The notes under the pieces were generated by a model. That model was given only the letters and a program-made list of their open reading frames with translations. It had not been told where the DNA came from and searched no databases. The position numbers and the translations under genes were made by a program. Shown in pieces: positions 1-53,232 of a stretch of 53,232 bases of DNA (position 1 is the stretch's first letter; each line of letters starts with the position of its first letter). This DNA comes from Bacillota bacterium (GTDB taxonomy: Bacteria > Bacillota > Clostridia > Saccharofermentanales > DTU023): positions 1 to 53,232 of the forward strand of contig JAKPXB010000002.1 in assembly GCA_029570375.1 (NCBI GenBank). Reading direction: 5' to 3'.

Positions 1-1665
1 CAGGACCCGCAGTATAACGTTCTCTACAGAAACATCAATATGCTCCGCAGTTTTGTCGACGCCTGCGAAAGCAAGAAGATTATCGCGTACGGCGGCCAGC
101 TCCAGATTGACGGCGCCCACAATGCGAACGCGACGGCCATGGAAGCGTGGAAAGTCATGCCCGAGCTGATGGTGCAGCACGCGATCAACACGATGTTCTC
201 ACGCCGGTGCGGAGTCAAACCGGAGAATATCGCCCTCTCAAGTGTTCCCCCGACGGCGCCGCCCGCGCCGTGCATGCGCCTCGACCTGCCGTATGCTGTC
301 GCGCTGAGGGATTTGTTTCGGGAGTATAAGATCCGCGCACAGCAGAACACAAAATATATGGAATCGGAGACGCGCGAAGCAACCGTCACGCACACGCTCA
401 ACATGGTTATCTCGCGTATGACCTCTGTCGATATTCAATCGACGATCACACCGGACGAAGGGCGCAACGTTCCCTGGCATTATTTTAATATCAATGCCGT
501 CAATACGGCGCGCCAGTCCCTCAACGGATTGGACGGCATCCGGGAAATGGTCGATATCAACCGCGACGGCCCTCTCGGGGAACGTGTCCGGGAGCTGAAA
601 GAACGCGCCGTCCTTTTTATGGAAGAAATACTCGAATCAGGCGGGTATTTCAGCGCCGTCGAAGGGGGGTTCTTTGTCGACAGTGCGGAGTATCCTGACC
701 GGAAAGGCGATGGAATCGTGCGCGAACTCAAAGGCGGTATCGGCGCGGACAGTCTGTTCAAGCGCGCGGACGATTATTTTGCGCCTGTTTCCGTCCATTT
801 CGGATATAACCATATTCCGCCGCCGTTCAGCGCCGCCAGTGACGCCATCGGCGGTGATACGTTCGAGGATCCGTCCAAAATCCAGTTCATTGATGAGCTC
901 GATGAATTCGACAATGTGAATGTCCGCATCGCTGAAAAGCAAAAATATTACGACAACCCTGACCTTATCCGCCCGGAAGTCGAGTTCCTGGCGGACGGCG
1001 TCGTAGTCCTGACACTTATGCTTCCCTGTGACAGGCGCCACGCCGAAGCGGCCGCGCTTGTGATCGGTGAGAAAATGGGCCTTCTGGACTGCGAGGTTAT
1101 TCACAGCCAGGTGATGCATCCGGCAGAGGGAACGTATATCGAAATGAAAGGGAGAATCGATTTTGATATTGATCTGTCGAAACTCATCCTGCCGGAGGTT
1201 GTCGAGACGCTGTCAGCGGCTGAGATCCGCGAAGATATCCACGAGCATCCGATGACAGTAGTTGCCGGAACGGTGGGAGAGGATGAGCATTCGGTCGGGC
1301 TGAAAGAGATTCTCGATATCAAACACGGCGGCATTGAAGGATTCGGCATTCGCTATCATTATCTCGGCACATCCGTGCCGATCGATAAAATGGTGGACGC
1401 GGCGATCGAGACGGACGCCGACGCCATCCTCGCGTCGACCATAATTTCGCACCATAATATTCATTATGAAAATATGAAAAAACTCGCGGATACCTGCGTG
1501 GAAAAGGGAATCCGCGACAGAATAATCCTCGTCGGCGGAGGCACGCAGGTGATCAACGAACTCGCTGTCGAGGCTGGCATGGACGTCGGTTTCGGCCGCG
1601 GAAGCCATGGGATTGATGTGGCGAGTTTTCTCGTGAAAAGGCGCCGCGAAATGCAAGGCATGTGA
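1..1665 (+). CDS. oraE: D-ornithine 4,5-aminomutase, large (E) subunit, 5'-truncated by window edge
   Basis: This is the cobalamin- and PLP-dependent large subunit of D-ornithine 4,5-aminomutase, which moves the terminal amino group of D-ornithine to C4 in oxidative ornithine fermentation. The reading frame is open from base 1, so the start lies outside the window; 554 residues are visible, and the family is usually a little over 700. The C-terminal Rossmann domain has the B12 motif DxHxxG as DEHSVG (axial His codon at 1288). The downstream stretch VPIDKMVD carries a Lys (codon 1387) in the place expected for the PLP aldimine lysine. The small subunit oraS would be expected just upstream. The stop codon overlaps the next gene. 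The identification is confident; the residue roles are inferred from the family. Confidence 0.93.
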   Translation, partial: QDPQYNVLYRNINMLRSFVDACESKKIIAYGGQLQIDGAHNANATAMEAWKVMPELMVQHAINTMFSRRCGVKPENIALSSVPPTAPPAPCMRLDLPYAVALRDLFREYKIRAQQNTKYMESETREATVTHTLNMVISRMTSVDIQSTITPDEGRNVPWHYFNINAVNTARQSLNGLDGIREMVDINRDGPLGERVRELKERAVLFMEEILESGGYFSAVEGGFFVDSAEYPDRKGDGIVRELKGGIGADSLFKRADDYFAPVSVHFGYNHIPPPFSAASDAIGGDTFEDPSKIQFIDELDEFDNVNVRIAEKQKYYDNPDLIRPEVEFLADGVVVLTLMLPCDRRHAEAAALVIGEKMGLLDCEVIHSQVMHPAEGTYIEMKGRIDFDIDLSKLILPEVVETLSAAEIREDIHEHPMTVVAGTVGEDEHSVGLKEILDIKHGGIEGFGIRYHYLGTSVPIDKMVDAAIETDADAILASTIISHHNIHYENMKKLADTCVEKGIRDRIILVGGGTQVINELAVEAGMDVGFGRGSHGIDVASFLVKRRREMQGM

Positions 1666-3020
1666 TGAATGTTGATCTGCTGATAGCTGAAATCGGAAGT
1701 ACGACAACCGTAGTAAACGCGTTCTCGGGGTTGACAGCCGGCTGCCCGGTCTTTGTCGGGCAGGGCATGGCGGCTACATCGATCGCCGAGGGAGATGTTA
1801 CACGCGGGCTCGACCGGGCGAGAGAAGATCTCGCCCGGACCCTTGCGGTTGACAGCGTATCCTCGGATCACTACTTCGCGACAAGTTCCGCTGCCGGCGG
1901 ACTTTCGATGACGGTACACGGACTTGTCCCCGAGATGACAGTGCGCGCCGCTCGCGAAGCGGCGCTGGGGTCGGGAGCCGTCATCCGGATGGTGACGGCC
2001 GGCAGGCTCGGCGTATACGATCTTGAAGAGATTCAGGCGATCGCGCCGCGCATCATCATGGTGGCGGGCGGCGTCGACGGGGGAGAGCGGGAGACAGCCC
2101 TGCACAATTTCAATAAGCTGACGGAGCATTTCCCCCAGATTCCAGTCCTCTACGCCGGGAACGCCGACAACCTGCGGGAAATCAGGGCGATTGCGGGAGA
2201 ACGGGGTGTTCGGCTGTACGTGACGGAAAATGTGTACCCCTCCCTGGATCGTCTGAATGTCGAGCCGGCGCGCTTAATCATTCAGAGGATTTTTGAGGAA
2301 CATATCGTCGAAGCACCCGGGATGGCGCATATTCACGAGACGGTAACCGGCAGGATCATGCCGACACCCGGCGCTGTCATGGCGATGACGGAGAGACTTT
2401 ACCATGTGTTTGGCGATCTCATGACGTTTGATGTTGGAGGCGCGACGACAGATATTCATTCCGTCACCGAGGGGAGCGAGGACCTGCGCCTCTATCAGAC
2501 GGAACCGGAACCGTTCGCCAAACGAACAGTCGAAGGCGATCTCGGCGTCTATATTAACCGGTCGCATGTGATCCGTGCGATGAGCCCGAGAGAGAGGTCG
2601 GCTCTGCTGCCTGATTATGAAGCGAATCTTTCACTTGTTCCTGAGATCCCGGTGAATGACGGACAGATAGCGTTGCTGCTGCCGCTCGTGAAGACATGCT
2701 GCCGCGAGGCGCTGGAGCGTCATGCCGGCCGCCTGTCAGAACAGTTTACAACGCGCGGGCGGCAGATGACAGTCCGTGGCCGCGATCTGACAGCGGTTCG
2801 AGCGATTATCGCAACTGGCGGAGCGCTTACGAAACTCCCCGGCGCAGCCGCTGTGATCGGCGAAATTCTGTCAGTTCCTTCAGCAGACCGTCTATATCCT
2901 GGTGAAAAATCGCGTATTATGATGGATCATCTCTATTTGATGGCGTCCTGCGGTGTGATGGCGGATACTTACCCGGACGCCGCCACAAAGCTTATGCTGG
3001 ATTCATTGAGGATATCCTGA
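1665..3020 (+). CDS. GlmL/MutL-type reactivating ATPase for the ornithine aminomutase
   Basis: This 451-residue protein belongs to the ASKHA-fold GlmL/MutL family, whose members sit beside B12-dependent mutases and are thought to release damaged cobalamin by ATP-dependent exchange. It has the N-terminal phosphate loop EIGSTTT near residue 10 and a second acidic phosphate motif FDVGGATTD near residue 256. ATG 1665 overlaps the oraE stop (TGA 1663-1665); a GTG at 1662 in the same frame is an alternative start. The tight coupling to oraE implies that it serves the ornithine aminomutase rather than glutamate mutase, for which no genes are seen here. Confidence 0.88.
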   Translation: MNVDLLIAEIGSTTTVVNAFSGLTAGCPVFVGQGMAATSIAEGDVTRGLDRAREDLARTLAVDSVSSDHYFATSSAAGGLSMTVHGLVPEMTVRAAREAALGSGAVIRMVTAGRLGVYDLEEIQAIAPRIIMVAGGVDGGERETALHNFNKLTEHFPQIPVLYAGNADNLREIRAIAGERGVRLYVTENVYPSLDRLNVEPARLIIQRIFEEHIVEAPGMAHIHETVTGRIMPTPGAVMAMTERLYHVFGDLMTFDVGGATTDIHSVTEGSEDLRLYQTEPEPFAKRTVEGDLGVYINRSHVIRAMSPRERSALLPDYEANLSLVPEIPVNDGQIALLLPLVKTCCREALERHAGRLSEQFTTRGRQMTVRGRDLTAVRAIIATGGALTKLPGAAAVIGEILSVPSADRLYPGEKSRIMMDHLYLMASCGVMADTYPDAATKLMLDSLRIS

Positions 3021-3032
3021 CAGGAGGTAATT

Positions 3033-4094
3033 ATGTCATATCCTGAACTGCTTATTAATCGTGAAAAACTCGCGCACAATGTGCGGGCTATGATCAAAAT
3101 GGGTGAGAATGCCGGTATCAGAATTCACTTCGTCACGAAATGTCTTCAGGCATGGAGACCGCTTGTTGAGGTCATGCACGAAGCCGGCGCGGAGTATTTC
3201 GCTGATTCACGCGTTGAAAACCTGAAACAGATCGGTGACCTCGGCCTTTCTCACATGATGGTGAGAATTCCGATGATGTCGAACGCAAGTGACGTGGTGC
3301 GCTACGCGGATTTGAGTCTCAATTCGGATATGACAGTGATTGAAGCGCTGTCAGATGCGGCGCGGTCGATTGACCGCGAACACGGTGTTATTCTGATGGT
3401 GGAGATGGGTGATCTGCGCGAAGGTTTCATGCCGGATGAAATTCTCGAAACGGCGTCCCGTGTGCTCAATCTCCGCGGTGTCTGGCTCGCCGGGATAGGA
3501 GCTAATTTCAACTGCTACGGCGGGGTCATTCCGGAAGAACACCAGTTGAAGGCATTAGCTGATATGGCTGACATGATCCGCCAGCGGTTCAATATCCCGC
3601 TCCCGATTGTTTCCGGCGGCAACACAGGTTCTCTTTACCTTCTTTCGGAGGGGAGAATGCCTGAAGGGATCACGCACCTGCGCATTGGTGAAGGTTTCCT
3701 TATCGGTATTGAAACATCCTTCAGAAAACGTATCCCCGATCTCTTTACGGATGTCTTTACGCTCCGGGCGGAAATTGTGGAACTCAAGCGCAAGCCTTCT
3801 GTGCCCACAGGGCTAATCGGTCCCAATTCGTTCAATGAAATTCCTGTCTTTGAAGATTACGGACAGATCTGGCGGGCGATTCTGGCGATTGGTGAACAGG
3901 ATACGCGATGCGGGACACTGCAGCCTGCGGACAGCAATATCAGGTTTCTGGGATCTTCGAGCGATCACATGATCCTCGATGTGACGCACGCGGTCCGCGA
4001 TCTGAAAGTAGGCGATATTCTGGAGTTTTCGCCGGACTACGCCGCTTTGCTGCGCGCGTCGACCTCGCCATACGTACACAAGAGGCTTGTGTAG
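3033..4094 (+). CDS. orr: Ornithine racemase, PLP-dependent alanine-racemase-like barrel
   Basis: This 353-residue protein has an alanine-racemase-type N-terminal barrel, with the probable PLP lysine K36 in FVTKCLQ and a glycine-rich phosphate site VSGGNTGSLY near residue 195. In ornithine fermenters the Orr enzyme converts L- to D-ornithine and so feeds the aminomutase encoded upstream. A strong ribosome-binding site, AGGAGG, lies just before the ATG, and the gene follows the reactivase by only 12 bases, which fits one operon. It lacks the C-terminal architecture of true alanine racemase, which is encoded separately downstream. Substrate assignment rests on the context. Confidence 0.88.
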   Translation: MSYPELLINREKLAHNVRAMIKMGENAGIRIHFVTKCLQAWRPLVEVMHEAGAEYFADSRVENLKQIGDLGLSHMMVRIPMMSNASDVVRYADLSLNSDMTVIEALSDAARSIDREHGVILMVEMGDLREGFMPDEILETASRVLNLRGVWLAGIGANFNCYGGVIPEEHQLKALADMADMIRQRFNIPLPIVSGGNTGSLYLLSEGRMPEGITHLRIGEGFLIGIETSFRKRIPDLFTDVFTLRAEIVELKRKPSVPTGLIGPNSFNEIPVFEDYGQIWRAILAIGEQDTRCGTLQPADSNIRFLGSSSDHMILDVTHAVRDLKVGDILEFSPDYAALLRASTSPYVHKRLV

Positions 4095-4251
4095 GTCAAG
4101 CAGTTTTACAATGATGACGGGAACTCTCCGTATGCTCACAAATGTTGTGTCAGGGCAGAGGAGAAGTTTATTCCCGGATGGGGACAGTCTGCCCGGTATC
4201 GTGCGGCGAACCGGCGGATTAGAAAAAACAGATGGAAGGCATTGACTTGAC

Positions 4252-5415
4252 ATGCAGAAAGAAACAGCCATTGACCCATGGTATACGAAAAAATCATGGG
4301 CAGAGATTTCCAGAAGCGCGCTGATCAACAACCTCAATGTGATTCGATCGCATGTGGCAGAATCCGGGGCGATCGTCGCGCCGGTTGTGAAAGCGAACGC
4401 ATACGGCCATTACGCGAACCTTATCGTTCCGATCCTTGAAGAAGCGGGTGTGACTTTTCTGTGCGTCGCTACGATTGACGAGGCAATTGAACTGCGGGAG
4501 CTCGGCGCTAAAGCGGACATACTGATCTTCGGGACAACGCGGTGCGAGCACGTTCCATTTTTAAAACATTACCGTCTGACCGCTTCGATCGTGGCAGCCG
4601 ACGAAATCGGCGGGTTTGCGGCGGAGTCGGCGAAAGCAGGCGGAGAGCCTCTGCCTGTACATATTAAGCTCGACACGGGGATGTCGCGTTTCGGCTTTCT
4701 TGTCGATCCCCCCAACCGAACGAAAGCCATCGCGGCGATGTTAGCAATCGCCAGCGAGCCGTCTCTGAAAGTGACAGGTGTTTACACGCATTTAGCGACA
4801 GCAGACTGCGATCCCGCCTATCTGGCGATGCAGCGGGAGCGTTTCCTGTCGGCTGTATCGGAAGCTGAAAAAAACGGTTTTCCTCATGTTAATTACCATA
4901 TCGCCAGCAGCGCGGCAATCCCCTGCCAGCCTGAGAATCACTTCGGCATGGTACGCCCGGGTATTGTTCTTTATGGCGGGAAGGCAGGTCCGAGAGATCC
5001 CTTCTGGTCGAAACTCCGCCCGGTCATGACAGTCAAGAGCGTCATCGAACAGATCGGAGATGTCGTCGCGGGGACGCGTGTAAGTTACGGTGGAACGTGG
5101 ACAGCTGCACGCGATTCGAGACTCGCGGTGGTCGACATAGGATACGCGGACGGGCTCTCCCGGCAGCTGTCCAATAAAGGCGTATTTTACCACAAAGGCA
5201 GGGAAGTCCCGATACTCGGACGTGTATGCATGGATCGCTGCGTCATCGATATAACAGACGTTCCGGATGCCAGAGTGCGCGACGAAGTGTTATTTTTCGG
5301 GGAAGATCAATATTGCCGGAAAGACGCGAGCGATGTCGCCGCTCTATACGGGACGATCGATTACGAGATCTTTACCGGTATAAAAGAGCGTGTGTCGCGT
5401 GTGCTCGTGGATTAA
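4252..5415 (+). CDS. alr: Alanine racemase
   Basis: This 387-residue PLP enzyme interconverts L- and D-alanine for peptidoglycan synthesis. Family motifs are clear: VKANAYGHY with the PLP lysine K47, LDTGMSRFG, the second catalytic base Tyr279 in VSYGGTW, and GRVCMDRCVID in the C-terminal domain. Length is typical. The 157 bases between it and orr hold no recognisable gene, so it may be transcribed separately or as the last gene of the ornithine operon. A broader-specificity racemase cannot be excluded, given its position next to an ornithine racemase. Confidence 0.92.
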   Translation: MQKETAIDPWYTKKSWAEISRSALINNLNVIRSHVAESGAIVAPVVKANAYGHYANLIVPILEEAGVTFLCVATIDEAIELRELGAKADILIFGTTRCEHVPFLKHYRLTASIVAADEIGGFAAESAKAGGEPLPVHIKLDTGMSRFGFLVDPPNRTKAIAAMLAIASEPSLKVTGVYTHLATADCDPAYLAMQRERFLSAVSEAEKNGFPHVNYHIASSAAIPCQPENHFGMVRPGIVLYGGKAGPRDPFWSKLRPVMTVKSVIEQIGDVVAGTRVSYGGTWTAARDSRLAVVDIGYADGLSRQLSNKGVFYHKGREVPILGRVCMDRCVIDITDVPDARVRDEVLFFGEDQYCRKDASDVAALYGTIDYEIFTGIKERVSRVLVD

Positions 5416-5931
5416 ACAGTTATTTCTGTGAATGACCGGTGCACCGGCGGACTCTATTATGCATATTCTATACATATACGGCGCAGGATCTGTTTTCGGG
5501 GCGAGCTTCATACTTTTGCCGGTTTTTCGGAAAGACTGAATTCGTCTCCAACGGTACAGTCGGCGGATATGGCGCTGAAAATTCCCGTTTAACGGTTATG
5601 GCGGCGCTTAATTGAGAGGAAGCGGCGGCGCTGAAATAGTAAGAAAATTATATGGAAAACAGACAAACGACCGGGAGGGGGTCCGGTCGCTGTCATATGT
5701 AAGAAGCAGAAACGTATATTTATTCGGTACTATAGATGAATCATACCATCGAAGTATGGGCTTGTCAACAGACATTTCATCCGCGATCGAAGAGGGAGCC
5801 ATGCTGACATTATCCGGCTGATCCGGCGGACAAGACGGGAAGAAAAACGTCAGGGAACGGCATCCTGGCAGGTTCGGCACATCTTGTATGGTATGCTTTT
5901 TAGAAAAAGGATTCCTGGGAGGATTTAACCA
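5416..5931. other. Intergenic stretch with no convincing gene
   Basis: These 516 bases separate alr from the HisE-like gene. A small open frame (TTG 5612 to 5821, 69 residues) covers part of it, but it has no good ribosome-binding site, has codon use unlike the neighbours, and matches nothing I recognise. A GC-rich palindrome built on ACCGGTGCACCGG lies near 5440, shortly after the alr stop. I see no T-tract terminator and no riboswitch signature. It may be a decayed gene or a long leader. Confidence 0.4.
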
Positions 5932-6249
5932 ATGCCTGAGACACTTGATTCCATCATGGAGGAGATTTACGCCGTTGTGCAGGAGCGCGCGAGATCACCC
6001 GAGCCCGGCTCCTATACGAATTATTTGCTCGACAAAGGGCTTGATAAAATTTTGAATCGGTTCGGCGCGCAGGCGTTGGATATTGTGATTGCAGCCAAAA
6101 GCGGGCGGAAAAGTCAAATCGTTGAAGAAAGCGCGGACCTGATGTATCACCTGATCGTTCTTCTGGCCGTCTCTGACATTCCTTTTTCGGACTTATCAAC
6201 AGAACTTCGAAAGAGACGGTCTCTTTCAGAATCGGCCTGTGAGGTGTAG
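5932..6249 (+). CDS. HisE-like phosphoribosyl-ATP diphosphatase with altered metal-site residues
   Basis: This 105-residue all-alpha protein of the MazG/HisE superfamily matches HisE over its length: the N-terminal YTNYLLDKGLDKIL helix, then VIAAKSG, then the ExxD-type helix EESADLMYHLIVLL. HisE hydrolyses phosphoribosyl-ATP in histidine synthesis. However, the first metal-binding helix, usually EExxE in HisE, reads AQALD here, so two catalytic glutamates appear lost. The gene has a good GGGAGG ribosome-binding site and stands alone, away from any his operon. It could be a decayed HisE, a HisE with a shifted metal site, or a repurposed MazG-fold enzyme. Confidence 0.7.
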   Translation: MPETLDSIMEEIYAVVQERARSPEPGSYTNYLLDKGLDKILNRFGAQALDIVIAAKSGRKSQIVEESADLMYHLIVLLAVSDIPFSDLSTELRKRRSLSESACEV

Positions 6250-6260
6250 GAGCAGGGGAA

Positions 6261-6298
6261 GGGACGGTTCTTTCGTTTCCGGGAAAGAAGGACCGCCC
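6261..6298. terminator. Hairpin between convergent genes
   Basis: A long imperfect stem pairs GGTTCTTTC with GAAAGAAGGACC, flanked by GGG and CCC. It lies between the stop codons of the HisE-like gene (plus) and the thioredoxin-fold gene (minus). There is no clear T-tract on either side, so termination is likely from position, not proven. Confidence 0.4.
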
Positions 6299-6313
6299 CA
6301 ATCATTCTTACTC

Positions 6314-6550
6314 TTATATCCCGCGTATTATCTTTTCAATTTCCTCCGGTTTCAACACCTTGCCCATCGCCATGACTTTCTCATTGATGATGAGTGCCGG
6401 CATTTTCATAACGCCGTAGGAGACAATTTTTTCAAGATCAGTGATATATTCGACATCTGCGTCGATTCCCATCTTTCTGACCGCTTTCCGCGTGTTTTCA
6501 AGGAGGGTGCGGCAGTTTTTGCAGCCTGTTCCCAAGATTTTAACCGTCAT
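6314..6550 (-). CDS. Thioredoxin-fold small redox protein (CxxC, TM0996/MM3-like)
   Basis: This roughly 78-residue protein has a CKNC redox motif near its N-terminus (LGTGCKNCRTL) and a conserved cis-proline segment (KMPALIIN), typical of the small redox-active-disulfide family. A start at the ATG at 6550 is preferred because AAAGGG lies at a proper distance; the frame is open to 6586. It is the last gene of the minus-strand unit ArsR-permease-CMD-thioredoxin. In similar clusters it is thought to reduce a partner or a bound metalloid; that role is inferred from context. Confidence 0.8.
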   Translation of the reverse strand: MTVKILGTGCKNCRTLLENTRKAVRKMGIDADVEYITDLEKIVSYGVMKMPALIINEKVMAMGKVLKPEEIEKIIRGI

Positions 6551-6567
6551 CATAATCCCTTTCCACA

Positions 6568-6891
6568 CTACTTCTGACACGAACACTGGATATTGCCCGC
6601 GATGATTTCCTTCCAGTCTCCGATGACATCGTGGGTCCAGCAGTCATCCGCGCCGGCAGCCTCGCGCATTGTCAGCGCCAGGATATACGTCAGTTCCTCA
6701 ACGGTTGCCCCGGCCTCCAGGGCGCCCTTGAAATGTTTGAGAACACACGGTTTCGAGCGGGCTTTGATGGAAAGAGCGAAACAGATGAACTGATAAGTCT
6801 TTTCATCGATTGTTCTTTTTTCCGCATAAAGACGGTCGATGTCCTCCAGTTTTTGCGTAAACTCTGGAAAAAACTGTTCAAGCATTCTCAT
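6568..6891 (-). CDS. Carboxymuconolactone decarboxylase/AhpD-like protein with one cysteine
   Basis: This 107-residue helical protein resembles the AhpD/CMD family, with ALEAGATVEEL and LALTMREAAGAD in the usual places. The family's CxxCxxxH redox site is only half kept: the sequence reads ARSKPCVLKHF, with one cysteine and the histidine. It starts at an ATG behind AGGAGG and lies just after the permease gene. The downstream gene encodes a CxxC thioredoxin-fold protein. Its reaction is unknown; a peroxidatic role like AhpD is unlikely with a single cysteine unless the partner supplies the second thiol. Confidence 0.78.
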   Translation of the reverse strand: MRMLEQFFPEFTQKLEDIDRLYAEKRTIDEKTYQFICFALSIKARSKPCVLKHFKGALEAGATVEELTYILALTMREAAGADDCWTHDVIGDWKEIIAGNIQCSCQK

Positions 6892-6894
6892 TTT

Positions 6895-7905
6895 TTACCT
6901 CCTAAAAATAAACAGATGTTGAAACACGTTGAAGATATATCCGATGATGATGATTCCCGCTGTGCAGATCGCGATAAAAACCCCCAGAAGTTTCGGCTTG
7001 ACCGCTCTTTTCAGCATAATCATCGAGGGCAGGCTCAGGGTGGTGACCGCCATCATGAAGCTCAAGATCGTCCCGAGCATTGCCCCTTTGGCGAGCAGCG
7101 CTTCCGCCACCGGAATGGTGCCGAAGATGTCCGCGTACATGGGAATCCCGACGAGTGTCGCGAGAATGACGCCGAAAGGATTCCGGCTTCCCAGCACCGT
7201 CTGGATCCAGTTCTCGGGGATCCAGTTATGAATGACCGCACCGATACCGACGCCGATCAGGATATACGGGAACACCTTTTTAAATGTCGCGAAGACCTGT
7301 TCCTTCGCGTAGATCAATCGATCGCTGAAAGTCAGATCGTCTGCCTCGATCTCGGCCACACCTTTGTGGCTGCGAATGAAATCCGCGACCTGATCGTCCA
7401 TATGAAGCTTCTCTATCAGCGTTCCTCCCATGACAGCGATGACCAGTCCGAGCAAAACGTAAAGAACCGCGGTGTGCGCACCGAAAACACTCATGAGAAG
7501 CACAAGACTTCCCAGATCCACCATGGGCGATGAAATCAGGAACGAGAATGTTACCCCGAGCGGCAATCCCGCACTTGTGAATCCCATAAAAAGAGGGATG
7601 GATGAACAGGAGCAGAAAGGCGTTACGGTGCCCAGAAGCGCACCGACGATGTTCGCGCCGATGCCGCGGAACTTCCCCATGATTTTGCGGCTTCGTTCCG
7701 GAGGGAAGAAGCTCTGAAGATAAGAGATACCGAAAATCAGAAGGCAGAGAAGAACGGTTATTTTAATGACATCGTAGAGGAAGAACTGCACGCTTGCGCC
7801 GACTCTTGAATGGAGATCAAGCCCCCACGCTTCCAGCATTCTCCCGATCAGTGTGTTCAGCCATTTCATGCCCAGAATCTGGTATTGTATGAAGTCCCAA
7901 ATCAT
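6895..7905 (-). CDS. ArsP-like (UPF0718/DUF318) membrane permease
   Basis: This 336-residue protein has about eight to ten hydrophobic segments and the signature TPFCSCSSIPLF with a CxC pair, the hallmark of the predicted-permease family that includes ArsP, an exporter of trivalent organoarsenicals. A hydrophilic loop between two halves (near residues 175-210) matches the family. It sits downstream of an ArsR-type repressor gene and a 7-bp inverted repeat resembling an ArsR site. The exported substrate (arsenical or other thiophilic compound) is inferred. Confidence 0.83.
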   Translation of the reverse strand: MIWDFIQYQILGMKWLNTLIGRMLEAWGLDLHSRVGASVQFFLYDVIKITVLLCLLIFGISYLQSFFPPERSRKIMGKFRGIGANIVGALLGTVTPFCSCSSIPLFMGFTSAGLPLGVTFSFLISSPMVDLGSLVLLMSVFGAHTAVLYVLLGLVIAVMGGTLIEKLHMDDQVADFIRSHKGVAEIEADDLTFSDRLIYAKEQVFATFKKVFPYILIGVGIGAVIHNWIPENWIQTVLGSRNPFGVILATLVGIPMYADIFGTIPVAEALLAKGAMLGTILSFMMAVTTLSLPSMIMLKRAVKPKLLGVFIAICTAGIIIIGYIFNVFQHLFIFRR

Positions 7906-7953
7906 CGATCTGCTCTTTCTCTACACCGTACGTGCGGCTTTGTTTAGATACAT

Positions 7954-7971
7954 TCAAATATATCTATTTGA
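7954..7971 (-). promoter_or_regulatory. Candidate ArsR operator before the permease gene
   Basis: A perfect inverted repeat, TCAAATA-TATC-TATTTGA, lies between the arsR-like gene and the permease gene. It resembles the AT-rich dyads bound by ArsR/CadC repressors and could control an internal promoter. Confidence 0.5.
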
Positions 7972-7984
7972 TGGTCTGAAATAA

Positions 7985-8011
7985 AGGCAGCCCATTGCCG
8001 TCTGCCTCTAT
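7985..8011 (-). terminator. Possible terminator after the ArsR-like gene
   Basis: Read on the minus strand, AGGCAG pairs with CTGCCT and is followed by TTATTTC. The stem is short, and it lies just after the repressor stop codon and before the candidate operator. It could act as a partial terminator that separates repressor and permease expression. Confidence 0.4.
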
Positions 8012-8038
8012 GCTCATCCCCTGTGCGCGGGAAGAAGG

Positions 8039-8362
8039 CTATTCGTCTTCCGCCTTGTATGGGCAGGTGCCGGTCGCATCCTCTTCACAGTCGCATCGCG
8101 CGTAGGAACGGATCATCGCCCGAAAAGACTTCGTCCCCTCCGGAGAAATGGAGTAATGCATCCACTTTCCTTCCTTCCGGCCGTACACCAGCCCGCTGTC
8201 CCGGAGGAGTCTCATATGATGGGATAAGGTGGGCTGGGAGATTTTCAGCTCTTCGAGCAGAAGGCAGGCGCATTTCTCTCCGTGCTGCAAGGCGAGCATG
8301 ATCGCGAGGCGATTCTCGTCGGCGAGTGCTTTAATTCTCCTTACATCGGTACGATAATCCAT
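8039..8362 (-). CDS. arsR: ArsR-family metalloregulatory repressor
   Basis: This 107-residue winged-helix protein has the ArsR order: an N-terminal helix, KCACLLLEEL with a CxC pair in the metal-sensing helix, then the recognition helix ISQPTLSHHMRLL and a beta wing. The C-terminus has further cysteines (CDCEEDATGTC). The CxC position matches arsenic-type sensing in this family. GGAGG precedes the ATG, and a good promoter lies upstream. It probably represses itself and the permease-CMD-thioredoxin genes downstream. Confidence 0.88.
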   Translation of the reverse strand: MDYRTDVRRIKALADENRLAIMLALQHGEKCACLLLEELKISQPTLSHHMRLLRDSGLVYGRKEGKWMHYSISPEGTKSFRAMIRSYARCDCEEDATGTCPYKAEDE

Positions 8363-8389
8363 AGGTGATTCCTCCGGAAGCGTGATTTT

Positions 8390-8423
8390 ATCGTAATAAA
8401 CATATTTATGGATGTCAATATGT
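8390..8423 (-). promoter_or_regulatory. Promoter and dyad upstream of arsR-like gene
   Basis: On the minus strand TTGACA (8413-8418) is spaced 17 bases from TACGAT (8390-8395). An inverted repeat ACATATT/AATATGT (8400-8406 and 8417-8423) covers the -35 box and spacer, a fitting place for autorepression by the ArsR-type protein. Confidence 0.6.
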
Positions 8424-8506
8424 AAACTTGATCATTTTCTACCGTCTGGCGAAGAAGCCGCGGATAGGAGGACACAGATATCTGAGCCGTGCGGCGTTTC
8501 CTGATG

Positions 8507-10555
8507 CTATCGTCTGGCGAGTCCGCGCGGGCGGGAGGCGCGCAGGGCGTTCAGCACGGCGAGCAGCATGACGCCCGTGTCGGCAAAAACAGCGGCCCAG
8601 AGTGTCGTTATCCCAAAGGCGCCGAGCGCCAGGAGAATGCCTTTGACAAGCAGAATAAAGAGTACATTCTCGCGTACACGGTTTCTGGTCTGCGAGGCGA
8701 TGCTGACCGCGTCGGGGATGAGTTGAAGTTCGTCTGTCATGATGACGACATCGGCCGCCTCGACCGCGGCGTCTGAACCGAGTGCGCCCATGCTGATCCC
8801 GATATCAGCCAGCCGCAGGACAGGCGCATCATTGATCCCGTCGCCGACAAAGGCGGTCCTGCCGCCGGTATCCGCGAGTATCTGCTCAAGGTGGCGCATT
8901 TTCTCCTCCGGCAATAATTGAGCGTGCAGATCATCCGCTCCCAGCTCTTCTGACACGGCGGCCGCACTTCCATGCCGATCGCCGGAAAGGATCGAAATTC
9001 TTCTGACGCCTCTGTCCCGCAGCCTCCGGACAGCATCTGCCGCCCCTTCGCGCAAGGTGTCTTCTGCGTACAGTGTCCCGATCCATGCGCGATCGTACGC
9101 GGTATGGATCAATGTGGCGGATGGCAGATCCGCCAATGTTTCCGGGATATGAATACCGTATTTCTCAAGCAGCTGCCGGTTTCCGACGAGCAATTGTTTC
9201 CCGGATACTTCAGCGGACATTCCCAGTCCCGCGATTTCGTGGATATCAGTGAGGACAGCACCTTCCGCGGAGGCTTCCTGCCTGTGATCAGCGGTTCGAG
9301 CCGCGTTCCGCACAGTATCGGAGGCGGAATCGGTTACTGCTCCGCCACTTTCGCACAGTTTCGCAGCCGCTTGCGCAAGCGGATGATGGGAGTGCCGTTC
9401 CAGATCCGCCGTGAGTCGGAGGAAATCTTCTTTCGGGAATTCATCGCTCCATTCCATACGCGTGATCGAAAAGTCTCCCGTGGTTAACGTCCCCGTCTTG
9501 TCAAAGACAATCGTATCGAGATCGGCGAGGGCTTCCAGGTACTGGCTCCCGCGGATGAGAATACTGCGCTTTGACGCGCTTCCCATGCCGGCGATAAAGG
9601 CGAGGGGCACGGAAATGACAAGCGCGCACGGGCAGGAGATAACGAGAAAGCTGAGAGCCCTGTACCCCCAGGTGCGCAGGTCCTGACCGGGCATCAGCAA
9701 CGGGGGGAGAAAGGCGAGCAGAACAGCCAGACAGACGACGACGGGTGTATAAAAACGGGCAAAACGCGCGGTAAACGATTCAATCGTTGTCTTTTTCTGT
9801 TCCGCTTCCTCAGCGAGTTTCATGATACGCATTACCGCCGAGTGTTGTTCGTCTCTGAGCGTCAGCAAAGTCAGAACACGGCTTCCGTTGATGGCGCCCG
9901 CCAGAATATCGTCGCCCGTCATTTTTTCGACCGGCTGTGACTCGCCCGTCAGGGCGGAATAGTCGAGAGACGCGCTTTCGCTGAGCAGTGTCGAATCGAG
10001 AGGAACCCGTTCGCCCGGATAGATGAGTATCCGGTCTCCCGGACGAATGTGAGAGGGATCACAATCCACTGTGCCATCTTCGGTTATCAGGTGCGCTATG
10101 TCTGGCCGAACGGTTCGCAGCGCCTCGATCGAGCGCCGTGTCCTGTCGACCGCCCGGTCTTCGAGTTCCGAGCCGAGCAGATAGAGGAGCATCACAGCGC
10201 AGCCTTCCGCGTATTCGCCGATGACAAAAGCTCCGATTGTCGCGACCGTCATCAGGAAATGTTCGGTGAATACATGGCCGCGCGCGACGTTCCCGAAAGC
10301 CTCCAGGATGACGCCTGTGCCGGCGATGAGATAGCTCGCGGTAAAGAAAGCAACAGATAAAGATTCAGGTTCCCTGCCTCGCGCAGCGAACGCGGCGATA
10401 AAGAGGACAACGGCGGCGGCCAGCCGGACACGTGGGGAGACGATTGACCTGAGAAAACGAAAGCGGCTGTTTTTGGCGGCGGCATGCGCGTCCGGTGCGC
10501 GGTGACCGTGGCAATGACCGCAGGAACAGGAGTGTGCGGGGGCGTTACTTTTCAT
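8507..10555 (-). CDS. P1B-type heavy-metal ATPase (Zn/Cd/Pb exporter class)
   Basis: This 682-residue transporter pumps soft or transition metals out of the cytoplasm with ATP. It has the CPC metal site at 308-310, the actuator TGES at 203-206, the phosphorylated aspartate D352 in DKTGTLT and the hinge GDGINDAP. There is no N-terminal HMA ferredoxin-like domain; instead the first 25 residues form a Cys/His-rich stretch (CSCGHCHGH). The CPC class and a SmtB/CadC-like regulator with both metal-site motifs suggest Zn/Cd/Pb. The start codon overlaps the regulator's stop by 11 bases, so the two are translationally coupled. Confidence 0.92.
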   Translation of the reverse strand: MKSNAPAHSCSCGHCHGHRAPDAHAAAKNSRFRFLRSIVSPRVRLAAAVVLFIAAFAARGREPESLSVAFFTASYLIAGTGVILEAFGNVARGHVFTEHFLMTVATIGAFVIGEYAEGCAVMLLYLLGSELEDRAVDRTRRSIEALRTVRPDIAHLITEDGTVDCDPSHIRPGDRILIYPGERVPLDSTLLSESASLDYSALTGESQPVEKMTGDDILAGAINGSRVLTLLTLRDEQHSAVMRIMKLAEEAEQKKTTIESFTARFARFYTPVVVCLAVLLAFLPPLLMPGQDLRTWGYRALSFLVISCPCALVISVPLAFIAGMGSASKRSILIRGSQYLEALADLDTIVFDKTGTLTTGDFSITRMEWSDEFPKEDFLRLTADLERHSHHPLAQAAAKLCESGGAVTDSASDTVRNAARTADHRQEASAEGAVLTDIHEIAGLGMSAEVSGKQLLVGNRQLLEKYGIHIPETLADLPSATLIHTAYDRAWIGTLYAEDTLREGAADAVRRLRDRGVRRISILSGDRHGSAAAVSEELGADDLHAQLLPEEKMRHLEQILADTGGRTAFVGDGINDAPVLRLADIGISMGALGSDAAVEAADVVIMTDELQLIPDAVSIASQTRNRVRENVLFILLVKGILLALGAFGITTLWAAVFADTGVMLLAVLNALRASRPRGLARR

Positions 10556-10916
10556 TGAGGTGTTCCATCCCTACATCGAGAATATCTTTGACGTGCTCGT
10601 CATCGAGCGAGTAGTAGACAACTTTGCCGTCACGCCTGCTTCTGACAAGCCTTGCACTTTTCAGCACGCGGAGCTGATGTGAAATTGCCGACTGAGACAT
10701 GGAAAGAATGGCCGACAGATCACAGACACACAGCTCTGAATCGTGAAGAGCGAATAATAAACGGATCCGTGTAGAATCACCGAATACCTTGAAAAATTCA
10801 GCGAGCTCAAACAGGTATTCCTCGTCCGGCATCGCTTTTCTCGCTTTTCGTACCGCCTCCTCATGGATCATGGGAAATTCGCAAAGGGAGTCGTCTTTTC
10901 GGTTGATATCGTCCAT
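10545..10916 (-). CDS. SmtB/CadC-type metal-sensing repressor
   Basis: This 123-residue ArsR/SmtB winged-helix repressor keeps both classic metal sites: ELCVCDL (alpha-3 CxC site, as in CadC) and, in the last helix, a DxH-x10-HxxE pattern (the alpha-5 zinc site of SmtB/CzrA). The frame is open upstream to 10958, but the ATG at 10916, beginning MDDINRKDD, gives the normal family length. It overlaps the ATPase gene that it very likely controls. Which site is regulatory cannot be told from sequence. Confidence 0.85.
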   Translation of the reverse strand: MDDINRKDDSLCEFPMIHEEAVRKARKAMPDEEYLFELAEFFKVFGDSTRIRLLFALHDSELCVCDLSAILSMSQSAISHQLRVLKSARLVRSRRDGKVVYYSLDDEHVKDILDVGMEHLNEK

Positions 10917-10970
10917 AAAATGCGCCTTTCTGCAGACCGGCCGGCCGCGCGCGGCCACCCCTGTATGTCT

Positions 10971-11036
10971 AACATTAGATCATATGATCAAATGTTCATA
11001 TATAATAATCATAGACATCCGCTTAGCTCTTGTCAA
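10971..11036 (-). promoter_or_regulatory. Promoter and SmtB/CadC-type operator of the metal ATPase operon
   Basis: On the minus strand, TTGACA (11031-11036) and TATGAT (11008-11013) are 17 bases apart. Directly downstream, 10971-10996 is a 26-base near-perfect palindrome with half-sites AACATTAGATCAT and ATGATCAAATGTT. Its position over the start of transcription and its AT-rich dyad form suit repression by the SmtB/CadC-like protein. Confidence 0.7.
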
Positions 11037-11194
11037 AGGTTTTTTTATGATCATCGGATTTTCCCCGGCGCGGATGCTCCGCGTGTCTCTTCCGACAGGC
11101 GAGGGGGTAGCGTGTTTTCCTTTCAATAGGTAGAATAACAGTAAGGAACCGTTCGCGCTTTTTTTTGATCGCATATCCGAGGGGGAAAACTATT

Positions 11195-12385
11195 ATGAAG
11201 ATCGAAAGTCATCACGGTTTTGCTACGCGTCAGATTCACGCCGGTAAGGAAAAAAATCCCAAAGGCGCTCTGGCGACACCGATCTATCAGACTTCAACTT
11301 TTGAATTTGACTCGGTGAAGCACGGAGGCGCCTGCTTCGCAGGGGAAAGTGAAGGGTACATTTACACTAGGCTCGGGAATCCGTCTCTGAAAGTGGTCGA
11401 GAAAAAAATAGCTTCCCTTGAGGGCGGCGAAGCCTGTCTCGCGGCGGCGTCCGGCATGGGCGCGATTTCTTCCTCGCTTTGGACGGCGCTCTCGTCCGGA
11501 GATGAGATTATCGCGGATGAGACGCTGTACGGATGCACCTATTCTCTGCTTGCGCACCAGTTCAGGCGTTTCGGAATTGTCACGACTTTTTGTGATCTCT
11601 CAGATCCCGGGAATCTGAGAGATGCGCTCACCGAAAGGACGAAAGTTGTCTATTTCGAGACACCCTGCAACCCGACGCTCAAAATCATCGATATCGAGTC
11701 AGTTGCCGGCATTGCACACGCGTACAACCCGGCGATTAAGGTGTTTGTCGACAACACGTTCTGCTCGCCATATCTGCAGACGCCGCTCGCGGCAGGGGCG
11801 GATGTGATCGTTCACAGCGCGACGAAATACCTGAACGGCCACGGGGATGTCATCGGTGGTTTCGTCGTAAGCGATGAGGCGTTCATTGCCGATTGCACCA
11901 TGATCGGCCTGAAGGATCTGACCGGGGCTGTCATGAGCCCCTTTAACGCGTACCTTATTGAGCGCGGCCTGAAGACACTCGATCTGCGTATGGAAAAACA
12001 CTGTTCAAACGCTGAAAAAATCGCGCGTTACCTTCTCGGGCATCCGGCGGTGACGCGCGTTTACTACCCGGGATTCGAAGACTTTCCCGGCCATGAGACC
12101 GCGAAACGGCAGATGCGCCGCTTCGGCGGCATGATCGCTGTCGAATTCAATATGAGTCGGGACGAAACGGCAGCCGCGATTGATAACCTCGAGCTCTGCG
12201 TGATCGCCGTGTCACTCGGTGACGCCGAGACGCTGGTCGAACAGCCGGCGACCATGACACATTCGACGTACAGCGGAGAAGAGCTGAAGGCTTCCGGGAT
12301 CTCCGAGAGTCTGGTGCGCATCTCCGTCGGTCTGGAAGACGCGGAAGATATCATCGCCGATTTTGAGCGCGTGCTGCGGCGGTAA
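11195..12385 (+). CDS. megL: Methionine gamma-lyase (trans-sulfuration PLP enzyme)
   Basis: This 396-residue fold-type I PLP enzyme cleaves L-methionine to methanethiol, 2-oxobutyrate and ammonia. It has YTRLGNP, the active-site LYGCTYSL with Tyr112 and Cys114 (the cysteine is characteristic of methionine gamma-lyase rather than cystathionine enzymes), VFVDNTFCSP with the PLP-pairing aspartate, and the PLP lysine K211 in SATKYLNGH. The ATG at 11195 is chosen because GAGGGGG precedes it; a TTG at 11165 is upstream in frame. It is monocistronic. It fits an amino-acid-fermenting lifestyle together with the ornithine genes. Confidence 0.88.
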   Translation: MKIESHHGFATRQIHAGKEKNPKGALATPIYQTSTFEFDSVKHGGACFAGESEGYIYTRLGNPSLKVVEKKIASLEGGEACLAAASGMGAISSSLWTALSSGDEIIADETLYGCTYSLLAHQFRRFGIVTTFCDLSDPGNLRDALTERTKVVYFETPCNPTLKIIDIESVAGIAHAYNPAIKVFVDNTFCSPYLQTPLAAGADVIVHSATKYLNGHGDVIGGFVVSDEAFIADCTMIGLKDLTGAVMSPFNAYLIERGLKTLDLRMEKHCSNAEKIARYLLGHPAVTRVYYPGFEDFPGHETAKRQMRRFGGMIAVEFNMSRDETAAAIDNLELCVIAVSLGDAETLVEQPATMTHSTYSGEELKASGISESLVRISVGLEDAEDIIADFERVLRR

Positions 12386-12394
12386 AAACAGTGT

Positions 12395-12423
12395 TTGCGC
12401 GACTGGAATCTCTGTGTTATCAT
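12395..12423 (+). promoter_or_regulatory. Probable rpmB promoter
   Basis: TTGCGC (12395-12400) and TATCAT (12418-12423) are separated by 17 bases and lie about 60 bases before rpmB. A very similar pair precedes secG, which supports the assignment. Confidence 0.5.
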
Positions 12424-12485
12424 CTTGATTGCGCTTTTGCGCAACCGATACGATTTAATGCCACGAAAAGGTGAGGAGATACAAC

Positions 12486-12683
12486 ATGGCCAGATGCGAA
12501 ATTTGTTCGAAAGATATGTTCTTCGGCAGAAAGATCCAAATCACACGTTCGCAGATTTCCCGCCGTGCGCTGCACCGCCAACGCGCGAACGTTAAGAAAG
12601 TGCACGTTATTGTGGACGGCGTACCCAAGAGCATGCATGTGTGCACGCGCTGCCTCAGGAGCGGCCTGGTTCAACGCGCTTAA
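12486..12683 (+). CDS. rpmB: 50S ribosomal protein L28, zinc-ribbon form
   Basis: This 65-residue protein is bacterial L28, with the start MARCEICSKDMFFG and the RRALHRQRANVKKVHV stretch. It is the cysteine-bearing (C+) paralog type: CEIC near the N-terminus and CTRC near the C-terminus form a four-cysteine zinc site. GAGGAG precedes the ATG. It is followed by a strong terminator and stands alone between megL and the convergent rnf operon. Confidence 0.93.
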   Translation: MARCEICSKDMFFGRKIQITRSQISRRALHRQRANVKKVHVIVDGVPKSMHVCTRCLRSGLVQRA

Positions 12684-12731
12684 GGAATTATTAAGGAGCG
12701 TAATCGACTGCCGGTCGGTTCCACAAGAAAT

Positions 12732-12785
12732 AAAACACCTGACGCCCCGTGAAAGACCGGATCTGGCAGAGAGTCAGGTGTTTTT
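12732..12785. terminator. Bidirectional terminator between rpmB and the rnf operon
   Basis: AAAACACCTGAC (12732-12743) pairs with GTCAGGTGTTTT (12774-12785 region), with T-runs on both strands. It can terminate rpmB on the plus strand and rnfB on the minus strand. Confidence 0.8.
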
Positions 12786-12834
12786 GTTTGTTGCGGTTAG
12801 TGCAGTATCTGTTATTTCAATAATTTATCCGGCG

Positions 12835-13674
12835 TTATGATTCCTTCGCGCGCGGACCTCCGAGAAGGCCGCGCCGGATGGCTTTGGTCGGGCAGACCTC
12901 CGCGCATTTCCCACAGTGGATGCAGGCGTACTGGTCAACAACGGCGAGGTTGTCTTCGATTTTTATCGCCTTCACGGGACAGGATCGCGCGCAGCGCCCG
13001 CAGGCGATGCACCCCGTTTTACAGGCATTTCTCACAGTTTTGGCGGGCCAGTGATTTGAACAGGTGGCATTGGCGGCGAGTTCGTGTTTCGGAATCAGCC
13101 TGATCAGATGTTTCGGGCAGACCTTCACGCATTTCCCGCACGCGGTGCAGTTGTTGTGATTCACTTTCGCGATGCCGTCTTCGAGATAGAGGGCGTGGAA
13201 TTCACAGACTTCAACACAATCGCCAAAACCGAGGCAGCCGAATGTACAGGAGTTCGGCCCGGAAAAGAGCCCGTTGGCTGAGGCGCAGTGCGGTGTCCCT
13301 GTGTATGTATAACGCTCGTGTGTATGTTCGCGGGTCCCCTGGCAGAAGACGTTCGCGACGAGAGGGACGACCGCACCGGCTTTTACGCCGAGTGCAGCCG
13401 CGACGGCGGTCGCCGTCTCCTGGCCGCCCGCCGTGCAAAGCCCGGTATTCTTTTCGGCTCCTTCGGCAAGGGCTGTCGAGTACGCGGCACAGCCGCTATA
13501 GCCGCATCCTCCGCAGTTCACGCCGGGGAGGATGCCTTCCAGTTCCTGCTGAAGGGCATCCTTCTCAACACTGAAGTAGTGGAAGACCGTCAAAATGACA
13601 GCGCCCATAATGATGGCGACGCCTCCCCCGATGACGGTGGCGGTCAGAATAGGACTCAAAAGGAAATTAATCAT
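12835..13674 (-). CDS. rnfB: Rnf complex subunit B, multi-cluster ferredoxin
   Basis: RnfB accepts electrons from reduced ferredoxin for the membrane Rnf complex (ferredoxin:NAD oxidoreductase coupled to ion export). This 279-residue protein has one N-terminal membrane helix, the CGGCGYSGC-type Fe4S4 domain near residue 54, a CTFGCLGFGDC stretch, and three classic CxxCxxCxxxC ferredoxin motifs (CTACGKC, CIACGRC, CIHCGKC). It is the last gene of the operon and has a GGAGG site before its ATG. Confidence 0.95.
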   Translation of the reverse strand: MINFLLSPILTATVIGGGVAIIMGAVILTVFHYFSVEKDALQQELEGILPGVNCGGCGYSGCAAYSTALAEGAEKNTGLCTAGGQETATAVAAALGVKAGAVVPLVANVFCQGTREHTHERYTYTGTPHCASANGLFSGPNSCTFGCLGFGDCVEVCEFHALYLEDGIAKVNHNNCTACGKCVKVCPKHLIRLIPKHELAANATCSNHWPAKTVRNACKTGCIACGRCARSCPVKAIKIEDNLAVVDQYACIHCGKCAEVCPTKAIRRGLLGGPRAKES

Positions 13675-13697
13675 CGATAGACCTCCATTTCCCCATC

Positions 13698-14288
13698 TCA
13701 GCCGAAAAGGTTTTCAATCACGCCTTTGAATCCCATAAAGGATACAGAGACGATAGAAGCGGCCATGAGTGTGATCGGGAGTCCTTTCATAAACTCTGGA
13801 ATATCGGCTTTCGCCATTTTTTCCCGCACGCCGGAGAATAAAAACATCGCCAGCATGTATCCGACGCCCGCTCCGAATGACGACATCATGGCGCCGCCGA
13901 AATGGTAGGTTTCCTGAATGTTGATCAGCATAACGCCGAGGATCGCGCAGTTCGTCGTAATCAGCGGAAGGTAGATGCCCATCGCCTTGTAGAGCGGAGG
14001 GAACAGCTTGCGGATGATAGCCTCGAGTACCTGAACCACAGAAGCGATCACGAGAATAAAGACGACCGTCTGCAGATATCCCAGTTTTAAGGGCTCCAGA
14101 AGCGACCAGTATACGGGGTAAGTGATCCCCGTCGCGACCATCATCACGAAGATGACGGCGACACTCATGCCCATCGCGTTCTTCAGATTTTTTGTCAGCC
14201 CGATAAAGGAGCAGACACCCAGAAATCTTGAGAGAACGAGGTTGTCAATCAGAATGACACTGAACAGAATGATCAGCATTTCTTTCAT
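13698..14288 (-). CDS. rnfA: Rnf complex subunit A, integral membrane
   Basis: This 196-residue, six-helix membrane protein is RnfA, which with RnfE forms the two-fold pseudo-symmetric core of the ion-translocating Rnf complex. The N-terminal segment IDNLVLSRFLGVC with its conserved cysteine, and the internal TTNCAILGVML with a second, are the positions that ligate the membrane Fe-S cluster in this family. The start overlaps the rnfE stop in an ATGA arrangement. Confidence 0.95.
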   Translation of the reverse strand: MKEMLIILFSVILIDNLVLSRFLGVCSFIGLTKNLKNAMGMSVAVIFVMMVATGITYPVYWSLLEPLKLGYLQTVVFILVIASVVQVLEAIIRKLFPPLYKAMGIYLPLITTNCAILGVMLINIQETYHFGGAMMSSFGAGVGYMLAMFLFSGVREKMAKADIPEFMKGLPITLMAASIVSVSFMGFKGVIENLFG

Positions 14289-15115
14289 TTCGCTTCCTCC
14301 TTATCCTTATCGGCTGATTCCGCGTTTTTGCCTCCGGCGAGAATACCGGGCTCTTTCATCGCTTCAGGAACAGCGTCCGCGCCGGGCACGCGGGGAGGCC
14401 GCGGTCCGTCAAACACTTCTTTTTCTTCGTAAATAGCGTCTGTGTGTGCGCTGATACTCCCGGGATAGTGCTGGCGGTCCATCGTCGCCTGAGGCTGGCG
14501 CGCGTAGAACCGTCGGCTCAGTTTCTGCATAAGGGCGACCATAAGGCCGAAGACGGCGAAACCGCCTGCGGGCAGGCCGAAGATCATCATCGGTCTGAGG
14601 CCGTTCTCTGTGATCCAGGGCATCTGAATGCCGAAGAATGTTCCGAATCCGAGAATTTCGCGGAGCGATCCGATGGCGAACAGCGCGAGCGTAAATCCCG
14701 CCCCCATGCCGAGCGCGTCGAGAACCGAGCGGCCGACACCGTGGCTGTTGGCAAAGGCTTCCGCGCGCCCCAGGATGATGCAGTTTACGGTGATCAGGGG
14801 AATAAAGATCCCGAGCGACGCGTTGAGCGCCGGTACATAGGCCTGCAAGAGGAATTGCAGGACGGTGACGAGGCTCGCGATGATGGTGATGTAAGCGGGG
14901 ATCCTGATTCTGTCCGGGATCGCTTTCCGAAGCAGAGAGATGACGGAGTTGGATAAGATGAGGACAGCTGTCGAAGCAGCGCCCATGCCCAGTCCATTGG
15001 ACGCCGACGTGGTCACGGCGAGTGCCGGGCACGTGCCGAGGGTGAGGACGAGCAGAGGGTTCTCTTTGATGATACCTTTGAGGAATTCATTTAATATGGA
15101 GTTTTTCTTGGCCAT
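14285..15115 (-). CDS. rnfE: Rnf complex subunit E, with long C-terminal tail
   Basis: RnfE is the membrane partner of RnfA; it shows LTLGTCPALAVT and TVNCIILGRAEAFA with the paired cysteines expected for the shared membrane Fe-S cluster. The protein is 276 residues; the usual length is around 200-230. The last 70 or so residues are hydrophilic, charged and low in complexity (ending AESADKDKEEAK), and are probably a disordered cytoplasmic tail. GGGAGG precedes the ATG. Confidence 0.94.
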   Translation of the reverse strand: MAKKNSILNEFLKGIIKENPLLVLTLGTCPALAVTTSASNGLGMGAASTAVLILSNSVISLLRKAIPDRIRIPAYITIIASLVTVLQFLLQAYVPALNASLGIFIPLITVNCIILGRAEAFANSHGVGRSVLDALGMGAGFTLALFAIGSLREILGFGTFFGIQMPWITENGLRPMMIFGLPAGGFAVFGLMVALMQKLSRRFYARQPQATMDRQHYPGSISAHTDAIYEEKEVFDGPRPPRVPGADAVPEAMKEPGILAGGKNAESADKDKEEAK

Positions 15116-15117
15116 CG

Positions 15118-15747
15118 TTATTTTCCTCCCTCTATCCGCATAAACGCGCTGAAAGCCTCGGCGGCCGCTTTGACAGAACTGATCACGGATTTGGATGAGA
15201 TAGTCGCGCTGCTCACCATGTCAATGTCAGTGAGGGGATCAGTCAGCGCGCGGTCTTTGAACTGGTTTGTAAACTGAGATCGGGAAACGTTCTGTCCCAG
15301 GCCGGCCGTCTCGCCGGACGCGTCGGGGACGATGCCCACGATTTTTCCCTCAAGGTCGAATCCCACCATGACCGGGACTTTCCCTCCGTAACCTTTGCTT
15401 GAGGCGCGGAGAATCGCTCCGACGACTTCCCCGCCTTTCTTGACGACAAAGAGCTGGTCAATGGACGGGTAGTCAGCCGTCAGATCGACCGCGCGTTGTG
15501 AAGGGAAGCTCTTTCCCGCTTCTTCGAGCGCTTCTGCCGGGTATTCATCCGCTTCGGGGAAGAGGGCGCGCTTGTTCGCGTCCGCCATCAGCTGGGCCTG
15601 CCGCGCGCGCGCGTCGGAGGTGATGGTCGCCGTTACAGAGAGCATAGCGACACAGACGGAACAGACCAGCGTCAGGATGATGACGGGGACAAGCCCCCGT
15701 TCTTTAAAGGGAAGGCGCGGCTCGTTGTTTTTCTTATGACTTGACAT
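15118..15747 (-). CDS. rnfG: Rnf complex subunit G, covalent-FMN protein
   Basis: This 209-residue protein has an N-terminal membrane anchor (LVPVIILTLVCSVCVAML) and an extracytoplasmic FMN-binding domain. The threonine in VSSATISSKSV is the usual site of covalent FMN attachment, via a phosphoester bond. The ATG at 15747 is preferred over the TTG at 15762 because GGAGG lies 8 bases upstream. The gene overlaps rnfD by 14 bases. Confidence 0.93.
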   Translation of the reverse strand: MSSHKKNNEPRLPFKERGLVPVIILTLVCSVCVAMLSVTATITSDARARQAQLMADANKRALFPEADEYPAEALEEAGKSFPSQRAVDLTADYPSIDQLFVVKKGGEVVGAILRASSKGYGGKVPVMVGFDLEGKIVGIVPDASGETAGLGQNVSRSQFTNQFKDRALTDPLTDIDMVSSATISSKSVISSVKAAAEAFSAFMRIEGGK

Positions 15748-16720
15748 GCTTGACACCTCCAATCGTCAAAGGTGTTGTCCAGCGCTCAATATGGGGGGTC
15801 AGGATGTTCATCAGCAATACAGCAAAAGAAACGCCTTCCGGCATCGCGCTGAAAACGCGCAGGAGTCCTGTCAATAACCCCGCACCGATACCGAAGATGA
15901 TTTTCCCGGGAATCGTCGTAGGCGTTGTGACGTAATCTGTCACCATGAAGAATGCCGCCAGTATGAGCGCGCCGGAGAGCAGATGGACGAGGACATCCTG
16001 GCCGGTTGCCCACGTGAACAGGACCGTTGTTCCGATGAATGTCAGCGGCGCCCAGACATCGATGATTCCCGTCATCAGGAGATACAGACCTCCGATCAGG
16101 AGCGCAATGACGGAAGTCTCGCCGATACAGCCGGCATGGCGGCCAAAGAACAAATCGAGAGCGGATGGCAGATAAGGCTGGCCCTGCGCGGCGATGGCAA
16201 GGGGTGTCGAACTCGACACGAGATCTGTCGTTGTTTTGCCGATTGATTCGAGATAGGTTGAGCTCGAAGCGAGATCAGAACCGATAAACCGGCCCAGGAC
16301 GCTGAATGTCGAAATCTGCGCCGTAAATGAAACGGACAGGACGATGCGGGCGGTGACAGCGGGATTGGCGAAGTTCTCGCCCAGACCGCCGAACATCTGT
16401 TTGACGACGACTATGGCGACAAAGTTTCCGATCAGAAGAACCCAGACCGGACAGGTGGCCGGAAGGCTCGCCGCGAGGAGAAGTCCGGTGACGACAGCCG
16501 AAAGATCACCCACGGTCTGTTTCCTCTTCATCACTATTCGGGACAATGCTTCAAAGAGAACGGCCGAACAGGCGCTGACGGCGAAGAGCATCAAGGCTCT
16601 CCAGCCGAAAATAAAATATGAAGCGATGATCACCGGAACAAGCGCGATGATCACATGCAGCATTACGGAACGCGTTGACACGCGGTCACGAATATGCGGG
16701 GAAGCAGAAACGCGTAACAT
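15734..16720 (-). CDS. rnfD: Rnf complex subunit D, integral membrane flavoprotein
   Basis: This 328-residue NqrB/RnfD-family membrane protein has about nine or ten helices. The segment SSSTPLAIA corresponds to the covalent-FMN threonine motif of the family. It shares one base with the rnfC stop codon and overlaps rnfG. GGAGG precedes its ATG. Confidence 0.94.
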   Translation of the reverse strand: MLRVSASPHIRDRVSTRSVMLHVIIALVPVIIASYFIFGWRALMLFAVSACSAVLFEALSRIVMKRKQTVGDLSAVVTGLLLAASLPATCPVWVLLIGNFVAIVVVKQMFGGLGENFANPAVTARIVLSVSFTAQISTFSVLGRFIGSDLASSSTYLESIGKTTTDLVSSSTPLAIAAQGQPYLPSALDLFFGRHAGCIGETSVIALLIGGLYLLMTGIIDVWAPLTFIGTTVLFTWATGQDVLVHLLSGALILAAFFMVTDYVTTPTTIPGKIIFGIGAGLLTGLLRVFSAMPEGVSFAVLLMNILTPHIERWTTPLTIGGVKHVKS

Positions 16721-18081
16721 CAGCTTTTGCCTCCTTTCTCACGTGCCGCCGCTTTCGCGGCGCGGACAAGAGATTTTCCGTTGCGGATATTTTGAACGAG
16801 ATAGCGTTTGGCCGGACATACGTATGTGCAGCTGCCGCATTCAATGCAGTTAAGGACGTGGCGCTCACTCAGTTCTGCCGGGTTGTTGGCGCGCGTCGCT
16901 TTGTCAAGTGCCGCCGGCATCAGGCGCATCGGACAAGCGCGGAAACAGCGGCCGCACTGGATGCACGCCGACTCTTCCGGCAGCGCCGCCTCTTCCTCCG
17001 TCAGAACGAGAATCGCGTTATTGTGCTTGAGAATAGGGCGCTTGATATCGTCGACCGCCACCCCCATCATCGGTCCCCCCATAATGATCTTGGACGGATC
17101 AGCTTTTAATCCTCCCGCCTTTTCAATAACATCTTCAATCGTGCTGCCGATGGGAACTTCAAAATTGCCCGGCGTCTTCACAGCGCCACCGTCGAGGGTA
17201 ATCCATTTTTTTACAAGCGGCATGCCTGTACGGAGATACCGGGCGATAAACCAGAGTGTCATTATGTTCTGAACGATGACGCCGGCGTCAGCCGGCAGAC
17301 CGCCTTCCGGTACAATACGCCCGTTGATGAGCCGGATCAGCACTTTCTCCGCCCCTGTCGGGTAGGATGTTTTCAGAACTTTAATGTCTATGCCGCCGGA
17401 AGGCCAGAATTCGCTTTGCCTCGCGCGCCCGACTGCCTCTCTGATTGCCTGCGCGGCATCTTTCTTGTTGTCTTCCAAGCCGATAACAATTTTGTCGATG
17501 CCGCTCCAGTGAGCGGTTGCCAGAGCGCCGGCGACACAGTCATCCGCGCCTTCGACGCAGACCATATTGTCAACGGTAATATACGGTTCGCATTCAGCCG
17601 CATTCACAATCAGCGTGTCGATTGTCTTGCCGGGGGGGGGATTGAGCTTAATGTGGGTGGGGAAAGCTGCTCCTCCGAGTCCGACAACACCCGATGCCCG
17701 GACAGCTTCCAGAAAGCTTTCGCGATCGGTGACAACAGGCGCTTTGACACATTCTGAGATCGTATTGAGATCGTCGGAAACGATTGTCACATACTCCGCG
17801 TGACCGCCATCACTCAAGATCTGATCCTGAACGGATTCGACCGTTCCGGAAATACTCGCGTGTACAGGTACGCTCCAGGGGCCGATCGGATGGCCCAAAG
17901 GGTCGCCGATCTCGACGTGGTCGCCTTTCGCGACAATCGCTTCGCAACCTGGTCCGACCTGCATATCGAGGGGGATTGTTACGCGGGAGAAACCGGTGAG
18001 AGGCTTGATCGCCATACCGGCTGTTCCCTTCTTGTCCGCGGGGTGAATCGGCCGCGGCAAGCCAAGCCATTTCATCTTCAT
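16720..18081 (-). CDS. rnfC: Rnf complex subunit C, NADH-binding
   Basis: RnfC is the peripheral subunit that binds NAD(H) and FMN and passes electrons between RnfB and NAD. This 453-residue protein has a glycine-rich nucleotide loop (SGVVGLGGAAFPTH), the SLBB region, and two C-terminal ferredoxin motifs (CIQCGRCFRACP and CIECGSCTYVCP). It is the first gene of the operon. A run of nine C in the coding strand encodes the conserved NPPPGK turn and could be prone to slippage. Confidence 0.95.
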   Translation of the reverse strand: MKMKWLGLPRPIHPADKKGTAGMAIKPLTGFSRVTIPLDMQVGPGCEAIVAKGDHVEIGDPLGHPIGPWSVPVHASISGTVESVQDQILSDGGHAEYVTIVSDDLNTISECVKAPVVTDRESFLEAVRASGVVGLGGAAFPTHIKLNPPPGKTIDTLIVNAAECEPYITVDNMVCVEGADDCVAGALATAHWSGIDKIVIGLEDNKKDAAQAIREAVGRARQSEFWPSGGIDIKVLKTSYPTGAEKVLIRLINGRIVPEGGLPADAGVIVQNIMTLWFIARYLRTGMPLVKKWITLDGGAVKTPGNFEVPIGSTIEDVIEKAGGLKADPSKIIMGGPMMGVAVDDIKRPILKHNNAILVLTEEEAALPEESACIQCGRCFRACPMRLMPAALDKATRANNPAELSERHVLNCIECGSCTYVCPAKRYLVQNIRNGKSLVRAAKAAAREKGGKS

Positions 18082-18104
18082 ACGCTAACCTTTGCATTTT
18101 TTCT

Positions 18105-18155
18105 AAGATAAGAAATCAAATTTTCAGTATAATTATCAAATTATTTCTCTTATCT
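18105..18155. promoter_or_regulatory. Inverted repeat between rnfC and the MATE gene
   Basis: In this AT-rich divergent intergenic region AAGATAAGAAAT (18105-18116) is mirrored by ATTTCTCTTATCT (18143-18155), which has two extra bases. It could be an operator acting on rnf, on the exporter gene, or on both. It does not match Rex or other sites I know. Confidence 0.35.
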
Positions 18156-18265
18156 ATACTATATGTACTTCATTAGTCTATCCTTAATACCTTATTGTTT
18201 CAATGCTCTCCGCGTGTAAGAGCTGTGTTAGAATCGATTTTAATCAGTCGTGTGAAGGAGTGCTC

Positions 18266-19612
18266 ATGCGTCAGAGAAGGTCAATCAATCTGCTCGAGGG
18301 GCATATCCTGCCAAAATTAATCAGGCTGGCGATGCCTATCATGGCGAGCTCATTTATCGGGCTTGCGTATACGATGACGGACATGTTCTGGGTCGCCCGG
18401 TTAGGGGAGCGCGCGGTAGCCGCCGTAGGGACAGGCGGGACGCTTCTCTGGCTTGTCGACAGCCTGTTTTCGATCCCCCGCGTGGGCGGCCAGGTGCTGG
18501 TGGGTCAGTCCATTGGCGCGGGGGAACCTGATGAGGCGCGCATTTGGGCCAGGGCGTCCCTGCGGCTGGGGTATGTGATGGCCTCTGTCATCATGCTGGT
18601 CTTTTTTTCAATGCCAGGGGTTCTGACCGCTGTTTTTCGATTTAATGAGGCGGAGACGATTGTCAGAACGGAGAGTTATATTAGAATTGTCGCTGTCGGG
18701 ATGATCCCGAAAGTGGGTGTCCGTCTCTACAGCGCTGTTTTCACAGCTTCGGGGAACAGCTTCACACCTTTTATCATCTATGTCACCGGACTGGCGATAA
18801 ATATGGTTCTTGATCCGATGTTGATTGTGTTTCTGCGATGGGAAGTCGCGGGGGCGGCGGTCGCGACAGTTATCGCGGAAACAATCGCTTACGCCATGAT
18901 GCTTTTCTTCGTCCGGCGCCATCCGCTGTTCAGCAAGCTTCGGATTTTAAGTGAACGTATTCGCCTCAGCCTGCTGAAACCTGTTTTCAGGCTCGGCGCT
19001 CCTATTGCCGTGCAAGGATCCGTGCACGCGGTGGTTACCATACTGATTTCGCGCCAGATCGTGCGTTTCGGGGATCTGGCGGTCGCCGCCCAGCGGCTTG
19101 GCGCGCAGGTCGAAAGCATTTCCTGGATGACGGTAGACGGCTTCAGCGCCGCGGTCAACGCCTTCATGGCGCAGAATTTCGGCGCACGCTCGCATGGCCG
19201 GGTGACAAGAGGGTACTGGGCAGGGTTTTGGCTTGTTTCAGCCGCATGCACAGTGACCTCGCTGATTCTCTATTTTCTTGGCAGGCCGATCACCGCTGTT
19301 TTCTTCTCGGACCCTGTCGCTGTCGAGCATGGGCGCCATTATCTTCAGGTGCTCTCCGCTTCTCAGTTGATGCAGGGGCTGATCCTGCTTTCGAGCTCCG
19401 CTTTTGCCGCCCTCGGCCAGTCGTTTATACCGGCGGTGATCGTAACGACACTGATGATCGCCCGCCTCCCGCTAGGCAGCTTCTTATCTGGCACAGCGCT
19501 CGGCGTCAACGGTATCTGGTGGTCGCTGACACTGACGACGAACGCCGCCGGCCTGCTGCTCATCACAATCTTTCCCTTTTATATGCGCCGCCTCCGGAAC
19601 GTGACCGGGTAA
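18266..19612 (+). CDS. MATE-family multidrug/toxin exporter
   Basis: This 448-residue inner-membrane protein has twelve predicted helices in two related halves, with the MATE features IRLAMPIMASSFIG, GGQVLVGQSIGAG and, in the second half, VNAFMAQNFGA. Such proteins export drugs or metabolites with Na+ or H+. The ATG at 18266 follows GAAGGAG. It is divergent from the rnf operon. The substrate cannot be told. Confidence 0.88.
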   Translation: MRQRRSINLLEGHILPKLIRLAMPIMASSFIGLAYTMTDMFWVARLGERAVAAVGTGGTLLWLVDSLFSIPRVGGQVLVGQSIGAGEPDEARIWARASLRLGYVMASVIMLVFFSMPGVLTAVFRFNEAETIVRTESYIRIVAVGMIPKVGVRLYSAVFTASGNSFTPFIIYVTGLAINMVLDPMLIVFLRWEVAGAAVATVIAETIAYAMMLFFVRRHPLFSKLRILSERIRLSLLKPVFRLGAPIAVQGSVHAVVTILISRQIVRFGDLAVAAQRLGAQVESISWMTVDGFSAAVNAFMAQNFGARSHGRVTRGYWAGFWLVSAACTVTSLILYFLGRPITAVFFSDPVAVEHGRHYLQVLSASQLMQGLILLSSSAFAALGQSFIPAVIVTTLMIARLPLGSFLSGTALGVNGIWWSLTLTTNAAGLLLITIFPFYMRRLRNVTG

Positions 19613-19628
19613 AAACCTGAATCGCTTA

Positions 19629-19658
19629 TTGCAGAGAGATATGAACGTGTGCTATCAT
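19629..19658 (+). promoter_or_regulatory. Probable secG promoter
   Basis: TTGCAG (19629-19634) and TATCAT (19653-19658) are 18 bases apart and lie shortly before secG, echoing the rpmB promoter. Confidence 0.5.
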
Positions 19659-19691
19659 GACCTCCGTATGTCGCGAAAAGGAGGGCACTGA

Positions 19692-19949
19692 ATGAAAGCC
19701 GCACAGATTATTTTTGCCATACTGGACGTTATTGCGTGTATCGGACTCATTGTGACCGTGATGCTGCAGGACAGTAAATCGAAGGGGCTCGGCGTTCTGG
19801 CCGGAGAATCCGGCGGAGCGGCCGATACTTTCTATGGCAAGTCGAGGGGACGCAGCAAGCAGGCTGTTTTGAGAATGCTGACAAGCGCCTTTGCTGTTGC
19901 TTTCGCCGTATTTACCATGGTGCTTTACTTGCTGACCGGCCGCGGTTAA
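19692..19949 (+). CDS. secG: Preprotein translocase subunit SecG
   Basis: This 85-residue protein has two membrane helices separated by the conserved VMLQDSKSKGLGVLAGESGG stretch, the hallmark of SecG, the accessory subunit of the SecYEG channel. The length is normal. It has its own promoter and terminator. The rnr-smpB-ssrA genes that often follow secG in Firmicutes are absent here. Confidence 0.93.
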   Translation: MKAAQIIFAILDVIACIGLIVTVMLQDSKSKGLGVLAGESGGAADTFYGKSRGRSKQAVLRMLTSAFAVAFAVFTMVLYLLTGRG

Positions 19950-19978
19950 GGTGAAGTGAAACGGCGGATTGTCGAAAG

Positions 19979-20001
19979 GAGAGCCATGAGGCTCTTTTTT
20001 T
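19979..20001 (+). terminator. secG terminator
   Basis: GAGCC-ATGA-GGCTC forms a compact hairpin followed by seven T, just after the secG stop codon. Confidence 0.8.
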
Positions 20002-20187
20002 CGTTATAGTGTTACTGAATGTCCCGGTTTCTCCCAGGCATCCTGAACGACTGCCGGTGTATGGCAGGGCTTTCTTTCAGCGTTTTCCCGCGGACGACCA
20101 TCCGGTTTCCTGAGAGGAGCGGGCATGTATCGACCCGCCTGCGATTGGCGGAATGACAGAACAAGATGTTCTCTGAGAGGACGATCG

Positions 20188-21555
20188 ATGAACCGCATAG
20201 CTTTAGCGTCGTTGGGATGCAAGACAAATCAATACGAGATTGACGCGCTGGCGGAATGGTTCCGAAGGCACGGTTTTACGATAGTCGACGATAAAGAGCC
20301 GGCGGAAGTCTATGTTCTCAACACATGTACAGTTACGGCCGAAGCCGAGAGAAAAGCGCGTCAGCTGCTGAGGCGGTACAGGAAGCTGAACAGTGAAGCG
20401 TTGACAGTCGTCTGCGGCTGTTACGCACAACGGTCAGATCTTCGGGAAATGGCCGATATTTGTATCGGAACTGCCGGGAGGTCCGTGCTTCCCCAATTGA
20501 TTCTCGGCGCGCTGGAGCAGACAGGGTCACGCGGAGGGTTAGAAAAGGCCGCTTTTCAAACGGACGTGTATGAAGAGCTTGGCGTGCCGGCAGTGCCTTC
20601 TGAGACGCGCGCGTTCCTGAAAGTGCAGGACGGTTGTGATAATCGGTGTGCCTACTGCGCGATTTCGCTTGCGCGCGGCCGCGCGAGGAGCCGCTCAATC
20701 AAGAACATTATTTTGGAAGCGAGGGCGCTCGCGGCCAGGGGGTTCAGCGAATTCGTGCTCACGGGGACGAACCTCAATCTATACGGTTCTGATTTCCACG
20801 GTGCAGAAGGAGCGAAGAACACTCGGACGGCTGATCTCGCCGATGTGATAAACGCCGTGAGCCAGGTGGAAGGAGTGCGGAGAATTCGCCTCGGTTCGCT
20901 GGAATCGACACTGATGACAGAGGATTTTGTGGAGAGAATCAGCGGTATCCGTCCACTCTGTCCGTCTTTTCATCTTTCGCTTCAGAGCGGATCGGACCGT
21001 ATACTGAAAGCGATGAACCGGCGTGACTCACGCGCATCATACCGCGACGCGGTTTCCCGACTCAGAGCGGCATTCCCCGGCGCGGGGATTACGACAGATC
21101 TCATCGTCGGCTTTCCGGGAGAAACGAAAGAGGATTTCGAAGAGACGCTCGCGTTTTCTGATGAGATCGGCTTCCTGCGGATCCATGTGTTCCGTTTTTC
21201 GCGCCGGCCGGGGACACTAGCTGACAAAATGCCCGGTCAGGTGCCCGCCGCGATAGCAATGGAGCGGTCGGAAATCCTTCGCGCCAAAGCGGCGGAACTC
21301 GCGGTCAAAGCGATCGCGGACCGTATGGGGCAGTCGTTCGAAGTGCTGGTGGAGCAATTTGATGACAAGGGCAGAGCAGAGGGCTACACGCCCGAATATA
21401 TCTTTGTCAAAGGGGTGGCGCGCCGGCGGAGGAGTGACCGTGACGCGCTCGGCGGCGATATGCCCGCGAGGGGAGCCATCGTTCCGATGAAGATTGTCGG
21501 GAGCGACGGAGAGACCGCTGTCGCAGAGGTATTGTCTGCAGAAAATGCGTTATGA
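20188..21555 (+). CDS. mtaB: tRNA t6A37 methylthiotransferase MtaB
   Basis: This 455-residue radical-SAM enzyme adds a methylthio group to t6A at position 37 of ANN-decoding tRNAs. It has an N-terminal UPF0004 domain (LGCKTNQYE with cluster cysteines), the radical-SAM motif CDNRCAYC near residue 150, and a C-terminal TRAM-like region. The opening MNRIALASLGCKTNQYE identifies the MtaB branch rather than MiaB. The ATG at 20188 follows GAGAGG; an ATG at 20125 in frame would add an atypical extension. Confidence 0.92.
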   Translation: MNRIALASLGCKTNQYEIDALAEWFRRHGFTIVDDKEPAEVYVLNTCTVTAEAERKARQLLRRYRKLNSEALTVVCGCYAQRSDLREMADICIGTAGRSVLPQLILGALEQTGSRGGLEKAAFQTDVYEELGVPAVPSETRAFLKVQDGCDNRCAYCAISLARGRARSRSIKNIILEARALAARGFSEFVLTGTNLNLYGSDFHGAEGAKNTRTADLADVINAVSQVEGVRRIRLGSLESTLMTEDFVERISGIRPLCPSFHLSLQSGSDRILKAMNRRDSRASYRDAVSRLRAAFPGAGITTDLIVGFPGETKEDFEETLAFSDEIGFLRIHVFRFSRRPGTLADKMPGQVPAAIAMERSEILRAKAAELAVKAIADRMGQSFEVLVEQFDDKGRAEGYTPEYIFVKGVARRRRSDRDALGGDMPARGAIVPMKIVGSDGETAVAEVLSAENAL

Positions 21556-21608
21556 GAGCGCGCGTGAAGCGGTGCCGCGGGAATGGTAAAATAGTAGCGG
21601 AGGTGCCT

Positions 21609-21860
21609 ATGATTGAACAGGATACAAATCGTTTTGAAATTGGAAGCGAAAAGCGTCTGGCAGCTCATCAGATTATGGCGGAAGTAATGGTGGCCATGAA
21701 GGAGAAAGGATACGACCCTATTAATCAGCTGGTCGGCTATTTCCTCTCGGGCGATCCTACATATATTACGAGTCATCTCGGCGCCCGCGGCGTGATCCGC
21801 CGCATGGAGCGCGATGAATTGCTGGAAGTCATACTGAGAGATTACATTGATCGGCTCTGA
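21609..21860 (+). CDS. ireB: IreB family regulatory phosphoprotein (UPF0297)
   Basis: This 83-residue protein is IreB/DUF965; in enterococci IreB is phosphorylated by the Ser/Thr kinase IreK and affects cephalosporin resistance. The threonines near the start (QDTNRFEIG) and the segment GYDPINQLVGYFLSGDPTYITSH are diagnostic. CGGAGGTG precedes the ATG at 21609. The order ireB-ruvX-DUF1292 is conserved in Firmicutes. Confidence 0.92.
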   Translation: MIEQDTNRFEIGSEKRLAAHQIMAEVMVAMKEKGYDPINQLVGYFLSGDPTYITSHLGARGVIRRMERDELLEVILRDYIDRL

Positions 21861-21864
21861 CGCC

Positions 21865-22323
21865 GTGAGCAAACGGGTACTCGGCATTGATTACGGTACG
21901 AAGAGAGTAGGAATCGCCATCAGCGATCCTCTGCGTCTCTTTGCGCGCCGCCTTGAGACACTGACCCGCGTGCACGGCGATGAGCCGGGGCCTGTGGATC
22001 AGGTCGCATCGCTCTGCAGAGAGCATGATGTGGATACGATCGTCGTCGGTCTTCCCCTCCGCACAGATGGAAGGAAGTCGGAAATCGCGGAAGAAGCCAT
22101 TCGATTCGCGGAGGCGCTCCGTGAGAAGACGAATCTGTCTGTGGACATGTTTGATGAACGCTACACATCCATGCTTGCGAGCCGCCTTATCGCGGAGACA
22201 GGAGCCGGAGGCAAGGGGAAAAAACGCGACAAAAGCCTCGTCGACCGCATCGCCGCGGAGATTTTGCTGCAGGAGTGGCTCGACCTGCGGAAGATACGGG
22301 GATTGTCTCCGGAACGGCCATAA
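21865..22323 (+). CDS. ruvX: RuvX/YqgF-family RNase H-like nuclease
   Basis: This 152-residue RNase H-fold protein has the N-terminal LGIDYGTKRVGIAISD with its catalytic aspartate, the mid IVVGLPLRTDG and the late FDERYTSMLASR motifs. The family is implicated in Holliday-junction resolution and pre-16S rRNA maturation. The GTG at 21865, four bases after the ireB stop, gives the family start SKRVLGIDYG; a TTG at 21847 overlapping ireB is an alternative. Confidence 0.92.
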   Translation: MSKRVLGIDYGTKRVGIAISDPLRLFARRLETLTRVHGDEPGPVDQVASLCREHDVDTIVVGLPLRTDGRKSEIAEEAIRFAEALREKTNLSVDMFDERYTSMLASRLIAETGAGGKGKKRDKSLVDRIAAEILLQEWLDLRKIRGLSPERP

Positions 22324-22386
22324 AAAGCGGTAGACAGTATGCCGGGCAAGGATAGAGAATATCTCAGGGCAAGACCGGCGGGAACA

Positions 22387-22395
22387 TGCTATAAT
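22387..22395 (+). promoter_or_regulatory. Extended -10 promoter upstream of the DUF1292 pair
   Basis: TGCTATAAT is a perfect extended -10 element (TGnTATAAT) about 90 bases before the first DUF1292 gene. No good -35 box is seen, as is common for this class. Confidence 0.5.
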
Positions 22396-22483
22396 GCGTT
22401 CGTTCGCCACTTGATACAGCGCATCCCGCGCGAAACACAAGGAGCGGACTTCGTAATAAACGATCCTTAAGGAGGATGTAAAA

Positions 22484-22867
22484 ATGACAATGATTCAGCT
22501 TATGTGGGCGCCGGAGGACGACAAAGGCTGTTGCTGCTGTGAACCGGACTGCTGTGGAGATGAAGGCGTCGGCGAAGTTTTTGATGAAGAAGATTACGTA
22601 GTGCTGACCGATACGGAGACAGGTGAAGAGTATTCCTTTGTGATGGCGGACAACTTTGAATTCGAGAACGAGAACTTCTGTGTGCTTATTGACCCGGAAG
22701 AGGTTGATGACGAGGAAGTCAGTCTCTTCTTCATGAAGCTTGTCGAATCGGAAGATGGCGAAGAAGTGTTGGTCGGCCTCGATGAGGAAGAAGACGAGCG
22801 CGTTTTTGCCGCATACGAAAAGTATATGGACGAGCAAGAAGATGAAGCGGAGTTCGAGGAAGACTGA
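22484..22867 (+). CDS. DUF1292 protein with N-terminal cysteine cluster
   Basis: This 127-residue, very acidic protein belongs to the DUF1292 family (YrzB of Bacillus), which normally follows ruvX; its function is unknown. The beta-rich core reads YVVLTDTETGEEYSFV and is followed by the acidic C-terminus. Residues 12-24 hold a dense cysteine group (GCCCCEPDCCG), which suggests metal binding. AAGGAGG precedes the ATG. Confidence 0.85.
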   Translation: MTMIQLMWAPEDDKGCCCCEPDCCGDEGVGEVFDEEDYVVLTDTETGEEYSFVMADNFEFENENFCVLIDPEEVDDEEVSLFFMKLVESEDGEEVLVGLDEEEDERVFAAYEKYMDEQEDEAEFEED

Positions 22868-22892
22868 ACGATCCCGCAGAGGTGACGCGCCG

Positions 22893-23195
22893 GTGAACGG
22901 GTTTCGGAACAGCGTGGACGACCAGGTTCTCGCGATACTCGTGGACGAGCGCAACGGACGTGAATACTATGTCTCGATCATCGATGTGTTTACACTCGAT
23001 GGCAGGACGTATTCTGTGATGTACAACTATGAGCCTGATGACGGGACCCGGTCTGATCCGGAGATCGTCATCATGCGCTCATGGAGAGACGACAGCGGGG
23101 AACAGGCTTTTTCATCGATTACAAGCAGAAAAGAACTCAACCGCGTATTTGATTTCTTTTTCGAACGTTATACCGATTCGATCATTCGCTCATAA
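22893..23195 (+). CDS. Second DUF1292-like protein
   Basis: This 100-residue protein starts at a GTG (22893) behind AGAGGTGA. Its pattern VLAILVDERNGREYYVSIIDVFTLDGRTYSVMYN resembles the DUF1292 core, and RKELNRVFDFFFERY ends it as in the family. It lacks the cysteine cluster of its neighbour. It lies 25 bases after the first copy and is probably co-transcribed. Function is unknown. Confidence 0.7.
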   Translation: MNGFRNSVDDQVLAILVDERNGREYYVSIIDVFTLDGRTYSVMYNYEPDDGTRSDPEIVIMRSWRDDSGEQAFSSITSRKELNRVFDFFFERYTDSIIRS

Positions 23196-23236
23196 GCTGT
23201 TTCCGGCAACAGGCACGCTTGAATGGGAAAGGGCAC

Positions 23237-24217
23237 ATGTTTGCAATGAACGACCGGAATGATAAACAGGCGGGCTGCGTAGTCAACGCGCCGGAAATCC
23301 AGCCAAAAAAAGGGCGATGGCATATTAAAGTGCGGACTTTTCTTGTCCCTCTTTTTTTTATGATTCTGCATTTAGCCGTTCTGAATATGATGGTCTTTGC
23401 CCGCGTTTTTTTTCACATCGCGTCCATCTCTCCCGCTGAGGCGGAAGCGCTTCGGCAGAGGCTTCTGGATTCCGCCGACAGTATCGGGTTCATGATTGAA
23501 ATCGGCGCGCAGACATACGCATCTTTCTTCGCGATGTTCGTGCTCATCCCCGTGTATCTTTTCTATATCTGTTTGAGACGGAAAAAGGGTATTCAAATGC
23601 TGGGCTGGTCGAGCCTTCCCCTAAAAAAAGTGTTCGCTTCATGCGCCATTGTTCTCGGCGCGATGGGGCTGACGCAGATCTGGATGGTTTTTCTCTCTCA
23701 GCTTGATCAGTCGTCCGCACTCGGGCTGCAGTTTCAAAAATATCTGAAACTGATGGAGGTTTTTGAACCTTCAAGCGGTTGGATGTTTGTTCTTGAGGTT
23801 ATCACTACTGTCTTTTTAATTCCGGTCGGCGAGGAATTGCTGTTCCGCGGGATTATTCAGGATGAATTCAGACGCGCGTTTCCGGCTGCTGTCGCGATTC
23901 CGGCGACGGCCCTGTTATTTGCCGTATTCCACGGAAACTTCGTACAGGGGTCGTATGTGTTCGCTGTCGGACTCACTCTTTCTCTCGCCTACTACCTGAC
24001 AGATCACATTCTGGTTCCCATTGGTATGCATGTTGTGTATAACTTCATCGGTTCGGGCATCTTTTCCCATGTAGCGGGGTTCTCTGACAGAGGCGAGACA
24101 GTGATGATGTACGTTCTGTACGCGGCGATTCCTTTCATGGCCGCGGGGATTATCTTCCTCTTCCGGTGGCGGGCGAAGTCTCTGGCCTCAGAAGAGCCCG
24201 CGGGGAGCCGTCTATGA
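23237..24217 (+). CDS. CPBP-family intramembrane metalloprotease (Abi/CaaX type)
   Basis: This membrane protein of about 325 residues has a cytoplasmic N-terminus and about eight helices. The catalytic motifs of the CPBP family are clear: EELLFRGIIQDEFRR (EExxxR), AVFHGNF (motif with catalytic His) and HVVYNF near the end. Several starts are possible (TTG 23219, ATG 23237, ATG 23246); 23237 suits the GGGAAA site best. The stop overlaps the ATG of the next gene, so the two are probably coupled. The substrate is unknown. Confidence 0.85.
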   Translation: MFAMNDRNDKQAGCVVNAPEIQPKKGRWHIKVRTFLVPLFFMILHLAVLNMMVFARVFFHIASISPAEAEALRQRLLDSADSIGFMIEIGAQTYASFFAMFVLIPVYLFYICLRRKKGIQMLGWSSLPLKKVFASCAIVLGAMGLTQIWMVFLSQLDQSSALGLQFQKYLKLMEVFEPSSGWMFVLEVITTVFLIPVGEELLFRGIIQDEFRRAFPAAVAIPATALLFAVFHGNFVQGSYVFAVGLTLSLAYYLTDHILVPIGMHVVYNFIGSGIFSHVAGFSDRGETVMMYVLYAAIPFMAAGIIFLFRWRAKSLASEEPAGSRL

Positions 24218-27200
24218 GCCTGCGGCCGCGCGGGATTCCTCTCAGTCTCCGGAAGCGCATACTGGTCGTGACGATTACCGCGTTGCTTTTCGTTGTATCG
24301 GCGGCGCTGGCTGTCGTCTGGCGTGCGACTGGAACCGGTGTAAGGCGGGCGGCTAAAGTCGTTCAGCTGCGTGACACGACGGGTGGCCGTCAGGCAATCG
24401 CCGGTGTCGGATGCAGCCTCGCGGGATTGCCTGCGACGAACCTTATCGCCGGCGGATCTTTCGGCCCCGATTATTACCACGCGCACTATTTCGCGAGCAG
24501 CGGCTCGTCGGGAGAATTCAGCGTCAAGGTATCCGATACCCCGGACAATGTGCCGCAGGCAGACGGGTATTTTGCCGGAGCGTCGTTGACGCTGTTTCGC
24601 GAGACGCAGAATGGCATGAGGCATCTCGCGAGCGGTCAGATCAAAGGATATGAGGCAGGGCAGGTTTCCGGCATGCGGCCGGTCGAGCCGGCGTCTCCGA
24701 TCCCCGAAGATGTGCGGTGGACCGGATTCGCGGAATTGAATGATCTGACGGTGGCGTGCGGTTCAAAAGGCTCTCTCCTGAGGATGCCTCGTGACGGCGA
24801 GGTGGAATACCGCGCCATTGGCTTTCCTGTCGACCTCACATCGATCGCAGCCGGACCGGGCGGTTTTCTCGCCGGCGATTCGGCGGGCAGATTTTATACC
24901 TCTTCCGATGGAGTCGTGTGGCAGATGATGCCGATGAACGCCTCCGGCCCCATCCGTTCGATCCGATACATCGCCCTGCCGGACTTTGAAAACGGTTTTT
25001 TTCTGGCTTCCGGCGGACCCGGTGAGGTTTTCTTTGGCCACTCCGCCGGGCTCGAACCGCTGCCGAAAATGATGGAGGAAATTGTCACCTGTTTTGTTGT
25101 GTCCGATGACGGCGTCATTTTTGCACTGGGGTTAAACGGCCACGTGATGTCTTCTGCCAACGGCGTGACATGGGCGATCGAGGAAGCGCTTACGAGTGAA
25201 TATGGATGGCTCTGGGGAGATGCCGCGGGCGGCATTGCCTTTTTTGTCGGCGCGGAAGGACAGATGGCGCTACGGTACGACAAAGGGTCGATCAGGAGGA
25301 TCGAGTCGGCCGGTTTTGACAGAGCGCTGGAGGAGGCATCCCCTGACGCCGTGTCCGGCGGCAGACGAAGCCATCTGACAGACGTTGTTGTCCTGACGAC
25401 AAATCATCTCGTTATCAAAACGGACAACGGCATTATTCTGCACTCCGAAGACCAGGGTAATACCTGGAAGCTGGAAGGTCCTTTTTTTGGGAGTCAGGCG
25501 GCGAAAATGGAGCGGATGCGCTCCGGAAATATTTTCATCGCGCAGAATAACGGCAATATCATGCGGGCGGAACTGACGGCAGAATTTAAATTTGAGCCGC
25601 AGCTCACCGGTGAAAAAGTACTTCCTGGCGATCTCGCGATTCTGAGCCTGCCGCAGGCCAATGACCTCGATACACTTCAGTTGACCGAGCCATACCGTCA
25701 GGATACGCTTTTGACCGGCGAGTGGGCGATTTCCGGCGGCGCTTCGTTTGCGAACGGCGACGATGCTGACAAGGGCGGTCTTGGATTGGACACGGGCGGC
25801 TCATGCTCCCTTTCGTACGTTTCCCGAAAGGATTTGGACGAAGAGGCAGCGAGCGATGTCATGACGCCCGCGAAAGAGTATCTTTTTTCTGTGGCGCGCG
25901 GAACGGTTGATATGAACGCGGTTAATAACCCTGACCATTCCTATCTCAGCGCGAGGATGACACAGAAAATTGACACGTCGCGCCTCATCAGACGCGATTC
26001 GAATCCGTTTTATCAGCTGGAATTTGACGCCCGTACGTCGGGAAATATCGAAGGGAAAATTGAAATATGGTTTTCCGGGCCGTATATCAACTCGAGCGAA
26101 TCGGTCGCTGTTTCCTCCGGCCAATGGGAACACCGGAGGCTGACGTTTGTCTTTCCCGGGGGGGTAAAGCCGGATGACGAGCTGTGGGTCAATTTCGGTT
26201 TTTCCGGATCGGGGACGCTGTTCCTCGACAATATCTGGTTCGGGAGGAACGATGATGCGCCGCACGCGCTGTCATCGCTGGTGACGGCGGAGGAAAAAGG
26301 GCCGACACTTCCGGTCGATGTGGTGCGGCTTGACTGTGTGCCGATCGGGCGGTCCAGATACCCTTCGGAGACGTGGGCACTGCCCGAAGGGCGCGCGGCG
26401 GGGAGGACAGGCGCCGCGCTCACCCACAACCTCGGCGCAGTGCTTCAATACACCGAGCGCCTCAATGCCGTGCCCTGGCTGGTCGTTGATGTGCGCGTGA
26501 CCGCCCGGGAACTTGCCAATCTGGTGGAATACCTCGCGGGTTCACCGCTTTCAGCCTATGGGAAACTGCGGTCGCGGGACGGAGCCATCGGCCGATGGAG
26601 CGATACCTTTGATGTCATCTATCTTGAATGCACGGATCTCGAAGGGGTGCTGCCAAACGACATCGCGCGCGCGAATTATGTTCACTGGATGATGGAACAA
26701 ATAGTGGGCGCGCCAGATTACCACGATGTGAAGAATAAGGTTTTTATCATTGACGGAATGACCTATGATGACGGGCGGAGTCATACGGCGGCGGATTTCC
26801 ACGCGGGCGATTTTCTCCTCGACGGGCCGATCAGGAATGCGGAAGATGTCGAAGCAAACGTCACGCGGTGGGTCAATTCCATTCCAAGGCGGCGTATGGC
26901 AGGCGATCGCTTCATGCCGGAACTTATTCGCTCGGTTAGTACCATGCGGCTCGGAGATGAGGTTCAATTGGTTGATATCGCGCTCCCTCTTGTGTCTGAC
27001 TTAGGTAATCATTCGGCGATTGCCCTCGCGTCGATTGACCTCTCGGAAGAACGTTACCTGTCCGGTGATCATACCGTGATGCGAGCGCTTCAGGTATGCC
27101 GCGGTCTGGCGGGGAAGGTACTGCTGGACGAGCCTGAGCCGCTGCTCTCCGGACAGCATGCGGGCGGCGGAGATGACGGGGGAGGTCTCGAAAACCAGAA

Positions 27201-27447
27201 GCCGGAAACTGTTTATTATTTTACATACCGGTCAAGAGAAGGAACGACTGCCATCGCGGTCAATATCAGCGAAGAGCCGCAGATTATCGCGATCCAGGGA
27301 TTTGAGAATAAGGAAACGCTATCTGAGCTTTATGATCGTCGCGGCATACTGATCAGCGAAGGAACAAGCGCGCCGGATCGCGTCAGCTTTACGCTTCTTC
27401 CGGGGGGCGTGTTGGTTCTTCGGCAGGAATCGCAGCTGGCGCCTTAG
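24214..27447 (+). CDS. Very large exported protein: BNR-like repeats, jelly-roll module, degenerate GH51-like domain
   Basis: This 1077-residue protein has a positively charged start and one membrane segment (residues 17-40), so it is secreted or anchored. Residues about 160-470 hold BNR/HCF136-like repeats (for example TSSDGVVWQ, SSANGVTW, HSEDQGNTWK) that suggest a beta-propeller. Residues about 560-680 look like a carbohydrate-binding jelly-roll. Residues about 700-920 resemble a GH51-type TIM barrel (WLVVDVRVTARELANLVEYL), but the expected catalytic GNE after YxE reads CTDL (residues 806-809), so the acid/base glutamate seems lost. A C-terminal beta-sandwich follows. ATG 24214 overlaps the protease gene. 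The domain reading is by eye and moderately sure; function is unknown. Confidence 0.6.
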   Translation: MSLRPRGIPLSLRKRILVVTITALLFVVSAALAVVWRATGTGVRRAAKVVQLRDTTGGRQAIAGVGCSLAGLPATNLIAGGSFGPDYYHAHYFASSGSSGEFSVKVSDTPDNVPQADGYFAGASLTLFRETQNGMRHLASGQIKGYEAGQVSGMRPVEPASPIPEDVRWTGFAELNDLTVACGSKGSLLRMPRDGEVEYRAIGFPVDLTSIAAGPGGFLAGDSAGRFYTSSDGVVWQMMPMNASGPIRSIRYIALPDFENGFFLASGGPGEVFFGHSAGLEPLPKMMEEIVTCFVVSDDGVIFALGLNGHVMSSANGVTWAIEEALTSEYGWLWGDAAGGIAFFVGAEGQMALRYDKGSIRRIESAGFDRALEEASPDAVSGGRRSHLTDVVVLTTNHLVIKTDNGIILHSEDQGNTWKLEGPFFGSQAAKMERMRSGNIFIAQNNGNIMRAELTAEFKFEPQLTGEKVLPGDLAILSLPQANDLDTLQLTEPYRQDTLLTGEWAISGGASFANGDDADKGGLGLDTGGSCSLSYVSRKDLDEEAASDVMTPAKEYLFSVARGTVDMNAVNNPDHSYLSARMTQKIDTSRLIRRDSNPFYQLEFDARTSGNIEGKIEIWFSGPYINSSESVAVSSGQWEHRRLTFVFPGGVKPDDELWVNFGFSGSGTLFLDNIWFGRNDDAPHALSSLVTAEEKGPTLPVDVVRLDCVPIGRSRYPSETWALPEGRAAGRTGAALTHNLGAVLQYTERLNAVPWLVVDVRVTARELANLVEYLAGSPLSAYGKLRSRDGAIGRWSDTFDVIYLECTDLEGVLPNDIARANYVHWMMEQIVGAPDYHDVKNKVFIIDGMTYDDGRSHTAADFHAGDFLLDGPIRNAEDVEANVTRWVNSIPRRRMAGDRFMPELIRSVSTMRLGDEVQLVDIALPLVSDLGNHSAIALASIDLSEERYLSGDHTVMRALQVCRGLAGKVLLDEPEPLLSGQHAGGGDDGGGLENQKPETVYYFTYRSREGTTAIAVNISEEPQIIAIQGFENKETLSELYDRRGILISEGTSAPDRVSFTLLPGGVLVLRQESQLAP

Positions 27448-27465
27448 GGAGCATGGAGGATGTCA

Positions 27466-28389
27466 ATGGGTTGGCTTGATGTGATAAAGAGTGTTATCTA
27501 CGGGATTATTGAAGGCGTGACAGAGTGGCTGCCGGTCAGTAGCACAGGGCATCTGATCCTGCTTGAAAGGCTTCTGCCTTTTCAATCAGGTGAAACCGCC
27601 GCGTCAAACGCGCACTTTTTTTCCTTTTTTCTGATCGTAATTCAGCTGGGCGCTATTCTGGCGGTTGTGGTGACGTTCTGGCGGCAGCTGTGGCCTTTTC
27701 CCCGGGAGAGATTCGCGGTGCCCGCGGAATCCGCGGATTGTCTCATTCCTCTCAGGCTCGCGAAAACTCCTTTCGTCATCGATAAGCGGATTCTGCGCCT
27801 GTGGGTCATGATACTGATCGCCTGCGTTCCCGCCGCGGTTGTGGGCGTGCTGTTCGATGACAAAATCGAAGCCGTCTTCTATAATCCGTGGACGGTTGCG
27901 GCCATGCTGGTTATCGTCGGACTGGCTTTCCTGGTTGTTGAACGCTGGATTGCCAGAGAGAAGAGAACTCCGGGTATCATCCGGGAAGAGCAGATTGACT
28001 GGCGGATTGCACTTGTGATTGGACTGTTTCAGCTCGTTTCCGCGGTATTCCCCGGGACCTCCCGATCGGGGGCGACCATCCTCGGCGGTATCGTGATCGG
28101 GATGAGCCGTCCGCTCGCAGCGGCGTTCACCTTCTATCTCGCTGTCCCTGTGATGTTCGGCGCAAGCCTGTTGAAGCTCGTGAAGCTGGGAGCGGATTTC
28201 AATATGATCCAATGGCTGTCCGTGCTTGTCGGCATGGGTGTCGCTTATCTGGTGTCCATCCTGATCATCCGGTTTTTATTGAGCTATATCCGCAGGCGCA
28301 GCTTCCGCGTTTTCGCTTACTATCGGCTGGCGCTCGGCGCAGTTGTGATGGCCGCTGCCCTGGCGGGTTTTTTCAAAACACCGGTGTAG
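27466..28389 (+). CDS. uppP: Undecaprenyl-diphosphatase UppP (BacA)
   Basis: This 307-residue membrane enzyme dephosphorylates undecaprenyl diphosphate to recycle the peptidoglycan lipid carrier and can confer bacitracin tolerance. Signatures are EGVTEWLPVSSTGH near residue 17 and FPGTSRSGATI near residue 195. The second ATG (27466) is chosen because GGAGG lies 6 bases upstream; the first ATG (27460) abuts that site. It has 18 bases to the preceding large gene. Confidence 0.93.
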   Translation: MGWLDVIKSVIYGIIEGVTEWLPVSSTGHLILLERLLPFQSGETAASNAHFFSFFLIVIQLGAILAVVVTFWRQLWPFPRERFAVPAESADCLIPLRLAKTPFVIDKRILRLWVMILIACVPAAVVGVLFDDKIEAVFYNPWTVAAMLVIVGLAFLVVERWIAREKRTPGIIREEQIDWRIALVIGLFQLVSAVFPGTSRSGATILGGIVIGMSRPLAAAFTFYLAVPVMFGASLLKLVKLGADFNMIQWLSVLVGMGVAYLVSILIIRFLLSYIRRRSFRVFAYYRLALGAVVMAAALAGFFKTPV

Positions 28390-28540
28390 TCCGGCTTGAA
28401 ATAGTCATGGTGAGTCAGTCGGCGCGCTGACATACAAATCATTCCGCGTTCGGCGGATTTCGAGGGGGGAGAATGCAAGGAGCGATAGCTGCGCGTATCT
28501 GCCGGTTTGAGGCATAAGCTGATATACACATTGGATAATA

Positions 28541-29653
28541 ATGGAAAGATGGAATGACAAGATGAAAACATTCACGAGAGAAGACTTTTTTAGCGCGATG
28601 GGTTCAATCGCCGCGCCGAACCGCGAACGTGAGAGGAAGGCTCTGTTCAGGTGGAACTCACTTTGCAAGCCGATCGGTTCCTTCGGAACGCTGGAAACGA
28701 TTGTGGCGCGTTTTGCGGGACTGTCCCCGGGAGAGGAGATACAGCTGACGCCGCGCGCTGTCTTTGTTTTTTCCGCTGATAACGGGATCGTCGCTGAGGG
28801 AGTCTCGCAGACAGGGCAGGAAGTGACGGCGCAGGTCGTCCGCAACATGGCGGACGGACTCGCCACAATCAATATCCTCGGGCGGAAGACGGACTGCGCG
28901 GTTATCCCTGTGAACCTTGGCGTGGCGGATCTGGAGCCGGATTATGAAGGTGTTGTCCATACACCCGTCATGGCGAAGGGGACAAAGAACTTCGCGGTTG
29001 AAGATGCGATGAGCGAGGAAGAGATGATGATGGCGGTCCGTATTGGCATGGAACTCGCCATAAGCGCCGTGTCAAAAGGGTATAAACTCCTCATCGCGGG
29101 TGAAATGGGAATCGGAAACACATCGACATCTACGGCGATGCTCTCTGCCCTGACAGGGCGTTCGCCGGCCGATCTGGCGGGGAGAGGCGCGGGGCTGTCC
29201 GATGAGGGACTTCAGAGGAAAATTCAGGTCCTGACAGAGGCTCTCGCGGCGCGCGCTCCGGATCGATACAACGCGTTTGATGTGCTGAAGAAAGTGGGAG
29301 GTCTGGATATCGCGGCCATGATTGGTTTTTACGCGGGAGCCGCTTTATCGGGAACGCCTGTGATCCTCGACGGATTGATTACGCTTGTCGCCGCGCTGAC
29401 GCTGGTGCGGCTAACCCCTGAGGCGCGTACTGTCCTGATCGCTTCGCATATGCCATCGGAAAAAGGTGGGGAAGTGGCGCTCCGCGAGCTCGCGCTTACG
29501 CCATATCTGGATATGAATATGCGCCACGGGGAGGGGACGGGAGCACTTATGCTCCTGCCCGTCATTGATTGCGCGCGCGCGGTATATCTCGAATCGCAGA
29601 CCTTTGACGAAGGCTGCGTGGAACCTTACGAAGTATTTAATCAGACGTGGTAA
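28541..29653 (+). CDS. cobT: Nicotinate-nucleotide--dimethylbenzimidazole phosphoribosyltransferase
   Basis: CobT activates the lower-ligand base for cobalamin by transferring ribose phosphate from nicotinate mononucleotide. This protein of about 370 residues has the CobT core: WNSLCKPIGSFGTLE, the Asp-rich VFSADNGIVAEGVSQ, GEMGIGNTSTSTAM, and the C-terminal NMRHGEGTGALM with the catalytic glutamate. ATG 28541 or 28562 may be the start; neither has a strong ribosome site. It begins the cobT-cobU-cobS run; no cobalamin riboswitch was found upstream. Confidence 0.93.
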   Translation: MERWNDKMKTFTREDFFSAMGSIAAPNRERERKALFRWNSLCKPIGSFGTLETIVARFAGLSPGEEIQLTPRAVFVFSADNGIVAEGVSQTGQEVTAQVVRNMADGLATINILGRKTDCAVIPVNLGVADLEPDYEGVVHTPVMAKGTKNFAVEDAMSEEEMMMAVRIGMELAISAVSKGYKLLIAGEMGIGNTSTSTAMLSALTGRSPADLAGRGAGLSDEGLQRKIQVLTEALAARAPDRYNAFDVLKKVGGLDIAAMIGFYAGAALSGTPVILDGLITLVAALTLVRLTPEARTVLIASHMPSEKGGEVALRELALTPYLDMNMRHGEGTGALMLLPVIDCARAVYLESQTFDEGCVEPYEVFNQTW

Positions 29654-30234
29654 CGCTTTTCATAGGAGGATCGAAGAGCGGCAAGTCGGGGCTTGCTGAG
29701 CGATTTGCTGTGTCGCGCCCGTGCGCGCGGCGGCTCTACATTGCCACCCTTCAACCGGGCGGTGATCCGGAGAATCTCGACCGCATCAGAAAGCACCGGG
29801 TGTCGCGTGAAGGGTGCGCTTTTGAAACCGTTGAGATCTATTCGCCCGATAGACTTGACCGATTCGGCGATTCGCTCGAATCCTGTGCGCGAACGGTCAT
29901 TCTGCTGGATTGCCTGGGTGTGATGCTGTCGCAGGGAATGTTTGTCAGAAACGCCGATGGGCGGTGGATCGAAATTGAAGGCGGTCAGGTCGAAAGGGAA
30001 ACCATGCGCGCTCTGCGAAAGCTCGCCGGTAAAGTCGCTGATCTGATCATCGTTGTTCCCGATGTTTTTAAAGAGCCGGTTTCCGACGAAACGACAGAGC
30101 GGTACAGGAGACTGCTCGGGCATACAATTCAATCGATTGTCAGGGAACTGGACGCGGCTGTTATCGAAGCTGTTGCGGGTGTGCCGATTGTCTGGAGAGA
30201 CCCGACAGGAGACTGCGGAAGGTGGATGTTATGA
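29647..30234 (+). CDS. cobU: Adenosylcobinamide kinase / cobinamide-phosphate guanylyltransferase
   Basis: This 195-residue P-loop protein starts at a GTG that overlaps the cobT stop. It has the Walker A loop GGSKSGKS (residues 7-14) and the RIRKHRVSREG stretch with the histidine that carries GMP in CobU. In contrast, the usual C-terminal NEVGxGxVP motif is changed to PDVFKEP, although the rest of that region is alignable. A second CobU-like gene follows cobS. Confidence 0.83.
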   Translation: MVTLFIGGSKSGKSGLAERFAVSRPCARRLYIATLQPGGDPENLDRIRKHRVSREGCAFETVEIYSPDRLDRFGDSLESCARTVILLDCLGVMLSQGMFVRNADGRWIEIEGGQVERETMRALRKLAGKVADLIIVVPDVFKEPVSDETTERYRRLLGHTIQSIVRELDAAVIEAVAGVPIVWRDPTGDCGRWML

Positions 30235-31115
30235 TGAACGATGATGGGAATGAGCGGGAAAAAGATTCAGAGGGGCGGGACATGCGCAGCGCGGGAAGCC
30301 GTACCGGACATCGTATGAGCCGGAGGAGGCACGGAATATGGGCGAGCTTCTGTCTTTCCATGTCTACTTTTACCATGGTGCCCTTTCCGCAGTACGCGTT
30401 CGATCCGTCGATTCTTGAGCTGACACTGGCTTTCTTTCCTCTGGCCGGATTTTTCGGTGCTACCCTCGCGGGCTTTTCGCTATATGCTCTGCATCTGCTG
30501 AAAGCAGGTCTATTCCTTCGGTCGGTCGCCGCCGTCTCGCTCATTGTCATGGCGTCGGGGGCGATTCACCTCGACGGTTTTGCCGATACGTGCGACGCGC
30601 TGTTTTCCAGACGTGACAGGAAGGAACAGCTTCGGATCATGAAGGATCCGCATATCGGCGTGTTCGCTGTTATCGGAACAATTCTGCTCCTGGCAGCCGC
30701 GCTGGCCGCGTGGATGGAAATCCTGGAGACAGGCCGGACGCTCCTGATTCTCGCGGCTCTGCTGTACGGCGTTTTTGCCAGGTCGCTTTCAGGACTTTTC
30801 AGTACGACGCTGCCTTCCGCGCGGGCAGACGGGATGCTGCACGCACTCCTCCGAAAGGCGCCCAGGGCAGTGAATCGGGCGCTGACAGCCGCGCTCGTCC
30901 TGAGCGGCCTGGTATTGATCGCGGCCGCTCACTGGAGCGGTCTGATCGCCGTCATTGCCGCTCTTCTCACATTCGCCGCATTCAGGCGGTTCTCGATGAA
31001 AGCTTTTGGAGGAGCCACTGGTGATCTCGCGGGATTCCTGCTGTCCGTTCTGGAGGTCGGCGGGTGGATTGTACTTGCGCTGACGCGGGCGCTGCCTGTC
31101 TGGTATGGATGGTGA
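30231..31115 (+). CDS. cobS: Adenosylcobinamide-GDP ribazoletransferase (cobalamin synthase)
   Basis: CobS joins adenosylcobinamide-GDP to alpha-ribazole phosphate in the membrane to complete cobalamin. The signature HLDGFADTCDALFS near residue 110, followed by RLIMKDPHIGVFA-like sequence, is diagnostic, and the rest is strongly hydrophobic. The ATG at 30231 overlaps the cobU stop. The first 35 residues are hydrophilic and arginine-rich, longer than in most homologs. Confidence 0.92.
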   Translation: MMNDDGNEREKDSEGRDMRSAGSRTGHRMSRRRHGIWASFCLSMSTFTMVPFPQYAFDPSILELTLAFFPLAGFFGATLAGFSLYALHLLKAGLFLRSVAAVSLIVMASGAIHLDGFADTCDALFSRRDRKEQLRIMKDPHIGVFAVIGTILLLAAALAAWMEILETGRTLLILAALLYGVFARSLSGLFSTTLPSARADGMLHALLRKAPRAVNRALTAALVLSGLVLIAAAHWSGLIAVIAALLTFAAFRRFSMKAFGGATGDLAGFLLSVLEVGGWIVLALTRALPVWYGW

Positions 31116-31125
31116 AAGGCGAAAT

Positions 31126-31626
31126 ATGGACACGGCGGAAGAGAACGGTATTCTTTTTATTACAGGAGGAGCCTTCCAGGGGAAGCAGCGCAAAGCTTTG
31201 TCATTATTCAAAGACAAACGCGTCTGCGTCGTGGAAGCGGCATCGCTTCCCTCTTCGTGGTTCCTGAATGAGATCGGTTCAGACGACGAATTGCAGGGAA
31301 ATAACGAATCCGTGGAGGGAGGGATCCCGGGAGGGGAGAACCTTGACGCGCTGATCGTCAACCATATGGAAAGGATCGCCCCGCTGCTTCGCAAAACCCC
31401 GATCGAACCGGAAACGGCGGTCAGCCGTCTTATCGCACGCCTTGAAACCCTGTACCCGGCTTGCCGGCTCGTCTTCATCGCGGACGAAGTGGGATCCGGT
31501 GTCGTTCCGCTCGGAGGAGACGAGAGAAAAGAGAGAGAGCTGGCGGGAAGAACAGCTTTTTTGCTGGCGTCGCGCGCGACAAGGGTTATCCGTGTGCTTG
31601 CCGGGATCTCAATGGTGATCAAGTAG
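31126..31626 (+). CDS. Second, divergent CobU-like protein
   Basis: This 166-residue protein resembles CobU but complements its paralog in what it keeps. The P-loop is altered (GGAFQGKQ), the guanylylated histidine region is missing or unrecognisable, but the C-terminal signature ADEVGSGVVPLGGDERKERE with the following helix matches the CobU NEVGxGxVP region well. The ATG at 31126 follows AAAGG and lies 10 bases after cobS. It may be a partner of, or an assembly factor for, the first CobU, or a cobalamin-related enzyme of new function. Confidence 0.65.
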   Translation: MDTAEENGILFITGGAFQGKQRKALSLFKDKRVCVVEAASLPSSWFLNEIGSDDELQGNNESVEGGIPGGENLDALIVNHMERIAPLLRKTPIEPETAVSRLIARLETLYPACRLVFIADEVGSGVVPLGGDERKERELAGRTAFLLASRATRVIRVLAGISMVIK

Positions 31627-31644
31627 CGGCATCGCAGCGCCGGT

Positions 31645-31686
31645 CTGAAACGCGCGCCCATGCCGTGCCGCGTGCCGCGCTTTCAG
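31645..31686. terminator. Hairpin at the end of the cob operon
   Basis: CTGAAA-CGCGC pairs with GCGC-TTTCAG to give a long stem with one bulge, just after the last cob gene and before the tRNA promoter. There is no T-tract, so it may be a 3'-end stabiliser rather than an intrinsic terminator. Confidence 0.45.
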
Positions 31687-31696
31687 AAATATGTAT

Positions 31697-31725
31697 TTGA
31701 CAGATGCGGTTAGTAAAGGTATGAT
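31697..31725 (+). promoter_or_regulatory. Promoter of the tRNA-Met-Glu-Val cluster
   Basis: TTGACA (31697-31702) and TATGAT (31720-31725) are exactly 17 bases apart, 28 bases before the first tRNA. This is a near-consensus sigma-70/sigma-A promoter. Confidence 0.8.
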
Positions 31726-31753
31726 CATTGAGCGTCGTTTTTCAACGGTTTAT

Positions 31754-31830
31754 GGCGGTATAGCTCAGTTGGCCAGAGCATTCGGTTCATACCCGAAGTG
31801 TCACAGGTTCAAATCCTGTTGCCGCCACCA
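31754..31830 (+). tRNA. tRNA-Met (CAT anticodon)
   Basis: All arms fold: acceptor GGCGGTA with TGCCGCC, anticodon loop TTCATAC, T-loop GGTTCAAATCC, and a coded CCA. The paired first base (G1-C72) points to an elongator tRNA rather than initiator. A CAT anticodon could also be tRNA-Ile2 after lysidine modification, which sequence alone does not settle. Confidence 0.93.
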
Positions 31831-31836
31831 GTTCAA

Positions 31837-31911
31837 GGCCCGATGGTCAAGTGGTTAAGACATCGCCCTTTCACGGCGGAGTCACGGGTTCGATCCCCGT
31901 TCGGGTCACCA
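31837..31911 (+). tRNA. tRNA-Glu (TTC anticodon)
   Basis: The acceptor GGCCCGA pairs with TCGGGTC (one G-T), the anticodon loop is CTTTCAC, the T-loop is GGTTCGATCC, and CCA is encoded. It lies 6 bases after tRNA-Met. Confidence 0.94.
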
Positions 31912-31917
31912 TTTTTT

Positions 31918-31993
31918 GGGATTTTAGCTCAGCAGGGAGAGCACCTGCTTCACACGCAGGGGGTCGTCGGTTCAAGTCCGGCAAATCCCACCA
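31918..31993 (+). tRNA. tRNA-Val (CAC anticodon)
   Basis: The acceptor GGGATTT pairs perfectly with AAATCCC, the anticodon stem-loop is CCTGC-TTCACAC-GCAGG, and CCA is encoded. It lies 6 bases after tRNA-Glu. Confidence 0.93.
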
Positions 31994-31999
31994 TCCGCG

Positions 32000-32033
32000 A
32001 AACCCTGAGGCTATTTGGTCACAGGGTTTTTGT
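32000..32033 (+). terminator. Terminator of the tRNA cluster
   Basis: AAACCCTG (32000-32007) pairs with CAGGGTTT (32022-32029) and runs into a T-stretch, seven bases after the tRNA-Val CCA. Confidence 0.8.
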
Positions 32034-32128
32034 TTCCCGGTCATCCTGCGCGAATCACAGCAAAACCGTATTTTGTCAGACTCATGAATAAATGAGTCTG
32101 TTATTCGTTAATAAACTGTGCAATGGCA

Positions 32129-32157
32129 TTGACATTGACGTTTTGGTGGTGTAATAT
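32129..32157 (+). promoter_or_regulatory. Main promoter candidate of the molybdenum-hydroxylase locus
   Basis: TTGACA (32129-32134) and TAATAT (32152-32157) are 17 bases apart. The predicted transcription start falls near 32164. The first intact gene begins at 32629, so the transcript would have a leader of about 460 bases that contains an operator-like palindrome and a transketolase gene fragment. Confidence 0.65.
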
Positions 32158-32164
32158 AAAGGCA

Positions 32165-32176
32165 ATTATCGATAAT
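32165..32176. promoter_or_regulatory. Palindromic operator candidate ATTATCGATAAT
   Basis: This perfect 12-base palindrome starts right at the predicted transcription start of the locus. The same sequence with one mismatch occurs at 47955-47966, upstream of the GntR/FCD regulator gene at the other end of the locus. Short symmetric dyads centred on TATCGATA-like cores suit FCD-type GntR regulators. Confidence 0.5.
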
Positions 32177-32376
32177 AGATAATGCATTTGTTCTATATAA
32201 AGTAAACCGTGAGCGAACTGATGTGAGTGAGTAGGAGCAGATAAAAAAGTCGGAATGAATCTATTCGGCTGAGGCTTATCGGTGCATCCTGATGAAGGGG
32301 AATCGTTCACGGCGGACAGGCGTTAAGCTGGTTTGGAAGGTGTCGACTAGTGGCAGGCATTAAGGAATCGCAGCGC

Positions 32377-32574
32377 ATGGAAGATAGAGAAATGTGGGAT
32401 GCTTTCTGTGGTACACTAATTTCTTTTTCTGATAGCTATCCCGATATCATTGTTCTGGATTGTGATTTATCCAATTTTTGCGGGACAAAGCGGATTTACC
32501 ATTGTTTCCCGGAGCGGGCATTTGACTGTGGCAACCAGGCGGCGGAATTATCGATGCCGTCAGGAATGTTCTGA
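32377..32574 (+). pseudogene. Truncated transketolase C-terminal-subunit fragment
   Basis: The frame beginning MEDREMWDAFCGTLISF and continuing SYPDIIVLDCDLS then FPERAFDCG matches the first 55 or so residues of the split transketolase beta subunit (pattern R-A-F-G-x-x-L ... P-D-V-V-x-L-D-A-D-L-S ... F-P-E-R-F-F-N-V-G). Homology fades after FDCGNQAAEL and the frame stops at 32574. The family needs about 300 residues, so this is a remnant. It shows that a carbohydrate-metabolism gene once stood at the head of this locus, or that DNA was deleted here. Confidence 0.6.
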
Positions 32575-32628
32575 ACAGAAAAAGATTTCCGGTGTGATCG
32601 TTCAGGAATGGGCGCGGGAGTTTCGAGA

Positions 32629-35016
32629 ATGGATTATATAGTTAAAACACGGCCAGCAAAAATAGACCCCTTATTCCCTGAGATCAATATTGATCCGGGT
32701 GATGTTTTTGATTTCCCCGACGATTCTGTTGAGCTTCCTGCGATAATCGGGAAATCATTACCCAGAAAAGACGGGCAGGAGAAAGTGACCGGCCGGACAA
32801 AGTTCGGAGCGGACCACAATATTCCAGGACAACTGTACGCAGCGGTATTGCATAGTACGGAAGCGCATGCTGTTATCAGGAAGATCGACACTTCGGAGGC
32901 GAAGAAGATTAAAGGGGTTCGGGCGGTGCTGACCGGAGAGGACTGCAAGGTGCGATTCGGGCACATGCTCGTCGACCAGCCGGTCCTGGCACAGGAGAAA
33001 GTCCGTTATTGGGGCGAGCCCGTTGCCGCCGTCGCCGCTGACACCCTTCATCTCGCGAAACTGGCGGTCAGAAAAATAAAAGTCGATTACGAACCACTTC
33101 CTGTCGTAGAGACGGTAGAAGATGCCTTGCGCGCCGATACGCTCGTCCACGAAAACTGGTCGGACTATCAGCTGCTGGGCGGATGTGCGCCTGTGCCGGG
33201 AACGAATATTGTGGATGAATTTGTTCTTGTCCACGGGGATGTGGAAAAGGGCTTTCGCGAAGCTGACGTGGTCGTTGAAAATGAGCTGTTCTGCAGCATG
33301 ATTCAGCATGCGCCGCTCGAGACCCACGCGGCGATCGCCATAGCCGACCATGATAATTGCCATATCATCTCACCCGCCCAATCGCCTTTCATGATTCGCA
33401 AAATCATCGCCAATGCTTTCGGGTACCGTCTGGACCGCGTCAGAGTGACTTGTACTGACATCGGAGGCGCGTTTGGCTGCAAAGTGGAGGCGCGGTTGGA
33501 ACCGCTCTGCGTGGCACTCGCCCGTCGGACGAAACGCCCTGTCAAACTCGTCTTCGAAAGGCATGAGGAATTTGCTGCGGCACTGGCACGCGCGGGAGTT
33601 AAGTTCAGGATCAAGACAGGCGCTACGAAAGAGGGAAAGCTCACCGCACAACAAATTTATATTTATTGGGATACAGGCGCTTACGCGACGTTTGGCCCCC
33701 GTGTGAACTATAATGCCGGTTTCGCGTCTAACGGTCCTTACTACATTCCCAACAGTTTTGTGGATGGTTTCTGTCTTGTATCGAATAAATCGCTCGGCAC
33801 CGCATACAGAGGTTTTGGTATCACGGAGGTTGCTTTTGCCCACGAAACGCAGATGGATGCCCTTGCGAATAAGCTCGGCATCGATCCTCTGGAGTTTCGC
33901 CTGAAGAATGCGCTGAGAAATGGCCAGGAGAGCGTCGCGGGAGAAGTGATGCAGGACGTCGGTATCTCAGAGTGCCTTGAGAAGGCGGCGGAGGCCGTTG
34001 GATGGTATGACGGACCTCTTCAGTGGCGGACGGCGGAAGGCAAGCTCCGCGGCAAAGGTATCGCCTGCTTCATCAAGCTGACAGGGACGCCGTCCACCAC
34101 ATCTGTCATGCTTCGAATGAACGAGGACGGGACAGTAACTCTTCTCTCCGGCAGCCGTGAGATGGGACAGGGAGTCGAGACCGTGCTGCCGCAGCTCGCA
34201 TCCTCCGTTCTCGGGATCGATGTAGAGCGGATCATCATGTCTCCCGTTGATACAGCCTTTACACCCTACGATAAGACGACAACTTCCAGCCGGTCAACCT
34301 TTCACGGGGGACTGGCGGTGATGGACGCTGCCCGGGATATGGTCCGGCAGCTGAAAGCTCTGATGGCCAGGCATTGGGATTGCCCGGTTGAAGAGATTAC
34401 ATACGATAAAGGCGTTATTCGCTGTCTGTTTGATCCCGAAGCAAGTGTTGATATCAACACTTCTTTTTTTACCAGATACCTGAAGGAAGAACCGCCGATC
34501 ATCGCCGTCGGCCGATACGGGACAAAAGATATTTTTTCGCCGCCTGATCCCGATACCCACCAGTCTGACAGACCGACGATCATGTGGATGATGGGGGCGC
34601 AGGCGGCTGAAGTGGAAGTCGATCCGGATACAGGGAGGACGAAAATTATCCGAATCGGCGCGGCGCACGATGTCGGCCGGGCGATCAATCCCGATAACTG
34701 CAGACAACAGATACAGGGCGCTGTCCTGATGGGCGTCGGCAACGCTCTGCTGGAAGAGATGATCTATGTGAACGGCGTGCTGGTTAATGCCAACATGGTG
34801 GACTATAAGATTCCCACATCGATGGATGCCGATTTCGAGACAATGGTGGATCTTGTGGAATGCCCGCATAATACAGGCCCTTACGGCGTCAAAGGGATTG
34901 GCGAGCCGGGAATGGCTCCGACCGCTCCCGCTATTGCTAACGCGATAAGCAGAGCGTGTGGCCACCAGTTTAAGTCAATTCCGGTAAAAGCCGAGCATGT
35001 TCTGTTCAGAGAATAG
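32629..35016 (+). CDS. Xanthine-dehydrogenase-family hydroxylase, molybdenum-binding large subunit
   Basis: This 795-residue protein is the molybdopterin-cofactor subunit of a xanthine dehydrogenase/aldehyde oxidase/4-hydroxybenzoyl-CoA reductase-type enzyme, which hydroxylates or reduces carbon centres with water as oxygen donor. It contains the N-terminal a/b hammerhead region (KVTGRTKFGADH), IGGAFGCKVEARLEP, the substrate-pocket stretch YRGFGITEVAFAHE, and the catalytic glutamate E759 in KGIGEPGM. ATG 32629 follows GGGAG at 8 bases; an upstream ATG at 32608 is weaker. The FAD and 2Fe-2S subunits follow in the order L-M-S. The substrate is unknown. Confidence 0.9.
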   Translation: MDYIVKTRPAKIDPLFPEINIDPGDVFDFPDDSVELPAIIGKSLPRKDGQEKVTGRTKFGADHNIPGQLYAAVLHSTEAHAVIRKIDTSEAKKIKGVRAVLTGEDCKVRFGHMLVDQPVLAQEKVRYWGEPVAAVAADTLHLAKLAVRKIKVDYEPLPVVETVEDALRADTLVHENWSDYQLLGGCAPVPGTNIVDEFVLVHGDVEKGFREADVVVENELFCSMIQHAPLETHAAIAIADHDNCHIISPAQSPFMIRKIIANAFGYRLDRVRVTCTDIGGAFGCKVEARLEPLCVALARRTKRPVKLVFERHEEFAAALARAGVKFRIKTGATKEGKLTAQQIYIYWDTGAYATFGPRVNYNAGFASNGPYYIPNSFVDGFCLVSNKSLGTAYRGFGITEVAFAHETQMDALANKLGIDPLEFRLKNALRNGQESVAGEVMQDVGISECLEKAAEAVGWYDGPLQWRTAEGKLRGKGIACFIKLTGTPSTTSVMLRMNEDGTVTLLSGSREMGQGVETVLPQLASSVLGIDVERIIMSPVDTAFTPYDKTTTSSRSTFHGGLAVMDAARDMVRQLKALMARHWDCPVEEITYDKGVIRCLFDPEASVDINTSFFTRYLKEEPPIIAVGRYGTKDIFSPPDPDTHQSDRPTIMWMMGAQAAEVEVDPDTGRTKIIRIGAAHDVGRAINPDNCRQQIQGAVLMGVGNALLEEMIYVNGVLVNANMVDYKIPTSMDADFETMVDLVECPHNTGPYGVKGIGEPGMAPTAPAIANAISRACGHQFKSIPVKAEHVLFRE

Positions 35017-35035
35017 GGAACGCCCGGGGTGAGAT

Positions 35036-35179
35036 ATGGACAAAAGCTTTTCCGCGCAGGAAAAGGACAAGAACCGGGATGAGGTGTCAACAGTATCAGC
35101 CTGCCGCCACGCGGCAGCCTTCGGGACGGCGTCCCGGACAAAAGAAATGAAAAGAGTGTTATATGCTGCCCGCTTTTAA
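35036..35179 (+). CDS. Possible 47-residue ORF between hydroxylase subunits
   Basis: An ATG behind GGGGTGAG opens a 47-codon frame (MDKSFSAQEKDKNRDEV at its start) that runs across the intergenic region and 17 bases into the FAD-subunit gene. It matches nothing I recognise. Its overlap could couple translation of the FAD subunit, whose own ribosome site is weak. The same stretch holds two GC-rich hairpins, so it could equally be untranslated. Confidence 0.25.
   Translation: MDKSFSAQEKDKNRDEVSTVSACRHAAAFGTASRTKEMKRVLYAARF
35101..35135 (+). promoter_or_regulatory. Two adjacent intercistronic hairpins
   Basis: CTGCCGC-CAC-GCGGCAG (35101-35117) and GGGAC-GGC-GTCCC (35123-35135) form two perfect stem-loops between the large-subunit and FAD-subunit genes. 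Neither has a T-tract. They could stabilise or space the mRNA segments. Confidence 0.45.
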
Positions 35180-36020
35180 GCTCCTGGAGCCAAACACCAT
35201 AGAGGAAGCCTGTCGGATCGCGCTCGATACGGACGGCATGTTTCTGGCCGGAGCGACAGATATTTTTGTCGCGATGCACGGCGGCGCCCTGTTCCCGGAA
35301 ACACTGATCAGTCTCGCAAAAATCGATGCGCTCCGGGACATCCGAAAGACCGATCAGGGGATTTTCATCGGTGCGCTTACCCCACATCGCTATTTTGAAT
35401 TCAACCAGGTGATGAAAACACGCTATACCGCGATTCATGAAGGGTGCGCGCAAGTCGGTTCCCCGCAGATCCGCAACCGGGGAACGATCGGGGGCAACCT
35501 TTGTAACGGCGCTCCTTCCGCGGACAGCGCAGGTCCGCTCCTTGTTTTTGATGCTGTCTGCGTGATTGTGGGCGCGGCATATGAGAGGACGCTCCCTCTT
35601 CGCGAGTTTTATCTGGGGCCAAAAAAAACAGCGCTGAGGAAAGGCGAATTGCTTAAGAGTATTTATCTTCCCGAGCCGGTGAGCCGATCCGCCAGCCGCT
35701 ATATAAAATTTACGCGCCGCAACGCGATGGATTTGGCCTTGTTGGGTGTTTCCGCCTATCTGGCACTCGATGACAGCGGCGGGATCGCGGATGCCCGCCT
35801 CGCGCTGACTACCGCGGGGCCTACACCCATCAGAGCAGGGGAAGCGGAACGCCGGCTGATTGGCCACAAGCCTTGTGACAGCCTGTTTTCTGAAGCAGCC
35901 GCCATCGCGGAAAATGAATCGCTGCCGCGCACAAGCTGGCGTTCAAGCAAAGAATTCCGGCTTAAGCTGGTGAAATCGCTGACGGAGAAAGCACTCCGTG
36001 AAGCTTTTGAGCGCATCTGA
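35163..36020 (+). CDS. Hydroxylase FAD-binding medium subunit (CoxM/XdhB-like)
   Basis: This 285-residue protein is the FAD subunit that passes electrons from the Fe-S subunit to an acceptor. It has the N-terminal FLAGATDIFVAM loop and the classic flavin motif RNRGTIGGNLCNGAPSAD near residue 100, with the usual CO-dehydrogenase flavoprotein C-terminal domain. The insertion with a 4Fe-4S cluster that marks 4-hydroxybenzoyl-CoA reductase is not seen, since the length is that of ordinary CoxM-type subunits. It has a weak ribosome site. Confidence 0.9.
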   Translation: MLPAFKLLEPNTIEEACRIALDTDGMFLAGATDIFVAMHGGALFPETLISLAKIDALRDIRKTDQGIFIGALTPHRYFEFNQVMKTRYTAIHEGCAQVGSPQIRNRGTIGGNLCNGAPSADSAGPLLVFDAVCVIVGAAYERTLPLREFYLGPKKTALRKGELLKSIYLPEPVSRSASRYIKFTRRNAMDLALLGVSAYLALDDSGGIADARLALTTAGPTPIRAGEAERRLIGHKPCDSLFSEAAAIAENESLPRTSWRSSKEFRLKLVKSLTEKALREAFERI

Positions 36021-36047
36021 TGCGGGGTGTCCGGGAGGAGAACAAAG

Positions 36048-36521
36048 ATGGATTGGCGTGATGTAACGGTATATGTAAACGGAGACGAGTACACGAAGAC
36101 AATTCCTGTACAGATGACGCTGGCGGAGTTCCTGAGAGATGAGCTCTTTCTCACAGGGACAAAGATCGGCTGCAATGAAGGCGAGTGCGGAGCGTGTACA
36201 GTCATTCTGGACGGCGTCGCGGTCAACTCCTGTCTGGTCCTGGCCGTCCACGCCGATGGGAAAAATGTACTGACAATTGAAGGCGTTTCGGAAGGGGAGC
36301 TCCATCCACTCCAGCAGGCTTTTCTTGACGCTGGCGCTGTGCAGTGCGGCTTTTGTACCCCGGGGATGATTATGACCGCTAAAGCGCTTCTTGACAGGGA
36401 TCCAGCACCTTCACGAGAGGTGATCAGGAAAGAGATAGAGGGAAATTTGTGTCGTTGTACGGGATACAACAGAATCATCGACGCAGTAGAAAAAGCGGCG
36501 CTGATGTTGCAAAAACGCTAA
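36048..36521 (+). CDS. Hydroxylase 2Fe-2S small subunit
   Basis: This 157-residue protein carries two 2Fe-2S clusters: the plant-ferredoxin type (CNEGECGACT plus a later Cys) and the helical type (CGFCTPGM and CRCTGY). It completes the hydroxylase encoded just upstream. The ATG at 36048 follows GGGAGGAG. The next gene follows after 32 bases. Confidence 0.93.
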   Translation: MDWRDVTVYVNGDEYTKTIPVQMTLAEFLRDELFLTGTKIGCNEGECGACTVILDGVAVNSCLVLAVHADGKNVLTIEGVSEGELHPLQQAFLDAGAVQCGFCTPGMIMTAKALLDRDPAPSREVIRKEIEGNLCRCTGYNRIIDAVEKAALMLQKR

Positions 36522-36553
36522 GATTTTTTCGAGGGAAATCAAAAGGAGGCTTT

Positions 36554-38254
36554 ATGAGCACGGAAAGAAAAATCTATGCAACATTCTTCGGAAATGAAGA
36601 ATACCCTGTGGAATGGAAAGATGAACAGGAGAAGGACTTGATGTGGTTCTACGATGACCTGCACTGTCCGAATCCTATTTCGCCTCTCTATTTCGATGTA
36701 GGCGGGTGGTGGGGAACCACATGTGCGTATATGTATCGGCGTTTTGGCGCTCCTATTGGCAGTGAATGGCTGGCAAAGAAAATAAACGGATACGTGTACA
36801 CGGCGATTGTGCCGCCCAAGACGGCTCCGCATCAGGTCGCCGGTCTCTTCGAGTATTACAACAAAGTTTTGCCGATTTACGCGGATCAGTTCCTTGACAG
36901 ATGGAAGAAGGAGTATATTCCTAATCTCCAGAAGTGGGGAAAAGTGATGATCGATTTTGACTGGAAAAACGCGTCGATCCCCGAAATGCTGATCCATATG
37001 GAGGACTGTCTCGATCTTCAGCAGCGCGCATTTGAGATTCACTGGATCATGAACCTCGCGCAAGTTGCCGCTTCGGGAGAATTCCAGGCAGTATATAACG
37101 AGCTTATTCCGGAAGATCCTGATGAGGATTATCCTCAGATCACGATTTCAAGCCATGACCGCAACTGGGATTCGCTTCACGCCTTGTGGCAGATCAAGGA
37201 AGCGATCATGAAGAACCCCGCCCTGAAGCAGTTGTTCCTGGATAAAAAAGAAGAAGAGATCATGGAACAGCTTCCCGCAGTGGACGGAGGCAGGGAAATC
37301 GTCGATATGATTGATGCCTATCGGAATGAATATGGCTTTAAAGCGATGTATTCACACGAGTATATCTTCCCGACATGGTATGAAGCTCCCGCGCCCATCT
37401 ACGCGGCCGTCAAAGGATATGTCGAGACGGATTACAACTATCTCGAGCATTACGAGGGCTGCATTAAGAATCAGTCGGAAGCGATCGAGCGCGCGAGAAG
37501 CAAGATCAGCAATCCCGAAGACCTGAAGCGGTTCAATGAAAAGCTTGAGCTGTGCCTGAAGATGATGCCGCTGACACCGGACCACCATTTCTACATCGAC
37601 CAGGCCATCTACGCCCACATGAGACTGATGTTCCTGGAAATCGGCAAGGCGTATGCGGCGGCCGGAAAGCTCGATGATCCCGAAGATATCTTCATGCTCG
37701 AATATGAGGACATCCGGTGTCTGGGAGTTACCGACGATTATCCCGGAAAAGAGATCGCAGCCAAAAACAGAGCGGCGATGGAAGAAGCGTATAAGCACAA
37801 TCCCCGCTACTGGTATGGCACGGTCGACCACTGGCAGCTCTATGAGGAAATTTACAAACAGGTTCTCTGGGGCTATCCGGAAATCTTCGAAAAGGAGATG
37901 AAGGAACTGGAAGAAAAGAAGCCGATCAGTAAGACGGTGATTAATGGTATCGGCGGATCAGCCGGTGTGATGGAGGGGATTGCGCGCGTTGTCTCAACGC
38001 CGGCGGAGTTCGACCAGATTCAGCAGGGAGATATTATGGTCTGCAGAATGACAAACCCCGGATGGATTGTGAGCTTCTCGAAGATCTCCGCCCTGGTGAC
38101 AGACACCGGCGGCGCGTTGTCTCACCCGGCTGTTGTCTCCCGGGAATTCGGTATTCCCTGCGTTGTCGGGACAACCCGGGCGACGAGACTCATTAAAACC
38201 GGTGACCGCGTCCGTGTCGATGGCAATGCCGGTGTTGTGGAAATTCTCGAGTAA
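36554..38254 (+). CDS. Phosphotransferase subunit with C-terminal swivelling-histidine domain (phenylphosphate-synthase-alpha / RPH-like)
   Basis: This 566-residue protein ends in a PEP-utilising-enzyme mobile domain: the motif DTGGALSHPAVVSREFGIP holds the phosphocarrier histidine H524. Residues 1-470 are not the PEP-binding barrel of PEP synthase but a separate region (starting near FYDDLHCPNPISPLYFDVG) that in rifampin phosphotransferase and phenylphosphate synthase corresponds to the acceptor-binding part. No ATP-grasp is present; it is supplied by the gene after it. Length and content match a subunit that takes phosphate from His524 and gives it to a small-molecule hydroxyl. AAGGAGG precedes the ATG. 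The acceptor is unknown. Confidence 0.78.
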   Translation: MSTERKIYATFFGNEEYPVEWKDEQEKDLMWFYDDLHCPNPISPLYFDVGGWWGTTCAYMYRRFGAPIGSEWLAKKINGYVYTAIVPPKTAPHQVAGLFEYYNKVLPIYADQFLDRWKKEYIPNLQKWGKVMIDFDWKNASIPEMLIHMEDCLDLQQRAFEIHWIMNLAQVAASGEFQAVYNELIPEDPDEDYPQITISSHDRNWDSLHALWQIKEAIMKNPALKQLFLDKKEEEIMEQLPAVDGGREIVDMIDAYRNEYGFKAMYSHEYIFPTWYEAPAPIYAAVKGYVETDYNYLEHYEGCIKNQSEAIERARSKISNPEDLKRFNEKLELCLKMMPLTPDHHFYIDQAIYAHMRLMFLEIGKAYAAAGKLDDPEDIFMLEYEDIRCLGVTDDYPGKEIAAKNRAAMEEAYKHNPRYWYGTVDHWQLYEEIYKQVLWGYPEIFEKEMKELEEKKPISKTVINGIGGSAGVMEGIARVVSTPAEFDQIQQGDIMVCRMTNPGWIVSFSKISALVTDTGGALSHPAVVSREFGIPCVVGTTRATRLIKTGDRVRVDGNAGVVEILE

Positions 38255-38318
38255 CATGCGTGTTTGAATTCCGTCCCCGGCTTCTCGTTGTCATGAGGGG
38301 GCCGGGGACACCCGCATG
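38255..38318 (+). promoter_or_regulatory. Large stem-loop between the two phosphotransferase genes
   Basis: GTCCCCGGC (38273-38281) pairs perfectly with GCCGGGGAC (38301-38309), and an outer stem CATGCG/CGCATG (38255-38260, 38313-38318) extends it. There is no T-tract. It begins right after the stop codon of the histidine-domain gene and may set the stoichiometry of the two subunits by mRNA processing or partial termination. Confidence 0.6.
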
Positions 38319-38360
38319 GATGGGTGAAATGACCTACTTGTAGTGTTGAGGAGAAAAAAG

Positions 38361-39317
38361 ATGGCTTTAGTAGCTTGGTTTGATGAAATACAGCGTGACA
38401 ATATGGGTGATGTGGCCGGCGGCAAGGGCGCGAGCCTGTGTTCTCTCTTTCAGAGCGGCTTCCCGGTTGCTGAAGGATTTATGGTGTGTTCACAGGCCTT
38501 CAGAGAATTTATGACAGACAATCAACTCTGGGAAGAAGTATTGAAAACCATAGAAAGCATCGATTGGGAGGACGATTGTTCTCTTTCGTCAGCCGGCGAG
38601 CGTCTGCGGAGCAGGATTATGAACGCCCCCATGTCAGAAGACCTCATTCAATTGATTTCTCAATACTATGCAAGGTTTGGTGAGGATGTGCCGGTGGCCG
38701 TCCGGTCAAGCGGAACAGCTGAAGACCTGGAGGACACCAGTTTTGCCGGTCAGCAGGAAACTTTTCTCTACGTCGTCGGCAAGGATAATCTTGTTCAATT
38801 TATCAAAGCCTGTTGGGCGTCGCTCTATAACGACTGCGCGATCTTTTACCGCAGGGAAAAGGGCTTCGATGAGAGTGAAATCGCGATCGCTGTTGTCGTT
38901 GAGAAAATGGTAAATTCGGAAAAATCCGGTGTCTTGTTTACGACCAATCCCATCACCAATGACCGGTCCGTTGTCATGATTGAAGCGACCTGGGGATTAG
39001 GGGAAGGGTTGGTTCAGGGACTGGTCAATCCTGATAACTACGTCATTCAGAAAGAAACGTGCGTATTCGATTCGCGCTATATCGCTGAAAAAGAAATCAT
39101 GATTGTCAGGAAAGACGCATGTGGAGGTGTGGAGACGGTTGATGTGCCGGGCGAACTCCTGAACGCTCCGGTATTAACCGATGATGAATGTAAACAACTG
39201 GTCGAACTGGCGCGAAAGACGGAAGCGTATTATCAGAAGCCTCAGGATATTGAATGGGCATTTGAGAATAATAAGTTATATCTTCTGCAGTCGCGGCCCA
39301 TTACGACCTTAAAATGA
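38361..39317 (+). CDS. ATP-grasp (PPDK_N) subunit of the split phosphotransferase
   Basis: This 318-residue protein is a stand-alone pyruvate-phosphate-dikinase/PEP-synthase N-terminal ATP-binding domain. It shows GGKGASLCSLFQSGFPVAEG at the start, VAVRSSGTAEDLEDTSFAGQ in the middle and DIEWAFENNKLYLLQSRPITT at the end. In the parent family this domain uses ATP (to AMP and phosphate) to charge the swivelling histidine. Together with the preceding 566-residue protein it totals about 884 residues, close to single-chain rifampin phosphotransferase. GAGGAG precedes the ATG. Confidence 0.85.
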   Translation: MALVAWFDEIQRDNMGDVAGGKGASLCSLFQSGFPVAEGFMVCSQAFREFMTDNQLWEEVLKTIESIDWEDDCSLSSAGERLRSRIMNAPMSEDLIQLISQYYARFGEDVPVAVRSSGTAEDLEDTSFAGQQETFLYVVGKDNLVQFIKACWASLYNDCAIFYRREKGFDESEIAIAVVVEKMVNSEKSGVLFTTNPITNDRSVVMIEATWGLGEGLVQGLVNPDNYVIQKETCVFDSRYIAEKEIMIVRKDACGGVETVDVPGELLNAPVLTDDECKQLVELARKTEAYYQKPQDIEWAFENNKLYLLQSRPITTLK

Positions 39318-39362
39318 TCTCCCGGTATCCCCGGAATTCAGTTTAATGATGGAGGCTGTAGT

Positions 39363-39887
39363 ATGAGCTTTAAGAAATTGCTGGTGTACGCGGCGCTTAC
39401 CGCTTTGCTCGCGGGTGTCGTTACACTTGTAACATGGCAGATGAATGGATGGCCGACAAATGCCGGTCAGCCGCTGACCTACGTGTCATTCATTTCGTGG
39501 GCATCCTACTTCCTGTTTGGAGCGAACGTCAAAGGTGCCACGAAGGCTTTCACGTCAATTATCGCCGGTATTGCGGCGGCGATCCTGATGTTTGTCCTGT
39601 CCATCGCGTTTGGTTTCATGCCCTGGTGGGCGGTACCTCTCGCCGTAGTCATCCTGGTTATTCCGATGATGCTCGCCGAGCGTGTTCCCCCCATTAACAA
39701 TGTGGCGGCGATCTTCCTCGGAACAGGTGTGTATTTTTCGCTGTCGGCGGCCGGCGCATTTAAAGATTTCACTTTCCCGCAGTATATGCTTGTAGGGGCG
39801 GCTGAACTGCTGTATGTGCTGATCGGATTCGCGGCAGGCTGGATAACAATCTGGTTCAACCAGAAGGTTTCCGCGGAGAAAAAATGA
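39363..39887 (+). CDS. Five-helix membrane protein (DUF1097-like)
   Basis: This 174-residue protein has five or so membrane helices and an N-terminal KKLLVYAALTALLAGVVTL. The pattern of small residues and the SWASYFLFGANVKG segment recall DUF1097 (YcdZ-like) inner-membrane proteins of unknown function. It is the only membrane protein of the locus, so it may be a channel or facilitator for the substrate. GGAGG precedes the ATG. The family call is tentative. Confidence 0.6.
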   Translation: MSFKKLLVYAALTALLAGVVTLVTWQMNGWPTNAGQPLTYVSFISWASYFLFGANVKGATKAFTSIIAGIAAAILMFVLSIAFGFMPWWAVPLAVVILVIPMMLAERVPPINNVAAIFLGTGVYFSLSAAGAFKDFTFPQYMLVGAAELLYVLIGFAAGWITIWFNQKVSAEKK

Positions 39888-39914
39888 GTTTCCCGGGCTG
39901 CATTTGTGTCTGAC

Positions 39915-39957
39915 GGCGGAGGGTGGCTTTCCATTGCGGAAAGAGCCGCTCTCCGCC
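39915..39957 (+). promoter_or_regulatory. Strong stem-loop after the membrane-protein gene
   Basis: GGCGGAG...GGCTTTCC pairs with GGAAAGAGCC...CTCCGCC around an ATTGC loop. No T-tract follows. It is the third strong intercistronic hairpin of the locus. Confidence 0.5.
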
Positions 39958-40000
39958 AATAATAAGCGCGATGATCCCTTTTTCTGAGGCTTGTGATCGA

Positions 40001-40462
40001 ATGGAAGAATACGACAGAAAAGTTCCCGCCAGGGTAGAAGACTATTTCTACAGAGGCGGTCTGAACTGTGCGGAGAGCACTTTGCGCGTTCTGATTGAAC
40101 GGGAGATAATCGACGCTCCTCTTCGCTGTACCGCCATGATGTCCGGTTTCGGGGGCGGCTTGCAGCGCGGTCTCGTCTGCGGCGCGGTTACAGGCGCCGT
40201 CGCCGCTCTCGGGTGGGTATTCGGACGAGTCGAACCGGGAGCGCCGCGGGAACCCTCAGCCAGAGCGGTCAAAGAATTCCTCGCACGTTTTGAGGACGTT
40301 TTCCATGCGGTCGAATGCGATACGCTTCGGCAGATTAATTCTCCGGGCCAGGAATTGAAATCCGATGGTATGTACAGCCACTGTGCTTTAGTTGTGAGAA
40401 CGGCAGCGCATATCGCTGCGTCAATCATACAGGAGAACACGGATTGGAAAACCGCGCGTTGA
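40001..40462 (+). CDS. C-GCAxxG-C-C family redox/metal protein
   Basis: This protein of about 153 residues matches the C_GCAxxG_C_C family: GLNCAEST near the start, GFGGGLQRGLVCGAVTGAVAALG in the middle, then isolated cysteines in CDTLRQ and HCALVV. Conserved cysteines suggest an Fe-S or other metal site; the family has no assigned reaction. The start is uncertain (ATG 40001 or 39971). Confidence 0.75.
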   Translation: MEEYDRKVPARVEDYFYRGGLNCAESTLRVLIEREIIDAPLRCTAMMSGFGGGLQRGLVCGAVTGAVAALGWVFGRVEPGAPREPSARAVKEFLARFEDVFHAVECDTLRQINSPGQELKSDGMYSHCALVVRTAAHIAASIIQENTDWKTAR

Positions 40463-40507
40463 TCAGGGTAAGAACAGCGTACGGACGAGAGGATGCACAG
40501 GTGTGCG

Positions 40508-41317
40508 ATGGACAGGTTGATTGTATTGGGAACAGGACAGGCTGTCTGTCTCCGGTATCACAATACAGCTTTTGCGCTGTATGACGGTGACCAGTATTTA
40601 TTGGTCGACGGCGGAGGCGGCCACGAGATTCTGACCTGTTTCGATCAAACGGGCATTGAATGGCAGCGGCTTCACTATGCGTTCCTGAGTCATGAGCACA
40701 CCGATCATATGCTGGGGATGGTATGGGTGGTGCGCTACGTTGCTGAATTGATCAACTGGGGACGCTACGCAGGAGATTTTACAGTCTATTCACACGATGT
40801 GGCCATTGCAAAGCTGTATCAGATTTGTAATCTGCTTTTGAAGCCGGCGCAGTTTGAACTGATCGGCAGGAGAATCCATATGGAGGTGGTCCGGGATGGA
40901 CAGAAGCTGGATATCCTGGGGAATACATTGATCTTTTTTGACATTCATTCAAAGAAAGCGAAACAATTTGGTTTCAGGCTGGAGACAGCTAAGGGCGTAC
41001 ATATGGTGTTTCTGGGCGACGAACCCTTTTCCGAGGAGACAGCGCCCTATATGGAACCCTGTGACTGGATGCTGACCGAAGCATACTGTCTCGACAGCGA
41101 ACGCAGTCGCTATCGTCCCGCGGAACTAAACCATTCTACGGTGAGAGAAGCGTCTGAGTGCGCCGAGCGTTTTAAAGCAAAGAATCTGGTGATCTGGCAT
41201 ACGGAAGACGAATCGACATACGGGCGGAGAAAGGAATTGTACGCGAGGGAGGCGAAACATTATTACAGTGGACGTATTTTCGTGCCGGATGATTTTGACG
41301 TGATCACCCTCACATAG
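40508..41317 (+). CDS. Metallo-beta-lactamase-fold hydrolase (RNase Z/arylsulfatase-like)
   Basis: This 269-residue protein has a canonical dinuclear zinc site: LSHEHTDHMLG (HxHxDH), later FLGDEPF with the bridging aspartate, and a C-terminal NLVIWHTED histidine. The fold variant is that of RNase Z and arylsulfatase-like hydrolases rather than lactonases. In this operon it probably hydrolyses a pathway intermediate (ester, phosphodiester or lactone); that is inferred. ATG 40508 is preferred over the ATG at 40493. Confidence 0.85.
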   Translation: MDRLIVLGTGQAVCLRYHNTAFALYDGDQYLLVDGGGGHEILTCFDQTGIEWQRLHYAFLSHEHTDHMLGMVWVVRYVAELINWGRYAGDFTVYSHDVAIAKLYQICNLLLKPAQFELIGRRIHMEVVRDGQKLDILGNTLIFFDIHSKKAKQFGFRLETAKGVHMVFLGDEPFSEETAPYMEPCDWMLTEAYCLDSERSRYRPAELNHSTVREASECAERFKAKNLVIWHTEDESTYGRRKELYAREAKHYYSGRIFVPDDFDVITLT

Positions 41318-41451
41318 TAAAGCGTACAGAGAATGAAGAGTATCCACGATCATTCCTGGAGCCCTGTCAAGGAGATAAGCCTGTCATAACGTCAGAAGGT
41401 CACTATTATTAGAAAATAAAAATTGCTCCGGCAATTCATAAGGAGAAAAAA

Positions 41452-41850
41452 ATGCTTGTCATCAATGAGAAAGAAGTTCCTGAAAAAGCTGTACCGGGCC
41501 GGTTTCTTCGCTGGGTCGTTTCAAGGACGGAAGGCCTGCCCTCTGAAGAATGTTCCTTCTGTGTGATGAGGGTTCAGCCAAAGGAGACTGTCCGTCCGGC
41601 TCATTCACATCCGGACTGTGAAGAGCTGGTATATTTCATCAGCGGACGAGGTCATGTCTATGTCGATGGGGTGATAACGCCCGTCAGTGAAGGGAGTGCC
41701 GTTCTCTTCCCGAAGAACAGCGTGCACATGGTGAGAAACTCAGGGGAAGAAGAAATGAAAGTGGCCTGTTTCTTCTCGGCGGCTACGGATCTCGCGCACT
41801 ACGCATTTCACCCAGACACCTGTTTTGATGAGGGGGTAAGCTGTGAATAA
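41452..41850 (+). CDS. Cupin-2 domain protein
   Basis: This 132-residue single-domain cupin has the first metal motif HSHPDCEELVYFISGRG and a second motif PKNSVHMVRNSG. Such proteins act as isomerases, dioxygenases, lyases or sensors. AAGGAG precedes the ATG. Its stop overlaps the next gene, so it is coupled to the SMP-30-like protein. Confidence 0.85.
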   Translation: MLVINEKEVPEKAVPGRFLRWVVSRTEGLPSEECSFCVMRVQPKETVRPAHSHPDCEELVYFISGRGHVYVDGVITPVSEGSAVLFPKNSVHMVRNSGEEEMKVACFFSAATDLAHYAFHPDTCFDEGVSCE

Positions 41851-42877
41851 AAATAATCCATTATACGGTTTCGAGATTGATCCCGACGCTGTTCGGTTTA
41901 TCGGAGAGGATCTGCAGCGGCCTGAATGCATACTCGCGGAAGCAGACGGAAGTCTCTGGTCCGCGGACGCGCGCGGCGGAGTCGTGCATATCAGGCCGGA
42001 CGGTACGCAGAAAATTATCACACAGAAGCGCACGGATTTGATTGATATAAACAAAGGCGCCGCCTCGCGCTTCTTTGTCGGCACGCTTCCCAATGGTCTC
42101 GCCTTTGCGGAAAACGGGGATATCCTGATCGCAAACTTCGGACTCGACTGCGTCGAGATCATGAAGCGGTCAGGTGAAACAGAAGTCCTTTTTGATGAAA
42201 TTGAAGGAAGAAAAATCGGCAAAACGAATTTTATTCTCCGCGACTCGAAGAACAGACTCTGGGTAACAGTCACGACAATGAAGGAAGACTGGCTGGACGC
42301 GCTGGTGCCTGATCTTGATGACGGTTATCTCGCTCGTTTCGATGAGAACGGAATCGAAATTGTGGCGGACGGACTTCATTTCACGAATGAGATCCGCTTT
42401 GACGAGAAAGAAGAGTATCTGTACTGTGTAGAAACTGTTGGCCACAACGGCGGACGGATTGTACGCTTCCGGTGCGACAGGAGCGGACGCCTCTCTGACA
42501 AGGAAATATACGGTCCCTCTGACTGGGGGGCGGGCGCTTATCCCGATGGTATCGCGTTTGACAGTTATGGGAACCTCTGGGGAACAATGGTTTATTCAGA
42601 TAAAATCTTCGTAATTACCCCCGACGGAGAAGGCAGGATCCTGCTCGACATGGGTGACCCGGCTAAAGTCCAGGCGCTTGATGATGCGTTTTATGAAAGC
42701 CGCGTGACCATGGATAAGCTGTTCGCGACCGGTCAGGGTATCGCGCCCTGGATGGCCAGCATCACGTTCGGCGGTCCTGACCTCAAGAATGTTTATGTAG
42801 GTTGTCTGCGCGGCAGTCGAATTCCCTATTTCAGGTCACCTGTCGCGGGGATGCCGATGGTGCATTGGAATCGATGA
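41843..42877 (+). CDS. SMP-30/gluconolactonase-like beta-propeller protein
   Basis: This 344-residue protein resembles SMP-30/LRE lactonases: RPECILAEADGSLWSAD at the first blade with the metal glutamate, LPNGLAFAENGDILIA, FTNEIRFDEKEEYLYCVE and YPDGIAFDSYGNLW with the metal asparagine/aspartate positions. It would hydrolyse a sugar-acid or other lactone. It starts at a GTG (41843) behind GAGGGGG and overlaps the cupin stop by 8 bases. Confidence 0.83.
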   Translation: MNKNNPLYGFEIDPDAVRFIGEDLQRPECILAEADGSLWSADARGGVVHIRPDGTQKIITQKRTDLIDINKGAASRFFVGTLPNGLAFAENGDILIANFGLDCVEIMKRSGETEVLFDEIEGRKIGKTNFILRDSKNRLWVTVTTMKEDWLDALVPDLDDGYLARFDENGIEIVADGLHFTNEIRFDEKEEYLYCVETVGHNGGRIVRFRCDRSGRLSDKEIYGPSDWGAGAYPDGIAFDSYGNLWGTMVYSDKIFVITPDGEGRILLDMGDPAKVQALDDAFYESRVTMDKLFATGQGIAPWMASITFGGPDLKNVYVGCLRGSRIPYFRSPVAGMPMVHWNR

Positions 42878-42977
42878 TTGGAGGACAGCGCGCGATCGGC
42901 GCTGCCCCGCGGTTTCCACGGCGGTTTTTGCCCGATTGTGCCATAACGGCTGAGCATGTATTTCCCGGGAGGATCCT

Positions 42978-44042
42978 ATGGAAAAGATGAAGGCAATCGT
43001 TCTACATGAACCCAACAATTTTACTTACACAGAGATCGATCGGCCGGTCATCGGTGATTATGATGTCCTGTGCCGTGTGGAATCGGTTTCTATTTGCGGA
43101 ACGGATCCGAAAATAATTCACGGCCATTTCCCCGGATTCTGGCCACAGCATTTCCCTATTGTTCTGGGTCACGAATGGTCCGGGGTAATCACGGAAGTCG
43201 GCGCTAAATCCGGGTATTTCGGCTGGGAAGAGGGTGACCGTGTCTGCGGCATCGCGAATGTGGGCTGCGGTTACTGCAAAAACTGCCTGGAAGGCCGGTT
43301 TACGCTCTGCCTGAACTACGGAAATGAAAAAGTTCACAAAATGTACGGTCACATCACAAACGGGGCATACGCGGAGTACATCGCCGCGAACATCAAGTCA
43401 ATCGCGAGAATACCGGATGATATGGATTTCAATACAGCCGCTGTGATGGATACCTTCAGCATCGCGCTCCATGTCGTGATGCGAAGCGGTCTGGAACCGG
43501 GAGATACCGTCCTGGTCAATGGCGCCGGTGCTCAGGGGTGGTTCGCCATCCTCGCGGCAAAAACGATGGGAGCGGGGAAAATTATCTGTGCAGGGAGCGG
43601 CCATCGCCTCCGTATGGCTCAAAAACTCGGTGCGATCCCCCTTGACTACCGCTCGGAAGATGTCGCCGCGAGAACCCTTGAGCTTACCGGCGGACTTGGG
43701 GCGAAAAGAGTCATTGAAACGACCGGTTCCGCAAAGGGGATAAGAAACGCATGTGTGGCGGCCGCACGGGGAGGCTGTATCTCCTGCGTGGGATTCCCGA
43801 ATGAGGATGTGCCGATCCCTGTGAAACGCCTTGTCATGGATGAAATCGATTTCGTGGGGAATCGCGGCAATCCGAATACCTTAGAAAAAGCCATTTCAGT
43901 AGCTCATTACGTGATGGACGAGATTAATATGCTGATTACGCATGAATTCCCTCTTGCGGAGTATGCGAAAGCGTTGGAGGTTTTTGAGAACCGGCTCGAT
44001 CACTCACTGAAAGTTATCGTAAAACCTCAATGGCTCAAGTGA
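42978..44042 (+). CDS. Zinc-dependent medium-chain alcohol dehydrogenase
   Basis: This 354-residue MDR enzyme oxidises a secondary alcohol with NAD(P). It has the catalytic zinc ligands in SICGTD and GHEW, the structural zinc cysteines in CGYCKNCLEGRFTLC, and a Rossmann loop VNGAGAQGWFA near residue 180. It resembles threonine/sorbitol dehydrogenase-type members. GGGAGGA precedes the ATG. The substrate is probably a pathway intermediate. Confidence 0.9.
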   Translation: MEKMKAIVLHEPNNFTYTEIDRPVIGDYDVLCRVESVSICGTDPKIIHGHFPGFWPQHFPIVLGHEWSGVITEVGAKSGYFGWEEGDRVCGIANVGCGYCKNCLEGRFTLCLNYGNEKVHKMYGHITNGAYAEYIAANIKSIARIPDDMDFNTAAVMDTFSIALHVVMRSGLEPGDTVLVNGAGAQGWFAILAAKTMGAGKIICAGSGHRLRMAQKLGAIPLDYRSEDVAARTLELTGGLGAKRVIETTGSAKGIRNACVAAARGGCISCVGFPNEDVPIPVKRLVMDEIDFVGNRGNPNTLEKAISVAHYVMDEINMLITHEFPLAEYAKALEVFENRLDHSLKVIVKPQWLK

Positions 44043-44130
44043 TCACGACACCGATACGGATCATTGACCGGTTGTGAATGAACAGGATGGATAGAGAGAA
44101 GCCTTAACGGCTCCGGGAGGAATAGAATAA

Positions 44131-45048
44131 ATGGGTATCTTTACAGAAGAATTTTCCAGTGACCGCGCGAAGCTCCGGTTTGATGTAGTGGGCGGTCCGC
44201 CCCGCAGCAGGATTGTCGAAGACGATACTTTCCTGAATTACCGGCTGGGATCAGTCAAAACGAGCCAAGGCTCCACAAAGCTGCGGCCGGACATTGTCTG
44301 GTACTATGATGAACCGGAAAAGGGTATCGCGTTTAAGGACGATCAGCTGATTCTGAAAAGCCGATGGGAAGAGGGTGAGCTGAATAAGATATTAGTGTCC
44401 ATGCTTGCCAATGAGATGGATAAGCAGGGGCTGCATCCTTTTCACTCTTCCTCTGTTATCTACAGGGGGCAGATGATTCTGCTTGTCGGGGGCGAGAATA
44501 ATCACGGGAAGTCCATGACGCAGCTCGAGGGGTGCCGCCGCGGAGCGCTCATTTTCTCCACAGAGACGACGGTGACAGACGCAAAAGGGTATGCGCTCTA
44601 CGGGTCCAAAAATGTCTATATTCGCAAGCGGGCGAAAGGGACGGAGCGAAGCGATATTCCCGACCAGGATGAAGGAGTATTGAAATTCTGGGAGAAGGAA
44701 CCGGAGATGAAGCTGACATATGAGCCTTCAGAAATACATCTCGCGATCATGCCATGTATCGATGGCCATTTCGATACACAGGTGACGAGAATGAATCAAT
44801 TTGAGGCGAGCTATCAGAGTTATCACAGCCTGATGAATTTCTTTGGCCTGAACCAGCTGTTATGCGGTGAGAAGGGGCTGGCGATGCCGATTATCGACAC
44901 GGATGAAAGGCATCAGGCGCGCGCCGCGTTTGTGTCGGAATTCGTTTCCGGGCGTCCATTCTACCTGGTACGGGGGAAGACGCCTCAGATTGTTTTCGAC
45001 GAGATTGAGCATATAATGACTGAGTTGGGAATGAACGGTTCTATTTAG
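44131..45048 (+). CDS. HprK/PEPCK-like P-loop protein of unknown function
   Basis: This 305-residue protein shows, near residues 105-150, the arrangement of HPr-kinase-type P-loop proteins: LHPFHSSSVIYRGQ, then ILLVGGENNHGKSMTQ with a modified P-loop (GENNHGKS), then a short strand with STETTVTD where the family has an acidic pair. The N-terminal 100 residues and C-terminal 120 are unlike anything I recognise. It could phosphorylate a small molecule or a protein, or have lost activity. GGGAGGA precedes the ATG. It lies between the dehydrogenase and a metallohydrolase, so a catabolic role is likely. Confidence 0.6.
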   Translation: MGIFTEEFSSDRAKLRFDVVGGPPRSRIVEDDTFLNYRLGSVKTSQGSTKLRPDIVWYYDEPEKGIAFKDDQLILKSRWEEGELNKILVSMLANEMDKQGLHPFHSSSVIYRGQMILLVGGENNHGKSMTQLEGCRRGALIFSTETTVTDAKGYALYGSKNVYIRKRAKGTERSDIPDQDEGVLKFWEKEPEMKLTYEPSEIHLAIMPCIDGHFDTQVTRMNQFEASYQSYHSLMNFFGLNQLLCGEKGLAMPIIDTDERHQARAAFVSEFVSGRPFYLVRGKTPQIVFDEIEHIMTELGMNGSI

Positions 45049-45066
45049 AAAAACGGAGGGATATCG

Positions 45067-45921
45067 ATGCAGCAGTTGACTTCACATGTATACGTTGAAA
45101 CGGAGATAAGAGGGTGTAATCCGGGTATTGTTTTTACGGATGAAGGTTCCGTTTTTGTCGATACCGCCCAGTGGATCAGCAAACTACTGGAAATGCGTGG
45201 GTTTGCGCTTTCCCGCGGACCGATCCGGGCGCTCATCAACACAGAATCACACATCGACCATATTTTCGGGAATCACTGGTTTGCCGGGGAATGTCCTGTT
45301 ATCGGGCATGAAAACCTGGAGAAGACATTCTGGAAGATTCCGGCGGCATTCAATCAGACGACATACGATTACAGTGTCGATATCATTCGCCGGCAGGATC
45401 CCGAAGCGCTCCATCTGATGCCCTCAGAAAAAGACTATATTCTCAATAAGCCAAATGTCACGTTCAGCGACAGGCTCTTTTTCAAGCTGGGGGATCATGA
45501 TTTCAGACTCTACTATACGCCGGGGCACTCAGACGCCAATATCAGTGTTTTTGTTCCTCAGGAAAGAACCGTATTTGTCGGAGATACGGTCTTCAGCCAA
45601 TGCCAGATCTGGCTCCATACGGCGAATTTCGATGACCTTTTCCGTTCGCTCCGCTTTCTCGGCACACTGGATGTCGACTATATTGTGCCCGGCCACGGGC
45701 CCGTCGTCGGTAAAGCGGCTCTCCACCAGCAGGAGGCATTTCTGCACGAATGGATTTCCGCGGTTGCTTACGGAGTCGCGAAAGGATGGGATGAGGAGGA
45801 GTGCGTTCAGCGAATCTCCTTCGCGGACCGGTGCCCTGTAGATATCGGGCAGGCGGAAGAGATGGAATATATTCAGACGCACAATGTCAGGGTTGTCTAC
45901 AATTACCTGATGAACAACTAG
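45067..45921 (+). CDS. Metallo-beta-lactamase-fold hydrolase with a changed first zinc ligand
   Basis: This 284-residue protein has a glyoxalase-II/lactamase-type fold with TESHIDHIFGNHWF, YYTPGHSDANI, FVGDTVF and VPGHGPVV. The first zinc histidine of HxHxDH is glutamate here (ExHxDH), while the other ligands are present. The site may hold a different metal or only one. GGAGGG precedes the ATG. It is the second hydrolase of this fold in the operon. Confidence 0.85.
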   Translation: MQQLTSHVYVETEIRGCNPGIVFTDEGSVFVDTAQWISKLLEMRGFALSRGPIRALINTESHIDHIFGNHWFAGECPVIGHENLEKTFWKIPAAFNQTTYDYSVDIIRRQDPEALHLMPSEKDYILNKPNVTFSDRLFFKLGDHDFRLYYTPGHSDANISVFVPQERTVFVGDTVFSQCQIWLHTANFDDLFRSLRFLGTLDVDYIVPGHGPVVGKAALHQQEAFLHEWISAVAYGVAKGWDEEECVQRISFADRCPVDIGQAEEMEYIQTHNVRVVYNYLMNN

Positions 45922-45937
45922 AGGTGAGGGGATCACG

Positions 45938-46897
45938 ATGAAGCTTGATGGAGTCAATCAGATTGCGGTGATCGGGACGGGCATGATCGGCGCAAGCCTT
46001 GCGACCTTATTTACGGGCAACGGCTACCACACGACGATGATCGCGTTCGATGAACAGGATGCTCGCAACGGGCTGGAGCGCTACCGGACAAATTTCAAAG
46101 ATCTCATCGGCTTCGGACTGGTGACTGAATCGCAGGCGGACGCGTGCGAAAAGCTGCTTTCCATCGAAACAGGCTTTTCGGCGCTTCGGGATGCCGATTT
46201 CATATACGAATGCGTGATTGAGGATTTTGAGGTCAAACGAGCTGTTTACAGTCAGGTCGAAGAGTACGGCTTTAAGGTTCGTGCGATCGCGTCATCGTCT
46301 TCCGCGATGGATACGAATCTCCTCAGCCGGGGGTTTTCGAAACCGGATTTTATTGAGCGATTCGCTTCTGCTCATCCATGGAATCCGCCGCATCTTGTGC
46401 CGTGTGTGGAGATTGTGAAAGGGGACAAAACCTCGGAAGAAGCGCTGACATTTATCTGTGAGCTTCTCGAGTCGTGCGGGCGCGCCCCTGTCATCATTCA
46501 CAAGAGCGTTCCCGGGTTTATCGCCAACAGGCTCCAGCACGCGCTGTACCGCGAAGCCGCCAACATGGTGGAACAGGGTATCGCCTCTCCGGAGGATATC
46601 GACAGAGCGCTTATGACGAGTTTCGCGCCACGCTACGGCAGTATCGGTATATTCCAGCATTTTGATTACGCGGGGCTGGATATGGTACTGAGTATTCAAA
46701 AAACGCTGTTCCCTGACCTGTCCGCGACAACCTCACCCAATCCGCTTGTTCTGGAAGCCTGCGAAAAAGGGGACCTGGGGTACAAGACAGGTAAAGGTAT
46801 CCTGAACTGGGAAGATGTTGACATCGATCAGTTCCGCGAGAACGCGTCCAAACCTTATCTTAAGTTCTTCAACTGGAGCCTGCCGGACGCGCAATAA
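45938..46897 (+). CDS. 3-hydroxyacyl-CoA-dehydrogenase-family oxidoreductase (gulonate/carnitine dehydrogenase-like)
   Basis: This 319-residue NAD-dependent enzyme has the Rossmann loop GTGMIGASLA, IASSSSAM, AHPWNPPHLVPCVEIV and the C-terminal helical domain with SVPGFIANRLQHAL. AHPWNPPHLVP is typical of the members that act on free hydroxy acids such as L-gulonate or carnitine; no CoA-handling genes are nearby. It is the last gene of the locus and has a GAGGTGAGG site. Confidence 0.87.
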   Translation: MKLDGVNQIAVIGTGMIGASLATLFTGNGYHTTMIAFDEQDARNGLERYRTNFKDLIGFGLVTESQADACEKLLSIETGFSALRDADFIYECVIEDFEVKRAVYSQVEEYGFKVRAIASSSSAMDTNLLSRGFSKPDFIERFASAHPWNPPHLVPCVEIVKGDKTSEEALTFICELLESCGRAPVIIHKSVPGFIANRLQHALYREAANMVEQGIASPEDIDRALMTSFAPRYGSIGIFQHFDYAGLDMVLSIQKTLFPDLSATTSPNPLVLEACEKGDLGYKTGKGILNWEDVDIDQFRENASKPYLKFFNWSLPDAQ

Positions 46898-46959
46898 ATC
46901 CCGACAGCGAAGGGATTCAACAGAAAAGCCTTTTTACGGCTGTCGCCGAATAATGAAAT

Positions 46960-47014
46960 GCCGGGGCTCCGCAAGCTTTTCCAATAGTGGTGGAAAAGCT
47001 TGCTGGTTCCCGGC
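46960..47014. terminator. Long hairpin between convergent genes
   Basis: GCAAGCTTTTCCA (46971-46983) pairs over 13 bases with TGGAAAAGCTTGC (46991-47003) around ATAGTGG, and an outer GCCGGG/CCCGGC stem extends it. It lies between the dehydrogenase and the convergent regulator gene. It lacks a T-tract, so it may block read-through from both sides or mark an RNA 3' end. A second, weaker stem (CGACAGC 46902-46908 with GCTGTCG 46939-46945) precedes it. Confidence 0.55.
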
Positions 47015-47082
47015 TTACACTTCGGACGGTCTCTCCTGTTTCCGCGCACTGAAAAGTATTCGCCTGGAGTATTCTTCGGGCT

Positions 47083-47745
47083 CTACGATTCAGAGGCATT
47101 CGAAGTCCTCTCCCAGGCTTTTTTGAGAGGCATATTTTCAACGATATGCGCATGCATCGATTTTGCGGCGAGATCACTGTTATGAGCTTTCATCGCATCA
47201 ATAATTATTCTGTGCCGTTTCGCAAAATAGAGGGATTGCTCTTCATGTTTCAGCGCTTTTAATCTTGACCAGTTCACAAAGACCAGTTGTTTCGACAACC
47301 GCGCGATGAGATGATGTCCTGAAATTCGGATGATCTCATTGTGAAAAGCGTTGTTGGCTTCGATCCGCCTGTTTTCATCGCCCTTTTTGGCGGCATCTTC
47401 CATCTCAAAGACAATTTCTTCCAGATTGGCGATATCCTCAGGGGTGCAGACCTGTGCGGCGAGACCGGCGGCAAGCGACTCCAGAGCCGCACGAACCGTA
47501 AAGGCTTCGTATACATCCTCATCGGATAGCTCCCTTACGGTGGTCCCTTTGTAAGGTTCCTGAACAACCAGCCCCATTTCCTCAAGCCCTTTTAACGCTT
47601 CCCGAACGGGGGATTGGCTGACACCGAATCGTTTCGCTAAGGCGCTCTCGATCAGGCGCTCACCGGGAACGATGCTGCCCGCCAATATTTCTCCAATTAA
47701 TTGATCTTTAATCTGCTCGCTGAGAACAATTTTAGAAATCTGCAT
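47083..47745 (-). CDS. GntR-family transcriptional regulator, FCD (FadR) subfamily
   Basis: This 220-residue regulator has an N-terminal winged helix (SEQIKDQLIGEILAG, then FGVSQSPVREALKGLEEMGLV) and an FCD ligand-binding domain with the metal-ligand pattern ending in HNEIIRISGH and later MHAHI. FCD proteins usually sense organic acids. ATG 47745 follows GGAGAT; the frame is open upstream to 47868. It is convergent to the catabolic locus and probably controls it through the shared ATTATCGATAAT dyad. Confidence 0.88.
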   Translation of the reverse strand: MQISKIVLSEQIKDQLIGEILAGSIVPGERLIESALAKRFGVSQSPVREALKGLEEMGLVVQEPYKGTTVRELSDEDVYEAFTVRAALESLAAGLAAQVCTPEDIANLEEIVFEMEDAAKKGDENRRIEANNAFHNEIIRISGHHLIARLSKQLVFVNWSRLKALKHEEQSLYFAKRHRIIIDAMKAHNSDLAAKSMHAHIVENMPLKKAWERTSNASES

Positions 47746-47954
47746 GAAATAATCTCCGATCCTGTCAGTCACAGTATCCAGCAACAAAGCATTCGTTTTT
47801 ATTATTCTAGCATGAAAAATGATACGAAAGCCAAGCGAATGAATAGGTACTGCATTGGCGGATCGCACATTTATCGGTCAATCTGCTCGGAAAATGATGT
47901 GAATTTTACGGATCCTGTCTCGACTAACACGCTGTGATTGCGAACCATCAAACT

Positions 47955-47966
47955 ATTATCGATAAA
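47955..47966. promoter_or_regulatory. Second copy of the operator-like dyad
   Basis: ATTATCGATAAA differs by one base from the palindrome at 32165-32176. It lies about 210 bases upstream of the regulator start, within the spacer of a possible minus-strand promoter, so autoregulation is plausible. Confidence 0.45.
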
Positions 47967-48270
47967 GTGTGCAGTCAAAACGGGAGGGAAATGATCGGGC
48001 TGCCGACGTGTGCGACAGGCGGATCTTTTGCGTTTATGGCATAAAAAGTGGGAAAAAGCGCAGGAATCTGCGATCGAAATCCGCGGCGGAAACGATCAGC
48101 TTTTAAAGTGTTCCGTGTAGAAAAATTATTGCAATCCGCGTTTCATCCGATGAAAAAAATGGCTTCGGATAAGCCCGTTGTTTTTTCCTGCAAATTCGTC
48201 GTAAGGCTGATTGAAAACCGAAATGCACATTTTTGGAAGAAAGAAAATTCGTCGTAAAAGCTAACACGAT

Positions 48271-48300
48271 TTGACAAAAGGGGATAGATTTTGCTAAGAT
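48271..48300 (+). promoter_or_regulatory. Promoter of tRNA-Gly/tRNA-Cys
   Basis: TTGACA (48271-48276) and TAAGAT (48295-48300) are 18 bases apart, 46 bases before tRNA-Gly. Confidence 0.75.
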
Positions 48301-48346
48301 AGCGGAGCGCTGTTAGTCCGATGGAGGACTTGAGCAATGTGACTTC

Positions 48347-48421
48347 GCGGGATTAACTCAGTGGTAGAGTGTCACCTTGCCAAGGTGAAAGTCGCGAGTT
48401 CGAATCTCGTATCCCGCTCCA
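48347..48421 (+). tRNA. tRNA-Gly (GCC anticodon)
   Basis: The acceptor GCGGGAT pairs with ATCCCGC, the anticodon stem-loop is CACCT-TGCCA-AGGTG with GCC as anticodon, the T-loop is GTTCGAATC, and TCCA ends it. Confidence 0.94.
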
Positions 48422-48464
48422 ACAAGGATGACCGGCAGACTTCTGACCGGTCATCGTATTATAA

Positions 48465-48539
<75 letters not shown>

Positions 48540-48542
48540 TCT

Positions 48543-48582
48543 AAGGACAGGGAAACGAATACAATTCTCTGTCCTTTCTTTA
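48543..48582 (+). terminator. Terminator after tRNA-Cys
   Basis: AAGGACAG (48543-48550) pairs with CTGTCCTT (48569-48576) and is followed by TCTTTAT. Confidence 0.65.
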
Positions 48583-48727
48583 TACCTTAATATCATTGCG
48601 TTTCAAGGAAGTTGATTGATATGTTACGTGCTCAGAGCAAAGAGAGTTTTATTTCAACCTTGAAAGGACTTGAACATAAACAATGTTTCGTCTAAAATGG
48701 AATCAAATTCCGGAAAGGACGAGTTTT

Positions 48728-49948
48728 ATGAATTATATAAGACGTGAAATAGAATCCAGTGTTAAAAATCTAGTAGACTCGTTTAAAGTTGTTCTCATTA
48801 CTGGCCCCAGACAGGTTGGAAAATCAACGATGCTTAAAGAGCTGTTCAGAAATGAATATCATTATGTTTCCTTAGATGATATCAACGAGCTGCAGATGGC
48901 TCAATCGGATCCTAAGTTATTTTTTATTAATCATCCGGGGAAATTGATTATAGATGAAGTACAGTATTGTCCGGATTTATTTATTGAGATAAAGCGATTA
49001 GTTGATCAAAAAGATGAGTCAGGTCAGTTTATTTTAACGGGGTCTCAGACTTTTTCCCTGATGGGAAATGTGAGTGAGAGTTTAGCGGGTCGGGTGGGGA
49101 TCCTGGAGTTGAAACCTTTGTCGACGCGTGAGATTTTGCGGGAAAGAAAAGACGCGCCATTCAAGCCGTCGAGAGAGTTACTTGGAACGAATATAACAGA
49201 TATTTCGTACAGCAAACTGTGGGAATTGATCCATCGCGGGTCAATGCCTGAGCTTCATCGCAACCCGGATATGGATACTGAAACATATTACGCATCGTAT
49301 GTCTCTACGTTTATTCAGAGAGATGTACGGCAGTTAAGCGCGATTCAGGACTTAAATTTATTTAGCCGTTTTATTACAGTATTAGCCGCGCGAACAAGCC
49401 AGGAACTCAACTACGCAAGTATCGCCCAAGAGGTGGGGGTTGATGAAAAAACCATTAAATCGTGGATTGGTATATTAGAGGCAAGTGGCATTGTATACGT
49501 TATCCCGACGTTTTCCAACAATCGCTTAAAGAGAATCACCAAAGCTCCGGTTCTTTACTTTTTTGACACGGGTTTGGCAGCCTATCTTGGTAGATGGAAG
49601 ACCGCGCAAAATTTACAAAATGGAGCATATTCGGGTGTTATTTTAGAAAACTACTGTGTATCTGAAATTATTAAATCGTACAGCAATCAGGGGATTATAA
49701 ATTATCCCGTATATTTCTATCGAGACAAGGACCAAAAGGAAATTGATTTGATACTTGAAGAGTCAGGGACCCTCTATCCTATAGAAATCAAACAAGCAGC
49801 GATCCCTGACATTAGAATGGCACGCCACATGTCTGTACTTGAGAAAGCAGAAGGCTACAACGTGGGGGTAAAGACAATTCTCGCCCAGGTAGATCAATAT
49901 TATTTACTTGCCGAAGACATATTAGTTTGTCCGATCAAAGATATCTGA
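48728..49948 (+). CDS. AAA ATPase with DUF4143 and nuclease-like C-terminus
   Basis: This 406-residue protein has the Walker A loop GPRQVGKS, Walker B IIDEVQ and sensor LTGSQ of the archaeal-type AAA_14 ATPases, a winged-helix-like middle part (YASIAQEVGVDEKTI) and a C-terminal DUF4143 region where KEIDLIL...LYPIEIKQ fits a PD-(D/E)xK nuclease core. Its role is unknown; such genes are mobile and patchy. Codon use is AT-richer than the locus to the left, which suggests acquisition. ATG 48728 follows AAAGGA. Confidence 0.85.
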   Translation: MNYIRREIESSVKNLVDSFKVVLITGPRQVGKSTMLKELFRNEYHYVSLDDINELQMAQSDPKLFFINHPGKLIIDEVQYCPDLFIEIKRLVDQKDESGQFILTGSQTFSLMGNVSESLAGRVGILELKPLSTREILRERKDAPFKPSRELLGTNITDISYSKLWELIHRGSMPELHRNPDMDTETYYASYVSTFIQRDVRQLSAIQDLNLFSRFITVLAARTSQELNYASIAQEVGVDEKTIKSWIGILEASGIVYVIPTFSNNRLKRITKAPVLYFFDTGLAAYLGRWKTAQNLQNGAYSGVILENYCVSEIIKSYSNQGIINYPVYFYRDKDQKEIDLILEESGTLYPIEIKQAAIPDIRMARHMSVLEKAEGYNVGVKTILAQVDQYYLLAEDILVCPIKDI

Positions 49949-50022
49949 GATTTCAACGAATTTGAGATACACTTACTCTTTGAAAAAGAAGAAAAATTCC
50001 GATAGATAGAACGGAGTTTATT

Positions 50023-50574
50023 ATGAATTTTGAGCCGATTGAAGCCACAGATAGACTTGGCAGAACATTAGTATTGCGAAATGCAGAACCTAAAGACGCA
50101 AATATGCTGCTGGAGTACCTGAGAAAAACATCAGCGGAAACACCGTTTTTGTTGCGGGAACCTGACGAAGTGAAGCTTACACTTGAGCAGGAAATTACAT
50201 TCATTCAAAGGCAGATAGAGGCAGAACGCGATCTATTTCTGATTGCCACCTATAATGGCAAATTAGTCGGTAATTGTTCCTTGATGAGTAAAGGTGGCTA
50301 TAGAAAACTCAAACACCGCTGCAATGTGGCGATCGCTTTATATCAGGAATACTGGGGCAATGGGATTGGTGAGATCCTGTTGAAAACAGTGCTAGAGGTG
50401 GCAAAGAAAGTAGGATACGAGCAGGCTGAGTTGGATGTGGTCTCGACGAATTCATCTGCCATTTCCCTTTACAAAAAGCTGGGCTTTGAGACATATGGAC
50501 GTTTCCCGGATTTTATAAAATCAAGCGACGGAAGTTATACGGACGGGAACTGGATGATGAAAAAGCTGAAATGA
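50023..50574 (+). CDS. GNAT-family N-acetyltransferase
   Basis: This 183-residue acetyltransferase has the acetyl-CoA loop QEYWGNGIGEIL and the later NSSAISLYKKLGFE, which are GNAT motifs A and B. The N-terminus RLGRTLVLRNAEPKDA resembles RimJ/RimL-like or small-molecule acetyltransferases. Substrate unknown. Confidence 0.85.
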   Translation: MNFEPIEATDRLGRTLVLRNAEPKDANMLLEYLRKTSAETPFLLREPDEVKLTLEQEITFIQRQIEAERDLFLIATYNGKLVGNCSLMSKGGYRKLKHRCNVAIALYQEYWGNGIGEILLKTVLEVAKKVGYEQAELDVVSTNSSAISLYKKLGFETYGRFPDFIKSSDGSYTDGNWMMKKLK

Positions 50575-50589
50575 TATCACCTGTTCAAT

Positions 50590-51048
50590 TTATGTGGTGG
50601 ATCTACAAGATTTAAAATACGACGCTAATATCAAATACAATTTGAAAAAACGTTCAAATTTCTCGCGATTCATTCTTGCCAGGTCGACGACGGTGCCTTC
50701 GATGGCGTTGAGGGTCAGGATGCTTTGCGATACGTTTTGCCCTTCTTCCAATTTTAGAAATTTTTCGCCGTCACTGTTGCAATAGCGGCTGTTCATGGCA
50801 CCGTAGAAATACCAGACCGGTATGACGGTCGCACTTTCGGGGTTGTTTTTGTCGATGATTCGCCAGTAGGTGAGTTCCATTTGCTGAATGTGGACCTCCG
50901 AGGCGTCCGCGTCCGCGATCCATGTTTCCAGTTTTGCCGGCAGCATCTGCCGGGCGAGATCAAGGATTTCTTCTGTAGGCAGCAGCTCCGGACTTTCATC
51001 CAGGACCTCGCTGACTTCCATGGGGGAATTGTAGTCAAAAGCGACCAC
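50590..51048 (-). pseudogene. C-terminal fragment of a DUF6034-like lipoprotein
   Basis: The 152-residue frame contains TYWRIIDKNNPESATVIPVWYF, then ILTLNAIEGTVVDLAR, which resembles the C-terminus of DUF6034-type secreted clostridial proteins (normally several hundred residues with a lipoprotein signal). There is no signal peptide, the frame begins shortly after stops, and the end after DLAR diverges. It is most likely a truncated remnant. Confidence 0.45.
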
Positions 51049-51262
51049 TCCTTGGACAGGGAATCATTCTCATTCAGGAACAAAGCATTATTATAAATAC
51101 TGTTATTAATGCCCAGATTGTGGTGAGTTCGTAAGTATCACATGGATTAGTGCGCCCTGTTCTGGTCATCCCTGTAATACTCCGTGGAGAAGCATTGAAT
51201 CACCGGTAAATCTTTGTTCGTGATGTAATGCTATTACTAAATAGGTCAATTATATGAGGAGA

Positions 51263-52524
51263 ATGGTAAATATTGATAGAGCACAATCTATATTCTTCAG
51301 CGGCTGATCGACCGAAAACAAAACGGTATGATTAAAGTCATTACCGGAATAAGACGGTGCGGAAAATCTTTTCTGTTGTTTAACATATATCGTGATTAGC
51401 TGATAAATTCCGGTGTTTCCGAAGACCATATCATCATGGTCGGACTTGACGATGAGCAGAATGAGGAATTGTTGGATCGAAAGCTGGTTGGCGAGTATGT
51501 CAGGAGCAAAATCACCGATGAACGTACCTATTACATTGTATTGGATGAAATTCAGCTGGTCGAAGGATTCGAAAAACTACTGAATGGTTTGAACCGCATT
51601 AAAAACGCAGACATCTATGTCACAGGAAGCAATTCGCGATTTTTGTCGAGCGATATATTGACAGAATTCCGTAGTCGAGGGGACGAAGTCAGGATTTATC
51701 CGCTTTTGTTCTCGGAATTCTGCTCTGTTTTCAACGGGACAAAAACAGAAGCGTGGAGAGAATACAGTCTTTATGGAGGAATGCCGCAAATCGTTGAGCA
51801 ACGCAGACCGGAGCAAAAGGAGAATTTTCTCAAAAATTTATTTAAGAAAGTATATTTGGATGACATCATCAGCCGCAACAACCTGCGCGGTAACAACATC
51901 ATGGATATTCTTGTGAATATTCTAGCCTCCTCCGCAGGTTCAAATACTAATCCGAATAAATTGGCTAACACGTTTGTCAACAATGGATATAAGGGCGTAT
52001 CAAACAAGACCATTGCAACTTATATCGATTGTCTTATCGACGCTTTCCTGATTTCAAAGGCGAGCCGCTACGATGTTAAAGGGAAAAAATATATTTCGAC
52101 TCCAAGCAAATACTACTATTGCGATGTCGGACTTAGAAATGCAAGACTTGAATTTCGTCAGTATGAGGTAACACATCTGATGGAAAACATTATTTATAAC
52201 GAGCTCTTGATACGTGGCTATTCAGTGGATGTAGGTATTGTTACCCACGACGAAAAAAACGAAGAAGGAAAGATCGCACGCAAACAGCTCGAAGTTGATT
52301 TCGTCGCTAATAGAGGGAGTCAGCGATATTATATCCAATCCACCTTCGCGATACCGGATTTGAAAAAAATGAATCAAGAACAGGCATCGCTTGTAAAAAT
52401 ACCGGATTCATTCAAAAAAATAATTGTTGTTGCCCATGAGACACCTCTCTGGCGCAACGAGCAGGGTATTACAATCATGAATATTTACGAGTTTTTGCTG
52501 AGTAGAGACAGCTTGGAGCATTGA
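51263..52524 (+). pseudogene. Second AAA ATPase/DUF4143 gene, broken by a frameshift and a stop
   Basis: An ATG at 51263 behind GAGGA opens MVNIDRAQSIFFSG, then the frame must shift near 51300 to reach RLIDRKQNG and the P-loop GIRRCGKSF. An in-frame TAG at 51397 follows, after which 362 residues (51436-52524) run unbroken to the DUF4143 C-terminus. The Walker A motif is thus cut off from the rest. A family member would read through with tyrosine at the TAG. The gene is probably inactive unless the sequence holds errors. Confidence 0.8.
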
Positions 52525-52528
52525 TTTT

Positions 52529-52726
52529 GTTACTACGGCAAATAAGGTTCACGATCGCTATATAATACTCGACTGCAACACGAAGGATATAAAGGTGTAC
52601 CACTGTGGAGCATCAAGCAAGGATGCAGGAAAGAAGATTACATCAATAATGCAGGTGAAGGATATTTTAAGTTATGTTGATATGATAAAAGAATTGCTCG
52701 CTAATGATCCATTGGTATTAAGTTAG
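52529..52726 (+). pseudogene. C-terminal fragment of a RhuM/ORF6N-type protein
   Basis: The frame reads VHDRYIILDCNTKDIKVYHCGASSKDAGKKI in overlapping parts and ends KELLANDPLVLS before TAG, which matches the conserved C-terminus of ORF6N-domain/RhuM proteins (HDRxIILD and YHCGASSKDAGK). The N-terminal DNA-binding part is missing, so it is a remnant. Confidence 0.6.
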
Positions 52727-52743
52727 ATTTAATATGGGGAGTA

Positions 52744-52803
52744 AATCTGCGCCTGTATGAGAAAATGGGCTATCATTAGACGGGGCAAATCGAGAGAATC
52801 AAT
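52744..52803 (+). pseudogene. Short GNAT acetyltransferase remnant
   Basis: The codons read NLRLYEKMGYH, a TAG, then TGQIERIN, which resembles the end of a GNAT domain (LYEKMGY followed by TG-E-IN) with a stop inside. It is too short to be sure. Confidence 0.3.
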
Positions 52804-53232
52804 GGTCTTTTCGTCCGCACCTCCATCTCAACGGTCCTCATGGAATTTGCATTGCCATTAAACTCAAAATCTTCGCTATTCTCAAGTTATACCGGTAACA
52901 TTTGATATTACGATAAAATATTACGGATTAAATGGCAAATAACGGGTGCATCATCAAACACTAAAAGCTCATCCTGTATTTTTGCAACTCTTTCCTTTAA
53001 AGCCTACCTCAAATCCCTATTTCGCCCCATTTTTCACTTGCCGCCGATTTCCTACGTATAAGCCCTCAGGAAGAAAAATCAATATCAAAACAGAGGAGGA
53101 ACTGCGACAATAATAGTTTTCTACAACAACACGGTGTGCAATCAAATAGCTCCCAACTTCTCGCATAATGCGCCTTCGGAATAACCGATGCACCCTTCCA
53201 CGCTAAATTTCCTTCAAAATCCCCCCCCCCCC
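52804..53232. other. Noncoding or decayed sequence up to a poly-C end
   Basis: I see no credible gene on either strand in these 429 bases. Base composition is AT-rich except for the last 12 bases, which are all C. Such a homopolymer at a sequence end suggests the end of a contig. Confidence 0.5.

Follow-up and report, generated by a model that had tools for sequence, protein, structure and literature searches.

In the window, the 53,232-nucleotide stretch of Bacillota DNA analyzed here, two adjacent genes encode the subunits of a putative small-molecule kinase. They lie within a cassette inserted between tRNA genes, with the following features.

31994–48346, no strand: inserted segment with the whole cassette, between tRNA-Val and tRNA-Gly, delimited by comparison with congeners
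32608–35016, plus strand: large subunit of an XDH-type molybdopterin hydroxylase (xdhA-like)
35163–36020, plus strand: XDH-type FAD subunit (xdhB-like)
36048–36521, plus strand: 2Fe-2S subunit of the XDH type (xdhC-like), its start codon picked from the ribosome-binding site
36554–38254, plus strand: alpha subunit, 'hisS', 566 residues, ATG to stop, from Pfam, alignment and model
38273–38309, plus strand: GC-rich hairpin in the hisS–atpG spacer (spacer MFE –39.8 kcal/mol, z –2.7; no T-run)
38361–39317, plus strand: beta subunit, 'atpG', 318 residues, ATG to stop, from Pfam, profile and alignment
41452–44042, plus strand: cupin, SMP-30/gluconolactonase-like protein and zinc alcohol dehydrogenase, also found together in locus L014
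44131–45048, plus strand: p305, a 305-residue P-loop protein of PEPCK/HprK fold, from searches, alignment and model
45067–45921, plus strand: metallo-beta-lactamase-fold hydrolase (MBL2), recurring in the locus
45938–46897, plus strand: 3-hydroxyacyl-CoA-dehydrogenase-like NAD dehydrogenase, recurring in gut relatives
47083–47868, minus strand: GntR-type regulator, present at 30 of the 36 loci flanked by 8 kb or more on both sides (well-flanked loci)

The tRNA-Met-Glu-Val (31754–31993) and tRNA-Gly-Cys (48347–48539) clusters of the window are 16.35 kb apart. In three congeners the corresponding gap, at sites near contig ends, is only 89–121 bp and the five-tRNA array is intact. Thus, the segment carrying the cassette genes 32608–47868 is an insertion, which bounds the functional unit. 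Furthermore, full-length hisS was absent from all 59 relatives searched in the genus, family and order. The cassette is a horizontally acquired island. On the 3' side of the second tRNA cluster, positions 48683–52524 are low in GC (0.41–0.43) and hold two AAA-ATPase-like genes, DUF4143-like by eye.

The genes hisS and atpG are two separate open reading frames, with ribosome-binding sites AAAGGAGG 5' of the ATG at 36554 and GAGGAG 5' of the ATG at 38361, respectively. Reading of the frames and of the sequence confirmed the coordinates, lengths and His motif given in the initial annotation; the histidine, H524 of the 566-residue protein, sits in VTDTGGALSHPAVVSRE. The hairpin in the 106-bp spacer may be a processing or attenuation element, or may set the stoichiometry of the subunits. 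Relatives are encoded at 80 loci, the majority of them full length, at 39%–58% identity, and H524 is invariant in an alignment of 50 sequences. Conservation of the pair and of its key residues across dozens of genomes rules out chance or artefact.

In the 566-residue protein, Pfam recognized only the PEP-utilizers domain (PF00391; residues 489–560, E 1e-24). An AlphaFold model built from the 50-sequence alignment (mean pLDDT 92) divides the chain into a helical acceptor domain (about 12–450) and a C-terminal swivel-His domain (about 460–566). The six top Foldseek matches of this model were the six entries of rifampin phosphotransferase (RPH; E 4e-20 to 4e-16). Superposition of this single-chain model by VIA-align placed residues 13–566 on residues 313–867 of RPH (5fbt), with a Z score of 27.5 over 493 residues, 3.9 Å and 20% identity. 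The hisS profile also aligned with RPH without a break across the acceptor and swivel domains (E 3e-47). The N-terminal region first described as unknown is therefore real but no orphan, being a homologue of the RPH acceptor domain by both profile and fold. The predicted structure bore out the claim that a PEP-binding barrel is missing: it displays the secondary structure of the helical acceptor domain and no PEP/pyruvate (beta/alpha)8 barrel. Matches of PEP synthase, PPDK, enzyme I and pyruvate kinase to the protein fall mainly in the swivel. There, the motif T/SxxGGxxxH reads T516-DT-G519-G520-ALS-H524, with G519, G520 and H524 invariant.

The 318-residue protein matched PPDK_N alone in Pfam (PF01326; residues 18–317, E 2e-100), with neither a swivel nor an acceptor domain, and its profile hit the ATP-grasp domains of PEP synthase and RPH at E 1e-113 and 1e-95, respectively. 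Its invariant residues K22, R115 and T134 are the counterparts of RPH Lys22, Arg117 and Thr136, which position the alpha–beta bond of ATP (PMC4844700). Profiles, model and superposition thus agree with the initial proposal of a three-part architecture on two chains, the acceptor and swivel domains belonging to hisS and the ATP-grasp domain to atpG.

Two-component dikinases are an already published subfamily (PMC12167813), in which PpsAB acts on phenol, CreHI on 4-cresol, and HpeHI on acetovanillone and 4-hydroxyacetophenone (PMC12167813; PMC9618137). For HpeHI, the ATP-grasp component has been crystallized and its structure solved, AMP was seen in a dikinase assay, and a histidine proved essential (PMC12167813; PMC9618137). 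In solution, its subunits HpeH and HpeI did not associate stably (PMC12167813). The idea of a split RPH is supported yet not new, as PpsAB, CreHI and especially HpeHI (2025) already define such dikinases.

The window hisS aligned end to end with PpsA, CreH-like and HpeH-like proteins at E values of 2e-37 to 2e-43 and 25%–27% identity. The best of these alignments, with the alpha subunit PpsA (E 2e-43, 26% identity), substantiates the proposed kinship with phenylphosphate synthase. PpsAB (Thauera, Aromatoleum), compared here through the ppcBDAG operon of Azoarcus KH32C (L102), shares the split, the gene order and the end-to-end homology; it differs in its 26.5% identity and in its phenylphosphate carboxylase genes, which the window lacks. 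HpeHI of Rhodococcus rhodochrous GD02, compared via a Rhizobium homologue in an hpeCBA-like operon, resembles the window pair in having the acceptor and swivel-His chain first and the ATP-grasp chain second, the T/SxxGGxxxH motif, an RPH-like fold and an H.F[YW] block instead of the RE..K of RPH. It is, however, only 25% identical and belongs to another clade, and the window has an XDH trio and a PEPCK-fold protein in place of a biotin carboxylase operon. CreHI (4-methylbenzyl phosphate synthase) is likewise a two-component kinase. The Rhodococcus pair at L104, a putative CreHI on our reading of its genomic context, includes a CreH-like protein at 26.7% identity, but its two genes are in reverse order and its surroundings are of the P450/ferredoxin kind. 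Of the three reference operons read, PpsAB (L102) and the HpeHI-like operon (L107) place the His subunit gene ahead of the ATP-grasp gene, and L104 places it behind. Hence the His-first order, correctly noted for the window, is not unusual and does not distinguish it. No phenylphosphate carboxylase, biotin carboxylase or P450 gene was found among the cassette genes 32608–47868.

PpsA, CreH and HpeH proteins are 43%–45% identical among themselves. Taking about 40%–45% mutual identity and a common clade as the mark of the phenolic kinases, the window protein falls outside. In a tree computed by a quick method and containing several long branches, the window clade (68 rows, support 99) is separate from the PpsA/CreH/HpeH clade (support 100). 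The two clades nevertheless have in common a [DN]H.F[YW] block, defined from the present alignment, where RPH has RE..K. Among NCBIfam models, the best full-length match was to the PRK08296 'hypothetical protein' family (NF006153 and others; residues 22–566), but the score of 193.7 bits is well under its 578-bit cut-off, and the family has no assigned function. Taken together, the window pair most likely belongs to the two-component small-molecule dikinases of the PpsAB/CreHI/HpeHI kind, as a separate, uncharacterised clade. Plasmids of Rhodococcus (L103:7650–13690) and Mycobacterium avium (L108:1499–6864) each pair a short PEP-utilising protein with a PPDK-like protein, surrounded by acyl-CoA dehydrogenase genes; these pairs may form a further group of two-component dikinases.

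The strong PEP synthase matches of the swivel and ATP-grasp domains raise the question of a genuine PEP synthase or pyruvate phosphate dikinase of central metabolism, its barrel lost or encoded elsewhere. We consider this extremely improbable, given that a complete RPH-type helical acceptor domain stands where a barrel is needed, that the PEP synthase model scores far under its cut-offs (351.9 against 598 bits and 108.8 against 598), and that the genes lie in a transferred, catabolic-looking island. A split RPH, serving as an antibiotic-inactivating kinase for resistance rather than catabolism, would accord with RPH being the closest solved structure and having the three identical domain types. 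However, the Listeria enzyme is a single chain with the ATP-grasp domain first. Its acceptor site needs Arg666 and Glu667, and Lys670 belongs to the same hydrogen-bond network (PMC4844700); an alignment of the clade with PpsA, CreH, HpeH and RPH revealed that 343-DHHFYIDQ-350 replaces this R666-E667..K670 block in the window protein. In addition, the rifamycin-phosphotransferase model scores 126 and 300 against a cut-off of 999, and the linkage is instead to a hydroxylase, dehydrogenases, lactonases and a GntR regulator, which makes a resistance role very unlikely. Membership of either family was rejected on the features tested, namely no barrel, two chains and no R666-E667..K670.

The cassette tends to travel as a unit, given that the distances among its proteins co-vary. 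Those of hisS and atpG correlate at r 0.925 over 37 loci, and hisS distances also track p305 (r 0.928), MBL2 (0.872) and xdhA (0.787), with none of 2000 permutations as high in each case. XDH genes are present at 30 of the 36 well-flanked loci. Further neighbours, whose set differs between locus types, include lactonase, cyclase, FAH, SDR, transaldolase, mmsA, LarA-type racemase and PDH E1-type genes; as a substrate clue they may point to hydroxy-acid or ring-opening chemistry. In Moorella stamsii (L013:15705–21662), the cassette continues into genes for archaeal-type GAPDH, PGK, a protein resembling malate racemases of the LarA family, and PDH E1 subunits. None of the papers searched for the substrate mentions the cluster.

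Members of the window clade come from six phyla, among them gut Oscillibacter, soil Chloroflexota and Rhodobacterales. We typed the loci by tblastn and profile searches across the 80 relatives, plus the annotated Thermomicrobium roseum locus; presence was called from these matches because greedy ORF calling performs unreliably where GC content is high. Type A loci, mostly of anaerobes and including the window, combine hisS, atpG and p305. Type B loci (Thermomicrobium, Bacillus, Actinomycetota, Thermogemmatispora and Rhodobacterales) have hisS and atpG without p305, and FAH, ABM and cyclase genes are usual; FAH, present at 25 of the 35 type B loci, is missing from all 32 loci of type A or C. 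Type C loci (soil Chloroflexota and some Actinomycetota) have hisS and p305 and, within the locus, no stand-alone atpG. Overall, about 18 clade loci are devoid of a stand-alone ATP-grasp gene, which counts against the dikinase reading. A protein of 720–750 residues with a PPDK-type ATP-grasp domain and its own swivel, present in 8 of the 18 type C loci, is possibly a swapped phosphoryl donor. Such proteins, with an extra C-terminal region, were seen at L067:1227–3482, L074:15406–17691, L078:16910–19165 and others. Genome searches yielded short ATP-grasp matches in frames of similar length for most type C genomes and no ATP-grasp match at all for two; the genome of L078 has a good stand-alone atpG-like match elsewhere, outside the locus. 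Replacement of atpG in type C loci is thus no more than suggested.

The partner p305 accompanies the dikinase in locus types A and C, two of the three. Among 250 Oscillospiraceae genomes, p305 and hisS occur in the identical two, one being the seed. It matched no Pfam or NCBIfam model, nor was a match found among annotated plasmids. Its model (pLDDT 90) adopts the PEPCK/HprK fold by Foldseek (E 2e-7). VIA comparison gave a Z score of 12.6 with ATP-PEPCK (248 residues, 12% identity, covering PEPCK residues 97–457 only) and of 11.0 over 127 residues with HprK/P. A profile search also matched ATP-PEPCK (E 3.5e-4), with H105 and K86 of p305 opposite the metal-ligand His and Lys; we take K213 and H232 of E. 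coli PEPCK to have these metal-ligand roles. W79, H105 and K127 are invariant and K86 is nearly so. The protein thus carries the PEPCK core of P-loop, metal-ligand His and Lys. A full-length ATP-dependent PEPCK was rejected, p305 having 305 residues and no N-terminal domain.

Based on these comparisons, the pair very probably phosphorylates a small molecule with ATP. By analogy with characterised homologues, the reaction is likely ATP + HO-R + H2O -> AMP + Pi + R-O-phosphate via phospho-H524. In this putative cycle, ATP would be bound by the 318-residue ATP-grasp subunit, and H524 on the swivel domain of hisS would accept the beta-phosphoryl group, with release of AMP and Pi. Afterwards, the swivel would move to the helical RPH-like acceptor domain, where a phenolic, enolic or lactim hydroxyl would be phosphorylated. 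The initial suggestion that the upstream hydroxylase supplies the acceptor gains support from the conserved linkage, which makes the XDH-type enzyme the most likely one to produce the acceptor or to process it further. Phosphorylation may ready the acceptor for what follows, in the manner of the phenol and hydroxyphenylethanone pathways, in both of which carboxylation of the phosphorylated product ensues.

At 25%–27% identity to characterised members, a different acceptor chemistry is possible, such as ligation of the PigC/RedH type through a phosphoryl intermediate. The pair would then be an ATP-dependent ligase or ring-opening enzyme whose phosphorylated substrate is transient, as in these prodigiosin ligases, and no phosphorylated metabolite would be released. 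Consistent with this, models of the relatives PigC and RedH match the same regions of the pair, and lactonase-, cyclase- and FAH-type hydrolases are among the neighbours. Such a ligase appears improbable, however, in that the nearest full-length two-chain homologues are kinases that release their phosphorylated product (PMC12167813) and that PHP- or histidine-phosphatase-type genes recur nearby.

For the kinase reading, a more speculative scheme has the acceptor produced by the XDH enzyme and the following step carried out by p305 or FAH/ABM. In its specific form, which we put forward tentatively and consider unlikely, XDH would make a hydroxy, enol or lactim acceptor, the dikinase would phosphorylate it, and p305 would carboxylate or decarboxylate the enol-phosphate-like product with nucleotide turnover, FAH/ABM replacing p305 in aerobic relatives. 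If true, the XDH–dikinase–p305 module would apply the logic of PPDK plus PEPCK to a molecule other than pyruvate.

In summary, the split two-chain design is known from phenol-degrading bacteria, and what is new is a separate branch in a cassette with XDH and a PEPCK-like protein. The two-component dikinases characterised so far serve aromatic catabolism, and homologues in processes beyond it were explicitly anticipated (PMC12167813). The window clade is large and separate, and travels on a mobile cassette, where its partners are a recurring molybdenum hydroxylase and a PEPCK-fold protein that lacks annotation. It probably acts on a common substrate, within a so far undescribed pathway.
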